Assembly (NCBI GenBank): GCA_009829735.1
Contig: CM020620.1
Span: forward strand, 13,575,420 to 13,639,419
DNA length: 64,000 nt
Reading direction: 5' to 3'
Source: Pyropia yezoensis
Taxonomy: Eukaryota > Rhodophyta > Bangiophyceae > Bangiales > Bangiaceae
Made by a program: the position numbers and the translations under genes. Below are positions 1-64,000 of this stretch, one piece after another. The notes below the pieces were generated by a model that was not told where the DNA came from, did no database searches, and saw nothing but the letters and a program-made list of their open reading frames with translations. Within the stretch, counting starts at the first letter, position 1, and each line of letters begins with the position of its first letter.

Positions 1-292
1 TTTGTTTGAGGGTTCATTTTCTGAGTGTTTTGAGGGGTTGCGTGAGCGTGTGAGGAGGGTTGATAAGGAGGGACAGCAAGGCGGGGAGGGCCCACCTTGG
101 CTGGCGAAGCAAGTAAACACCGTCTGGCTCCGACACATCTTGTTCGTGCCTTGGTGAGCTGACCCGTTCACCACACGCAAGTTCCGTGTTCGGCTGTGTG
201 GAGGTGCTTGCTTCCGGTGTCCCAAGTTGGGATATCGGCAATACTCCTCTTCCTTCCCTGACTCGGGGTTGGTGGTTGGGAGTACTGCTACA
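1..292 (-). repeat. Partial LTR of element family D
   Basis: This stretch is the reverse complement of the LTR start at 62134-62425, with only scattered differences. It ends (read on +) in TGCTACA, the complement of the TGTAGCA terminus. The rest of the LTR lies outside the left edge. The flank after 292 is an A-family antisense-ORF fragment, so a D-family element appears to have inserted into an older A-family copy. Confidence 0.75.
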
Positions 293-505
293 CTCTCTTG
301 CCACCCAGGCGGGCGCAACAGAGTGTACACGGGCGCTCGACCGTTACCGGTCTGCAACGCGCACGTTATATCCGTGCGGAAAGGGTCCGCCATGACACCA
401 TGGTTGCGACGCCAGCTGGAAGCTGACTTCAGGCCACCCATTGTCGGGAAGGGCGGCGTCAGCCACAGATACGGGGGATCCCCCGGGTAGTACTCCAAAC
501 CGGGA
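293..505 (-). pseudogene. Fragment of A-family antisense ORF
   Basis: Read on the minus strand, this encodes about 70 residues aligning with the antisense protein of element A (DNA 26605-26815), including the block GLKSASSWRRNHGVMAD. There is no stop in the aligned part. Many codons differ synonymously while the protein is kept: in a 38-codon core I count 15 synonymous and 1 amino-acid difference. The fragment is cut by the LTR at 292 and by a junction to a B-family pol fragment near 505. Confidence 0.75.
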
Positions 506-932
506 TACCGGTTGGTCTCTTTTTTTACAACTGCCTTCCATTCGCAGGTTCACTCTTCTACAGGGGAAGTACCCCTCGCTTTTGTTACTCCGCGCCGTGT
601 GCGGTCTATTGCGGTACAGCGGCCGCTCCCAAGTAAGAAGGCTGGTGTCGGGACACCTACTCCTACTGAGACTAAAATGGAGTTCGCTGCTAGGATTGAG
701 AAGCTCATCCCTAAAGTCAGGGCTGAGATGGACTACGCGCAGAGGCGATACAAGCGTACATTTGACTAGAAGGTACGTAACGCCAAGCACGTCCCCAAGC
801 AGGGTGACTAGGTGTTAGCACACTCGCATACCCCAACTCGGGGTAAGCTGGTGTTCCAAACGAAGGGACCATATCAAGTCCTTCTGACGGATGGGCGACT
901 GTTCACCATCGAAAGTGACGATGGGATCCGTT
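506..932 (+). pseudogene. B-family pol fragment (integrase C-terminal part)
   Basis: The plus strand matches the end of element B's integrase and the following region (HSSTGEVPLAFVTPRR, then KVRAEMD.AQ.RYKRTFD). In-frame TAG codons after RTFD and again about 40 bases further on, plus truncation at both ends, mark it as dead. It spans the point where element A is inserted in element B and is uninterrupted there, so it serves as an empty-site reference for that insertion. Confidence 0.85.
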
Positions 933-934
933 CC

Positions 935-1197
935 TTGGTCCGTCACTTGCCCCAAGAATGAAGGTGTACCTTGGTGTAAGCCTCAGGTAACCTTGAAATT
1001 ATCGGAGTTAGTCATCTCCTTCAAGTAAACTTGTTAAAGTCAGTAGCCCACTTAGTGTGCCTAAGTCCGCTCCAACTTAGTGAACCTAAGTCTTGCCGAA
1101 TCCATGTGACACCCTACTTAGTACGTGTAAGCCTCACCCCCTAACAGCCGAAGTCGGTGTCGGTTGGGTTGTTACAGTAGGCGTCGTCGCCTCATGT
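935..1197. repeat. Diverged copy of the A-family post-pol palindromic region
   Basis: It matches 28060-28350, the DNA just past the pol stop of element A, including the series ACTTAG-N4-CTAAGT and the final segment ending in ggcgtcgtcgcctcatgta. The palindromic arms are kept while the loops between them have changed. Confidence 0.7.
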
Positions 1198-1205
1198 AAG
1201 ACCGT

Positions 1206-1253
1206 CCGCCGGCGGGCGGACGGTCGTGGCCGTCCCGCCAGCGCGGCTGTACG
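1206..1253 (+). pseudogene. 48-bp scrap of the binding-protein-like gene
   Basis: This 48-bp stretch matches 61326-61373, coding sequence of the binding-protein-like gene at the right end of the window, with one mismatch. Similarity stops abruptly on both sides. It may be a captured or recombined piece. Confidence 0.55.
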
Positions 1254-3540
1254 CGACGCGGGCGGGGACGTGGCGGCGAGGGTCGCGCAGGGGTGCCGCG
1301 GCCGGTGGGGGGGTGCAGGCGGGCTTGCACCGCCTGCACGGCGGAGGGCCGGCGCGCGAGCGGCGCCGGGCGGCGGAGGGGGGGAGAACGCCGCGGGCGC
1401 GGCAGCCTGCGCCGCCGCCGCGGGGGGGGCGAGTACCGGCGGCGCCCGCCCCACCCACGCCACCGCCGCCCACTCGGACGCGGAAGACAGCGGCGGGCCA
1501 GGCCGGACAGAGAGAGCTTTGAGGAGCGCGCATGCGTCGCCGCCCTCGTGGGCGTAGAAGAGGAGCAGGGCGGCCGTGACGGCGGCCGTCCACGTGGCGC
1601 CGCCGGCCGGGGCGGCGGCGGTGGCGGCGACGGCGGCGCCCGCGAGGTGCCCACCGCCGGGCAGCACCTCCAGGCGGGGCCGCTGGGCCGCCGTCGTGGC
1701 CGCCCCGTCGGCGACGCCGCCACCCACACCGACGGCGGCAGCGGCGGCGGGGATGGTGGCGGTGGCGGCAGCAGCCGCAGCGCCCCCCCCCCCGCGGCTT
1801 CCCCCGCCACCACCCCCAACACGCACACCCCCGCCCCGGCGGCGCCCACGACGCGTCGGGCACCGCCAAAGTCGGCACCGCGTTGCGTTGGGGGTGTGCC
1901 AGGCACTCAAGCAGCCAGCAGCAGAGGCATATCAGCGCGACGACGCTGTGCCAACCTCCTCAGCCAGCCGCGACCGCTCGCCGGCGCGCGCCCCCGCCGG
2001 CGCCATCACCGCGGCGCCCTCGGCGTGAAGGCCTAGCCCCTTCCCCTCCGTCCACCCCTCCCTCCCCCGGCACAGACACTCCCCGTCCCCCCCTCCCCGC
2101 CCCCATCCCCCGCCCCCCCCCGCCTCCGCCGTCGCCAGGGCTGCCGCCCGCGCCGCCCGCAGCCGCGCCGCCGCCACCGCCACCCGCCCCGCCGCCGCCA
2201 CGCGCACGGCCCACGCGACGGCAGCGCTGCCGCTGCGGCGGCCGCGCGGGCGGCGAGGTCCGCCAGCCGCTCCAGCCGCCCGGGGGCGCCGCCGGCGTAG
2301 CGGGCCACGGCGGCGGTGGAAGCGGCGGCGACGATGGCGGCGGCGGCGGGGTGGCCGTCGCGGAAGACGCACGCCAGGCGGGAGGGGCGGTAGGGGGGGG
2401 AGGAGCCCGCCCCCGCCGCCGCGACGGCAGTGCCGCCGCCGCCCCAGCCGCCACCGCCCGCCCGACGCCGCTTCGCATTAGCCCACCGCTCAGCCACTGG
2501 CTCGTCCGTCGCGGCGCGCGCCGCCGCCGCCATCGCCGCAGAGGCAAAGGTGGGCAACGAGAGCGGCTCACCGCCGTCGGCCGATGCAGAGGGCCGATCT
2601 GCCCCTGGCATTGGTTCCCTGCTTGCCGCCGACAGCTGCGTCATCCCCGCGCCTGCCGCCGCGGTCGTGACAGCCGTGGCCGCCGGGACGACCCCAGGCG
2701 TGGGCGGCGGGCTGCCTCCTCGCCCGACCCCGCCCACATCGGCAGCCCGGTCGGGGCTGCCAGACCGGCATCCACCCCTGCGCCCGCCCGACCTTGCCCG
2801 CAGCCGCCGCCGGCGTCGTGCCTACCAGGCTTCAGCCCCAACCCACACGTCCGCAACCCGCCGCGCGGCGCCCCCCCACTCGGACGCCGCCGCCGCTGCC
2901 GCCGCACCGCGCCCTCCCCGCAACCCAGCGGCCGGGTCAGTGCCTCCCCCCAACGCCCGCCGCACCGCGCGCGCGACGGCGGCCACCACCCGCCCTGGCG
3001 GCGACGCCCACCCTACCCGCCCCGCCGTCCACGCCCACCCCGTCGCAGACCCACACCAACCGCCGGCGGATGCCGCGGTGTCCGCCACGCGCCCGCCCGC
3101 GGGTGTGTACACGGCGCCGGCGCCGGCGCCGTCGGGGGCGGGCCTGCCCCACGGGCCGGCCGCGGCGCACGTGGGCGGCGGTGGGGGCGGCGTGGGGGGG
3201 GCGACCACCGCCCAGCAGCGGCGGGTGGCGGGGCGGCGTGCGGCGGCGGCCGCCGCGGGCGGGGCGGCGGCGGCGGCGGCGTCGGCGGTGGCGGCGGTCG
3301 CCGCCGCGCGTGCCGCGGCGGCGGCGGCGGCGCGCGGCGGCTGCCGCGGCGGGGCCCGCCTCCCACACCGCACCGGCGACGGTCAGGGCGAGTGCTCAGC
3401 CGGCGACGGTCAGGGCGAGTGCTCAGCCGGCGACGGCCGCCGCCAAGCGGGTCAGCGCGGCGGCGACGCCGCCGCCACTCCCGTCGCCCCCGCCGTCGCT
3501 GCCTGGGACGCCGCCGACCGCGCGGCGGTGGAGCTGCCGC
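1254..3540. other. Extremely GC-rich DNA without a recognisable gene
   Basis: All six frames stay open for long runs because stop codons are rare at this base composition. The predicted proteins are strings of Ala, Arg, Pro and Gly that change identity with frame. I recognise no domain. An unseen exon cannot be excluded. Confidence 0.5.
3373..3438. repeat. 27-bp tandem repeat, about 2.4 copies
   Basis: The unit beginning cggcgacggtcagggcga is repeated directly, with the last copy incomplete. Confidence 0.85.
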
Positions 3541-3559
3541 CACCGCGTCGGCGACGCCG

Positions 3560-4030
3560 CCCAACGCCGCAGCCGGCCGCGCGCCCCCGGCACCGGTGTC
3601 CATCCCCGGGTGCGCTGCCCGCACGTGCGCCGCAAACGCCGCCGTGCCGCCGCCGACGCCAAAGTGATACTGCTTGCCGGCGACGAGGGCGGTGCCCCCC
3701 GGCGCCAGCGCCGCCGCCACCGAACCCGTCAGCGTCGGCACGTCGGCGGGCTCGTACACCGTGCCGGCAGACAGCACCACGTCCGTGGGGCGAGGCGAGG
3801 GCAAGGGCGGGGAAGCCCCGCCAGTCGTCCGCGACAAAAGGCGATGGCGTCCAGGGGGGTGGGGGGGGAGAGAGGGCGGGCGAGGGGGGGGCGCCCCGAA
3901 GGACACGCTGGCAGCGCCGCTGCCGCCCGCCGCCGCCGCCGCCGCCACCGCCGCCCCGTCGAGAGCGGTGGCCGCCGCGTTGTCTAAGCACGAGTCCGCG
4001 ACGGCGGTCGCCACGCGGCCGTCTGCGAGA
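3560..4030 (-). pseudogene. METTL18-like methyltransferase fragment, frameshifted
   Basis: The minus strand encodes FVADDWRGFPALA, then in another frame DVVLSAGTVYEP and GKQYHFGVGGGTAAF. This order (acidic-Asp-Trp segment, strand plus T-x-Y, then K-x-Y-x-FGVGGG-x-x-x-F) is characteristic of METTL18-type protein-histidine methyltransferases, whose C-terminal half closes the Rossmann fold. The frame change falls at a run of four C (TCGCCCC), so it could be a sequencing indel or a real lesion. The SAM-binding N-terminal half with DLGCG is not visible, so the piece is truncated or its other exons were not found. Its upstream side abuts the end of the Crinkler-like gene within about 30 bases. Confidence 0.5.
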
Positions 4031-4058
4031 GAGGCTGTCTAGATATCCCCTGCACCGA

Positions 4059-6792
4059 CTACCGCTGCTCTTGCGCCGCCGTCGTGAAGCGAGTCAGGAG
4101 AAAGGGAGGTAGCACGCAGGAAAGCTGGTCAAAGGAAACCACCACGAGGCCAGGGCGAGCCTTGAAGAACTGCTTGGAATGAAGAGCGACGACACCGTCA
4201 TCGGTCAGATGCTTGTTGGTGAAGTACACGTACAGCACTTGGTCTTCGTCCGTGGCCCAGTTCGCCGTGGCACGCGTGACGCTCTGGTACCAGGCATCCA
4301 CGTCGCCGTCAGACACCTTGCGGCTCGTTCCAGTCTGCTTGGTTTGCACAAATTCGTGCAGCATGCCCCTCCGCTCGCCGCGACGACGCACAGGCAACGA
4401 AAAGCGGATGTCCACCGCCATGTTTCCGAGGCACGCCAAAAACACGCCGTTGGTTAGCATCACCTCGTCGTGCACCATCTCAAACTCCTTCCGAGCTTGC
4501 ACCGCCATCCGCTTCAGCGGCACACGCCTGCCGGGGGTGATAAACTGGGTCTCCTCCACGTACAGCGAACACGGCTCCTCCAAGATCAGCTCGCGCGGAC
4601 GTAGTTCGTCGCAGCCCAACGCACCAGGAAACAGGTTGTGAACAAACAGCGGTGACGACCGCAAGCCCGGCCGCAGCGCCGCGGTCAGGCAGTATCCTAC
4701 GATCAGCTCCACCTGCTCCCACGTGCAAACGGTCTGGGACAGCAGGTGCGCCGGCAGGATGGAAGCCAAGCCCCACCGCCCAAGCTGAATAAGGGGGACG
4801 CGCACGACGTAGAAGTCGTCTCCTACAGGTTCAAGCTTGACCACTCCAGCAACTACAGCATTGGTCACATCGCGCTGGAAGGGGAAGGGCGTCCGATTTA
4901 ACTGCACCGGGACTTGAGAGAGGGCCAGTAGGGCCAGCGTAGAGGCGTTCTCAACACGACGCAGCGGCAGCGTTGCCATCACCAACGGACCCATTGCGAG
5001 CGCCCAGTCGATGCCAGACACCAAGGCAGCCCCATCACCGGCTGCGGGCAAGACTTTGAGTGCTTCCTTGCCGAGGTCGACCACGTGCCGCGGCAGGAAG
5101 TCCGTGTCGCCCAATGCGTTGCGGGCCTGGTGACTGGCAAGCAACGCCTCCACCGCACCCGGACGCAGCTGAGACCGCTCCGCTCCATCGGTAAGGACGT
5201 CGGCAAGCAGCTCCACAGACGACTTCATCAGCAAGCGGCCGGGGGAGATGAGGCTTTGTGACAGCTTGCTGGTAAGGTCCAGGGGCAGACCAGCCACGGG
5301 CGTGCCGGTAACAACCGGAAAGAACACCAGCTCGACACCGACCACATGCCCGGCCGAGAGCACCCAGTTGTTCGCGGCACTCAGCATGTCCTTGAAGCAC
5401 AGACGCGCCCGCTCCTCAGAGTACCCCCTCTCCGTTATCAGCCGCTGCAAGTAGAACTGGTACTCGTCCAGGTGGGGCGCAAGGAGGATGACGCCAGGGG
5501 GGGACGCGGCCGCCTCAGACGCTCGACGGAGGGCGCCCTTGGCGATCGCCGTCAGCACCTCGGCGGTCTCCAAGCCGTCCAAGCTCCTACCGTTGTCCCT
5601 CCTCACTCTGGCTGCAGAGACGCGCAAAGCGCGGGCAGCCAGACGAACTCCAAGGTTCTGGTCCATGTTGCCGCCATCCACGCCATCAAGGTAGCTGAAG
5701 CCGTTGTTGAAGTCGATGAACAGCGGGATGGTCAACACGGGACAGCCAGCCTTCTGCTCCAGCGCGCGCAGCAGGTCCCCGGAAAGCCCAGTTGATCTGC
5801 ACAGCGCCTCGAACCCAACCCGCGTCTTCCCAGACCCTGACGGGCCATTCACAACGAGCACGTTGGACTTTTCGCCCGTAGGTGCGAGGTTTTGAAGAAC
5901 GCAGGCGTCTATGGCGTCGACGACGCCGTCACTCCCACGAAGTTCGAACCCCGCGTTGGCCAGGAACCGACGACTGTACTGCGCCCGCGCGTCCGAGACC
6001 TCCGTCGCCTCCAAGCGCTGCACAACACTTGGCAACTACAAGACAAAAAACCAATCAATAGAACACCGTGGTAGACAAAGGCGCAGTCGTTGACAGTCGT
6101 GCCGTCAGTTTGATCGTATGGTCACACAGTTGCAGAATGGACTACCGAGGACGCTGTGCAGCATGCCGACCATCTGGGTCAAGAGCGAGACACACGAACA
6201 ACACCGCCAAATCGAAAGTCGCAAAACACGCCAAGCAACGAAACAGTAGGCGAGAGACACGTACCTCGGTATCAGCCTTGCTCCGCGCCGCCTCTTCCGC
6301 ACCAATCTCCTGTTGAAGCGCCACCTCTCTGCTCTGGTGGCGTCGCTGGACGTCGTAGAGGCCAGCAAGAGCGGCGTTGGACACCCGTTTGTTGTCATCA
6401 ACCGACCGCCACTTCGCGAGCAAATGATCCTTGTCCTTCGCACTCAGGCCAGGACTTGACAGCTGCTCATCAATGTTGTCCAGCTTCTCGCCAAGCTTCT
6501 CTCTCAGCGCTTTCTCCTCCTGGATGCCCCGATCCACCCCTGCCAGCTCGTCGCGAACGCCTGCGAGGCGATTGCGAAGCACGCGCAGCCGACTGCTGCC
6601 TGAAGCAGAGGATGGTACATGATCTTCTACAGCGGGCTGGGAGTCAGACAACCGCAGCGCTGCGGTCGTCCCAGCCGCCGGCCCCGCAGCACCCCCTCCC
6701 GTTGACGCGGCCGCAGGGAGGGTGGACGTCACGCGCCTCTTTCGCGGAGACGACGGTGCATCACCTTCAACGGCTGCGATCGGCGTCGGCAT
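4059..6792 (-). CDS. Crinkler/RHS-like P-loop NTPase with C-terminal nuclease-like domain, two exons
   Basis: I join exon 1 (6792-6265) to exon 2 (6035-4059), giving about 834 residues. The 229-bp intron has donor GAG|GTACGT and acceptor tttttgtcttgtag, phase 0. The first in-frame ATG is at 6792; the frame is open further upstream without one. Residues 1-60 are low complexity with a basic SPRKRR; 60-176 are a charged coiled coil. Exon 2 has Walker A GPSGSGKT (about 240-247), Walker B HLDEYQ (about 366), then a winged-helix-like middle. The C-terminus has a VDIRF Asp and FVQTK (about 718-742), resembling a PD-(D/E)xK nuclease core with Gln for the middle acid. This NTPase plus REase pairing is known from Crinkler effectors and kinetoplastid RHS proteins, which are thought to derive from transposons. 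The role here is unknown. It could be a transposon-derived or conflict-type protein. Confidence 0.8.
6036..6264 (-). other. Intron of the Crinkler/RHS-like gene
   Basis: Canonical GTACGT donor and pyrimidine-rich TAG acceptor on the minus strand. The upstream exon ends on a full codon and the downstream exon opens directly into the NTPase frame, which has no ATG of its own before residue 100 or so. Confidence 0.75.
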
Positions 6793-8235
6793 GTGAGGTC
6801 GCTTCGCACCAGATGACACATCTTCATGCGCACCACAGGCTGAGCCAGCTCCGCCATTTAACGCGCGTGTGCCAAAGCAGAAAAAGAATACATATACGAG
6901 CAAAAACGTAGAAGAAGAGCGATTACGGGTGCGGCTCAAGCCCAGAGACCACAGTCAGCGTTTGCGTCCGAGAATAATGCATGCGAGAAAGCACTCCTAG
7001 GCGCGAAGAAGCGGCACCGCAACCACACAATCGCGCAGTGAGGTGGTGACACTTGCTCTGCAGCTACAAGGACGTCTTAAACGCCTCCCAAAGCGAAGGG
7101 AGAAGGATACCAAGCAAAGTGCATGCGTCCAACGACAAGCAGAAACCCTCAAGCACATACCAGCAGCCGAGGCAGCCGCTCCTCCGGCTCGGTCCTTACC
7201 CGCTTCCATGTGCTCGTCCACGCCAACTCCGTGCATGGAAGTTGCCGCCAGTGGCGGTGCACAGGGCGCGCGGGCGCGCGGGCTGCACGAGGCAGACGTC
7301 GCCGGTGTCGCCTCCGGGGCGGACGACAATGCCGCGCTCGATGGCGGCAGCGGTGCAGGCCCCTGTGCGGGGGCGAAAGCGAATGCACCGCCGTACGCGG
7401 CCGTGCGGGGCCGCGCCGTCAGGACGCCGCGCACTGGTGTCGCGGGGCGGCGCAAGTGCATGGACAAGCGCACGCGTCGACCGCAGCTGGCGCCACGCTG
7501 GCGTCACGCTGGCGCTGGAGAGGGTCGAACGCAGGGCGCGCGGGCCTGCGTGGTCGGGTCGCGCTCTTCGGTGACGTGGCAACTTTCGGGGGTCGCGCCA
7601 CGGCCGCCGGCCGCCTCTTTATGTCATCGGACGATTTAGAGAAGGTTTGATTTCGGGGGGGGGCGCAACCTTTGATAAATGGCTGCTGAGCGGAATATCC
7701 GAAAATATTTGCAATAACTAGGGGCATTTCCAACCGAGTTTTGTGAGCAGACCTGGGGTGAAGTGTAATCAAACGACTTGAATAAAGTACATGTGTTAGA
7801 TTAAGTCGTGAAGGAAGTATCGATAGCTCACGTGGTCACAGCCGTGACAGTCACGACCGGCTGAACAACCCCCACCTTGTCGGTTGTAGAAGGCTGGCAG
7901 CTGGCCGGCCCCGAACGGCCGTCAAGACGCACTTCCTCGTCATGCGTTTGTGGTTCTGACGACAAAAGCGTTCTCAGCGGCATTTTCCTGGTGTCTAGAA
8001 ACGATTTCCATGCAATGGTCTGGACAGGTGTTCCTCGCGGTGAGCACGGTGACGGCATGTCACGACTCTGCACAACCTCAGCAACGACCGAACACACCAA
8101 TACCAAGTGTCACTCACGAGTGACATAACTGTCCAGGACGACTAAAAAGGGGTCTCTGAGAATGCTGGTGGAGTCAGAAGCATGAGCAAAGAACAAGAAA
8201 TGCCTCATCGAGGCTCTCAAAGGCTCTCCAAACGC
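6793..8235. other. Upstream region of the NTPase gene and GC-rich spacer
   Basis: 6793-6960 is open in the gene's frame and may be 5' UTR or an upstream exon. 7000-7640 is GC-rich, with overlapping open frames on both strands and no recognisable domain. 7640-8220 is less GC-rich and has only short frames lacking ATG starts. I see no gene I can support. Confidence 0.4.
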
Positions 8236-8331
8236 TTACGCCGTGGGCGCGCGCAGCGCCACAATGGACAGCACGACGCCCAATGGGATGCCCACAAAAA
8301 AGAGTAGTTTATTGCGGGGAGCGTAGGCCAT
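8236..8331 (-). CDS. 31-residue ORF with one membrane segment, possibly a last exon
   Basis: ATG at 8331 opens a short frame whose product has a hydrophobic stretch (LLFFVGIPLGVVLSIVAL) after a short positive head. Codon composition is much less GC-biased than the repeat beside it, which hints at constraint. It could be a micropeptide, or the final exon of a membrane protein whose other exons I cannot see. No family recognised. Confidence 0.25.
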   Translation of the reverse strand: MAYAPRNKLLFFVGIPLGVVLSIVALRAPTA

Positions 8332-8339
8332 CCAGTGAC

Positions 8340-9240
8340 CGTGGTGGGGAGGCGGGGCGGCGACCTGCTGGCGGCGGCGAGCAAGGCGGCGGGCCGCGGC
8401 GGCGGCGCAGGAACGGCCAGCAGCCGGTGGCCGTCGCGGTGGCGCCGGCGGCGAGGGGTCAGCGGCCGACAAAAGATGGCGTTGGCGGCGTTGGCGGGCC
8501 GCCAGCAGGCGGCGACAGCGATAGCGGGGCAGACGAAGGCGGAGGGTGGCGGCCACGAGCCCGGCGGCGGCAGCGGCAGCAGCGGCGGCAGTGGGGGGGC
8601 GGCGGCCAGCCAGCGGCGGCGGGGGCGGCGGCCAGCCAGCGGCGGCCACTAAGCAGCGGCCGCGGCGGTGGCGGTGGCGACCGGGGGGTAGCGGCCGACC
8701 AGAGACATCCAGCTGGAAGCGGGGGCAGTGGTGGCGCGAGGGCGGCGGCCAGCCGCCAGCGGCGACCGTGGCAGGCGGGAGGAGGCGGCCAGCCCGTGGC
8801 GGCGGTGAGGGCGGCGGGGGGGGGGCGGGCAACGGGAAGGCGGCGGCCAGAGAGCAGCAACGGTGGCGGCGGTGAGGAGGCGGCCGCCGGCCAGCAGAGG
8901 CGGTGGCAGAGGGGCGGGGGCGGCGGTAGTCCGTCGGCGGCCGCAACAGCAACGGCGGTGGGGCGCCGGCCAGCCAGCGGCGGCGGCGACAGCACCGGAG
9001 GGGCACCGACCAGCGGCGGCCACAGACGTGGCGGGGGGGCGACCGCCAGACGAAGGCGCTACTGGGGGCGGTGGGGGGGCGACGGCCAGCCGGTGTGGGC
9101 GATGGCGTCGGCGGGGCAAGGGCGGTTAGATGGCGGCAGGCGAGTGGCGGCCAGCCAGCGGGGACGACGGCGGTGGTGGCAGGCAGCGTGTCGAGCGCAG
9201 AGACGGCCACGTCGTACTTCCAGGGACAAGCCCGCGACCG
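8340..9240. repeat. GC-rich degenerate minisatellite
   Basis: Irregular repetition of gcggcggccagccagcggcggc-like words over 900 bp. Every frame on both strands is open for hundreds of bases, so the long frames here are compositional. Confidence 0.8.
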
Positions 9241-10555
9241 CTCCCCGAAGTTGGCAGCGGGGTGACGCGTCGTCATCTGGAAATCCCCGGCTCAGCTCAT
9301 TGAACTCCCCGACGCCAAGTTGGTCAGTCGGAATTGAAAACGACGTATTGTCAGAAACTACGGCGGGACGATCGAAAAGGCCTGATGCAGGTGAAGAGTG
9401 CCACGACACACGGCAGAGATTGACCTTTCGTGGGGCATCTACACGTGGCCGAAGGCTCCGCAAACGTTTGATTACCATTGGTACGCGTGATAAGAACATT
9501 TGATTACTATTGGTCCAAAGAGGAGGCCTCGAAATCAAATCCGAGTGTTGATTGGGTGCGCGCCGTCCGACGGCATAGAGAGCTGGCCCGGCCGCCAGCG
9601 CGGTGTGGCTCATTTTGATCGTGGCCGTGTCATGATTCAGTAGAAATATGCCTAAACTGACAGTGTGGATGCAGCCGCGCACGCAGCCTACCGTCTGCAA
9701 GTCCCCACCAGCGTCAGCCCCTTCCCCGCCCGTCCCCGCCCGCCCAGCCGTGCCGCGGCCGCCGCCAGCCACTCCGCCGCCGCGAGTGGGGCAGCCCCTC
9801 CGCCGCCGCGAGTGGGGCAGCCCCTCCGCCGCCACCGCCACCGACCGCCCCGCTTGCCGTGCTGCCAACCCCCCCCCCCCCCATCTGCCCGAGGACGTCC
9901 TGGCCGCCCCCGCCTTGTCGCTCCTCGCCCGTGCCGCCGCCCGCGGCCTGCGAGCGGGGTGCCCCCCCCTACAGGCGGCACCAGGCCACCTTCTCATCCT
10001 GTCTGCCGCGGCGGGCGGGGGGCTTCCCCCTCCCCCCCCTCCGGCCGCCGGTGGCGCCCCACCCACGGCTGGGTCACCACTGGAGGTGGCCTCCCAGGGG
10101 GGGGAGCGGTGGAGGTGCGGAGGGAGTGTACGAGGGAGCACGAAGGTGGGGAAGGAGGTGGAGAGGGGGGGCGGACAGTGTGGACGCGGCGAAGTGGCCG
10201 CGGCAAGAGGGGCGGCCCGGATGGCACGCCGAAGAGGGTAGACGTGAGTGAGTCAGTGAGATCTGTTGGCATGGGCGCATTTTGGCCCGAGCCTTTGGGG
10301 GCTCGGGTACCATCGTCGCGAAAACGTACCCCCCGTACTGGGGCGTACTGGCGCCTTGACCGCGCCAGCACGCAGATTCATTTCATTTCACCCGAAATGG
10401 GCCCAGTACGCATATTCGAGGGGTGCAAACGGCCGCCAGTACGCCTCTTACACTGCGTTTCTGATAGCGCCTGACAATGCAGTACACAGCCATATTCGCG
10501 GGGCGTCCTACCATTCTAACCAGTACACGCATTCACTGGCCGCACGACCCCTCCA
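9241..10555. other. No gene seen; includes a 26-bp tandem repeat
   Basis: 9241-9660 is of ordinary composition with a duplicated word around tttgattac-attgg (9470-9515). 9660-10250 is GC-rich with open frames on both strands. A 26-bp unit starting cgcgagtggggcagccc occurs twice at 9781-9832. 10290-10460 contains several gtac-rich palindromic words. Nothing resembles a domain. Confidence 0.45.
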
Positions 10556-10595
10556 GCGCAGTGGGTCCAACACCGTGTTCCTTAGAAACCTGCAA
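10556..10595 (-). repeat. 40-bp dispersed repeat, copy 1
   Basis: The reverse complement of this segment matches 53940-53979 at 39 of 40 positions. The word runs from ttgcaggtttctaaggaaca to the final cccactgcgc. Flanks differ. Confidence 0.8.
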
Positions 10596-11130
10596 TTTGA
10601 TGCGAATCGATGTTGTGGATCCGCTCAAGGCCTCCCTCGAGGCCCGTAAAGGCCGATTTCCTCGCATAGAACGTGCTCTTTGTTGTCTACGAGCTGGGGA
10701 TATAGTTGTTTATGGCTTTTTTTTGACCATCACGACGAGCACGTCACGGTCGTTCTCCTCATGTAAAACGTTTGGCTAACGATCATATCCTCAGGGAAGA
10801 AAAAAAAAACTCAACACTGTTCGACATTTTCTTTGTAACAAAGAACGTGTTTGTCAGGACAACGTTCGTGCGTGGCTTGACTTAATCACAAACACTGTTG
10901 AACAACCGGCACATCGCTCATTCGTACCACATGTTCTACGGTGCTCTCATTTTCAGTGTTGAACACACCATTTGAGGCCACCAACATATCCCGTGCCTTT
11001 TTCAACAGCGGACACTGACAGTGGCCCATCATCTGTGCTAGGTGTTGGCGTCTCGAAACACGTCAAGTGCTCCGATCGTGCATTCTTTGTGCCCCACCGT
11101 TGCGCGCGCTCGCACAGATGAGCGCCACCG
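10596..11130. other. AT-richer spacer, possible 5' region
   Basis: A poly-A tract at 10801-10810 and several cagtgttgaac or caacactgttc words mark this as compositionally distinct from the DNA on either side. It precedes the ORF at 11131 and may hold its promoter or 5' exons. A 23-bp unit (cgaccacttccaccgtccct...) is duplicated at about 11136-11185. Confidence 0.35.
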
Positions 11131-12705
11131 TTGCACGACCACTTCCACCGTCCCTTCGCTCGACCACTTCCACCGTCCCTTCGTGGCGCTCCCGCAACGT
11201 CTTCGCTCTCTTGGTCGCGCGACTGGCGTGCTGTATTGTCAGCACACTGCAAGTGTCGACGAGCAGCACTCCCTGTGTACGTGCTGCACAGCATTGCCAA
11301 GACCCCATTTGACGATGCGCTCAATGCCGCACGCACGGCATGTGGTGGTGTGCGTGGGTACCCGCTTCTTCGAGGCATGAGCAGCCGTATCCAGTTGCCT
11401 GTCCTTCACTGCACCGGCAACCTTGCAATAGTGCTTTGTCACTTCACCAAGGCATGCTTGCCGGAGGTGTTACAGGAAAGAGCTCGTTGTACTCTTCTCG
11501 CGATCACTGGCAAGGGTGACATGGACGCCATCTACCTGCGCGAGTTTCGTGAGCTTGTCGCCCATGGAGCCGCCCGGCCTGACATCTTTTCGAGCGATCT
11601 CGACCCAGTCTTTGTCATCCTTTTGCAGCTCTGCCAATTGGTGAATGCGGCATGGCGGGCGTCCTTGGCCGACGAAGACGCCGCAGCGCGCGACGGAGCT
11701 GCAGCCATCACCCGTATAGCAGCCTCGATCATGGGTCCTCTTTATCAAGAGGTGAAGCCGCTCGACCCCGAGACCAAGGACACCAAGGTTTTCTCGCTTT
11801 ACCTACACGCGCCCATTGCACACCTCCATCACCAGGTGGGATCGAACCGTGCTGCTGTCGCGTATGTATCCGACGACGTCATGGAAGGACACGTCCGAGG
11901 AGTTGGTCGTTACACGTACAACCATGGGAACAACGCATGTCAAGCCGCGTTGCTGTCAGACTTGGCGGGTCTGTGCGACGCCACGATTAAGTTTTCCACG
12001 CCCCGTTCGCACCCGTCCTCGCTCGTGTTTACCAAGTACGTGCGCGTCTGCGCGTGCTGGAAGACGTTGGGTGTTCGAGGTGTTGACGACTATGCTGCGC
12101 TTGCCACCATCGCGGAGGACACCCCTGCGTTGTCATTGGAGCGTCGCAAAGGGGGCGATGAATTATTTGTCACCCTGCTCCTCCACGATCGCGTCGACAT
12201 CAATAAGATAAGGCCCTTGGATGCATCTGGCCAGCCGGTGAGAGGGAAGAAAGAGGTCCTTCGTCGCAGTCTGAAGCGGCGCCAAGAGGTCATCATCGCG
12301 TGCTTCTGCGGTCGCCTGACGAACAGACGGACAAGCGCCATCATTGAGCTGGCCCGTCGACGCCAGGCGGCCGCACGGGTTCAAGCTGCAGCCACCCAAG
12401 CCGCGGCCGCGCACGCTTCTGATGCGGTTGCCGCCCCCCCTTCTCCCGGGGTCGGCGGGAGGGGCCGTGGTGGCAGCCTCCCGAGAGAGGATGATCAGTC
12501 AATGGCGACATCGGCGGATGGATCGTCGGCCGGATCGTCAGCGGGGTCTTCTGCGGGATTGTCTGCGGAGGGGGAGGGAGGAGCCCTTCCCTCTGACTCG
12601 TCCGACGGTGAGCCCGCCTCTACATCCCGTGCATGCGCTGCACAGGCAGCTGGCAGAGCCACACGGGTTCCCATTTCGACAACCATGAAGAGAGACATCC
12701 CCTAG
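11131..12705 (+). CDS. Unrecognised ORF, possibly transposase-derived
   Basis: The frame is open from 11131 to TAG at 12705. The first ATG is at 11378; the open part before it lacks one, so a 5' exon is likely. Residues before about 420 have mixed, ordinary composition: helices rich in Leu/Val, a DMDAIYLREF segment and a stretch HAPIAHLHHQ...YTYNHGNN. The C-terminal 130 residues are a low-complexity Ala/Ser/Glu tail ending in basic residues. The H...E...N pattern is reminiscent of the helical end of some DDE transposases (Kyakuja/Dileera/Zisupton type), but no catalytic triad can be assigned, so this is only a suggestion. The balanced amino-acid use makes a real protein likely. Confidence 0.55.
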   Translation: MHDHFHRPFARPLPPSLRGAPATSSLSWSRDWRAVLSAHCKCRRAALPVYVLHSIAKTPFDDALNAARTACGGVRGYPLLRGMSSRIQLPVLHCTGNLAIVLCHFTKACLPEVLQERARCTLLAITGKGDMDAIYLREFRELVAHGAARPDIFSSDLDPVFVILLQLCQLVNAAWRASLADEDAAARDGAAAITRIAASIMGPLYQEVKPLDPETKDTKVFSLYLHAPIAHLHHQVGSNRAAVAYVSDDVMEGHVRGVGRYTYNHGNNACQAALLSDLAGLCDATIKFSTPRSHPSSLVFTKYVRVCACWKTLGVRGVDDYAALATIAEDTPALSLERRKGGDELFVTLLLHDRVDINKIRPLDASGQPVRGKKEVLRRSLKRRQEVIIACFCGRLTNRRTSAIIELARRRQAAARVQAAATQAAAAHASDAVAAPPSPGVGGRGRGGSLPREDDQSMATSADGSSAGSSAGSSAGLSAEGEGGALPSDSSDGEPASTSRACAAQAAGRATRVPISTTMKRDIP

Positions 12706-12732
12706 CTGTGGCTTTTGCGCCGGTGCTGTCCT

Positions 12733-13008
12733 ATGGAGGCAGCTTATGCCGCTGTTCTTCTGGTAGTAGGCGGCGATGCAGCAGACCCATCACCTGAGGC
12801 AATGGACGCAGGCCTCCGGAAGTACATCACCGTACTGCAGTGCCTGCTTATGCGCACCAAGACAATGGAGTTTGCGCGTTGGTGTGCTGGGGCGAAGGTG
12901 GGGCCGCACGACGTTGTCGAAGCCGCGGAGACCATGCTCCAACGCCTTACCGAGCAGCGTCTGAGGCAGGTCCATCTTCTCGACCAGAGCACGTCCATGG
13001 CTATCTAA
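12733..13008 (+). CDS. Small ORF following 11131-12705
   Basis: ATG at 12733 gives about 91 residues, predicted mostly helical, with KYITVLQCLLMRTKTMEFARW. It starts 28 bases after the stop of the previous frame on the same strand, so it could be a 3' exon of that gene or UTR. No family recognised. Confidence 0.3.
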   Translation: MEAAYAAVLLVVGGDAADPSPEAMDAGLRKYITVLQCLLMRTKTMEFARWCAGAKVGPHDVVEAAETMLQRLTEQRLRQVHLLDQSTSMAI

Positions 13009-13685
13009 GCGCTGAACCAGGCAAGCCCGAGCGCGGGCACAGAGCGAAAATGGTGGCGCTTGTCGTCCAGCCGCAGCCGGTTGGCATGGTGCCGGCCGGC
13101 GTGCATCCGACCGAGGAGCAGCCGGCAGGCGACGTGACCTTCTGCTGGATGTGACGGCGGCGCATCGCGGGGAGCTGGCCACCGCTGCTGCCGCGGGCGG
13201 GGCACCGCCGTAGAGGATGTGCTCCCCGCCATTGACGGCACCGCGGGCAGCGGAGCCGTCGGCACGGGAAAACGCGCGGGCGGCTTGATCTTCACCGCTA
13301 TGTCGGCGTGGTGGCGCGTGGGTACCGCGACAGCCAGCCTGTCTGTGGTCGCTGTTGACGCGCGACTGTTGGCGGTGGTGGCTGCGGGGGCGGCCGACGC
13401 GGCGGCGGCGCTCGCGGTGGGCCGTCTTTGGCTGGCGTCCGCGCCGCACCTCCCGGGAGCCGACAATGGCAGATGCGGTGCCGGTGGCTGCGGTGGCCGC
13501 AGCGGCGGCATCGGCGGCGGCGGCGGTTGCGATCGCACGACGTGGCCCTCGCCGGAGAGGCCGCTACGGCGCGCCACATTGCTACGACTAGGGCGGTGGG
13601 GGCGTCGCGCTAGCCGGCCACTGAGGCCGTGGCGACCGATGGGGCGGCGGTGCGCCACCAGGGCATCATCAGGACGGCCGGCAAC
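13009..13685. other. GC-rich spacer leading into the tandem repeat
   Basis: Open frames on both strands, Ala/Arg/His-rich products, no domain. Confidence 0.4.
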
Positions 13686-14843
13686 ATGGTCACTGCGGCA
13701 GAGGCGTCGGTGGCGACAGTGGCGGCGGCGGCAGCGGCGGTGGCGGTGGTGGTGATTGGTTACCGCAAGGCCCCCTCCCCAGCGGCGGTGGAGGCGCGCC
13801 GCCTGGCCTTCGCCGCGGTGGCAATGGACGTGCCGGCGGCGCGTCACCTGGGCACCGTCGCCACGGCGGCTGTCGAGGCCGTGGGCCTCCCGGAAAGGCA
13901 GGTCCTTCCAGCAGCTGCTGCGGGGGGTGGGGTCTGTTGCGCGCCGTTTGATGCGGCGTCGAATGTGGCGGCACAGAGCGGCCGGGCAGTGGTGGCGGTG
14001 GTACAAGCGGTGGTGGCCGGGATGGTGGTGGCGACGGCGGTGACGGTTGCAGAGGCGCCCGACTTAAGCACCAGGGGGGTGATTGCCAACGCAGCGTCTG
14101 CCGCAGCGGCGGTGCGGGTGGTGGCGGCCGGGAAGGGGGTTGCGACGGCGGTGACGGCGGCAGAGGCGCCGGACCTAGTCACCGGGGTGGTGCTGGCTGA
14201 CGCAGCGCCTGCGGCGGCGGCTGTGTGGTCGGCGGTGCGGGCGGTGCTGGCCGGGATGGGGGCGGCGATGGCGGTGACGGCGGCCGAGGCGCCCGACTTA
14301 GGCACCGGGGGGGTCATTGCCAACGCAGCGTCTGCCGCGGCGGCGGTGCGGGTGGTGGCGGCCGGGAAGGGGGTTGCGACGGCGGTGACGGCGGCAGAGG
14401 CGCCGGACCTAGTCACCGGGGTGGTGCTGTCTGACGCAGCGTCTGCGGCGGCGGCTGTGTGGTCGGCGGTGCGGGCGGTGCTGGCCGGGATGGGGGCGGC
14501 GATGGCGGTGACGGCGGCAGAGGCGCCCGACTTAGGCACCAGGGGGGTGATTGCCAACGCAGCGTCTGCCGCGGCGGCGGTGCGGGTGGTGGCGGCCGGG
14601 AAGGGGGTGGCGACGGCGGTGACGGCGGCAGAGGCGCCCGACCTAGTCGCCGGGGTGGTGCTGGCTGACGCAGCGTCTGCGGCGGCGGCTTTGTGGGCGG
14701 CGGTGCGGGCGGTGGTGGCTGGGATGGGGGCGGCGATGTCGGTGACGGCGGCAGAGGTGCCCGAATGTGCAAAATTGTTGGCGCAGGTGCGCTCGCCATC
14801 GTGGCGGCGCATGAGCTGGCAGGCGCGTAGTCGACTGGCGTAG
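13686..14843 (+). CDS. Ala/Val-rich repeat ORF
   Basis: ATG at 13686 opens a frame containing the repeat array at 14031-14760. The repeat preserves frame because both subunits are multiples of three. The product is a run of A/V/G helices with the marker VTAAEAPDL. The opposite strand is also open across the whole array, so base composition alone could explain the frame. I see no signal peptide or named domain. Confidence 0.3.
   Translation: MVTAAEASVATVAAAAAAVAVVVIGYRKAPSPAAVEARRLAFAAVAMDVPAARHLGTVATAAVEAVGLPERQVLPAAAAGGGVCCAPFDAASNVAAQSGRAVVAVVQAVVAGMVVATAVTVAEAPDLSTRGVIANAASAAAAVRVVAAGKGVATAVTAAEAPDLVTGVVLADAAPAAAAVWSAVRAVLAGMGAAMAVTAAEAPDLGTGGVIANAASAAAAVRVVAAGKGVATAVTAAEAPDLVTGVVLSDAASAAAAVWSAVRAVLAGMGAAMAVTAAEAPDLGTRGVIANAASAAAAVRVVAAGKGVATAVTAAEAPDLVAGVVLADAASAAAALWAAVRAVVAGMGAAMSVTAAEVPECAKLLAQVRSPSWRRMSWQARSRLA
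14031..14760. repeat. 234-bp higher-order tandem repeat, about 3 copies
   Basis: Two related subunits alternate, 111 bp and 123 bp, each beginning gcga[ct]ggcggtgacgg. Starts fall at 14031, 14142, 14265, 14376, 14499, 14610 and 14733, so the composite period is exactly 234 bp. Copies differ by few substitutions. Confidence 0.92.
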
Positions 14844-14912
14844 TGCATGCGCCGGTGTCAGTTGCGCGGACCCTGCATAAAATCATGCAATTATCCGTTG
14901 CGCTGAGGGATC

Positions 14913-15896
14913 ATGAACGTGGCCTGGACGAGGGTCTGCAACATTGTTGTCGGCAGCTGTTCTTCCTCGCCGGCCACACCCTCACCCCTGTCCCCTGCCC
15001 CCCCACTCCCCGTCCCCACTCCCCTGGCCTCCTCTCTGCGTGCTTGCCTCGTCGCTCCTTCCCCCCTGCCCGCCCACGCTGTAGTCTGTTCCCCGACTAG
15101 GGGGGGCGCCATGCACGGGTGGGACGTGCCCGACAAGATGCCGTCGTACACGTGCGTGTCTCCTGAGGTTGCGGAGGTCGTCTGCACGTCCCTGCACCGG
15201 GCGCACGGGGTTCCTCATCATCGAGACCTGTCGCTGGTCCCCGTGGACCACTCGAAGGAGCGTGAGCTGGGCGTGCTGCAGCGGGAGCATCGGCGCGGGT
15301 CCCTACTCGCAGCTGACGCCGCTGCCAGCGGCACGTTTGTCGCCCCGTCGCCTATTCATGGGCTTGGCGTGTTTGCTGCTCGCCCCCTGTCGGCGGGGCA
15401 GCACATTCTGCCCTTCTACGGGCAGCTGGTGTACCACTCCCTGGAGCGTGCTGCATTGTCCACGAACTCCTACATGCAGGCCACGACCTACGGCTGTGAG
15501 ACTCTTCCTGAGTGGCTGTGCTGCAGCGCTTGGACGTGGCTTTCAAACTCGATGGAGCTGCGCATGCAGCGACAGTTCTGGCGCGGAACCGCGGAGTGCC
15601 GCCGGCTTGCGCGGGTACCGGAGGCCATTGCGACGATGACGAGCTACGCCTGGGTGCGCCCCAGCAGTCGTCCTATATGGATCGTGCCGTCCCAGTTTTG
15701 CGCGGCGGGGTATGTGAACGACCCCCGCCCCCATGGCACACCCAACGTTAAGTACTTGCAGCTGTATGACCCCGTCTGTTCGAGTGAGCAGCTGCTTGTT
15801 CCCGGGGTGCTCAAGTTGGTTGTGACGGAGGACATCAGCGTTGGCGAAGAGATCGTGGCGGACTACGGTGACGCCTACATCGCCATCAATCGCTGA
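14913..15896 (+). CDS. SET-domain protein
   Basis: 327 residues from ATG 14913; a later ATG at 15111 is an alternative, since residues 1-65 are Pro/Ser/Leu-rich. The SET fold spans about 141-324. It has the N-terminal strand pair FVAPSPIHGLGVFAARPL, with G..I.PFYG following; the middle GYVNDPRPHGTPN in place of the usual NHSC-x-PN; and the C-terminal VTEDISVGEEIVADYGDAY, with the acidic DYG typical of SET. The family transfers methyl groups from SAM to lysine. No pre-SET or post-SET cysteines are visible, so a non-histone target is possible. The altered NHSC motif makes activity uncertain. Confidence 0.82.
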   Translation: MNVAWTRVCNIVVGSCSSSPATPSPLSPAPPLPVPTPLASSLRACLVAPSPLPAHAVVCSPTRGGAMHGWDVPDKMPSYTCVSPEVAEVVCTSLHRAHGVPHHRDLSLVPVDHSKERELGVLQREHRRGSLLAADAAASGTFVAPSPIHGLGVFAARPLSAGQHILPFYGQLVYHSLERAALSTNSYMQATTYGCETLPEWLCCSAWTWLSNSMELRMQRQFWRGTAECRRLARVPEAIATMTSYAWVRPSSRPIWIVPSQFCAAGYVNDPRPHGTPNVKYLQLYDPVCSSEQLLVPGVLKLVVTEDISVGEEIVADYGDAYIAINR

Positions 15897-18122
15897 GGGG
15901 TTGCCAAGAGGATGTGTGCGTGATGAAGGGCATTGAGGTGGTGCGCATTTGTAGCACGTTAGCTCATCCGACAGGCTTGTGTCCATGACGTTTGTGTTTT
16001 GCTGTGTCCATGTCGTTTATGCTTTGCTGTGGCTTGACGTCCTTCTTTTTGCTGTCGCGGGACGTCGCCGTCGCCGCGATCCTTGCGGCCCCTGCCCGCC
16101 GCGCGTCGGCGGCGCGGGCCGCCAGCCGCCCGCCAGCCCCGACGGGAAAAACAGCCGCGATCATCGCCGCAGCCGCTGCCGCCACCCGCGCTGTGCCAGC
16201 GGCCAGCGAGGAGCACGCTAGGCTGCCGCCGATGCCGCCGCCGCTGCCGCCGATGAAGGTGCTCTTTTTTCCCGCCGCCGCTGCCGGCGGCAGCGACGGG
16301 ACGAGGGTGGGAGGTGATGGCGGGGCGGGGTCGTGGGGGCGTCGTGGTCGAGTGGGTCACCGAGCTGAGTGGGTCACCGAGCTGGGGCATCGCGGTGCCC
16401 AGTTCGTTCGCCTTCAACATCCGGAGCAGCGGTTGCGGCTCGGCTGCACCCCCCGCTCGCACGCAGTGGACGTCTTTGTGGTGGCGCGGGCGACAGCCGG
16501 CGGGAGTGGGGCGGATGCCGATTGCCACCGCTTCCAGCCGCGTGCCCTCCCGGGGATGCCGCCGCCATGGGTGGTGCTGGCCAACCCGCTCACGCCTTGG
16601 GTCCTCAACAACACCTTTACCGTCGGGTAAGACGAATTTACGCCGGGGGGGCTGCCGCCGCGGACCCCCCCGTCGGGCCCTTCGCCGACCCCGTCGCGAG
16701 CGTGTGGCTTGTCGCCATCGTGGCCGTCCGCCACCTCGCGGTGGAGGCTTCCCGAGCCCGAGCCCCACCGGCGGCACTCAATGTAGAGTGACTTTGCGTC
16801 AGCGCAGCCGCCGCCCCAGCCGCGCCTTCTCACTCTTCGTCCCCCCTCCTCATCCGCCCCAAGCACACTGCCGCCAAGGATGCCACCACCGCCATCACTC
16901 GCCACCGCTGCCACCGCTACGGCGTTTGTCGCCCTTGGCGGGGTCGCGCTCAGATGGGCCGATCCACCCCCACCATCACCACCCTGGCCGCCGCGGTGAC
17001 CGTTGCGGTGGCCGACCTGGCCGCCGCCGCTGCCTCCACAGCCACGGGCACCCTGCCACAGGCGCCGCCCGCCGCCGCTCCCTCCCGCCTCACTGTGAGC
17101 AATTGACGCCGCCGCGGCGGCGGCCGGGACGGAGGCAGCGGGCGCCCCTGCCGCCACCATGCGGCTCGCCGACGAGGTGGCGGAGGCACATGTCGCCAGT
17201 GCCACCGGCAAAGACGACCGCACGGGCGCCGATCTGGCGGCGGGCACCCTCGACGCGGTGTCCCGACCGATCACTGTCCGCGTCGGCAGCGCAGGCGTTG
17301 TGGTGCCCGCCGCCAATGCGTTGATGTGGACGCCGCCGCTGAGGAGGCCGCGGCGGCGGCGCGGCGGCAGCGGCGGTAGCGCGTGTCGCAGCGGCGACTG
17401 GCGTGCTGCGCTCGGTCGGCGTTGGCAGCCGCGCCGCACGTCGCGGCGGCGCGCCTGTTCCGGGTCTGCCGCCTGGCCTCTTGGCTGAGCTCGCCACGGA
17501 CACCGCCACGCCTGCTGCCCCCCGAAGCACTGGCTTGATGGAGAACTCAGATGGCTCTTCGAGCCTGCGGTGCGATGCCTGGTGGAGATCTCGAGGGTGG
17601 AGATGCCGCTGGGTAACGGGAGGGATCGAACATAGGTCTGTGTGTGACGTCATACGGTCTCGCGTCTGGCACCGCGAAATAGCGACCCTCCCTTCCCTCA
17701 GGAGACAGCAACGGAGTTGAAGAGCGCGATCCGCCCTTTTCAGCCACCACTACGTCCCGAACCTGCTGTCATACGCTGTTCTGGAAAAAAACCGACTACG
17801 AAGGAGCGAATTGTCGAAAGATCAGTGGAGTGAGAGAGGGCAACCCGCGTTTTGGATCCCTTCACAGTACCTTTCACGTGCATACACAACCGACAGTGTC
17901 AGTCTGCCAATAATGATCTTGGCAGTCGCAGGGTGGGTGTGGCACGTGGGGAGTCGGGGGATAGGGGTGGGGGGGGAGGGGGGGGGGGGGGAAGATGGAG
18001 CGAACTGTGCGAGCGGACTATCCTCATGCTCTTCCTCCGCCCTCTCCTCCCCACCTACGTTTTGCACTCTCTTCCCCGCCGCCTGTTGTCTCTTTTCGCA
18101 AGTCTCACTTCGAGTACCTGCG
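15897..18122. other. Spacer with small tandem repeats
   Basis: A 25-bp unit starting tgtccatg is repeated at 15980-16004 and 16005-16029. A 17-bp word gagtgggtcaccgagct is duplicated near 16350-16385. 16060-17500 is GC-rich with open frames on both strands and no domain. 17640-18120 is of ordinary composition with a G-run at 17970-17990 and probably holds the 5' region of the BRCT gene. Confidence 0.45.
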
Positions 18123-19508
18123 ATGGGCACCCGTCGTCAAGCCGGACGGGCGAACGAGGACGTCGTGGAGGGACCACGTGTTCGGGACAGGTCCGCTGAC
18201 CTGGATGAGGCCGGCATGTGGACCATTAGACGGGCGTTGAGGAAGGCTGCGGCGGAGCGTTCAAGGGCCATATCGCGCGGCGTGCGGCTGAAGAGCGTGG
18301 AGCTCAACAAGACCAGCGAGACATCGCCGGCCACAGTTCGCAGAACAAGCTCAATTGGTGGGGTAAATGGTGGAGCTGGCGGGCGCGACAGCGCTGTGGA
18401 TTGCGGCGACAATGGCGGCGATGCCAGCGTTGACGGTGGCAAGGGCGACAGGGTCGGTGGCGAGGACGACGAGGACGACGGAATAGTGGGTGACGAGGAC
18501 GACAGGGAGGTGGGCGACGATCACGATGGGGAGGGGGGTGACGAGAGCGACGGGGAGGTCGGCGACGAGTGCGAACGGGAGGTGCGCGTCGATGACGACG
18601 TGGAGGTGCGCCACGAGGATGACGGAGAGGTGAGAATCGAGGACGACGGAGAGGTGGGCGACGATGACGACGAGGTCGTGGGCGATGAAGACGAAGAGGT
18701 CGTGTGCGATGCGGACGACGAGGTCGTGGGTGACGAGAACCACGAGGTCGTGGGCGATGAGGAAGACGAGGTTGTGGGCGACGAGGACGTCCGGGAGGAA
18801 GGCGACAGGAACGGTTGCATCAGTGATGCTAGCTCGCGGGGTTGGAGTGGCGGTGCGCGGACAAAGAAGGCATCCAAAGCGGCAGGGTCAGTGGTGCGCA
18901 AGAAAAGGCCTGGCCTTGCGTTCACGTCGGGAGACGCCGCCTTCAGGGCCGGCGTGCGTCATGCTGTGATCGCGTTGGGCGTTTACCGGATGGTCGGTGG
19001 GCAGCGTAAGGTGGGCCAAGACCAACCTGCGGCGTCTCCAGCCCGCGGAGCTGTCGCCAGCCCGGAGATGTTCGTCGTGGGTCGGCGGCCGCGTCGATCT
19101 GTGCGGCTGCTTGTCTCCATGGCGAGCGAATGCTGGGTCGTCAGTGACTCATGGTTGTTGGACTCCCTCCAGCAGCGCGCTTGGAAGCCGTGCGCCGAGT
19201 ATGTGTCGCCGCTGTTCCCTGGAGTTCTCGCTGCGCGCGCAGCGCATGCGGAGAAGCGATCTCTTCTCGATGGCCTGCTGGTCGGGTGCCGTGGAGTCCT
19301 GGATGTGGATCTAGACGTTTTCTGCCTCCTCGTGGGGGCTGCGGGTGGGCGCTTTGGAAGCAGAGGCGCTGCTGTCGTGGTGGAGGGTGGCCTGGCAGCC
19401 GACCAGGTCCGTCTACCAGGTGGGGCTGTTTACGTCAACCAACGGTGGCTTCCCGACTCCATTGCGCGTTGGCAAGTACTGCCGTACGAAGACTACGCGT
19501 CCGCGTGA
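18123..19508 (+). CDS. Tandem-BRCT protein with an acidic repeat (MDC1/PTIP style)
   Basis: 461 residues from ATG 18123; the frame is open further upstream but that part is low complexity. Residues 1-90 are basic and Ser/Thr-rich. About 95-230 is a strongly acidic tract built from VVGDEDDE-like units. About 265-362 reads as BRCT 1: LAFTSG, then LGVYRMVGG, then FVVGRRPRRSVRLL, then WVVSDSWLLDS with the conserved Trp near 344. About 370-461 reads as BRCT 2, ending YVNQRWLPDSIARW then P.EDY. C-terminal BRCT pairs of this kind bind phosphoserine peptides, such as gamma-H2AX tails, at DNA-damage sites. The acidic tract may contact histones. The repeat units suggest rapid length change. Confidence 0.75.
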   Translation: MGTRRQAGRANEDVVEGPRVRDRSADLDEAGMWTIRRALRKAAAERSRAISRGVRLKSVELNKTSETSPATVRRTSSIGGVNGGAGGRDSAVDCGDNGGDASVDGGKGDRVGGEDDEDDGIVGDEDDREVGDDHDGEGGDESDGEVGDECEREVRVDDDVEVRHEDDGEVRIEDDGEVGDDDDEVVGDEDEEVVCDADDEVVGDENHEVVGDEEDEVVGDEDVREEGDRNGCISDASSRGWSGGARTKKASKAAGSVVRKKRPGLAFTSGDAAFRAGVRHAVIALGVYRMVGGQRKVGQDQPAASPARGAVASPEMFVVGRRPRRSVRLLVSMASECWVVSDSWLLDSLQQRAWKPCAEYVSPLFPGVLAARAAHAEKRSLLDGLLVGCRGVLDVDLDVFCLLVGAAGGRFGSRGAAVVVEGGLAADQVRLPGGAVYVNQRWLPDSIARWQVLPYEDYASA

Positions 19509-20147
19509 TAGGGTGACTTTGCATGCTTCTTTTGTAAGGCTACTGGCTTGTTGCATCGAACCCGATTCGGGGACAGAGCAGGAAGTGAGTTACAAGAGAA
19601 TCGCATTTTTTAGGTGTTATCATCACGTCTCCGACTATTGGCGCTATCGCTACCGACGTTGTCCTTGCTAATGTGGATCGCCGCAATATTCACTCTCATC
19701 GTCAGCGCAGCTGGGGCTTCGCAACTACGCTCTCAGCTCCGTCACCTCTCGTTCATCGGTGCGTCTGCAATAGGCCGTTCATACTGACGCACAGGCTTTA
19801 GGAGAACTCGAACGACGGTCGGGTGCCGGAGAGAAGTCCAGACCCACACTAGCTACCAACGATGTACGGCCCAGCGGTACCTACCGATGGCTTGCGTGGA
19901 CGACAGGTGGGGTCGGTGCGCCGCCGCTGCGGCCGCGCCCCCCCTTGCGGTCAGCCCGCCATCTCCCACGCAGCCGCATCGCGGATGCCGCAAAAACACG
20001 TCAGCGTCAGCACCCACACACCCAGAGGCACGACACCCGCCCCCCGCACCCATCCACCCCCCCCCCGCCGTCCCGCCGACCCCCCACACTCCGAGCAGCA
20101 CGAGCCCCAACGCGGCATCGTCTGGTTCTGGCACCACCGCGCGGCCG
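19509..20147. other. Spacer; minus-strand frame 20279-19853 may be a downstream exon
   Basis: 19520-19850 has no gene. On the minus strand, DPLDALASALVEYVWEGQ... (20279-19853) is an open frame that lies downstream of the split host ORF and could be its last exon. A Pro/His-rich frame on the plus strand overlaps it. Neither is recognisable. Confidence 0.3.
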
Positions 20148-20903
20148 CTAACTGCCTCGGCGGCCACAGCGCGCGCTGTGGCAGTCATCACCGCAGAAGC
20201 GACGGCGAGCTGCCCCTCCCACACGTACTCCACGAGCGCCGACGCGAGCGCGTCTAAGGGGTCCCGCTTCGGTGACTAGAAGGGGATGGCGGAGGGGAGG
20301 ATGGCGCCCGCCGAGCCGCGGCTTGGCAGGGGGGTGGGGCGGGTGCTCGTAGCGCCGCCCCCTGCGCCGTAGCCGCCTCAGCTGCCCCCGCCGCCGCCCC
20401 TCTGCCCGCCGGCGGCGGCAATTGCTGGGGCAGTGTGTGGGGCGACAGTGTTGAGAGCGTGTCGCCGCTGCCGCCCTGTTCCCCAGAACCGCACCCGTTC
20501 CCGATGCTGCCATCGTCTTCAACGCCGTTGGCGAGCGTGGCAGCCGGGGGGGGGAAGCTGCGCCGCTGCCCCGCGACGTGCCCACCAACGCACGGTGACA
20601 TACGACAGCTTTCAATTGGATTGCCTCAACGTCGTAGTCCACGATGAGCGATGGCGCGACCCCGTTGAGCCCTCCGCCCAGCCTGAGAGCGGAGGCGGCG
20701 TTGATGGCGGCGGTGTCGGCGGCAGCGGTCCCCGCTTCCCCCTTAAACTGTTTCACCACCGACAACCCCGGCAGCGAGCCTGCCACCACCACCCCCGCCT
20801 CGTCGGCCGCGGCCGTGACCACGACCTTGCGCGTCAGCCGTCGCATGTAGATGCGGCGGTTCTCCTCCCGCCGGTCGCGCTGCCTCCCACCTACCGGCCG
20901 CAG
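20148..20903 (-). pseudogene. Host ORF, part downstream of the element B insertion
   Basis: Reading minus from 20908, the frame gives LRPVGGRQRDRREENRRIYM and then KVVVTAAADEAG...SLPGLSVVKQF. With one copy of the 5-bp target duplication removed, this frame runs in phase with the minus frame ending at 47855. The region to about 20600 has mixed composition; the part nearer 20148 is low complexity and may be outside the gene. No family recognised. Confidence 0.4.
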
Positions 20904-20908
20904 GGCGT
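20904..20908. repeat. Target-site duplication of element B, left copy (ggcgt)
   Basis: ggcgt immediately precedes the left LTR and the same five bases immediately follow the right LTR at 47855-47859. Confidence 0.9.
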
Positions 20909-21377
20909 TGTGGCAAAAACCACTAGCACACACGGCACCCAAGTTGGGGCGGTGTGCTAGGACTGCCTCCCATGTCGGGGGAACCGGAAGAAGTGCAAGT
21001 CGCACACACTCTGTCCCTGTTGTGGGGCAAACCCCCCACGGACAAACAAGAGGATGGTGTGTGGTCCAACAGTTTCTTCGTCGGGACGGGGACGCAGGGC
21101 CAAGCCGTGCTGTCCCTCCCCTTATCCCCCCAGGGTCCACTCAGAATCTCGCCACTCAGAATCTCCCACCCCAGCACCTGCCCACCGGGCCACACGAAAA
21201 TTCAAGACGATAAATGCAGAAAACCCTCAAATCCAAGTTGGATTTACTACTAAGCTAACTATCCCAAACTTACGGAATATGGACCCAAATGCAGGGGGAG
21301 GAACGGATCAGGCTAGTGGCCTGCCGCCCCTTGCATGGCACGTGTTTCCCCCCTACCTGGGGGTCAATACTGCCACA
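20909..21377 (-). repeat. Element B 3' LTR
   Basis: 469 bp, starts tgtggcaaaaacc and ends tactgccaca on the plus strand. It matches 47386-47854 with five visible substitutions. Confidence 0.93.
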
Positions 21378-21390
21378 CTCCCCTCTCCTC
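21378..21390 (-). other. Polypurine tract of element B
   Basis: The minus strand reads GAGGAGAGGGGAG directly before the 3' LTR, the expected primer for plus-strand DNA synthesis. Confidence 0.75.
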
Positions 21391-21715
21391 AGTTCCGACC
21401 GACCCGGTCGGCCCTGTGAGGGGGTGCGTAAACGCACGTCTCGGCGTTGGGGGCGCGACTTGCTGTCCCCCATCGAGTACGTAACACGGATGTGGAGGCG
21501 GTCACGTTGACCGCCCCTCTCCTCAAGCTTGCCCACTCGGCAGCTTGCTTTCCTCAGTTCACACTTCACCATCACCACCACCTCCCCTTCACCTTCCACT
21601 GGGCCGCCCCACGCTGGGGAGGCCACCCGTATACCCACGATCCGAGTCCCCCTCAACTCGAGGCGGGTCTCGTGCTGCGATAGCCAGAGCGTCTCTCCCA
21701 AACTTGGGGAGAGCC

Positions 21716-23659
21716 ATGGCGACTCCGGGAGTGGAGACGGACTCTCTTGACGAGCGCATGGAGGACACCTCCTACGGGGCAGCACCCGCCGGGACTTCCG
21801 GCGGGGGCTCCGCGATCGCTCCGGGGGACGGGACTCCCGCGTCGCCCGGCTTTGGGTTGACGGCGGGGTCTTCCCCGGAGGCGGGACAAGTTGTCCCGCG
21901 TGAGGCCTTGGGGCGGTGGTTTTACCCCGCTTGGCCTCTCTATGAGGAGGGGCTGACTGTTCTTCGCTGTGGCCGACTTGGCGCAGCGATGGGCCTGGTA
22001 TGGGACCCCCTACGGGAGACGTATCCCCGTAGGGTCGGGTTCCCTGCCGGCTTCAGGACGGACCAGTTTGCCTTCCTGGACGATGAGGAGGTTGAGGACG
22101 TTCAGCGTGCCAAGGCCATGGTGGACCGCGGGGGAACTATCCCGGGTCCCGGCGACTTGCCGACCTTCACGTGGGACGCTGTGGCAACTCGCCCACCGTA
22201 CCTCCACGAGGCCGATCCGCACACTCATCACTTTGATGTGCGGATGGAGAAAGACTTCCGGCGAGGTCCCTACTTGGTGACCTCGGCTCAACTTGAGTTT
22301 CCTCAACAGTCTGCTGCCAGTAAGGAGCAGTACTATCCGAAGAAGCCCGAGTGGTGGCCTCAAGTTGAGGTCCCCTACGGGTTCCCGGCGTTGTTGCCAC
22401 GGTTGCTTGACCACTTCGGCTCCGTCATGTTGACGGCTGCCCCTGATCACCTGGTGTGAGCCATGTTGGCCACCCAGTGGCTCCTCGAGGTCATGTCGAC
22501 CTGGGTGTCCTGTGTTCAGCGGCGGGGGATGCTCTGGCATCTCCCCCTCCGGCTCCTTTAAGGTTTGGAACAGCTCACCCCTCAGCTAGTTGCTGAGGGG
22601 TGCTCATCAGGACAACTCACTCTACTTGAGGAGATGCTCCGGCTCCATAAGTTTATCGAGTGGGAGAGCATTGAGCACAAGTTGCGCCGCCCCACTCGTG
22701 GGCCCGAGGACGATGGCGCACTTCGCCAGTTCGTGTGGGTCGCTCGTGAACTTCACGACGGCCGTGTGGTCCTACGAGAGGGGTTGGGCATCGGGGACTA
22801 CCCGTATGCCCCGGGGGTGGATCGCCACACTGCGCCACCCCCGGACAAGCCCATAGTTATGGCCGTGCCGTCCTATGATGACCATATGACTCAACCCACT
22901 GCGGGGGCCCCAAGTCGGGGTCGCAGTTACACCCGGGTACCGCCACCTCGGCGGGTCCCTCCGCTTCCTCCTGTTCCTTTCCAACCTCACGGTAACATCC
23001 CGATCAGCGTGGCCGTGGCGTCTTCCACCCCGGTGTCCCCCAACTTGGGGGCCACCCTCCTGACGGTATACCCCAATTTGGTGTTGCCGCCCACGCCTCT
23101 AACCTCAGAGATGATGATCACCACGTTGGTGCGCACCATTTCCTGGTTGGCCGCGTCGACCGCAACCCTACAGAATTCCGAGACTCCTCAACTTGAGGAG
23201 CGCGTTCGTACTGCAGTGGCGACCGCGAGTTGCGAGTCGGTGGCGGAGTTTATGACAGCCGAGTTGGCTCGCATTGGGGCTATTATGCCCCAGCCAGCCC
23301 CTTTTGGGAATGGCAAACGTCGCGCGAGCCGGGCCTACTCGCCTCCTCGCCGTCGTCGCCGACACTCGCGGCGCTCTCCTTCCGTATCGGAAGACGAGTT
23401 GTCTTACTCCGTTTCGGAGTCCTCTACCCCGTCGGAGACGGAGTCTGTCCAGCGTCTGCGTCGCAAACTTGCGCGCAATACCAGGCAGAAGAGTGGCCAC
23501 GGTCGGCGCCACTTGCGCGACCGTGAGGGGCGCGACGGTTCCGACTTGGAGCCGCCGCCCCCTCCAACAAGTGGAGACCGTTATCGGCGTGGGTCTCGCC
23601 GCTCGCCTCCACGTGAGGGCGAGGGCCGTGGAGTGGGAGAGTCTAGCATGCGTGCCTAG
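21716..23659 (+). CDS. Antisense ORF of element B (homologous to that of A), two internal stops
   Basis: ATG at 21716 (context gagagccATGG) opens a frame on the strand opposite to gag-pol, between the 3' LTR and the pol end. It is broken by TGA at 22457 and TAA at 22559, then continues in the same frame to TAG at 23659, about 647 codons. Similarity to A's antisense protein spans the stops: PPYL, HFGSV (A: YFGSV), and between the two stops RRGMLWHLP (A: RRQGRLFHLP). The stops thus interrupt conserved coding sequence and are not in an intron. The C-terminal third is Arg/Ser-rich (SPPRRRRRHSRRSPS) followed by Ser/Glu-rich DNA, suggesting a nuclear or nucleic-acid-binding protein. No signal peptide or membrane segment, so it is not an envelope. 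Function unknown. Confidence 0.75.
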
Positions 23660-23770
23660 TTGGTAGCTGCCTTTGTTGTGAGAGTGTGAGGGTTAGGGCT
23701 GTAGTTAAAAGCCACTCTGCGTACCACTTCGACTTGAAGTACTCTCTTGGCACTGTTGCTCGGCCTTCCC
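23660..23770. other. Convergent 3' interval between antisense ORF and pol of element B
   Basis: Only 111 bp separate the stop of the antisense ORF (+) from the TGA of pol (-). Their transcripts must overlap or end here. I see no palindromic array like that of element A. Confidence 0.6.
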
Positions 23771-24449
23771 TCACGTTGAGGGAGGGCTGTTAGGGTCTAT
23801 CTCATTCCGGGCACAGTACGCCCGGACCTTCTCAGCGGGAAGGTCCTCCACATACTCCCACGTATCATCCTTGGCTTTGTAGCCAAACCAACGCACCCTC
23901 AACATGAGGCGGTCAGTGTCTTCATCCCATCCGTGGTCGATGAACTTATCGAACACGTACTCCTGCGGGCCCTGTTTGGCCGCAGGCAGTGAGGGGAGGC
24001 GCCACGCTTCCAAAGCACGCGCCCAAGCTGGGTCGCCTGCAGGCGGTGGTGCAACTTTGACCACGTCCAGTCCGTTCACTGTGCGGACCCCATCGTCACT
24101 TTCGATGGTGAAGCGCCGCCCATCAGTACGAAGGACCTGGTACGGTCCCTTCGTCTGGAATACCAGCTTACCCCCAGTTGGGGTGTGCGAGTGTACCAGC
24201 ACCCAGTCACCCTGCTCGGGGACATGTTTAGCATTGCGTACCTTTTTGTCAAAGGTACGCTTGTAGCGCTTTTGTGCTTTGTCCATCTCAGCCCTGACTT
24301 TAGGGATGAGGTTTTCAAGCCTAGCGGCAAACTCCGCCTTACTCTCAGTAGGAGTAGGCGTACTGCCACCATCCTCCCTAATTGGGAGCGACTGCCGCAC
24401 GGCAATAGACCGCACGCGACGGGGGGTCACAAAAGCGAGGGGTACTTCC
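23771..24449 (-). pseudogene. Element B pol, 3' part: integrase C-terminus and chromodomain
   Basis: This continues the integrase frame cut at 42014. It starts with PLAFVTPRRVRSIAV, passes the basic linker AQKRYKRTFDKKVR and the GDWVLVHSHTP / GPYQVL segment, and ends with a chromodomain-like stretch: YVFDKFIDHG, then LRVRWFGYKAKDDTWEYVEDL, and a final helix. Chromodomains guide chromovirus integration to marked chromatin. It ends in TGA at 23771. The element A insertion at 24450 separates it from the rest of pol. Confidence 0.88.
24445..24449. repeat. Target-site duplication of element A, left copy (cttcc)
   Basis: cttcc precedes the left LTR and follows the right LTR at 42014-42018. The uninterrupted sequence in the related fragment at 560-590 has a single cttcc (as ggaag). 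Confidence 0.95.
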
Positions 24450-24812
24450 TGTAGCACAATAGGGATCCGTCGCGCGTCCACTCTCAGGGAACACTCACCA
24501 AGGGGGATCGGCACCAACGTCACCGGGAGGCCAAGGTTGCTGTCCTTGGAGCGCAAGCCACGGGACCAAGATGGGAGCCCAAATGGGAGGGGTTTGTTGT
24601 TCTACCTTGGCCGGCGGTGGATTCGCCACCGGCCCCCTCGTTATAAACCCTCGGAGACACTACTAACTACCCTCCACCCCAAGATGCAAGTCCCTCTGGT
24701 CATACGTAACTTATAGATACCGTGACCAGCTCGGACTCTCAAATTGGAAGTTAAGGATTAGATGTAGCCCCCCTAATATTAGGGTCACAATACGGACAAC
24801 CATATTGCTACA
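24450..24812 (-). repeat. Element A 3' LTR
   Basis: 363 bp, matching 41651-42013 with one difference (gattagatg versus gattagaag). It contains gttataaac near 24638, a TATA-like word that reads as TATAAA on the plus strand and TTTATAAC on the minus strand. Confidence 0.95.
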
Positions 24813-24826
24813 TATCCCCCCCTTAG
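24813..24826 (-). other. Polypurine tract of element A
   Basis: The minus strand reads AAGGGGGGGATA immediately before the 3' LTR. Confidence 0.75.
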
Positions 24827-25399
24827 ATTCGGCCCGTCCTCGGGTCGAGTTGCATTCGGGTTACCGAATGTAAGTGGGTCGCGTGACTGTTTACCCGTCG
24901 GGTGGGGCTTTGCGCCCCGTCGCGACAGACACCCCTTTTCGAGGTTGTCCGAGGGGGGTGCCCCCCTTTGTGTGGTACACACACACGATCCGTTTTCCGG
25001 ACCGTTAAATTCCCGATGCGGGTTGCGGTTCACGCCCCTCCTTTCCGCGGGGGGGTGCAAGCGGATCCGCCACCAGGTGCCTGGTGGTAGGGGGGCCCCT
25101 CTCGTGTGGACGATTGAGTGGGGGGCGGGGGCTGCCCGCGTTGCGTGGGGGCGGTTGGGGGTGACCCCCCTTACTTACCCCGTGTGTGGGTGTGGCCCCG
25201 TCCCGCCCAGGTGCCTGGGTGGAGCGCGGTCGTAGCCCCGTGGGGCGCGGGTCGACCCGCGTGCCTGCGGCGCTTCTCGTGGCCGTTTGTGGTCATAAGC
25301 GCGGGTGTCCGCGCTTCCCTGGCTCGTCCCGGTTATCCCACCGTTCCGGGTTGTAGCCGTCGACGGCTTGTGGGCGCGGGGGACTCCGCACCCGTTATC
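24827..25399 (+). other. Leader of the antisense ORF of element A
   Basis: About 570 bp of GC-rich DNA between the polypurine tract and the antisense ATG. The frame is open in its later part but lacks an ATG. It would form the 5' untranslated part of a plus-strand transcript starting in or near the LTR. Confidence 0.4.
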
Positions 25400-27847
25400 A
25401 TGTCCTATCCCCAGGTGCTTGAAGAGGAGGAAGACCTCCTGATCGGGGAGGAGATGGAGGACGACGCGCCTGTCGGTCCCGACGCCGCGCGTTACGGGGT
25501 GAGCTCGTCTGACGACGACGGGCCTGCGGTGTCCGTCCGTCTGTCGGCCGGAGGACTGTCGTCCGTGTGCAGCGGCACGACGGTGCCGTCGGCCGGAGGT
25601 CAACCCGGCGGTCAACCGCGCGTGGCGGCTTCTACCCCCTCTCTGCCGGCTACCCGGATGGAGCCTGGTGCCGGTGCCGGCTCACCGCAGCTACCTCAAG
25701 ATGGTCCGCCCTGCGGCGGAGGTGGCGACCCGCAGCCGACTCCGGCTGGTCAAGGTGGTCCGGGTGTCCGGGCGGTGACTCCTCGAGGCGGTCCCGACGT
25801 TGACGCGGGTGGTGGTGGCGGTGCGACACCCGGTGCGGTGGGTCAAGACGGTGCGGGTGTCCGCACGGCCGGGGCTCCGGCTCCGGAGGCTGTCCAAGTG
25901 CCTTCCACTTCCGAGGCGGGGGCTACGCCGACGGGTGGTGCCGGCGCCGGTACCATACCTGCGGTGCCGCGGGTGTCGAGCGGTCAAGACGCTCCTTCTC
26001 CCATGGCGGTTGACACCGGGAGTTACTCCGGGCGGGCGCCCGCCCTTCTTCTTCCTCCTCTGCCTCGTCCATCTCCGACGTCGGCCCCTCTGCCGGTGGT
26101 GCGTCCCCCGGCGCCCCCGATTCTTCCTGGTCCTGCCCGGGTTGCCCCGTTGGGTGGCGGCGTCGCCGTGGCGGCGGGTCAACCCGCCATGTCGGTGTCC
26201 GACTTGGTGGCTCGGGTTTGAGGCCTCACGGTGCAAGAGTCGATGGAGTCCGATGGGCGTATGCGGGTGGACTTCCACCTGGTGCATCCCCGTGGAGAAT
26301 CCTCCCGGCGCGTCAAGGTGGACCCGTGCTGGGAGCGGGAGTTGGTGCGGCTGGTCAACCAGCCGAACGCGGTCCGGGTGGAACACCATTGGATCCTGAG
26401 TCAGCCGGACGACCGGCATGCGCAGCTCTGGCGCACCCGGGTGGGACGGGGTGAGGTCTACCTCGACCCCAACTTCGGGGTCTGCGACCTGATTGCCCCC
26501 GCGTTGCCGCGGGAGATTGACTACCCGGCTAGTGCTCGGGGGATTGCGGCGGCGGCGGAGCCGGTTGCGTTTGGGGAGACGGTGAGCCGTACCGGTCGGT
26601 ATCCCGACTTTGACTACTACCCGGGGGTACCCCCGTATCTGTCGTTGACGGCTCCCTACCCGCCCATGGCGGGGTTGAAGTCGGCGTCGAGTTGGCGACG
26701 TAACCATGGTGTCATGGCGGATGCGTTCCGCACGGATATAACGTGTGCGTTGCAGACCGGCAACGGTCGTGCTCCGGTATACACTCCCGTGCGCCCGCCG
26801 CTATGGCAGGAGGGGTGGGAACCCGCCCCTGCTTTCCGGTTTGACACCGGCTCCTGCCTCCGATACTTCGGGAGTGTGTTGGCCTCCCGGCCGGTCCACC
26901 CGTTGCAGGGTACCTTCACCCTTGAGGTTACCCTCGGGCAGGCTTCATCCTTCTTACTGTCCGTCCGCCGGCAGGGTCGTCTGTTTCATCTTCCGACGGG
27001 TGTCCGTCGGCACATCGCGCAGTTGGGCGTGGATCTGATAGCCGCCAAGACCGGGTTGGCCCGGGAGTTCGAAGCCCTGCTGGCTGTTCACGATGCCGTG
27101 AACTGGGCTGGGGTGTTGGCCCTTCCCCCGTACCGGGACCCGCAGGCTGGGGCTTCCCCCTTGCCTCGTCACTCGTTGCGTGTCCGGCGTACTCAGCCGG
27201 GTGAGCCTAGTTGCCATGGGTGGGCGTCCACCGAGGCCGTTCCTGACCTGGGTATTCCCATGGTTATCCATGACCCTCTTCAGGTCCTTGCTCCGTGGTT
27301 CGGTAACCCGATGCCGGCGGCGGTTGGCCGTCGTCCCCGAGAGTGGGGCTCTGTGGGTGGGGAGCGTGAGGTGTCCCGTCGTCGGGCGGAGTACCGCCGT
27401 GGTTACGGTGGAGCCCCTTCGGTAGGGTCCTACCGGGCCTCGTATCAGGTGCCACCGGCTCCGGTGGTAGCCGTGTCGGCTCCTGTGGCTCCTCTGGCTG
27501 CGCCAGTGTCACCTCCCGCTCCTGTCCTACATGACGGGGGTCCCCGTCTCTGGTATGAAGGCGTTGACGCCCTTGTTACCCGCGCAATGCGTGGGGGTCT
27601 CTCTGTTAGCTGGGGGGATATCCCCCCAGGTGCTGCGCTGGTTGGGTCAGCGCGTTGCCTCGGTGGCGTGCTGGACCGCCTCCAGAAAGCTCTGGAGGAC
27701 GTGGAGGCTGGCCGCAGCACCCTCGTCCAGCTATGCACCGAGGTAACTCGGGTGGTCGACCGTCGTGACATTGCCGACCGGTGGAGCACGGAGGTATACG
27801 CGCTTACGCGTGAGTGGCCTCCCTCGGGCAGTGGGTCTACCCACTGA
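25400..27847 (+). CDS. Antisense ORF of element A, one internal TGA
   Basis: ATG at 25400 starts an acidic N-terminus (EEEEDLLIGEEMEDD) followed by a Pro/Ala/Gly-rich spacer. One TGA at 26219-26221 interrupts the frame, which resumes in the same phase to the TGA at 27845-27847 (about 815 codons). The second part has a structured core: WERELVRLVNQ, YPDFDYYPGVPPYL, GLKSASSWRRNHGVMAD, YFGSV and RRQGRLFHLP. Then come a Val/Pro/Ala linker and a C-terminal helix (RLQKALEDVEAG). PPYL, YFGSV and R.GRLFHLP recur in element B, and the GLKSASSW region in the fragment at 293-505. It lies between pol and the 3' LTR on the opposite strand. No membrane segment, zinc finger or enzyme motif is visible. The TGA lies in the variable region and could be a lesion or a recoded codon. 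Confidence 0.78.
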
Positions 27848-28057
27848 GGAGTGCTATTTGTTTGTGAGGGAGAGGGTCCCGGCAACCCTTATGGTAGCCG
27901 GGTAGTAGTGAGTATAAACTCATCCCCCGCTGGGGGCATTGCTTGCCTCTGTTTGCTGCCCTGGGGAGTACCCCTTCTGGCTCAGTGGTGCCTTGCCTCC
28001 CGCCCAACTTCTTCCGGTTGGTTCATGCTTGGGGAGGTTATCCTCCCTCACTTTGTC
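27848..28057. other. 3' flank of the antisense ORF of element A
   Basis: No ORF. Contains two related words, ggttatcctccc and ggtcatcctccc, each in a cttggggagg context. Part of the convergent interval between antisense ORF and pol. Confidence 0.4.
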
Positions 28058-28335
28058 TCTTGGCTTGGGGAGGTCATCCTCCCGTGTAAGCTCCCTAGTT
28101 ACTTCGATATTATCGGAGTTAGCCTTTACCTTTAAGTTAACTTATTAAGGTTCAGGTTTTTACTTAGTTACCTAAGCTTAGCTCTACTTAGTTACCTAAG
28201 CTTGGTTCGACTTAGAAACCTATGTCTGATTTGACTTAGAAACCTAAGTCTGCCGTAACCATGTCACACCCTACTTAGTAGGTATAAGCCTCACCCCCCA
28301 ACAGCCGAAGTCGGTGTCGGTTGGGTTGTTACAGG
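28058..28335. repeat. Palindromic repeat region after pol of element A, block 1
   Basis: 28165-28255 holds four units of about 24 bp built on acttag-N4-cctaag (the second pair acttagaaacctaag). A looser fifth copy, acttagtaggtataag, follows near 28273. Each unit can fold as a short hairpin on either strand. A ttgggttg pair and the inverted cgtcgtcgcc follow. The region sits where the gag-pol and antisense transcripts converge, so processing, termination or protein binding are all possible. Conserved in the fragment at 935-1197. Confidence 0.7.
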
Positions 28336-28391
28336 AGGCGTCGTCGCCTCATGTACGGCATGAGGAGTTGGCGGGGTATATTCGCCGCCTG

Positions 28392-31300
28392 TTACCAGGT
28401 GGGTGAGTCGTATCCGACCCACATAACCTTGACGTACCAGGGTCCTGGTATGTCCGGGTCGGTGTGTCCGACCACGCTCTCTACTTGGTATGGAATCCCA
28501 TCCGGTCCCACCGGGTCATCCGACCGGTGGGTTGTAAGAGCTTCATGTAGCGACCCAGCCGGTACCGGCTGAGGCTGTTCCGGCTTCGGAGCAGGTGTGA
28601 CATCATTCATACTGATGCGTTGGATCTCCGTATCGGAGTGTAAGATAACAGAGTGGTTATCTCTGTGGAGGATCTGGTACGGTCCCTTGACCGGTTGCAT
28701 AAGCTTGTTCCCTCGGAACTTCTGGTGTCTGATATAGACCCAGTCACCTGTTACCAGGGTTGCGTTGCGCACCCGTAGTCGGGCGTCGAAGTTCTTCTTA
28801 TATCGAAGTTGTGTTCTGTCAAGGGCACCCTTGAGCTTAGGAATCATCCACGATAGCTTGGCCAACCAAGCTAGGTGGATGCGTTCGGCGGGTCGGCCCT
28901 TCGGTGTATCATACCGAGTGCACCTGCCTGGCGGCAGCGTCAGGTTACCGACGCCTAGTGGCATGACCCACTCCAGCGGAGCAATGTTTGTGCTCCGATG
29001 TGGCCTGGCATTGTATGCCAGGGTGAGTACGGACAGAAGCCTGTCCCAAGTGTTCGTGTGCTCGGCCACGTAGCACTGTAGCATCTTTACGATGGTGCGG
29101 TTGAACCGCTCCACCTGCCCATTGGACTGCGGGTGGTAGTCGGATGCCCGACGTGGTTCGATACCGAACATGCCCAGGACCTTAGTGCAGAATGCCGACG
29201 TAAGGTTTGCTCCGTTATCGGAGAGGAGTTGCTTCATGACTCCGTATGCACTGATCCAGTGGTCAACCACTGCGTTCATGATCGTGTATGCCGTATCATT
29301 CGGGATGGCTGCCGCTCGTGACAGCTTGGTGAATCGGTCAGACATGACCAGGATGTACCTGTTCCCTTCTTCCGTTATCGGAAGTGGCCCGAGTATGTCG
29401 ATAGCGACTTGCTCGTTGGGCCCATCGGGTGGGAATAGCTTCATGGCAGACGCCTGCCTATGTAGACTCATTCGGTTACGCGCACAGGGGTGGCATCCCC
29501 TTACGTGGTCGACCACGTCGACGGCCATTGCTGGCCAGTAGAAGAACCTTCGCATTGCTGCGAACATACGTGAACCCCCCGGGTGTCCGGCTGTAGGGTT
29601 CTCATGTTCTCGTTCCATGACGGCTTGCCGTAAGGACACGGGAACCACGACTTGATGTCGTCCATCGGCGGGTGCCCGCCGGTATATGAGTCCGTCTTCG
29701 TTCTCGGAGAAGATGCCGGCCGTACCGGCCAGGAGGTTAGCACGATGACGTCTACAGTCATCGTCGTTGGCCTGTGCCTCGCGGAAGTCCGCGAGGGTCA
29801 GTGGGCATGCTCGGTGTGCCATGGTATGGTCAGCCATACCCTGGGTAGCATTACCCACCATGCACACCGGTACTACCGGGATGTCCTCGTCCACCGGGCG
29901 GGTATCCCCGCTCGGGGTGTCGAGTCGAGACAACGCGTCTCCGAGGTGGTGGGTTGACCCAGCCTTATACACCGTGCGGTAGTCGTGCTCGGCCACCTTC
30001 AGCCTCCATCGGGCTAGCCTCCCATGGCTATCGGAATCCTTGTCACCAAGGTTGAGGAGCCATCGTAGGGGTTCGTGGTCGGACCTCACGATGAACTTGG
30101 AGCCCTCCAGGTATGGACGGAGCAGTTGCACTGCCCATATAACTCCGAGGCATTCACGCTCGGTGGCACTATAGTTCCGCTCAGCCGGGTTGAGTGTCCG
30201 GCTGAAGTACCCTACCGGACGTAGGTCCGGGATAACGTTATCGGTACCGATCAACGTCTCTCCCTGTAACAGGGTGCATCCCACTTGTGTATCACACGCA
30301 TCGACATCGATGACGAAGGTACCCCGTCTATGCGGTAACGCAAGGACGGGTGGGGCTAGTAGGGCTCGCTTCAGCGACTCGAATGCCTCATCTTCGCTAG
30401 GCGAAGGGGGTTGGAGTACCTTGGGTAGGGTACTGCTCGTAAGAACCGTTAACGGTTTAGCTATCCGAGCGAAGTCCTTGACGAACCGTCGGTATACATT
30501 GCACATTCCCAGGAAGCTCTTGAGCTGCGTCTGGGTGTTAGGGAACCGGGCATCCCGGAGTGCCCGGGTATTGGATTCGAGTACCCCTAGTTTACCAGGT
30601 GTTATCTGGTGGCCCAGATATTCGACCGTCTGTTGGAAGAAGGCGCACTTCTTCAGACGCAGGGTTACCCCGGCGTTCCTCAAGAGGGTGAGTACCTCGT
30701 CAACATGTTGTACATGGTCATCCATGTTACGCGAGAAGACGATGACGTCATCGAGGTACACTAGGCAGTTACGCCACTTCACCCCGACAGTATGATGTCG
30801 ATAGCCCGCTGGAATGTAGCGGGGGCGTTGGACAATCCGAAGGGCATCCTTAGGAACTCGTACACTCCACTGTGACAGACGAATGCCGTCTTGGGGATAT
30901 CCTCGTCCGCCACCGGGATCTGCCAGTATCCGGCATTGCAGTCGATGGTGGTAAACACCGTAGCCTCCCCCAGGGAGTCGATGCATTCATCCATCCTTGG
31001 TAAAGGGTATGAGTCCTTCTTGGTAACCAAGTTGAGGCGTCGATAATCGATGCAAAACCGAGGGGTTTGATCCTTCTTCGGCACAATAACGACTGGGGCA
31101 CCCCATTCCGACATCGAAGGTCGGATCACCTTAGCTTCACTCATCCTCTTCACTTCTCCATCAACGATCTCTCGTTGCATAGGTCCCGCTCGGTGCGGTT
31201 GTGAGCAGGCGGGTCGTGCGCCTGGTACCAGGTCTATACGATGTTGGGTTGCCCCAATGGTCCCCAAGGCCCCGCCTGTCCACATAACGTCATGCTTTCT

Positions 31301-32494
31301 TAGCATCCGTCGTACCCCTTCGGCTACCGAAGGGGGAAGGTGGTCGAGGTCAGCCTCGGCCAGTGCCTTCAAGGCCTCTTGGTCCTTTGGCGGCAGGTCC
31401 GCCGGAGCCGCCGATGGGTTAGGCTTCCCGTCATCGGGTTGCTGTCGCTCGGTGGTCTCGGCGACCGCCAGTACTTCAAGTGGTTCCACTTGACCTTCCT
31501 TATCAGGGGTAAGGATATCTCCTTCGTAGAGTTCGGCAATCCCGAGGATAGTTCCCTTCGGGAGGGTGACTGCCTTACGGCGGTAGTTCGCCATCACTAG
31601 GAGGGACGACCCTTCTGCTGGGAGGTCTATGAGACCGTTGGCCATGGTCAACCCATGGCGCTTGTACGTCCGTAGGTTGGACTGGACTCTGCAGATGCCT
31701 GCGAGGTCGCAGTTAACCGGGAGGACTGTCTCTGACAACGGCTCAAAGCGAGTCCGCTTGGCCAACCGAAGTGTCTTCGGCTCGACGCTTGCGTACACCT
31801 CAGCCACGTTAACGTGGCTTCCTTGCAGCGTCAGGTCCCTGACGATAGCCGTGTGTCCTCGCTTCGTCCCGTCGGCTTCTTGAAGCTCGACGGTCCTCCG
31901 GCCTGGCCGGATTGCATCAACGTGAACGTTGATGAAGGTGCACCCCAGTATGCAGGGCACCGATAGCGTTTCACATACCAGGAAGTCAACTTCCGTGGTG
32001 AGGTCCCCGATGGTAACCTGCAGCGACATCGCTGCGGTCGTACGAATGAGTCGACCATTCGCGTCCTTGATGGTGGGTCCCCGAGTCACTCTGACTCGTG
32101 GAAGCCACTTGTCCGGGAGGGTATCCTTCCGGATAAGGTTGGGTCCAGCCCCTGTGTCCAGTACAGGGTAGTACGATCGTGTCGACTGGGGGTCAACCCC
32201 CAGTGTGGCTGATACCTTGAAGTTCTCCAAGGTAAACAACACATGTCCTACACCGATATCCGGTGTAGCTCGGGCATCCTGAACAGGGCCCTTGTCTGGT
32301 TCAACGTGAAGGGGCTTCCCGTCCTCTCCTCCCAACCTCGGGGGTTGGTCATCAATCCCCTGACGCCGTGTCGTCGGGGCCGGAAGGTGTACCCGGGGGT
32401 TGATGCGGCGTCGGCTCAACCGCGCTCTCCGTGGGGCTTTCCCCGCGGTACTCCGGGGTGGCTTGCTTGGGTGACCCCAGCGCCCCCCGGTCAT
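28392..32494 (-). pseudogene. Element A pol, block 1 (frameshifted by an indel)
   Basis: Same polyprotein as 35132-39233. One base is missing near 30781 (cacttcaccccgacag here, five C in the other block), splitting the frame inside RT just before YLDD. The 3' end is intact here: VKVMWVGYDSPTW then TAA at 28392-28394. These residues are the second half of a chromodomain, and the TAA falls where Glu-Pro normally follows the Trp. The frame stays open beyond it for about 23 more codons (AANIPRQLLMPYMRRRRLL), matching the usual C-terminal helix. Confidence 0.85.
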
Positions 32495-32502
32495 CCTTCC
32501 TC

Positions 32503-34296
32503 TTACTCGTTTCCCGCCCTTGGTAGGGTGCTGTCCGCCGGGACATCCGGCTGAGGAGGTGCCCCCTCGACGGCCAGTACTCCACCTGGAGCTGGCTGCC
32601 TACCCGGTGCGGGTCCGGGTGCTCGGGCGGGATACCCCCGGTGGATGCCTTGCGTTGCGCCGCTGCCCGCCGAGACTCCTCGGGGATGAGTGGGCAGGAA
32701 GACACCCAGTGCTGGGGATCCCCACACAACATACATCCGGACGTGCCGGTCCCCCCTTGAGGTCGCATCGGGGTAGCCCCGTAGCTACGGTTGCCTCCCT
32801 CGGGCGCCCGAGTGCCTGCTCCCTGGTAGGCCTTGGGTCCTTGGGTCAACCGGAACATGGACTCCCCCAACCGGTTGGGTCGGCCCGCAATCTGCGGGGG
32901 TGCCTCCGTGCGCACCGCCCATGTTGGCAAGGGTTGGTGAGGGTTACCCGTCACCGGGGAGTACCCCGTAGTCCGCACATACGGGACGCGCCGTCCCGTT
33001 CCTTCGTTGACCTGGAACTGGGTTCCAGCCGGGGCGATGTACGCTACCGTACCATGTTCATCAATCACCGGCGTCGCCGGTAGCAACAGGTGGCCCTGTT
33101 GGTCGACCAGAGGGTCACCCTCACCAATAGGGGTATGTTCGGTCGCCACCAGTACTGGTGCGGCCTTACGTTCCACCTTCTCTTGCCTCGGTACCGGGGT
33201 AAGACTGGGCTTGCCTCCCTCACCCTTGGGCTTCGGGGCCAAGGCACACTCCGGGTGTAGAACCCGGTAGGCGTCCCCTAGGGACTTGCACATATGCATC
33301 AGTCGACTGAAGTTCGTCCGTGCCGTGTTGGCGCCCCGTGCGGATATCCGCACGTAGTTGGGTACTCCTGCGAACAGGATGGCCCGTAGCTCCCCTTCTC
33401 CGAGGAGCTTCCCCAGCTCGTAGTCGAGCTCTTGGATCCGGCGTCCAAACATCTCCTCATCCTCCCAGGACTGGGCGGTGGCAGTGCGAAGGGCCCGATA
33501 GTGGTCCTCGCACTTGTCCTCACTGAGGTAGCTGCTCAGCAGCTCCTTCAATATCCCACGGTAATCCATGGGGGTGGCCGCGACCCTCATTCCCGGCATC
33601 GGGGATGCCTGGCGAAGAATGCCTCGCACCCGTTCATCAACAAAGAACGGGAGGATCTCCAGGGCCAGCCCCTCGTTAACGAGCGCCTTGTCTGCGGCTG
33701 CCTTGAAGCTAGTCAAGAAGCCGATGACTGCCAACGGGCGTCCGTTCGGCCCCCCGAACATAGGGACTCCCTTCATAAGGGTCTGCATAGAGCGGATCGC
33801 CCGATGCGACGTATTACGCATCGATTCCGATACGGTGGTAGAGCGGTCCTCCAAACGATAACGTTCCGAGTAAGAACCGACCGGAAGACCTCGTTGACGA
33901 TCTCCGTGTCAGCGTCCTGGATATCCAGTCGCTTAGCCAGTTGATGAGCGAACTCATCGGACTCCATCCGCTTCAGTAAGGCTCGCAGTTACCTGCGCGG
34001 TCATAGCTTCCACCACTGAAGATGGTACTTCAGGCGTCGGCACCTCGGGAACCCGAGTTGCCTGGCCTCCTTCGTCGTGGGGGTACTGCGAGAGGGTACC
34101 TCCTCCCCCAATAACCGACTCTCCCCGGCGTACGTATCCGCCGGGTCGTGTCCGCGGAGTCCGCTTCGGGTGCTCCGAGCGTATCGCTCCGTGGACTCCG
34201 TTCCAACTCTGCCGACGAGTCGGACCCATACCCCATTGGTCCGGGGGTTGTCCAGGAGTAGCAACACCGGGGTTGACCCTGGTGGACTCCGAAAGT
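32503..34296 (-). pseudogene. Element A gag, block 1 (5' end lost in the gap)
   Basis: Matches 39242-41039 apart from single-base indels. The N-terminal part is missing at the N gap. Contains the CCHC knuckle CMLCGDPQHWVSSC. Frame breaks near 32636, 33868, 33979 and 34130 correspond to one-base differences from the other block. Confidence 0.85.
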
Positions 34297-34796
34297 NNNN
34301 NNNNNNNNNNNNNNNNNNNNNNNNNNNNNNNNNNNNNNNNNNNNNNNNNNNNNNNNNNNNNNNNNNNNNNNNNNNNNNNNNNNNNNNNNNNNNNNNNNNN
34401 NNNNNNNNNNNNNNNNNNNNNNNNNNNNNNNNNNNNNNNNNNNNNNNNNNNNNNNNNNNNNNNNNNNNNNNNNNNNNNNNNNNNNNNNNNNNNNNNNNNN
34501 NNNNNNNNNNNNNNNNNNNNNNNNNNNNNNNNNNNNNNNNNNNNNNNNNNNNNNNNNNNNNNNNNNNNNNNNNNNNNNNNNNNNNNNNNNNNNNNNNNNN
34601 NNNNNNNNNNNNNNNNNNNNNNNNNNNNNNNNNNNNNNNNNNNNNNNNNNNNNNNNNNNNNNNNNNNNNNNNNNNNNNNNNNNNNNNNNNNNNNNNNNNN
34701 NNNNNNNNNNNNNNNNNNNNNNNNNNNNNNNNNNNNNNNNNNNNNNNNNNNNNNNNNNNNNNNNNNNNNNNNNNNNNNNNNNNNNNNNNNNNNNNN
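34297..34796. other. Assembly gap, exactly 500 N
   Basis: The round length marks a scaffolding placeholder, not a measured gap. Sequence immediately left equals 41039 and sequence immediately right equals 28058, so the flanking contigs overlap each other by about 6.2 kb. Confidence 0.97.
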
Positions 34797-35075
34797 TCTT
34801 GGCTTGGGGAGGTCATCCTCCCGTGTAAGCTCCCTAGTTACTTCGATATTATCGGAGTTAGCCTTTACCTTTAAGTTAACTTATTTAAGGTTCAGGTTTT
34901 TACTTAGTTACCTAAGCTTAGCTCTACTTAGTTACCTAAGCTTGGTTCGACTTAGAAAACCTATGTCTGATTTGACTTAGAAACCTAAGTCTGCCGTAAC
35001 CATGTCACACCCTACTTAGTAGGTATAAGCCTCACCCCCCAACAGCCGAAGTCGGTGTCGGTTGGGTTGTTACAG
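34797..35075. repeat. Palindromic repeat region after pol of element A, block 2
   Basis: Copy of 28058-28335 with single-base indels (for example tattt for tatt, and one extra A in a cttagaaaacc unit). Confidence 0.8.
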
Positions 35076-35131
35076 GGGCGTCGTCGCCTCATGTACGGCA
35101 TGAGGAGTTGGCGGGGTATATTCGCCGCCTG

Positions 35132-38100
35132 TTACCAGGTGGGTGAGTCGTATCCGACCCACATAACTTGACGTACCAGGGTCCTGGTATGTCCGGGTCG
35201 GTGTGTCCGACCACGCTCTCTACTTGGTATGGAATCCCATCCGGTCCCACCGGGTCATCCGACCGGTGGGTTGTAAGAGCTTCATGTAGCGACCCAGCCG
35301 GTACCGGCTGAGGCTGTTCCGGCTTCGGAGCAGGTGTGACATCATTCATACTGATGCGTTGGATCTCCGTATCGGAGTGTAAGATAACAGAGTGGTTATC
35401 TCTGTGGAGGATCTGGTACGGTCCCTTGACCGGTTGCATAAGCTTGTTCCCTCGGAACTTCTGGTGTCTGATATAGACCCAGTCACCTGTTACCAGGGTT
35501 GCGTTGCGCACCCGTAGTCGGGCGTCGAAGTTCTTCTTATATCGAAGTTGTGTTCTGTCAAGGGCACCCTTGAGCTTAGGAATCATCCACGATAGCTTGG
35601 CCAACCAGCTAGGTGGATGCGTTCGGCGGGTCGGCCCTTCGGTGTATCATACCGAGTGCACCTGCCTGGCGGCAGCGTCAGGTTACCGACGCCTAGTGGC
35701 ATGACCCACTCCAGCGGAGCAATGTTTGTGCTCCGATGTGGCCTGGCATTGTATGCCAGGGTGAGTACGGACAGAAGCCTGTCCCAAGTGTTCGTGTGCT
35801 CGGCCACGTAGCACTGTAGCATCTTTACGATGGTGCGGTTGAACCGCTCCACCTGCCCATTGGACTGCGGGTGGTAGTCGGATGCCCGACGTGGTTCGAT
35901 ACCGAACATGCCCAGGACCTTAGTGCAGAATGCCGACGTAAGGTTTGCTCCGTTATCGGAGAGGAGTTGCTTCATGACTCCGTATGCACTGATCCAGTGG
36001 TCAACCACTGCGTTCATGATCGTGTATGCCGTATCATTCGGGATGGCTGCCGCTCGTGACAGCTTGGTGAATCGGTCAGACATGACCAGGATGTACCTGT
36101 TCCCTTCTTCCGTTATCGGAAGTGGCCCGAGTATGTCGATAGCGACTTGCTCGTTGGGCCCATCGGGTGGGAATAGCTTCATGGCAGACGCCTGCCTATG
36201 TAGACTCATTCGGTTACGCGCACAGGGGTGGCATCCCCTTACGTGGTCGACCACGTCGACGGCCATTGCTGGCCAGTAGAAGAACCTTCGCATTGCTGCG
36301 AACATACGTGAACCCCCCGGGTGTCCGGCTGTAGGGTTCTCATGTTCTCGTTCCATGACGGCTTGCCGTAAGGACACGGGAACCACGACTTGATGTCGTC
36401 CATCGGCGGGTGCCCGCCGGTATATGAGTCCGTCTTCGTTCTCGGAGAAGATGCCGGCCGTACCGGCCAGGAGGTTAGCACGATGACGTCTACAGTCATC
36501 GTCGTTGGCCTGTGCCTCGCGGAAGTCCGCGAGGGTCAGTGGGCATGCTCGGTGTGCCATGGTATGGTCAGCCATACCCTGGGTAGCATTACCCACCATG
36601 CACACCGGTACTACCGGGATGTCCTCGTCCACCGGGCGGGTATCCCCGCTCGGGGTGTCGAGTCGAGACAACGCGTCTCCGAGGTGGTGGGTTGACCCAG
36701 CCTTATACACCGTGCGGTAGTCGTGCTCGGCCACCTTCAGCCTCCATCGGGCTAGCCTCCCATGGCTATCGGAATCCTTGTCACCAAGGTTGAGGAGCCA
36801 TCGTAGGGGTTCGTGGTCGGACCTCACGATGAACTTGGAGCCCTCCAGGTATGGACGGAGCAGTTGCACTGCCCATATAACTCCGAGGCATTCACGCTCG
36901 GTGGCACTATAGTTCCGCTCAGCCGGGTTGAGTGTCCGGCTGAAGTACCCTACCGGACGTAGGTCCGGGATAACGTTATCGGTACCGATCAACGTCTCTC
37001 CCTGTAACAGGGTGCATCCCACTTGTGTATCACACGCATCGACATCGATGACGAAGGTACCCCGTCTATGCGGTAACGCAAGGACGGGTGGGGCTAGTAG
37101 GGCTCGCTTCAGCGACTCGAATGCCTCATCTTCGCTAGGCGAAGGGGGTTGGAGTACCTTGGGTAGGGTACTGCTCGTAAGAACCGTTAACGGTTTAGCT
37201 ATCCGAGCGAAGTCCTTGACGAACCGTCGGTATACATTGCACATTCCCAGGAAGCTCTTGAGCTGCGTCTGGGTGTTAGGGAACCGGGCATCCCGGAGTG
37301 CCCGGGTATTGGATTCGAGTACCCCTAGTTTACCAGGTGTTATCTGGTGGCCCAGATATTCGACCGTCTGTTGGAAGAAGGCGCACTTCTTCAGACGCAG
37401 GGTTACCCCGGCGTTCCTCAAGAGGGTGAGTACCTCGTCAACATGTTGTACATGGTCATCCATGTTACGCGAGAAGACGATGACGTCATCGAGGTACACT
37501 AGGCAGTTACGCCACTTCACCCCCGACAGTATGATGTCGATAGCCCGCTGGAATGTAGCGGGGGCGTTGGACAATCCGAAGGGCATCCTTAGGAACTCGT
37601 ACACTCCACTGTGACAGACGAATGCCGTCTTGGGGATATCCTCGTCCGCCACCGGGATCTGCCAGTATCCGGCATTGCAGTCGATGGTGGTAAACACCGT
37701 AGCCTCCCCCAGGGAGTCGATGCATTCATCCATCCTTGGTAAAGGGTATGAGTCCTTCTTGGTAACCAAGTTGAGGCGTCGATAATCGATGCAAAACCGA
37801 GGGGTTTGATCCTTCTTCGGCACAATAACGACTGGGGCACCCCATTCCGACATCGAAGGTCGGATCACCTTAGCTTCACTCATCCTCTTCACTTCTCCAT
37901 CAACGATCTCTCGTTGCATAGGTCCCGCTCGGTGCGGTTGTGAGCAGGCGGGTCGTGCGCCTGGTACCAGGTCTATACGATGTTGGGTTGCCCCAATGGT
38001 CCCCAAGGCCCCGCCTGTCCACATAACGTCATGCTTTCTTAGCATCCGTCGTACCCCTTCGGCTACCGAAGGGGGAAGGTGGTCGAGGTCAGCCTCGGCC

Positions 38101-39233
38101 AGTGCCTTCAAGGCCTCTTGGTCCTTTGGCGGCAGGTCCGCCGGAGCCGCCGATGGGTTAGGCTTCCCGTCATCGGGTTGCTGTCGCTCGGTGGTCTCGG
38201 CGACCGCCAGTACTTCAAGTGGTTCCACTTGACCTTCCTTATCAGGGGTAAGGATATCTCCTTCGTAGAGTTCGGCAATCCCGAGGATAGTTCCCTTCGG
38301 GAGGGTGACTGCCTTACGGCGGTAGTTCGCCATCACTAGGAGGGACGACCCTTCTGCTGGGAGGTCTATGAGACCGTTGGCCATGGTCAACCCATGGCGC
38401 TTGTACGTCCGTAGGTTGGACTGGACTCTGCAGATGCCTGCGAGGTCGCAGTTAACCGGGAGGACTGTCTCTGACAACGGCTCAAAGCGAGTCCGCTTGG
38501 CCAACCGAAGTGTCTTCGGCTCGACGCTTGCGTACACCTCAGCCACGTTAACGTGGCTTCCTTGCAGCGTCAGGTCCCTGACGATAGCCGTGTGTCCTCG
38601 CTTCGTCCCGTCGGCTTCTTGAAGCTCGACGGTCCTCCGGCCTGGCCGGATTGCATCAACGTGAACGTTGATGAAGGTGCACCCCAGTATGCAGGGCACC
38701 GATAGCGTTTCACATACCAGGAAGTCAACTTCCGTGGTGAGGTCCCCGATGGTAACCTGCAGCGACATCGCTGCGGTCGTACGAATGAGTCGACCATTCG
38801 CGTCCTTGATGGTGGGTCCCCGAGTCACTCTGACTCGTGGAAGCCACTTGTCCGGGAGGGTATCCTTCCGGATAAGGTTGGGTCCAGCCCCTGTGTCCAG
38901 TACAGGGTAGTACGATCGTGTCGACTGGGGGTCAACCCCCAGTGTGGCTGATACCTTGAAGTTCTCCAAGGTAAACAACACATGTCCTACACCGATATCC
39001 GGTGTAGCTCGGGCATCCTGAACAGGGCCCTTGTCTGGTTCAACGTGAAGGGGCTTCCCGTCCTCTCCTCCCAACCTCGGGGGTTGGTCATCAATCCCCT
39101 GACGCCGTGTCGTCGGGGCCGGAAGGTGTACCCGGGGGTTGATGCGGCGTCGGCTCAACCGCGCTCTCCGTGGGGCTTTCCCCGCGGTACTCCGGGGTGG
39201 CTTGCTTGGGTGACCCCAGCGCCCCCCGGTCAT
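35132..39233 (-). CDS. Element A pol polyprotein, block 2
   Basis: ATG at 39233. Protease active site VLDTGAG at residues 113-116. RT has CIDYRRLN, the IDCNAGYWQIP segment and YLDD at 580-583. RNase H starts near 727 (FVIDVDACD) with the DALSRL end near 853. The integrase zinc finger is H964, H971, C1001, C1004, and the catalytic triad is D1033, D1093, E1129 with the expected 35-residue D-E spacing. One base missing at about 35605 breaks the frame after integrase. Beyond it, the GDWVYIRHQ / GPYQIL domain and a chromodomain half continue in another frame, and a second missing base near 35167 breaks the end. Block 1 is intact at both places. Canonical residues throughout suggest a recently active element. 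Confidence 0.9.
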
Positions 39234-39241
39234 CCTTCCTC

Positions 39242-41425
39242 TTACTCGTTTCCCGCCCTTGGTAGGGTGCTGTCCGCCGGGACATCCGGCTGAGGAGGTG
39301 CCCCCTCGACGGCCAGTACTCCACCTGGAGCTGGCTGCCTACCCGGTGCGGGTCCGGGTGCTCGGGCGGGATACCCCCCGGTGGATGCCTTGCGTTGCGC
39401 CGCTGCCCGCCGAGACTCCTCGGGGATGAGTGGGCAGGAAGACACCCAGTGCTGGGGATCCCCACACAACATACATCCGGACGTGCCGGTCCCCCCTTGA
39501 GGTCGCATCGGGGTAGCCCCGTAGCTACGGTTGCCTCCCTCGGGCGCCCGAGTGCCTGCTCCCTGGTAGGCCTTGGGTCCTTGGGTCAACCGGAACATGG
39601 ACTCCCCCAACCGGTTGGGTCGGCCCGCAATCTGCGGGGGTGCCTCCGTGCGCACCGCCCATGTTGGCAAGGGTTGGTGAGGGTTACCCGTCACCGGGGA
39701 GTACCCCGTAGTCCGCACATACGGGACGCGCCGTCCCGTTCCTTCGTTGACCTGGAACTGGGTTCCAGCCGGGGCGATGTACGCTACCGTACCATGTTCA
39801 TCAATCACCGGCGTCGCCGGTAGCAACAGGTGGCCCTGTTGGTCGACCAGAGGGTCACCCTCACCAATAGGGGTATGTTCGGTCGCCACCAGTACTGGTG
39901 CGGCCTTACGTTCCACCTTCTCTTGCCTCGGTACCGGGGTAAGACTGGGCTTGCCTCCCTCACCCTTGGGCTTCGGGGCCAAGGCACACTCCGGGTGTAG
40001 AACCCGGTAGGCGTCCCCTAGGGACTTGCACATATGCATCAGTCGACTGAAGTTCGTCCGTGCCGTGTTGGCGCCCCGTGCGGATATCCGCACGTAGTTG
40101 GGTACTCCTGCGAACAGGATGGCCCGTAGCTCCCCTTCTCCGAGGAGCTTCCCCAGCTCGTAGTCGAGCTCTTGGATCCGGCGTCCAAACATCTCCTCAT
40201 CCTCCCAGGACTGGGCGGTGGCAGTGCGAAGGGCCCGATAGTGGTCCTCGCACTTGTCCTCACTGAGGTAGCTGCTCAGCAGCTCCTTCAATATCCCACG
40301 GTAATCCATGGGGGTGGCCGCGACCCTCATTCCCGGCATCGGGGATGCCTGGCGAAGAATGCCTCGCACCCGTTCATCAACAAAGAACGGGAGGATCTCC
40401 AGGGCCAGCCCCTCGTTAACGAGCGCCTTGTCTGCGGCTGCCTTGAAGCTAGTCAAGAAGCCGATGACTGCCAACGGGCGTCCGTTCGGCCCCCCGAACA
40501 TAGGGACTCCCTTCATAAGGGTCTGCATAGAGCGGATCGCCCGATGCGACGTATTACGCATCGATTCCGATACGGTGGTAGAGCGGTCCTCCAAACGATA
40601 ACGTTCCGGAGTAAGAACCGACCGGAAGACCTCGTTGACGATCTCCGTGTCAGCGTCCTGGATATCCAGTCGCTTAGCCAGTTGATGAGCGAACTCATCG
40701 GACTCCATCCGCTTCAGTAGGCTCGCAGTTACCTGCGCGGTCATAGCTTCCACCACTGAAGATGGTACTTCAGGCGTCGGCACCTCGGGAACCCGAGTTG
40801 CCTGGCCTCCTTCGTCGTGGGGGTACTGCGAGAGGGTACCTCCTCCCCCAATAACCGACTCTCCCCCGGCGTACGTATCCGCCGGGTCGTGTCCGCGGAG
40901 TCCGCTTCGGGTGCTCCGAGCGTATCGCTCCGTGTGACTCCGTTCCAACTCTGCCGACGAGTCGGACCCATACCCCATTGTGTCCGGGGGTTGTCCAGGA
41001 GTAGCAACACCGGGGTTGACCCTGGTGGACTCCGAAAGTAGTCCGGCCGGTTCGAACCGTACCGGTGTGGGAGGAACACGACGGGGTCCCGTCGTGTGCC
41101 GTGTTGACATCAACACTGCCATTGCGTCCTCCGTCCGATCTTGACGGGCGTCGAGCCCGGAAAACCGGGCCTCGATGCGGGCCAATGATGCCATCAGGGA
41201 ATCCCCTGGTGAAGGAGGCGGCGGAGTGAGGTCGGTCGACGACAGTTGAGGCGGGCCCCCGCCTCCTGCCGTCCGAGCCGTGCCAAACGTCGATCCGGCA
41301 CCGGAAAGCATTGGCGTCTCAATGTTATCGATCGGGTTCCCGATCCCGGTTCCCGTAGTCACCTCCGGGGTCGGCGTCGACGCCGATCCGTCATCTTGAA
41401 CGTTCCCCGTCTCTTGGGTAGACAT
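39242..41425 (-). CDS. Element A gag
   Basis: ATG at 41425; the frame is open two codons further. About 727 residues: a disordered Thr/Pro-rich N-terminus, then a capsid-like helical region (about 230-470: SSVVEAMTAQ, then LTSFKAAADKALVNEG, SYLSEDKCEDHYRAL, ANTARTNFSRLMHMC). A zinc knuckle CMLCGDPQHWVSSC (C-x2-C-x4-H-x4-C) lies near 665. It forms the particle and packages element RNA. It ends in TAA, eight bases before the pol ATG in a different frame, so pol must be made by reinitiation, frameshift or a separate message. Confidence 0.9.
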   Translation of the reverse strand: MSTQETGNVQDDGSASTPTPEVTTGTGIGNPIDNIETPMLSGAGSTFGTARTAGGGGPPQLSSTDLTPPPPSPGDSLMASLARIEARFSGLDARQDRTEDAMAVLMSTRHTTGPRRVPPTPVRFEPAGLLSESTRVNPGVATPGQPPDTMGYGSDSSAELERSHTERYARSTRSGLRGHDPADTYAGGESVIGGGGTLSQYPHDEGGQATRVPEVPTPEVPSSVVEAMTAQVTASLLKRMESDEFAHQLAKRLDIQDADTEIVNEVFRSVLTPERYRLEDRSTTVSESMRNTSHRAIRSMQTLMKGVPMFGGPNGRPLAVIGFLTSFKAAADKALVNEGLALEILPFFVDERVRGILRQASPMPGMRVAATPMDYRGILKELLSSYLSEDKCEDHYRALRTATAQSWEDEEMFGRRIQELDYELGKLLGEGELRAILFAGVPNYVRISARGANTARTNFSRLMHMCKSLGDAYRVLHPECALAPKPKGEGGKPSLTPVPRQEKVERKAAPVLVATEHTPIGEGDPLVDQQGHLLLPATPVIDEHGTVAYIAPAGTQFQVNEGTGRRVPYVRTTGYSPVTGNPHQPLPTWAVRTEAPPQIAGRPNRLGESMFRLTQGPKAYQGAGTRAPEGGNRSYGATPMRPQGGTGTSGCMLCGDPQHWVSSCPLIPEESRRAAAQRKASTGGYPARAPGPAPGRQPAPGGVLAVEGAPPQPDVPADSTLPRAGNE

Positions 41426-41631
41426 GGTCACAATCAGTCAACCGACGTATCAATCACCACGAACAAGAGAGCGAGGGGATAGATTGGGGAGAGTAACAGT
41501 AGATCACAGTCACAGGTAAAATCTCAACACAATCGATCAGGTCGCAACACCACGAGTACAAGAAAAGGACCGGATCCCTATCCGTGCGCCAGGGCCGAAG
41601 ACGGCGTCACCACAAGGGTGACGGAAACCCG
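41426..41631 (-). other. Element A leader between primer site and gag
   Basis: About 200 bp with no ORF; a likely 5' UTR and packaging region. Confidence 0.5.
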
Positions 41632-41649
41632 TCCCCTGCTGCTCCACCA
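41632..41649 (-). other. Primer-binding site of element A
   Basis: The minus strand reads TGGTGGAGCAGCAGGGGA one base inside the 5' LTR. Its complement fits a tRNA 3' end: 5-nt T-stem strand CCCTG, acceptor strand CTGCTCC, A73, CCA. Identical to the site in element B. Confidence 0.8.
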
Positions 41650-41650
41650 A

Positions 41651-42013
41651 TGTAGCACAATAGGGATCCGTCGCGCGTCCACTCTCAGGGAACACTCACC
41701 AAGGGGGATCGGCACCAACGTCACCGGGAGGCCAAGGTTGCTGTCCTTGGAGCGCAAGCCACGGGACCAAGATGGGAGCCCAAATGGGAGGGGTTTGTTG
41801 TTCTACCTTGGCCGGCGGTGGATTCGCCACCGGCCCCCTCGTTATAAACCCTCGGAGACACTACTAACTACCCTCCACCCCAAGATGCAAGTCCCTCTGG
41901 TCATACGTAACTTATAGATACCGTGACCAGCTCGGACTCTCAAATTGGAAGTTAAGGATTAGAAGTAGCCCCCCTAATATTAGGGTCACAATACGGACAA
42001 CCATATTGCTACA
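41651..42013 (-). repeat. Element A 5' LTR
   Basis: 363 bp, one difference from 24450-24812. Carries the same gttataaac TATA-like word near 41839. Confidence 0.95.
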
Positions 42014-42018
42014 CTTCC
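42014..42018. repeat. Target-site duplication of element A, right copy (cttcc)
   Basis: Repeats 24445-24449. Confidence 0.95.
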
Positions 42019-45000
42019 CCTGTCGATGAGTGAACCTGCGAATTGTAGGCAGTAGTAAGGATAGAAATGTATTGGTCCCACGTCTTCACGTGCTCACTCA
42101 CATAGTGGCGCAGCTGCCTAACAATAGTTTTGTTGAAGCGCTCCACCTGCCCATTAGTTTGTGGGTGGTAGGGGGTGGCATAGTTTGCCTGAACCCCCAA
42201 CATATCCAGCATTGCCTGAAACAGTACGGACGCAAACTGCGGTCCATTGTCCGATAATGTACTGTCCGGGATGCCATACGCGGCAACCCAGTGATCTAGG
42301 AAGGCTGACACGACCGACATGGCCGTGATCTCTGCCAGTGGGATCGCTCGCGTAAGTTTCGTGAAGCGGTCACAGATGACCAGGAGGTACTGGTTGCCCT
42401 CCTCGGTCACTGGCAGTGGCCCAAGGATGTCCATCGCCAACGCGGCGAAGGGCTCCTTGGCCGGGAACAATAACATAGCCGTACTAGGCCGCCGTTCCAT
42501 CAGACGGTTCTGTGCACAACTTGTGCAGGCAGCCACCCAACTGTAGATGTCCACCACCATGGACGGCCAGTCGTACCTGGTCCTCAGGGTCTGGTACAGT
42601 TTACTAGACCCCAGGTTTCCACCCGTGGGAGCGTTGTGCTCCCTCTCAAGGAAACTGTCCTTGAGGGATGCGGGGACGACAAGTTGTTCGGTCCCCTGGA
42701 ATACCCCCCTCCTCATGAGGAGGCCATCGTCTCCCAGAAAGAAACGCGTCTCTACCACTGTATCCAGTATATCCCTCTGCGACTTGCAGAAGGGATCCTC
42801 GGCCTGGGCCTTCACCACCTCGTCCAGGGACAGGGGCAAGTACTTCTTGTTCCCTGGCGCCTCGGGGTTCAACGCCTGACCCGAGCGCGTGACTACCCCC
42901 ACGATGGGGATGTCCTCATCGACTGGGTTAGTGTCCAGCCGCTCGGTAGGTACCCGAGAGAGGCCGTCGGCAAGGGCATGTTGCCTGCCAGGTCGGTATT
43001 CAATGTCAAAGTTGAAGGGTGCCAGTCGCACCCTCCACCGATTGAGACGAGTGTTCGTACAGTCCGTCTTAAAGATGACCTGCAAAGCGCGGTGGTCACA
43101 GCGGATGAGGAACTTCTCACCCTCTAGGTAGTGACGAAGTGATGTCACCGCCCACACCACTGCGAGTCCTTCCAACTCGGTGACTCCGTAGTTCTTCTCG
43201 GCCGAGTTCAGCCCCTTACTAAAGTATCCCACCGGCAAGTACTCCTTGTCCGGCTGCTGCTGAAGCAACACACAACCAAGTTGGTCGTAGCTAGCGTCCA
43301 CATCCAGGATGTAGTGGCCTCCCAACCTGGGAATAGCCAAGATGGGGGGCTTCAGCAGAAGGTCCCGAAGAGTCTCAAAGGATTGCTGCTCCACCCGACT
43401 TGGGGGAGGCAGGTTCTTCGGTAGCGTTGAGCTCACTAGCTCATTCAACGGCTTCGCCACCTTGGCGAAGCCCTTGGTGAAACGTCGGTACACGTTACAC
43501 ATCCCGAGGAAGCTCCTCATCTGGGTCTGGGTCCGGGGGTACTGAGCCATACGAATGGCCCTCAAGTTCTTCTCGTTCACACTGAGACGCCCCGGATGGA
43601 CAACATGTCCCAAGTACTCCACCTCTTGAGTAAAGAGGTGGCACTTACTCGCCTTCAGTGACACACCGGCGTCAGCAAGTAGCTTGAACACCTGGCCAAG
43701 ATGGCCAATGTGTTCCTCCGGACTTCGGGAGAACACAATGATATCGTCTAGGCACACAAGACAGATCTGCCACCGTACTCCGGCCAGAATCATGTCCATA
43801 GCGCGCTGGAAAGTTGCCGGCGCGTTACACAGACCAAACGGTAGACGCTTGCACTGGTAGGTACCACAGTGACAGGTAAAGGTAGTTTTATGCCTGTCCT
43901 CCGGGGCGATGGGAATTTGCCAGTACCCCGCGTTACAGTCCAGGGTAGAGAACACGTTTGCCTCCCCCAGAGAGTCCAGACAGTCATCCATCCTAGGTAG
44001 GGGATAACTGTCCTTCACCGTGCTCATGTTGAGCTTACGGTAGTCGATACAAAACCGGGGGGTCCCATCAACTTTGGGGACGATAACCACCGGACTCGCC
44101 CACTCGGCGTTGCTGGCCTCGATCACATCGAGGGCCTCCATGCGAGCAACTTGCTCCTTAACGAGGGCCCTTGAACGAGGTCCTCCCCTATACGGTTGTT
44201 GGCGTATAGGGGGTGCACCGGGCTTCAACTCGATCCGGTGTTGGGTGGCTCTCATGAGTCCCAATTGACCATCCCACAACTTGTGATACTGGTCCAAGAG
44301 GCGTTCAACTTGAACCCTCAACCTGGGGGGGACACCCTCCATGTTCACATGGGGTCGAGGAGAGGCGGCCGACTTGGCTTGATGCTTCTCCTTTCCGGAC
44401 TTCGGGTCGCTACTTGCGCCCGCGTTGAGGGTGACCGCTACTACCAGTCCCTCGTGTTGGCCGATATAGCCGAACTTGGCTCCCGACTTGAAGTACTTGG
44501 GCGTCGGGCTCAGGTTCATCAGCTGGATCCTCCACGGGACTCCGGCTTTGGAGTCCATCGTGCCAAGGGCAACATGCACTTGGTGCTTGCAAGCAAGACG
44601 GGGGTGAGGGTGCACCAACACGTTCCCCGTAAAATCAGTTACAACATCAACGTGCGCCACCGAGTTGGGGGGCAACGTGACTTTACGGGCTAGACGCAGG
44701 GTAGCAGTAAACCCTTCCCTCACAGAGCAAACAGGCTTCGACTGTGAGACTGTCACAGGAGCCACAGACTTTCCCTTACCAAGGATGGGGATAGTCTCCC
44801 CATTCATCAACTTGACCCAATACTCAGGGCCACAAATCAAAGGCACTTGTGTAACAACATAAGAAGTACCCAGAAGCAGGGGTACCGATATATTCTCAAC
44901 TACGCCATAGGTCACGTCGACCTCATGGGTCCCCAACCTAGTTGGTAGGGTCACGGCACCAACGATGGGAAGTTCCCCACCATTGATGTCAATCATATGG

Positions 45001-45323
45001 TCAGCTTTGGACCTCCAGCGTTGGAGCTTCACCTCCTTTGGTAATAGCGACTTGCGTATCAGGGAGGCTCCTGACCCAGCATCAAGTACGATACGGGTAC
45101 AGCATGCACGGCCGGGGGCAAGTTGCACCCGTCCAGCCACCTGGAAGGTCTCACCCGTCAGCACCGCGATGACCCGACGTGGGTTTACGTTCTTGGGGAG
45201 TCCTACCCGAGGTGGGCGGACTCCCTTAGGTCGCCGCAGTATCCGGCACGGTTTGTTCGTCCTCCTGGGCCACTTGGCCGAGGCTGCCGTTGTGAGCTTC
45301 GGACGACCAGCCCCAACGGTCAT
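42014..45323 (-). pseudogene. Element B pol, 5' part: protease, RT, RNase H, integrase core
   Basis: ATG at 45323 overlaps the gag stop as ATGA. Protease reads VLDAGSGAS at 79-87, with Ala for the Thr/Ser of the catalytic D-T/S-G. RT has CIDYRKLN, the LDCNAGYWQIP segment and CLDD at 524-527, with Cys for the Tyr of Y-x-D-D. RNase H starts near 671 (YILDVDAS) and ends near HALADGLSR. Integrase zinc ligands are H896, N903 (normally His), C933 and C936; the triad D965, D1025, E1061 is intact with 35-residue spacing. The frame has no stop over 1,100 codons, yet three hallmark residues are changed. It is cut after HSSTGEV by element A. Confidence 0.9.
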
Positions 45324-47266
45324 TCTTTTCCCGCCGACTTGGCGTCCGAATCTGAGGGCGGGGAGGAAGACGACGAGTCCGAGGACGACGTGTCCGCCTC
45401 CTCCGCCGAGGGTGTGGCGACCGCAACGACCGGTCGAGACCCACCCTCGCGGCGTGAACGTACTTCGTTAGTAGCCGACTTTTTACTCGCATTCCTAACA
45501 AGTTGTTGGATGCGTTTACTCAACTTGGGGCAATCATATGCCCAGTGACCATCGGAGTTGCAGTTCCAACACCAATGGTCCGTTCCGGGAGGGGTCTTCC
45601 CAACTGGGGAAGACGAAGGGATACCCTGGGAAGTTCCCACGGCAGCTACCACCCTCTCCCTGCGGATTCGGCGTGCCTCTCTCAACTCTCTGGCCTGGCG
45701 CGCCTCCTCCCGTTCCTTGGCCAACTCGGCCTGACGCTCCTGGCGTTGTTCCTCCCGCAACTTGCGGTAGGCCTCGCCTCTGCGATAGGCGAACCTAGCC
45801 AACTCGGCCAGGGTCGCCCGGGCAGTGTTTTTCTCCCGGGTCTCCATCCGGACTGACCAATGGAGTCCCTCCACAAACCGACTCTTCACCACAGCTTGTG
45901 GATGAAGAAACCCACAAAGATTGTTGAGCTTACGGACTCGCTCCGCAAGGGACAACTCGTCCTCCGCCTCTTTCTGATGGGCGTGCGTAAACTCCTCGAC
46001 TTGAGAAGCCAGCGCCGTTTCATCAACCATGGCTCTCAACAACCAGTTGACGAGCTCCAAATAGGACGTCACCTCCCCAGCGCCTCCACTTGAGGAGCTG
46101 GGCATGACGGACATAAGTTCTGTCCGTAGGTCGCCCTTCGTAAACTCCTGTAGCATGTAAAAAGCCATGCCTTCACTTATGGCATTGTCGTCACAGGCTT
46201 TTGTGAAACGACGTAGGAACTCAAAGACACGGAGGGGGGGAGTTCCGTCCCACTCCGCTTTGTGCCCAAAAGAATGAAGTGCATTCTTCTTGGCACGGTC
46301 CATGGCTCGGGCCTGGTCAGGACCATACGCCACCGACTTGTTGTGGAGGGCGTAGGTCTCACAGTCAAAGATCCTCTGGTAGACCGGGTTGGCTACCTGG
46401 ATCTTGGGCGGCACCTCACGTTGAGGGAACAGCCGCTGTGGCACTGGGGTAAGTTCACTCTCAGTGCCTGTAGTCCGGCGCGGCGCGCTTGGTGTAGCCG
46501 CCGGCGTTTCCGGGGGGAACTCCCCCGTGAAGGGCGTACGCCCCACCGAGTATGGTGTGGCTCCCTCGTTGGGAGTCACAGGTGTCGCCCCCAGTTCGGG
46601 GCGACCAGAGATAGGCGTAAGGGGGGATTCCCCCTGCGCCTGCGGGCTCGAAAGCCCCAATCCGGTTTGGACATTAAGGCCATCTGGCAAACTCGCCACA
46701 ATCTGATTCAGAATAGTATTCGTCATCGTGACCACCAGGTCCGGCAAAGTCTGCCGCAACACATTGGTCGCCTCCCGACGGACAGTTTCCGCGAGGAGTG
46801 GATTAACGACTCCATTTGAGTCTCGGTCCGCCTCCGGGAGTCCACCTGAGGGGTAACCACGTTCCTCAGGGGTCTCAACCGGGGGCATGGGCGCGAGCCC
46901 ATCGCCGACCAACGGAGGTCCACCGTCCTCCGAAAGCCTAGTTGGCGACGACTCCAAGCCAAAGTTGGCTCCAACCCGAGTGGAACCCGCGGGGACAGTC
47001 CTCACCCCTTGGGACGTTCCCGTTGAGTATACCACACGGTGGCCAGACTTCGGCCCACCCACATCAGAAGTGTCACCCGAGTGAACTCCCGACTGAGTCA
47101 GGGTGGCCTGTTGCCCGCCCGTACTTCCAGTCCTGCTGGCTTGAGGGACCTCTAGTCCCTCTGCGACCCCAGGTAAACCCACCTGTGTCTCACCAGTATT
47201 CAAAGGCACTGAAGTCCGTGCGTCACCCGTGTACTCCCCGGACGACGGGGGGTCCGAGCTAGCCAT
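45320..47266 (-). CDS. Element B gag
   Basis: ATG at 47266, about 648 residues. The N-terminal 300 are Thr/Pro/Gly-rich. A capsid-like helical region follows (about 310-480: FEFLRRFTKACDDNAISEGM, YLELVNWLLRAMVDE, ELSLAERVRKLNNLCGFLHP). Then come a strongly charged coiled coil (about 500-560) and a CCHC knuckle CWNCNSDGHWAYDC near 590. The tail is Ser/Asp-rich. The stop TGA shares its bases with the pol start (ATGA). Confidence 0.9.
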   Translation of the reverse strand: MASSDPPSSGEYTGDARTSVPLNTGETQVGLPGVAEGLEVPQASRTGSTGGQQATLTQSGVHSGDTSDVGGPKSGHRVVYSTGTSQGVRTVPAGSTRVGANFGLESSPTRLSEDGGPPLVGDGLAPMPPVETPEERGYPSGGLPEADRDSNGVVNPLLAETVRREATNVLRQTLPDLVVTMTNTILNQIVASLPDGLNVQTGLGLSSPQAQGESPLTPISGRPELGATPVTPNEGATPYSVGRTPFTGEFPPETPAATPSAPRRTTGTESELTPVPQRLFPQREVPPKIQVANPVYQRIFDCETYALHNKSVAYGPDQARAMDRAKKNALHSFGHKAEWDGTPPLRVFEFLRRFTKACDDNAISEGMAFYMLQEFTKGDLRTELMSVMPSSSSGGAGEVTSYLELVNWLLRAMVDETALASQVEEFTHAHQKEAEDELSLAERVRKLNNLCGFLHPQAVVKSRFVEGLHWSVRMETREKNTARATLAELARFAYRRGEAYRKLREEQRQERQAELAKEREEARQARELREARRIRRERVVAAVGTSQGIPSSSPVGKTPPGTDHWCWNCNSDGHWAYDCPKLSKRIQQLVRNASKKSATNEVRSRREGGSRPVVAVATPSAEEADTSSSDSSSSSPPSDSDAKSAGKE

Positions 47267-47365
47267 GTTGGCTGACGATCCGTATGACACCGTCCAAGAC
47301 CACCGCTCCTCTGAGACAGAGGGCCCCCTACACCCGGGTGCACCCGGAGGTAAAGTGTACCTCTA

Positions 47366-47383
47366 TCCCCTGCTGCTCCACCA
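47366..47383 (-). other. Primer-binding site of element B
   Basis: TGGTGGAGCAGCAGGGGA on the minus strand, two bases inside the 5' LTR, the same 18 bases as in element A. Complementarity may extend a few bases further (TAGAG). Confidence 0.8.
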
Positions 47384-47385
47384 AA

Positions 47386-47854
47386 TGTGGCAAAAACCAC
47401 TAGCACACACGGCACCCAAGTTGGGGCGGTGTGCTAGGACTGCCTCCCATGTCGGGGGAACCGGAAGAAGTGCAAGTCGCACACACTCTGTCCCTGTTGT
47501 CGGGCAAGCCCCCCACGGACAAACAAGAGGATGGTGTGTGGTCCAACAGTTTCTTCGTCGGGACGGGGACGCAGGGCCAAGCCCCGCTGTCCCTCCCCTT
47601 ATCCCCCCAGGGTCCACTCAGAATCTCTCCACTCAGAATCTCCCACCCCAGCACCTGCCCACCGGGCCACACGAAAATTCAAGACGATAAATGCAGAAAA
47701 CCCTCAAATCCAAGTTGGATTTACTACTAAGCTAACTATCCCAAACTTACGGAATATGGACCCAAATGCAGGGGGAGGAACGGATCAGGCTAGTGGCCTG
47801 CCGCCCCTTGCATGGCACGTGTTTCCCCCCTACCTGGGGGTCAATACTGCCACA
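47386..47854 (-). repeat. Element B 5' LTR
   Basis: 469 bp, same ends as 20909-21377. Confidence 0.93.
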
Positions 47855-47859
47855 GGCGT
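47855..47859. repeat. Target-site duplication of element B, right copy (ggcgt)
   Basis: Repeats 20904-20908. Confidence 0.9.
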
Positions 47860-48925
47860 GGTACGTGGCCAAAAGCGCCACCGTGTCTGCCCGTGACCGC
47901 GGAGGCCGAGGCTGCTGTTCGGCCGACAGATCAATGCCACACACTTTTGACGGCTCGACGGTGGCGACGACCGCAGTTAACGCTGCGCCGACTGCCGTCG
48001 CCGCTGTTGTCGTTGCCACGTCAACGGTGGCCGCTTCGGCGGCGGCAGTGTCAGCTGCGGCGGTGTCTGTGGCGGCCGCGGCCGTGGCGGTGGTGGCGGC
48101 GGCGGCGGCGAGGGTGGACTGGCGGCCCGCTGCTTGCAGATTCTTCTCACCAACCGCCGGCCACGCCCGCAAAGGCCACCAGCTGGCGGCGGGCGCGTGC
48201 TCAGCGGGCGGGCCCCTGCCGGCAAGCGCCGCTGCAGCCGCGACTGCAGCGTCGGCAGGCAGCGCTAATGGTGTGTATGGTGAGCCCAAGCGCCTGGTCG
48301 TGGCGGGAGAGGGGCGGCAGAGGGCCCCTGCGCGCTCCCCCACCACCCCGCTGCCGCTCGCACCCCCCTCTTCAGCCGCCGGCGGTCTGCCGCGCGCCGT
48401 CACCCCACCGCCCGTCAACGTCCCCACCGCGTCTCCCCTTGCCGCCGCCGCCGTCCGTTGAGCCGAGGCACCAGCAGAGGCCCGATCCTTGTCCGCCAGG
48501 TCCGCGGCGGGGGCGGCGGCAACGAAGGCCGCCGTTGGCGTGGAACGGCAGGTGAGGGGGTCTTGCACCACCTCGCCCAGCGCCACCACCCCGCCGCCGC
48601 GGCAATGCCCGTAGCGCCTCTCCCCGCCGCTGCCGACGCGGCCGTCGAGGCCGGCCGTCTGCCAGCCGCCGTCACCCCGTCGGTCTCCAAGACCCGCTCG
48701 TCCCCGCCGAGCGGCGCCAATGTGGGCGCCTTGTCGTCGCCTCGGGCAACCACCGGAAGCCCGTGCTGGCCCTTGGAAGAGGCCGAAAAAAAGGGTGGAC
48801 GGGGGGGCGGGAGGGGAAGGGGGGGCCGTGCGCAGCCACGGGGAATTGCGATCCACAAGAAGATACACATCAAAGAGGCAGACGGAAGATCGCTGCGGAC
48901 CCAGCGATGCTTGGATCCCAGGCAA
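47860..48925 (-). pseudogene. Host ORF, part upstream of the element B insertion
   Basis: A long minus frame with an Ala/Thr-rich middle ends KVCGIDLSAEQ...ADTVALLATYHA at the target site and runs in phase into 20903. Much is low complexity, and a plus-strand frame is also open here. The last 40 residues before the insertion are the most protein-like. No ATG can be chosen firmly. If real, the gene is destroyed in this haplotype. Confidence 0.35.
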
Positions 48926-50342
48926 AGCAGCGATCCCCGACTACCTCCCGATATGCACTTCAAAAGGAACAGCTCCGCACCGGTGGCTGCAACGGCTAGG
49001 GGGCGGGGCACGGCGGTGGTGGTGGTCATAGCAGTGTCAATGTGGTGGCGGATCCGGGTGACAAACACCGTGGTTACCGCGACGTCGGCGTTGCCGGGCA
49101 TGATCCCCAACATGGCGACGACAGACCCGCTGGAGACGAGCGTGATGATGACGACGAGAGCGACGCAGCTGGCGCCGTCGACGTCAGGATGGGAGTGTGC
49201 CCCGGGTCGTTGTCTGTTTGTCCCAAGCATAATTCATGTGCATCCCTATTCGCGTTGAAAAGCTTGCCGCAGTGTGGGAAACCGAATCAGATTGTGTAGG
49301 GATGATCCTAATGATTCAAGAAGTGTCCTCAAAGCAAGCAAAGTCACCATTGGAGCTCCCGGTGGGCTCCGAAGCAGTCACTGCAAGTCGTAACCCGGGA
49401 TCAGTCAAGCACAATTGTCAACGTAAGTGACTCGAATGGGCGAGTGCGTGCCGTTGTGTCCAACGTCACCGGGACCAGAGAAGGCCAGATCGGGCGATGA
49501 CGTAACGTACGTATGGCACAGCTGCCCTCCCTGATCTTTATGTGTGCCACTCTGCGTGTGGGTGCACGTCGGTGCGAATTCCAGCACTGATCGTCACAAA
49601 CCTTGTCACGATGACAGTCAGCGCCACTGCACAAGAGTGCACGCCGGAGCACTTGAATTGCAATTCGCTGCACACACTTGCTAGTCGCAACGATGTGCAC
49701 GCAGGCATACTTGCGCCAACGCCAGCGTTGGCGCTCGCCGGGGGACACGACCCCCGCGGCCGCTGCGCCACCCTCCACATCACGCCCAACTGGGTTGCTT
49801 TAGCGTTCTCCGTTGCCGTTAGCTCGGACGTGCTTTGCCTGCGTCGCGTGCTGCATGGTTCTTCGGCGTACGTCATCTACTCAGGAGGCTGGCTGGCGAG
49901 GATGAGGTTCTTAAGGTGGCACGCAGGAGGTTTCGCGTTCTCGCCGCCAGGGCACAGGTACGCAGCTGCAAGGAGGGCCCGCATTGCCTGCATCCCCTTC
50001 GTCTGCAACGCACACCCGCACGCGCTTCGGCCCCCGGCTGCCCGTCCGCGTCAAGGATCGTCCTTTTCTGGCACAATGACTTTGCGTGGACGGACGTCGG
50101 ACACGTTTTCCCTGCTGTGCCGTACGGTGGCAACTGTGACTGATATTGACAGTAGCAATGGACACAACCTACCCCTGCTCGTCCTGTTCAGGATAATCCT
50201 GAGCCAGCGCAACTTAGCGTTTCCGCATACGGAGTCTGACACGAATGCGCTGGCGACCTTCATCAACACATCTTTCGGGTCGGGGAAGGTGGCGCAAGCT
50301 GCACGGCACCTGGCGGAGGCCTTCTGCGTCAATGAATAGGAC
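48926..50342 (+). other. Upstream region of the two-exon gene at 50343
   Basis: 49200-50340 has ordinary composition. An open plus frame at 49542-50339 (about 265 codons, no ATG until residue 24) ends just before the ATG at 50343. It might be an exon of an upstream gene, but I cannot support a start or a domain. Confidence 0.3.
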
Positions 50343-52469
50343 ATGGACATCGCAATGCGAGTACAGGTACGTTTATGGCGCGCGCTTACGCTTCAGTGAG
50401 TTTCCTTGTCTGTGCTTGCTCAGTAGGGTGTAGGCGGCTTGAGGTGGGAGAGAGATGACACCACTCGCGTGGTTCTCACGCGGTCCTTCTTCGCGATGTC
50501 CCGTAGGCTCGCTGCCACCTGGTTACCTGCTGGATTTTAACTCCCTGATTGTCTGCTTGCCTCGCCACAGGCAAAAAAACACATTTTGAACCAGCCAGCC
50601 AGCCTCAACGGCGAGCTGGTGAAGCAGAGCATCAACCCGACGAAGCGCCATCATACTCTGCTGGCGCGGAACGTGCAGCTGCGAGACTACTTACTAATGG
50701 GATCTCCTAGTACGGACGCGGAGTGCCCAGAGGGGCTGAGCATGCAGGATATGTCCTACATATCCCATGCGGTTAAGCCACCGGCAACGATGCCAGAGGG
50801 ATGTCGCTCAGTGAACGGCCTCATCGGTGGAGCTGAAGCCGGGCAAACGCAGGTGAACCGGCTGGAGTGGACGTGGGATGCAGTTCACCGGCCCGACGCG
50901 ACCTTCAACCTCGTGCTTCGCGTGCTAGGCCCCAAGTTTGTGGGGGGGGGGGGGGGGGAAGGCGGACCGGCCGAGGACGCCGATGGCCGCGGTCGCGTGG
51001 GAACTACCGCACGCAGGGCGCCGGCTCATGGTCGACGCCCGCCCGCAAGCCCTTCGCCTCGGGCGGCACGTGGGTCAAAGCGCGCAGCGGCGGCGGACCC
51101 TGTAGTGCCCGTGCCCGTGGGTCTGTCAGCTCGCTCAGTCCAGCACAAGAGGACGACCCGCAAGTTCGAGAAACACTTGGTGATGGCGGCCACGGCGCTG
51201 ATGGAGGGGGAGAGTCGAGCAACCGTGGTGCGACCACCGTTCCAGCTGGGACAGGTCAAGCCATACTCGGCATGGCCTTATGGGGGTGTCCTGATCTTCG
51301 CTCAGTTTCCCTTCATGCTGAGCCCCGCATGGCGAGGCGGAGGCAAGTGGCAGACTTCCTGTCGCAAGGTGTTGTCCTTTGACGTGGGCGACAGATACGA
51401 GATCATCTTCGCCTCGAAAGATTGGATAGCGGCGCGAGCAGAGGGACGCCTCGAGGAATTCGAGGAGAGGGCGTCGACGGGCGTGAACAGAGATGCACCC
51501 TTGCTGCCCGGCCCCAGTCCGGAAGCTGGATCGAATGGGACCCCCGGTGTGGCACCAGCTCCGGCGGCTGCTACTGTGGGCGACGCACCGGGAGGGGGGT
51601 CACGGGACGCGGTTCAACCTGTATCGGTTGGGGTCGCTCCACCGGTGGACGCTGCGGATGCTGCACCATCGGCGGACGGAATTGCTGCTCTACCAGCGGC
51701 GATCAACGCCGCGGCTCCTGGGGAGGCTGCTGCTGCGGTTGTCGAGCCTGGATCATTGTCACGGTACGTGGCTGGGGCGACGGACCGTGCTGCTGCACCG
51801 CCGGCCGGAGCTGCACAAGAAGCAGCTGGTCCTTCACGGCGTGTTGGGGGAGCTGTAGGTGCGGCTCGTACCGCTGATGCCGCCGGTGCCGCGAGTGCGG
51901 CGGGTCTCGTAGGTGCGGCGGTTGCCGCAGGTTCGGCTGGTACGGCAGTTGCCTCGGGTGCGGCAGGTGCCGTGAGTGCGGCAGATGCTCCAGGTGCGGC
52001 AGGTGTGGCGGGTGCGGCAGGGGCTCCAGGTGCCCGACGTGCCGCGGGTACCGCGCGAGCGGCGGGCACGGCTGTTGATGCTGATGCCGGAGGTGCAGCG
52101 GGTGCCGGAGGTGTGGCGGGTGCCGCAGGTGACTCGGATGCCTCGGCTGAACAGCGGAGCCCGGTGCTGACTCCTATCGCTCCAATGGAGTTCACCCCCG
52201 TGTCCCCTGACATGCACCACCTGTTCCAGCTGGCCCTTGACTCCGGCTATGTGCAAGGTGGGCCGGAGGACGGCGAGACAGTGGAGTGGTCGACGTTGCA
52301 GGAGTCTGCCCCCACCCGGTTCGTGATGTTATGTACGTTCACATGCAACCTGGAGCTGGAGAGCCAGTCACTCCGCCGGCCATGTGGGTCGTATCGGTCT
52401 GATAACTGGATCGTTGCTGCGTACCCGGGCAAGGGACCGACAGAGGGCGACGCAGCTGACCTGAACTGA
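50343..52469 (+). CDS. Unrecognised two-exon protein with Ala/Gly-rich repeat
   Basis: I join a short exon 50343-50366 (ATG, 8 codons) to 50571-52469 across a 204-bp intron: donor ACAG|GTACGT, acceptor cctcgccacag, phase 0. This gives about 640 residues. The large exon alone has no suitable ATG near its start. Residues 1-125 have mixed composition, with the end LEWTWDAVHRPDATFNLVLRV. Then a Gly run, a basic linker, and a second ordered stretch (about 200-305: FEKHLVMAATALMEGE, YGGVLIFAQFPFMLSP, YEIIFASKDWIA). An Ala/Gly tract (about 430-540) precedes a conserved-looking end (FTPVSPDMHHLFQLALDSGY, RFVMLCTF). No family recognised. It looks cytosolic or nuclear. Confidence 0.55.
51850..52140 (+). 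repeat. 15-bp-type coding minisatellite
   Basis: Degenerate gcggcaggtgccg words encode repeated A-A-G-A units within the preceding gene. Confidence 0.7.
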
Positions 52470-53939
52470 TGTTATTAAGCCGTGCTATGGTGGTTGTGGA
52501 GGGGGGTTTGAATCTGGGGCGGCTGCCTCGTGCACGAGGGTTTCGTCTTGTGGGCTTTTGGTCATGAGAGTGTCTGTCGTGTGAGGACGCGGCGGAGATG
52601 GAGCTTTTTTGGCGTCCTCTGTCCGATGTGAGAGTGTCTTTCTTGTGTTTATGGGTGCTCCAGGAATGGGGGCTCTCTTGTGTCGAGGGCCGGCCGTGTG
52701 CGTGTGTAGCTGGCCTGTTTGGAGGCGCCAGAGCTCGTGTTGCTCCCGTGCGTGCAGGCTGCGAGTCTTTTTTTATGTCGCGGGCTCGAAGAGTGGAGTA
52801 AACAGAAAGGCTTCATCTCGAGGCAGTTGTCATACGCTCGTTTGCGGGTGCATCACTCGGCCCGCGCAGTACGACCACACTAGCCACTTGCTGCGCAGCC
52901 ACTCCACAACCCCCACCGCCCCTGTGTGCCCCCCCATGCTTGTCCAACCCCCCGCGCTTCTTCCCGCCGGGGCGCCACTGCTGCCGAGATTACGCCGCCA
53001 GCCGGGCCTGCGGCCGCCGCCATGCCTGCTGCTACCGTAGACAAGCCTGCTGCTACTGCCGCCATGCCTGCTGCGCCCGCCGCCACCAGAGAAGCCATGC
53101 CTGCTGCTGCCGCCGCCGCCAGCGAGCCCTGCCTGCTGCTGCCGCCACCACTGCTGTCGACGCCACGCCGCCCGCCGTGCCTGCCGCCACCTCCGCCTCG
53201 GCCGCCGTGCCTGCTATAGCCGCCCCCGCCGCCAACACAACTATGCATGCTGCTGCCCCTGCCACCACGAGCGCAGCGCCTGCTGCTGTCGCCACCACTG
53301 CTGCAGACGCCACCGCCGCAAAGGCGCCGCACGCCGCCGCTGCTGCCGCCGCCGCGAGCCGTGGGCTGGCCACGCGGGACAAGAGTCGTCTCGGCAGCCG
53401 CGGCCGCACCGCGGTGCTGGTGAGCTTGTTGGCTGCGGCGTGGCGCGGGCTTTACACGAAGAGGGTGAGTTGAGACAAGCAGGGGAGGTCGGGTGCGCAC
53501 ACGGCCAACGGACATGTGAGCAAGAACATGGGAAGACGAGGAACGTGCTGGGAATGCGGCAAGGTCGCGCAACGATCTGCAACGATCGTCGCAGAGGTCT
53601 TGCGGTCGAGTGGAGCGCTGTGCAGGGCATGCCTAGAACGCTGTTAGATCGAGCGTCGGAACACACAAAAATGCATCGCGGGGCATGCCTTGCTGGAATT
53701 CGCAGTTTGCCAGACCACGTCTGGGCAGTTCTGATGGTACATGAGTGTCGGTCTCTGAATGAGTGCGCATGAAAAGTGGCGGACCCGCACACGCCGATGT
53801 TGGGAACGACATGGGCAACGTTCACGCTATCACATCTGATGTCGGCTAGAGCCAAAACAGCGTCGAGACGAACAATTCAAACGCGCCTTCTGCACACAGG
53901 AACAGCTGATTACACTAAAAAACGGATGCGCGCAGCCGA
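52470..53939. other. Spacer with a cgcctgctgctg minisatellite; no gene seen
   Basis: 52990-53330 repeats atgcctgctgctgccgcc-like words, open on both strands. The flanking 52470-52900 and 53450-53930 have ordinary composition and only short frames. Confidence 0.5.
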
Positions 53940-53979
53940 TTGCAGGTTTCTAAGGAACACGGTCTTGGACCCACTGCGC
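53940..53979 (+). repeat. 40-bp dispersed repeat, copy 2
   Basis: Inverted match of 10556-10595, 39 of 40 positions. Followed by a hairpin-like ggggtggacag...ctgtccacccc (53984-54010) that the other copy lacks. Confidence 0.8.
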
Positions 53980-54581
53980 AGGGGGGTGGACAGGCAGTTC
54001 TGTCCACCCCGCCCAGGCCCAACCGCGACGGACGACCGGTCAGAGAGGCCGCAAGGAGTTGAGAGGAGCCACTTACGGGCACAGCGCTTCCCCACGGCTC
54101 CCCGCTACGTTGAGGCCACGCGTCCCGATACGTGCTGCGCTGCGATTTGCCCCAGGGACGGGAAAATAACCCGAGCTCTACGGGGTACGTTCCGTGCGCT
54201 ACAACCAGTACGTGGCGGAATACACAGGGCCTCTTTATTTTTCTCGGGGCACCTCGGAAGCGTCGACCACGCCCCATCTCGTCAGCTACCCCGTGTGGGG
54301 GGAGCACCCCGGAAGCGTCGGCCACGCCCCTCCTCCCCACTCCCCCGACTATCACCCAAGCCCCTCTCCTGGCCGCCGGAACACATCGTCCACACGCCCA
54401 CCAGGCCGCGGGTACGGAAGAAAAACAACCAAACTACACTCGGATGCAACATATAGCAGAGGAAAAAAACAACGAGACACAAGGACACGCCGCATGGAAA
54501 AAAAAACGTACACATAACCAGAGAACGACTGTTTATCAAATGCATGACAAAATACACAAGAAGCTCAACAAAGAAAAAAGC
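53980..54581. other. Spacer with a duplicated cggaagcgtcg-ccacgcccc word
   Basis: The word occurs at about 54257 and 54310. 54410-54600 is A-rich and probably the 3' flank of the ankyrin gene. No ORF supported. Confidence 0.45.
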
Positions 54582-55835
54582 TCACGTACGACCGAGAGAG
54601 CGACCGGGTAATATGCGGGCTAACAGCGCCTCTACAACAACGTCATAAAAGTTCGCCTCCCACACAACGCGCAGGGAGGGCGCCACCGCCTGGGGGATCA
54701 GACGCGCGACGGTCGCGAGCCACTCGGCCTTGGCGGCCTCTCGTTCCTGCTCCGACATCCGGTGGGCGTCGTCGAGCAACCGCTGGAGGAGTGTGCGCTT
54801 GACCTTGAATAACCGGACATTGGAGCTCGCCCGCGCGCGAGCGCCCCACCCAAGTAGGACCGTAATGATGCCTTTCACGGCTTCTAGGCTGATGGCACTG
54901 TCCAGGACGAAAGAAACCATAAGGTCGAGTGCCGTGCGGTCATCGTCGTCTTTCACGTCAACGTCCGCACCCGCGGCCAGCTGCGCCGCCACCACCTCCG
55001 TTCGACCGTTGCGAACCGCATGGTGCAGTGGGGAGCTGCCATACTGGTCGGTCGCGTGCACCGCCGCGCCCGCATTCAACACCGCCGCCACCACCGCCGT
55101 GTGACCGAAGCGGGCCGCATCGTGCAGCGGGGTGTCGCCACGCTGGTCGGTCGCGTCCACGGCCGCGCCCGCATTCAACAGCGCCGCTACCATCGCCGTG
55201 TGATCGTTGCGGGCCGCAGCGTGCAGCGGGGTGTTGCCACGCTGGTCGGCCGCGTCTACGGCCGCGTTCGCGGCCAGCAGCGCCGCCACCACCGCCGCGT
55301 GACCGTTGCGGGCCGCAGCGTGCAGCAGCGTGGTGCCAACGTCGTCGGCCGCGTCCACGGCCGCGCCCGCATTCAAAAGCGCCGCCACCACCGCCGTGTG
55401 ACCGTTGCGAGCCGCAGCGTGCAGCGGGGTGTTGCCACGCTGGTCGGCCGCGTCTACGGCCGCGTTCGCGGCCAGCAGCGCCGCCACCACCGCCGTGTGA
55501 CCGTTGCGGGCCGCAGCGTGGAGCGGCGTGGTGCCAGCGTCGTAGGCCGCGTCCACGGCCGCGCCCGCATTCAAAAGCGCTGCCACCACCGCCGTGTGAC
55601 CGTTGCGGGCCGCACCGTGCAGCGGGGTGGCGCCCCACTGGCCGGTCGCGTCCAGCACAGCGTTCGCATCCAGCAGCACCGCCACCACCGCCGTGTGACC
55701 GTTGCGGGCCGCAGCGTGCAGCGGCGTGGTGCCAACGGCGTCGGTCGTGTCCACGGCCTCGCCCGCATCCAGCAGCGCCGCCACCCGCTTCGCGTCACCG
55801 ATTCTTGCGGCCTTGTGGAGACGCGCCGCGACCAT
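54582..55835 (-). CDS. Ankyrin-repeat protein
   Basis: ATG at 55835, 417 residues. About nine 33-residue ankyrin repeats cover residues 3-305, most nearly identical (GNTPLHAAARNGHTAVVAALL). DNA repeats have a 99-bp period, so the array has expanded or been homogenised recently. The last repeat is degenerate (DDDDRTALDLMVSF). Residues 310-417 form a helical, non-repeat tail (EAVKGIITVLLGWG, KRTLLQRLLDDAHRMSEQEREAAK) that may be an effector or packing domain. Ankyrin stacks bind proteins; the partner is unknown. No membrane segment is visible. Confidence 0.9.
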   Translation of the reverse strand: MVAARLHKAARIGDAKRVAALLDAGEAVDTTDAVGTTPLHAAARNGHTAVVAVLLDANAVLDATGQWGATPLHGAARNGHTAVVAALLNAGAAVDAAYDAGTTPLHAAARNGHTAVVAALLAANAAVDAADQRGNTPLHAAARNGHTAVVAALLNAGAAVDAADDVGTTLLHAAARNGHAAVVAALLAANAAVDAADQRGNTPLHAAARNDHTAMVAALLNAGAAVDATDQRGDTPLHDAARFGHTAVVAAVLNAGAAVHATDQYGSSPLHHAVRNGRTEVVAAQLAAGADVDVKDDDDRTALDLMVSFVLDSAISLEAVKGIITVLLGWGARARASSNVRLFKVKRTLLQRLLDDAHRMSEQEREAAKAEWLATVARLIPQAVAPSLRVVWEANFYDVVVEALLARILPGRSLGRT

Positions 55836-56993
55836 CGTGCTGTCGCCGCGGACGCGCGGCGACCCCGGCGACGCTCGCCAACGGCTGCCTCACCCCGCGC
55901 GGTTACCCCCCCCCCCCTGGCTGGGCCACGCCGCAGGAGCCACCCCACACCCCCCCCCGCCGCGTCCGCCCGGGGCGGGACAGGGGGGGGGGGGGGAGGG
56001 GGCGGGGGGGAAAGAGCCGGCAGTGCGCCCCCACGCACACCCGAGGCACGGGCGGCAACGAGACCGCCGCCGCGACGAGTGGAAGAGGGCGGCAGCGGCG
56101 GCGCGCTCGGCAGAGGCGGCAAAGGGCGGCCGCGTCGGCGCGTCCGCGGTCGCAGCAATGACCGGCAGACGACACGAGCGAGGCAGGCCGCCTGAGGTTG
56201 CCGCCGTCGTGGCCGCTCTTCGTCGCCAGGCGGGCGAGACCGGCGCGCACCGATCGGCGGGTCGCGAGCCGGTGGTCGGCGGTGGCGGCGAGGGGGAGCC
56301 GTCTGCACGGCGGGCGCAGCGCAGCAACCCGTCGTGCGCGCCCGCCCCGCGTCGTCACGGAACGGAAAGATGGGGCTCTTACGCCGAGAGAGCGTGACGG
56401 CACCGCGCTAGGTCGGCCTGCAGAGGCCGCCAGTCACGGTGGGACGTTGCAGCGTGCGTGTGGCGCCGAGGGCGGCAAGCAGCCGCCCCGCTGGCCACAC
56501 CCGCGGGGCGACGCAGGGAAGGGGGGCATGCCTCAGTGGGGGTGGCCCAGAGACAGACAGACGCCTCGAACGCACGGCCACGAGGGCCCGCGCATTGCTG
56601 TGCCGCGTCACGCCGCCAACTCAACGTGCACGTGTATTGTTCCCCGAGGAGTCGCTCCCTCACCCAGTCGCGTGGCCAAATCCGGGCAGTGCCCGCACCC
56701 GCCCTGTCATGATCGCCGCGACAGCGTACAGTACAGCCTGTACCCGGTTACATGCGCCCCTTGTATGACAGGGGGTCATGAAAGTGGGAGGATCGCGATC
56801 GTACCGGCCTGGGACTCGACCGGAAGGCATCCCGATCGTCCATGTCATACAGCTCGAAACGTGATGAATTGAATAACGCAATGGTAGAATCAGCGAAATC
56901 CCTTCCTACTTGGTGAAAAGACACGAATATGGCCAGAGAAATCCTGTGAAGGGACTCGTACAAGGCATACGGCGAGGTTGCTGCCAGGGTGCA
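55836..56993. other. GC-rich upstream region of the ankyrin gene and spacer
   Basis: Runs of C and G at 55907-55916 and 55984-55996. Frames on both strands are open by composition. 56640-56990 has ordinary composition and no long frame. Confidence 0.4.
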
Positions 56994-57206
56994 TCAACGT
57001 AGTGCAGAATGGTGCCAAGAGCGTGTACACACTCGACAGCTTGTGGACATTGCAGCCGTGTGTCTCATGCCGACAAAAACAGTCTCCACGGGGGAGGCGG
57101 CGGCCAGGGAGGGGAGGGTGACGGTGGTAAGGGAGGGAGCGGCGCTGGCGGTGGTGGCGACGGCGGCCACCACCGCCAGGGCTGCAAGAAGGACCTCGGT
57201 CACCAT
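56994..57206 (-). CDS. Possible small secreted peptide or first exon
   Basis: ATG at 57206 gives about 70 residues whose first 25 (VTEVLLAALAVVAAVATTAS) look like a signal peptide. The rest contains four Cys/Met-rich turns. It may be an exon rather than a full gene. The plus strand is also open. Confidence 0.22.
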   Translation of the reverse strand: MVTEVLLAALAVVAAVATTASAAPSLTTVTLPSLAAASPVETVFVGMRHTAAMSTSCRVCTRSWHHSALR

Positions 57207-60200
57207 GATGAGAGGAGGGCCCTCGTCCCGATGTGACAAGACGGTAAAGGGATGACCCAGCACGACGGGGATCCCTGGTGCGTACGTCGTGGATGCAGCC
57301 AGTAGCGCCGAAAGGGGGGGAGAGGTTGGGTGGGTACGCTGGGGGGGCTGAGGGGCGGCGGCTGCAGGTGGCCGCGCCGGGCACCCTCCCGCGACTTCCT
57401 GCTCTCCTTTTGTAGGTGCCCGAGCGGTGGGCACGAGTGCACGCCGGCGGCAAACCAGCAGGCGGCCGAGCGAACCACCGCCATTTGATCAATGGAGGCC
57501 CCCGCCGCTACATACCTACCCTGCCACGCGAATGAGGCGCCAGCCCTCAGAGCGGGGCCCGCGGCGCAGCGCATCGCCGGCGGCGCGCCGCTTGCGAGCT
57601 TGAGGAGGGGAAGGGTGCCTGTCGAGCCTCCCCCCCCCGGCATCCACGCCCCGAAGCCTGCGGAGCACCTGTTGCGCCAACCACACAGCCGACCAGCCAT
57701 TCCAAGCAAGAGGAGAAGGGATGAGCGGTCAACCATGACGAACCGTTCCGCACAGGACGGTTGACGGGGCTACGTCAACCCCCTTTCGCGCGGACCCCCG
57801 TCGGCACACCACTCCTCGTCGGCTACTCGGGTAAGGCCCGAAGTGTCAATGCGACGAAGGCAGCCGACTCCGTGGCACGCGGGACGGCGGGGCCGCTGCT
57901 GTGAGCTTTTTTTGTCCCGGAAGACGGGTGGCGCGCGTGTGACGCGACACCGTCAAAACGGGCGGTCGTTACAGGGCGAGCGCGCAGGGTGGCGGAGGTC
58001 GGCAGAGTTCAGGCACAAATGGCGCCTCTGCAGAGGGATACGTACGACAGGGGACTGTCGTCGTGCAATCGACTTGTACACCCTGTACCCCATTCATGGA
58101 GCGCAGCTCAAGCTCAGGCGGGGTCAAGACCTCCGTCTCGGGCAGCTGGGCTCGCTCATTGATGGACACAGGAAGAAAACGTCGCCCGCCGGTGCTCGCT
58201 GAGCTGGCTGGGAAAGGGGGCGCGGGCGGCCGTATCGACGGGTGGGCTGATCGGCTGCAGAGGCAACCGTTTCGCTTCTTTGGGCCCCGGGAGTGTGTGG
58301 GGTCGACAAGGATGTGTGAAGGGGGACAGAGGTGCTCCGAGTTGCGGTGGCTCCTCTACCGAGGGGTGCGCCTTCGACGGGGCGGCACCGGAACGTTGGG
58401 GTGTCACTTGGAGCCATGCATTGTCAGCACCACTGCCCTCGGGGCGGTATTGGCGGCAATGCCTCGGCCGTGAGCTGTTTGATCAACCGGAGGCAGGGAT
58501 ATGTTCACGCTTCCCCCGCTGAGAGCACTGGCTGTCTGGTGTGTGTCGTGGCTTCGATTGGATGGGTGGCTCATCGGTCGGGGCCCACTGAAGGGTGGTG
58601 CTGTCGCAGCATGGACGCAGAGGGCAACACGCCAGAGGGCCGCGCCCGCACCGTGTCGGCCAGTGGTCCGTTGTTCTGGTAGCAAGCGACGTGGCCCAGG
58701 TCGTGTCCGGTGAGTCCAGTATTGTTACTTGTGGTAAGATTTTTTTCGTTAATTGTATTGTGTTGTACTGGAGTTGGTGGACCGCCAATGCAGTCTGGCA
58801 GCCACCTGTACATCGGCGTGGACGGCATAGCATGTTCTCGGTGGGCGCACCTGCAGGGAGGCATGCTACACCAGCTGGTGGCAGCGACGGGGCGCCCCAG
58901 GGCTGCTGGTGGCAGGTCCCACTGCAGCACGGCAGCCGGGCCACGGGCAAGTCTGGCTCCCGCTGCTGCTTGGCAGCGACTACGTGGGTCGTTAAGACAG
59001 GCGCGGGTGCACCCATCAAGCGGTTCGTGCCTTGCAGCCCCATCGCCTCCATTCACCAAGTGGCCGCATCTGCCGGGCGCGGACGCGGAGCCCGCGCGCC
59101 GCGTTGAGGTGGCCAACGCGCATACAATCCCACACGAGGGGGGGAGCTCAGTGGCTGGTGCGAAGGGGAAAGGGAGGACGGAGCCACAGACCAACAGACG
59201 GGAATGCGCCGGGTGGCGGGAGTATACCTACCGTGGGCGGTACGGCCGGCCCGGTCACCGTTGCAAATGGGCGGTCTCGCTGCGTACGGTTGCCAAGAGG
59301 ACGTGTTGCACCGTCCTTGAAGGTTAGAGAGCGGCTGCCCCCCCACAGCCCGCGCACGCTGCACAGTCCCGACGGGCCCAGCAGCGACTGTGGTCACGAC
59401 CTCGTGTCCCGCAGGTCGCACTGGCGCTCGTCTCGGCGAGGGCGGCGACGGCAAGGCGGCGGGCGGCGACGACGAGGCGGCAGGCGGCGACCCGGGCAAG
59501 GTCACCCAGGTCAGTGCATCACCAAGGGGCGAGCCCGCTCGCCTCTTGTTCTATTGTCTTCGACGTGTGGCAGAGCTATCCCCGTGAGCGGCCGCCCAAC
59601 CCCGTGCCGTCCCGCGCCGACCGCTGATCCCGGTTCGCCGTTCCCCTCGCTGACAGCCACCCGCCTCTGGCTCGCGGCCGCCCCTGCTGGGGTCTCCCGC
59701 CGCCAGCCGCTTGGGTGCGTTTGACGCCTCATTGCGTGTGATGTGCTCGTGGTCTTGGGCGGGGCGGCGGCAGGCGGGAGGGGAAGCTCCCGGCACGCTA
59801 CCACCAGGCCGCGGCGTTCTGCCGCCGCCTGGATCGCGGGGGCAAGGTGGCTCGAGTGGGGGGGGGACAGGCCGGACGCCAGCCGCCCAGAGGCCGGGCC
59901 GGCCTGGCCAGGTGGGCGGATTGGGCAGCGCAAAGACCAGCGGCGGACGGCACCGGGCGCGCTGGTCGGGAAAGGCGGCCGGCAGCTGGGCCAGACGACC
60001 ACCGCCGTCACCCGAGCTGACAGCGGCGGCTCCAAACTGTCGGCAACATCCTGTTGGCCGTTGCCAGTGGCCAGTGCCGCGGGGCCGCCACGTGCCGCCA
60101 GCTCGTTGGTCGGTGGCCTGCAGGCCGCACGAAGGGGACGGCCGTGCCGCGGGACCCCCTCTCCAGAGCGCTCCCTGTGCGCATGTGGGGAGGCGGAACC

Positions 60201-61029
60201 AAGAGGACGAGTCGTGGTGGGCACCGCCGCCCCCGTGTGCCAGGCATTTGATCTCGGGGGCAGTGGCGGCGCCCGCGCGCCGCGGCGGCCTCTCGGACGG
60301 GCGGCTGTGTCCGCCTCGGCGGCCGCGGCACGGATCCCCCCCCGCGCGGCCTGGCCTGCGATGAGCGCTGCCACTCCCAGTGGTCGACTGGCGGGCACCC
60401 GGCTCGCCACCACCCCCACACGGGGAGTCCGTAGCTGCCAAACAGGTGCCTGAGGCGGAGCGCGCGCGGCCGCTGGTTGGCTGGGCGGCCACCACCCGCG
60501 TATCGGCTCCCCGCGCTGCCCCTCACCCCTTCCTCCCTACCCCTTTAACGTACCATCCCGCTCGCCGGAATCCCTGTCGAGGATTGCGTTTTTTTTCCTG
60601 GCTCCCCCCCCGCGTCACGCCAGCAGCAATCCCCTGTGGCGGCACCGCCGGCATAGCTGCCCGGCGGAGGTCGTGGGCGGCGCTCTGCGGCAGAGCGCGT
60701 GCCACGGCGGGACTTTACCGCCGTCGCCGGCGGCGGCGTGACCTCGCACTGACAATCCCTCGAGCTACCGGGGCGGTGCGCCGCGGCCGCGGGGTCCGCC
60801 ACCTCGCCGGGCGCGGCCCGTTGAGACAACCTCCCCCACCCTCCCAACCTCCTCCAGTCGCACCCGCTCCTCTTGCCGGGAGCCGCCACCCCCCCTACCC
60901 ACCCGCCACGCGCCACCCCGCCTCCACTCTTCGTCCCCCTCTCCTGCCGCCCCCCCCCGCTCGCCTCTTTTCCCTCGGCAAGGAGCGTGGCACGTCGTCC
61001 CCTCTCCCCCCCCCCCGGCGGCGAGCCCC
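57207..61029. other. Spacer without a supported gene; probable 5' region of the binding-protein gene
   Basis: 57240-59350 mixes ordinary and GC-rich DNA with only short or two-strand open frames. 59400-60500 is GC-rich and open on both strands. 60530-61030 leads into the signal peptide of the next gene in an open frame with no ATG, so that gene's start exon may lie here. Confidence 0.4.
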
Positions 61030-62133
61030 CCACGCTCGCCGCGGCCGCCGGCCCGCCGCTGTGCTGGCGGTGGTAGCGGCGGCGGCGGTGGTGGCGGCGG
61101 CGGCGACCGCCCGCCCGGCGGCGGCGCAGGAGTGCCTATCGCCCGTCACCACCTGCGACGGGTCGGTGGACCTCTTCCCGACAAAGATTGACCCCATCCG
61201 CCACTCGACGACGCTCACCAACCTCGCCTACACCCCCGTCTATGCCGAAATTGACGTGACCGTGGAGGAGGGGGAGCCCCCCCTCCGGTACCGCTTCGTG
61301 CGGTGCGGGTGTGTGGGGGTGGCCCCCGCCGGCGGGCGGACAGTCGTGGCCGTCCCGCCAGCGCGGCTGTACGTGGGCGACACCTCCAAGCTCTCGCAGC
61401 TGGCCACCGAGGTCAGCGCCCTGGACCGGGTGGCCGTCATTGGCAACGTGTTTGTCACCTACTCGCCGACGGTGCGGCGGCGGGTCGAGGCGGGCCTGAC
61501 CCGCTCCCTCGTCACGGACCCGTCTGTGTTTAGCGCCGACTATTCGCAGCTGCTCAACAACACCGTCACGGGGGGGGGGGACGGCCGCGGTCCGCTGCTC
61601 GCGCTGGTACCGTCTCGGGACCGTGGCAGGTTTGTCAATGAGACGGGAAAGGCAGTTCCGTTTGTGAGCGTCGGGGAGCTCCTCGAGCTCACCCCTCTCG
61701 GCCGCGCCGAGTATGTCCAGTTACTCGCCCTCTTCACCGACCGGCCGACGCAGGGCAACACCGCGTTTGCGTTTATCCGCTCGTCGTACGAGGCGTCCAT
61801 GGCGGCTGCGGCGGCCGCGGTGCGGCGGCCATCGGTCCTCGTTGGATTTTCTTTTGGTGACGCGTGGACGCAGCCGGCAGAACGCTCCTACGCGGCGGCG
61901 CTGCTGGCGGACGCAAACCTGGACCACTGGTACCAGTCGGACAACGCGACCGTCGCGACCAGCCTGGACCTCCCCGCGACGGTGGCGGACTTTGGCAGTG
62001 CGGACCTGTCGATCAACGCGGGGCTCTTCCCGGGCTCCCCCGACCTCACCCTCGACACGCTGCTGGCGGCCAACGCCACCCAGACCGAGTTGGCCTTTTC
62101 CCGCCTCGAGGCGGTCCGCTGCGGGCAGGTGTG
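61030..62133 (+). pseudogene. Secreted periplasmic-binding-protein-like gene, truncated by element D
   Basis: The protein starts in an open frame without ATG, so its first exon is unplaced. A signal peptide (AVLAVVAAAAVVAAAATARPAAAQ) precedes a mature region beginning ECLSPVTTCDGSVDLF. YRFVRCGC, VVAVPPARLYVGDTSKLSQLATEV, RVAVIGNVFVTYSP, FAFIRSSYEASM and VLVGFSFGDAWTQPAE follow. The GxxDxxS-L-x-x-L order and the paired strand-helix units resemble ABC-type iron- or cobalamin-complex binding proteins (BtuF/FeuA fold), which some algae carry as secreted proteins. Substrate unknown. An LTR begins at 62134 inside the coding frame, replacing the C-terminus with LTR-encoded residues. Confidence 0.6.
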
Positions 62134-62672
62134 TGTAGCAGTACTCCCAACCACCAACCCCGAGTCAGGGAAGGAAGAGGAGTATTGCCGATATCCCAAC
62201 TTGGGACACCGGAAGCAAGCACCTCCACACAGCCGAACACGGAACTTGCGTGTGGTGAGCGGGTCCACTCACCAAGGCACGAACAAGATGTGTCGGAGCC
62301 AGACGGTGTTTTCTTGCTTGGCCAGCCAAGGTGGGCCCTCCCCGCCTTGCTGTCCCTCCTTATCAACCCTCCTCACACGCTCACGCAACCCCTCAAAACA
62401 CTCAGAAAATGAACCCTCAAACAAACCAATCATATCACTCCACATGCAAAGCACTCAAAGCGTAGAAATCCGTCTGGCTCCCGTGCAAAAATCCCAAGAA
62501 ACAAATACCAGCAGCATTACCCTGCTCTAGTATGTCGGAAGTCCTAGTCGAGTTTCCGTCCAGAAGTCAGAAGTTTCACCATCGTGGGTCGGGTGAATTT
62601 CGACTTCCGGTCAGGTCCACTTGACCCGAATCTCCAAAGTGTTGGTACCGAATTCCGGCCCAATCTCCCACA
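62134..62672 (-). repeat. Element D LTR (probable 3' LTR)
   Basis: The left end matches 1-292 in reverse. I place the right end at ...caatctcccaca because a purine tract follows on the minus strand. That boundary is inferred; 539 bp if right. Confidence 0.55.
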
Positions 62673-62685
62673 TTTCCCCCTTCTC
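62673..62685 (-). other. Possible polypurine tract of element D
   Basis: The minus strand reads GAGAAGGGGGAAA just before the inferred LTR end. Confidence 0.45.
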
Positions 62686-63681
62686 AAAAGTCCAGCCGTC
62701 CCGGTGGACGTCCAATCAGCTGCGAGTCGCAGGGACCGGGAGAGGAGGGTGCAATTCCCGAGCCGGGATGCAAAGTACGGTGCATCGCTGGCGTCTAGCG
62801 TGCACCAGGGTTACGCCGGGGTTGCACTCGCGTCCGGCGGGGCCCTCCGGGAGAGGCAGTCCCTCTCCGTGGGGTGTGTTCTCTGCCCTAACCTGGGTAG
62901 AGGAGCCCCCTTCACGCGAAACAGGTGTGGGGGAAAGTCGTCCCCCACCTGGTCAGGGTGCTCCACGGGTGGACTCCCGTGTGGGTGGGCCCCCTAACCT
63001 GGGTGTCGGCGTTCCTCCGCCACACCCCCTGCCCCTCAACTGGAGGAGTAGGGCGTCGACGTTCTCACTCGGAACGTCCACCTGCACCTGCCCCTTCAGT
63101 TGGGGTACGGTTGCTCTCGGGGGGTCGGGTTGTGTCCCCCCCTTAGAGCTTGATCCACCCCCAGCTGGCTCTCTGCGGGGTGTTCCTCGCTCCTTTCCCC
63201 CCCCCCTTCTAGTCAGGGTTGAGGGGTGTGCGCACCCCGAGTTGGGGGTGTTGCACTCGGTCGCCGGCGGTGGTACTCGGCCGCCGGTGCGGGGTCTTCT
63301 CTCCCCTTCGTGTGTGCGGGCGGGTGTGTGTCTTCCCGCCGCTGCTCCCTCGCGTCGGCGGGTCTGTCTCTTCCCGCCGTGCGGTTTGTGTCGCCGCTTG
63401 GGGTGGTGTCTTCCCCTTCCCTGCCCCTGTGTCGGGCGTCTTCGTTGTCGGTGGGGGCGTGGGTTGTGTCCCCCCCTTGTTGCTCTTCGTCGGCGGGGTT
63501 GTGTTTTCCCCGCGCTGCCCATTGTGTCGGGCTTCTTTGTTGTCGTTGGGGGGTGTGGGTCGTGTCCCCCCCCTGTTGTTCAAGGCCCAGGTTGAGTTAA
63601 CCTGGTGGCGGTCAAGGAGGGGTAGCGGGTCGTATTCCCCCCCCGTGCTCAACCTCACCGAGTTGGTCAAGGTTATTCAAG
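62686..63681 (+). other. Leader region of the element D antisense ORF
   Basis: About 1 kb of GC-rich DNA with imperfect tandem repetition. A unit around ctgtgtcgggcgtcttcgttg at about 63424 recurs near 63523, and gtgtccccccc-type words recur throughout. Open frames overlap on both strands. Confidence 0.45.
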
Positions 63682-64000
63682 ATGGCGAATGAGCCGAGTC
63701 GGCCTTTGTCCCCGTCCCCGGCGTCTCTGTCGGACAAGCGACGGGCGGGAGAGGAGGCCCTCGGGACTGAGGAGTCTCTCAGCCGGGGGTCGGCCATGGA
63801 GACGACTCGTCCCGGGCGAGGGTCGGAGGCGGCCGCCTCAACCGTCCCCGTCCCATCACCTCCTACTGCCTCCTCGGCTGTGGTCCCACCGGGGGATGGG
63901 TCTTCCAACCCGGTGGCGGAAGGGGATGTGACTCCCATCCCCAGCCTTCCTGAGTCGCGGCGGCTACTCCCGCCGCGGCCCCGTCCTCCTATGGGGACCC
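63682..64000 (+). CDS. Start of the antisense ORF of element D (incomplete)
   Basis: ATG at 63682 (aagATGG) opens a frame that is still open at the window edge, 106 codons. The product is Ser/Pro/Glu-rich (SLSDKRRAGEEALGTEES), like the N-termini of the A and B antisense proteins. The conserved core would lie outside the window, so assignment rests on position and style. Confidence 0.45.
   Translation, partial: MANEPSRPLSPSPASLSDKRRAGEEALGTEESLSRGSAMETTRPGRGSEAAASTVPVPSPPTASSAVVPPGDGSSNPVAEGDVTPIPSLPESRRLLPPRPRPPMGT

What the first reader, a model, noticed from the sequence alone, without database searches (positions are those of the whole stretch)
21716..27847. Two retrotransposon families share a homologous protein encoded on the antisense strand
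Seen: elements A (25400-27847) and B (21716-23659) each have a long plus-strand frame between pol and the 3' LTR, opposite to gag-pol. The products share PPYL, a [YH]FGSV block, and RR.G.L[FW]HLP, in the same order and with similar spacing. Known: additional antisense ORFs have been described in some plant Ty3/gypsy elements, with unknown function. Inference: an ambisense chromovirus lineage carrying a conserved non-gag-pol protein, not known to me from this kind of organism. It lacks membrane segments, so it is not an envelope; the B version has an Arg/Ser tail suggesting nuclear or RNA-related work.
Basis: partly seen in the sequence, partly recalled or inferred. Interest (0 to 1): 0.92.

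Follow-up and report, generated by a model that had tools for sequence, protein, structure and literature searches.

The report
Conserved antisense gene in seaweed retrotransposons
Two very common families of jumping genes in what appears to be the nori seaweed genome carry, on the strand opposite to their usual genes, a related extra protein gene that evolution has kept intact; what the protein does is not known.

Summary
The window lies in a 107 Mb genome whose scaffold sizes match the published red alga Pyropia yezoensis. A and B are Ty3/gypsy-type LTR elements with 5-bp target duplications and one primer-binding site; A is inserted in B. Each carries, between pol and the 3' LTR, a long frame on the opposite strand. 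Both window copies are broken (A one in-frame stop, B two), but intact copies exist. Intact products are homologous: 24% over 230 aa, E=5e-11, 52 bits against at most 27 for 2000 shuffles. They diverge as gag does (24.5%; pol 40%). Substitutions show selection on the protein: A subfamilies dN/dS 0.26-0.45 in 27 of 28 pairs; B copies pN/pS 0.11. No Pfam family and no plant TRP28 match. The named relatives found are all Pyropia vietnamensis. An accessory, nucleic-acid-binding role, as proposed for other antisense genes of LTR elements, is my best guess; transcript, fold and function are untested (structure prediction failed). The class is known in plants and a fungal element; this protein family and host group look new.

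The parts
20909..21377 (-). 3' LTR of element B (TGTGGCA...TGCCACA, 469 bp)
   Evidence: 98.9% identical to 47386-47854
21378..21392 (-). polypurine tract of B next to its 3' LTR (AGGAGAGGGGAG in the gag-pol sense)
   Evidence: sequence read
21716..23659 (+). antisense gene of B (647 aa in intact copies; two in-frame stops here, 22457 and 22559)
21998..22672 (+). part of the B antisense protein homologous to A (residues 95-319)
   Evidence: BLASTP; profile comparison
23771..24449 (-). 3' end of B pol (integrase C-terminus, chromodomain-like end)
24445..24449 (.). 5-bp target duplication of A (CTTCC), repeated at 42014-42018
   Evidence: sequence read; looked 7 bases too far right on the second side and printed another pentamer
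24450..24812 (-). 3' LTR of element A (TGTAGCA...TGCTACA, 363 bp)
   Evidence: ends read; 99.2% over 370 aligned bases to the other LTR
24813..24826 (-). polypurine tract of A next to its 3' LTR
   Evidence: sequence read
25400..27847 (+). antisense gene of A (815 aa from ATG in intact copies, 909 aa stop to stop; one in-frame stop here, 26219)
26480..27115 (+). part of the A antisense protein homologous to B (residues 361-572)
   Evidence: BLASTP
28392..32494 (-). A pol (protease, RT, RNase H, integrase), frame broken in this copy; one 1417-aa frame in L037
32352..33854 (-). A gag, 3' part of the gene, with a CCHC-like motif (first copy)
34297..34796 (.). assembly gap of 500 N
34797..41039 (-). 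repeat of 28058-34296 (99.8%), probably a contig-overlap duplicate of the same A copy
   Evidence: the reading as an artefact is inference
39242..41431 (-). A gag, whole open frame (729 aa)
41633..41649 (-). primer-binding site of A (TGGTGGAGCAGCAGGGG in the gag-pol sense)
   Evidence: sequence read
41651..42013 (-). 5' LTR of A
42014..45323 (-). B pol, 5' part (continues at 24449 across the A insertion)
45320..47290 (-). B gag (CCHC zinc knuckle, found in the L041 copy)
47367..47383 (-). primer-binding site of B, same sequence as in A
   Evidence: sequence read
47386..47854 (-). 5' LTR of B; target duplication GGCGT at 20904-20908 and 47855-47859

Best explanation
A and B belong to one lineage of Ty3/gypsy-type LTR retrotransposons of Pyropia that carries a third, protein-coding gene facing gag-pol. 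It lies tail to tail with pol (111 bp between the stops in B, about 480 in A) and starts about 340 (B) and 590 bp (A) inward of the 3' LTR. SHOWN: the gene is inside the element, has many intact copies, is homologous between the two families, diverges about as far as gag, and is under purifying selection as protein. INFERRED: it is read from a promoter in or near the 3' LTR as a separate antisense mRNA; the product, which has an acidic N-terminus, a conserved core and arginine-rich stretches after the core, is an accessory protein that binds nucleic acid in the nucleus and controls or aids expression or trafficking of the element's own RNA or cDNA, as proposed for antisense genes of plant elements and known (recalled) for HTLV-1 HBZ. 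My split: conserved protein-coding gene 0.95; separate antisense mRNA 0.8; nuclear nucleic-acid-binding accessory role 0.45.
For: Anatomy in copies L033, L037, L038 (A) and L041, L044 (B). Homology. Selection: A subfamilies dN/dS 0.26-0.45 in 27 of 28 pairs, core 0.12-0.30 in 15 of 15 pairs tested; seven B copies pN/pS 0.114 over 21 pairs, against 0.167 for the integrase C-terminus of the same copies; frame control. Divergence as in gag: gag 24.5% over 220 aa, aORF 24.3% over 230 aa, pol 40% over 1405 aa. No membrane segment; B pI 9.1 with Arg/Ser tail. Seven relatives annotated in P. vietnamensis. Analogy: PMC7264820 and PMC11963269 (passages and sections seen).
Against: No transcript or protein evidence was available. 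No domain of known activity was found. The Arg-rich stretches lie outside the aligned core and A's overall charge is neutral (pI 7.0). No structure could be predicted. The profile comparison of A family against B gives only 85% probability; B has little diversity (2 sequences). One nearly identical A pair has dN/dS 1.1 (dS 0.023).
Confidence: 0.5

Rival explanations
1. The protein is a structural or RNP partner (a second gag-like or packaging factor) that joins particles or the pre-integration complex, rather than a regulator.
For: Order of parts as in many gags: low-complexity N-terminus, conserved core, basic stretches (by eye); divergence as in gag; a deletion derivative that lost most of gag and pol still carries it.
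Against: No similarity to the elements' own gag in a profile comparison (hhalign probability 0.2%). A packaging protein made from the opposite strand would need its own expression timing (inference).
Confidence: 0.25
2. What matters is the antisense RNA (double-stranded RNA, silencing, transcriptional interference); the open frame is incidental.
For: Antisense transcripts of retroelements can act as RNA (PMC7264820, passages seen). High G+C favours long open frames on several strands.
Against: Protein-level constraint and freedom from stops in this frame alone; protein homology of A and B with no significant DNA similarity.
Confidence: 0.08
3. A host gene or a gene of another mobile element or virus captured in the ancestor of both families.
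For: It shows no likeness to gag, and the origin of such ORFs is open (PMC11963269 discussion, seen). It concerns origin and is compatible with the best explanation.
Against: No relative with a name from outside Pyropia among 13 distinct protein hits, 6 of which are unnamed; none in viral contigs; no Pfam family.
Confidence: 0.15
4. An envelope-like gene in the reverse orientation.
For: It lies at the env position between pol and the 3' LTR.
Against: Opposite strand and no membrane segment in three proteins tested.
Confidence: 0.02

Closest known systems
Antisense additional ORFs between pol and 3' LTR (aORF-3R) of plant LTR elements: maize Grande gene23, rice RIRE2, Silene Retand, Phaseolus PvRetro13; fungal Boty (PMC7264820, passages seen)
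   Same: Place and orientation, presence in most copies, conservation like that of other element proteins, no clear similarity to other proteins.
   Different: Red algal host; no match to the plant TRP28 domain; chromodomain-like pol end in B. Homology to the other aORF-3R proteins was not tested, for want of their sequences.
Retand elements with the TRP28 domain, PF04195 (PMC11963269: abstract, section 11 part 1 and section 12 seen)
   Same: Long pol-3'LTR region with an antisense gene; clusters lacking gag or other domains keep it.
   Different: No PF04195 match in the whole genome at E<=10 or in 18 family members; Retand is described there as a non-chromovirus lineage found in Eudicotyledons and Liliopsida only.
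HTLV-1 HBZ, antisense gene read from the 3' LTR (recalled; an antisense promoter in the HTLV 3' LTR is mentioned in PMC7264820)
   Same: Antisense gene at the 3' end of an LTR element, facing gag-pol.
   Different: No homology tested or claimed; HBZ is a bZIP factor (recalled); the function here is unknown.
Chromoviruses (chromodomain-bearing Ty3/gypsy elements)
   Same: Pol order and a chromodomain-like C-terminus in B.
   Different: No RT phylogeny made here. Print is divided on red algae: a 2012 survey found no retrotransposon chromodomain in the Porphyra yezoensis data of that time (PMC3350952, passage), while an abstract says that chromoviruses occur in red algae (PMC3605345, listing).

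Membership tests
aORF-3R class (antisense ORF between pol and 3' LTR) | LTR element with gag-pol on one strand | tested here: met
   LTRs, target duplications, PBS, PPT, gag and pol domains
aORF-3R class (antisense ORF between pol and 3' LTR) | ORF between pol and 3' LTR on the opposite strand | tested here: met
   window and copies L033, L037, L038, L041, L044
aORF-3R class (antisense ORF between pol and 3' LTR) | ORF kept in many copies with protein-level conservation | tested here: met
   the fraction of all copies is not known because the lists are capped
aORF-3R class (antisense ORF between pol and 3' LTR) | antisense transcript | not testable with these tools
   no RNA data held
Retand / TRP28 | PF04195 domain in the antisense product | tested here: not met
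Chromovirus | chromodomain at the C-terminus of integrase | tested here: inconclusive
   B: Pfam Chromo E=1.5e-4 and 0.001, both under the curated cut-off; A: none at E<=0.1, though the A and B pol alignment reaches the C-terminal ends
Chromovirus | reverse transcriptase within the chromovirus clade | not tested
   no reference sequences at hand
Ty3/gypsy | domain order PR-RT-RH-IN | tested here: met
   (protease matches are weak: E 1.4e-5 in A, 0.056 in B)
Envelope-like gene | membrane segment; sense orientation | tested here: not met

The most novel reading that the evidence does not exclude
An old ambisense retroelement lineage in which the antisense protein is needed by each element itself: a 5-kb B derivative that has lost most of gag and pol (junction in at least 40 places) still carries it, open in at least 15 of those 40, and has exchanged that segment with full-length elements, as if copies without a working antisense gene were not amplified.
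Probability: 0.2. Interest if true: 0.8.

Novelty: new variant of a known kind. Interest (0 to 1): 0.6.

Why it matters
Antisense genes of LTR elements have been described mainly in flowering plants, with unknown function (PMC7264820). A second protein family with no detected likeness to TRP28, in the same place, in red algae, with gag-like depth and clear selection, would mean that such genes arose or survived more than once and do something useful for the element. Nearly half of this genome is repeats, mostly LTR elements (PMC7423979, passage), and the gene is present in hundreds of listed places. The 5-kb derivative may offer a natural test of what the gene is for.

Tried and rejected
Direct BLASTP of the broken window frames: not significant (best E=0.15); replaced by intact copies. 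Pfam: on 18 family members only DUF6214 (best E 0.014) and SH3_16 (0.059), on the B window piece DUF641 (0.18), all under the cut-offs and rejected. PDB sequence search: nothing at E<=1 for A or B. TRP28: none. Own gag as the source: none. Viral contigs: 74 pattern places, no relative. Primer tRNA: no tRNA gene in the window; not identified.

Withdrawn reading: aORF pN/pS among deletion derivatives is 0.09, but the remnants beside it differ by only pS 0.0075 and the aORF segment is a mosaic of two types. The low ratio therefore reflects the parents and does not prove selection inside the derivative. The derivative was also found through the aORF, so derivatives without it would have been missed. 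The other deletion, that of L010/L039, is single (1 full match of 40 listed).

Corrected count: the B selection test used ten entries, of which two copies were entered twice (L041 = L012, L040 = L011) and one (L016 = L043) is a deletion copy. One search repeats it with seven distinct copies: 0.114 instead of 0.112, integrase end 0.167 instead of 0.178. Of these seven only L041 and L044 were seen over their whole length. Rows first left out of the A test: of ten stretches, five were used; L049 (open over 644 aa, dropped because one motif letter differs) and L053 (444 aa) were added; L046, L047, L048 have broken frames and were not used. With them 27 of 28 pairs give 0.26-0.45; the pair L049-L054, nearly identical, gives 1.1.

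Target duplications elsewhere: equal in L044 and in derivatives L042, L055, L057, L058; different in L041; not equal at the boundaries used in L056.

Print: ten searches showed, among the rows listed, no title or abstract start about antisense genes in red algal retrotransposons. Some lists were cut (for example 15 of 22 and 8 of 46), and the library holds open-licence papers only. In the Ectocarpus TE paper the passages seen mention antisense small RNAs only.
Full report
WHERE IT IS. The window is 13575420-13639419 of a 29.4 Mb contig in a genome of 107,475,971 bases with three large contigs of 43.6, 34.3 and 29.4 Mb. The Pyropia yezoensis paper gives scaffolds of 29.4, 34.3 and 43.6 Mb and 65% G+C (PMC7423979, passages seen). 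I take the organism to be this cultivated red alga, so I observed copies only.

ANATOMY. B runs from 20909 to 47854 and is interrupted by A (24450-42013). B copies elsewhere run through that place (L041, L044). LTR ends, target duplications (B: GGCGT; A: CTTCC), primer-binding site and polypurine tracts were read directly (B). For A the right-hand LTR ends at 42013 and the duplication is at 42014-42018; one search looked 7 bases further right and printed another pentamer there. Both elements have the same primer-binding sequence beside the 5' LTR. This fixes the gag-pol sense as the minus strand, so the plus-strand frames are antisense. In L041 and L044 gag (678 aa) and pol (1380 aa) are open, stop to stop, and the aORF (724 and 780 aa) faces them; in L037 pol is 1417 aa and the aORF 909 aa. 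The 6.2 kb present on both sides of the N gap looks like a contig overlap.

THE FRAMES. In the window A has one internal stop and B two. In the genome they are mostly open among the listed best places: 78 of 80 without a stop in the aligned 538 aa for A and, by my hand count of that table, 71 of 80 with an open frame of at least 815 aa, one of these with an internal stop; 110 of 112 and 148 of 150 for the two B pieces. The lists are capped and favour intact copies.

HOMOLOGY OF A AND B. Intact products: 24.3% over 230 aa, E=4.7e-11 for the single comparison; 52.4 bits, while of 2000 shuffled B proteins 546 gave any match and the best had 27.3 bits. A third subfamily (L050) against B: E=1e-8. 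Profile of A family against B: E=5.9e-6, probability 85%. HMM of 17 A-type sequences against 2585 targets: B at E=3.4e-5, next other target 0.27. There is no significant DNA similarity between the regions (best blastn E=0.11). Between A and B gag is 24.5% identical over 220 aa and pol 40% over 1405 aa, so the antisense protein differs about as much as gag, as expected if all three were inherited together.

SELECTION. With a P. vietnamensis protein as query, 87 more distant A-type places were listed; ten were fetched. Five of them with L001 gave 15 pairs with dN/dS 0.26-0.45 over the whole (dS 0.13-1.43) and 0.12-0.30 in the core. Adding L049 and L053 gives 13 more pairs, 12 of them at 0.26-0.37 and one, nearly identical (dS 0.023), at 1.1; the other three fetched stretches have broken frames. 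Of six frames only this one is free of stops, and its pN/pS is lowest in 5 of 5 pairs tested; the opposite-strand shadow frame comes second. Seven distinct B copies give pN/pS 0.114 (21 pairs), compared with 0.167 in the integrase C-terminus of the same copies; most of these copies were chosen among best aORF hits, and this replaces a first count that held duplicates.

SPREAD. Three searches of 5.8 billion proteins gave 3, 1 and 12 hits, 13 distinct proteins; seven are P. vietnamensis hypothetical proteins, the other six are unnamed. Each search scored only the 8000 candidates sharing most words. In its own genome another distant query lists 126 of 126 places without a stop in the C-terminal part. 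No Pfam family, no PDB relative, no TRP28 in the genome, none in viral contigs.

A DERIVATIVE WITHOUT MOST OF GAG-POL. A 5.02-kb form of B carries both LTRs, a leader with the start of gag (about 80% identical to that of L041), small pol remnants and the whole aORF; five copies were read (L042, L055, L056, L057, L058) and four have the aORF open, one a frameshift. A sixth copy with the same inner junction, L018, has another outer junction and a broken aORF. The inner junction occurs in at least 40 places on all three chromosomes (list cap 40). Matching their positions to the aORF lists: 15 open, 4 damaged, plus L057 damaged, and 20 not in the capped lists; for six of the 15 the list covers only a part of the protein and openness rests on the 724-aa frame reported. 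Remnants are nearly alike among the five copies (pS 0.0075), but the aORF segment is of two types, one like the autonomous elements, with the change near the 3' end of the aORF: recombination, and no proof of selection within the derivative.

HOW IT MAY WORK. See best explanation. The protein-coding nature is shown by selection and homology. The separate antisense mRNA and the nuclear accessory role are inferred from the arrangement, the lack of membrane segments, the arginine-rich stretches after the core in both families and from analogy with plant elements, where one product (Grande) is nuclear and its gene has its own upstream promoter (PMC7264820, passages seen).

WHAT IS KNOWN. Antisense ORFs in this place are an established class, so the kind is known. 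New here, as far as the searches named above show: the host group, the protein family, its depth between two families with gag-like divergence, and its retention in a multicopy derivative.

Noticed in passing
L042:4685-9702, L055:151-5167, L056, L057, L058: Multicopy 5-kb non-autonomous derivative of B that keeps the antisense gene but only remnants of gag and pol; its aORF segment is a recombinant of two types.
   Followed up: partly
window 115-585: Minus-strand fragment of a further A-type antisense gene, 48% identical to A, near the window edge.
   Followed up: no
window 28058-41039: 6.2 kb present twice (99.8%) on both sides of a 500-N gap, probably a contig-overlap artefact.
   Followed up: partly
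window 41633-41649 and 47367-47383: A and B share one primer-binding site (TGGTGGAGCAGCAGGGG), not the usual initiator-Met type (recalled); the primer tRNA was not identified.
   Followed up: partly
window 14913-15896: Plus-strand frame of 327 aa that by eye looks like a SET-domain protein.
   Followed up: no
window 17811-19508: Plus-strand frame of 565 aa with a very acidic repeat part and, by eye, BRCT-like stretches.
   Followed up: no
window 4059-6035: Minus-strand frame of 658 aa with a P-loop-like GPSGSGKT motif, unidentified.
   Followed up: no
window 13978-14764 and 54941-55785: Tandem repeats in G+C-rich sequence, the first inside long frames on both strands.
   Followed up: no
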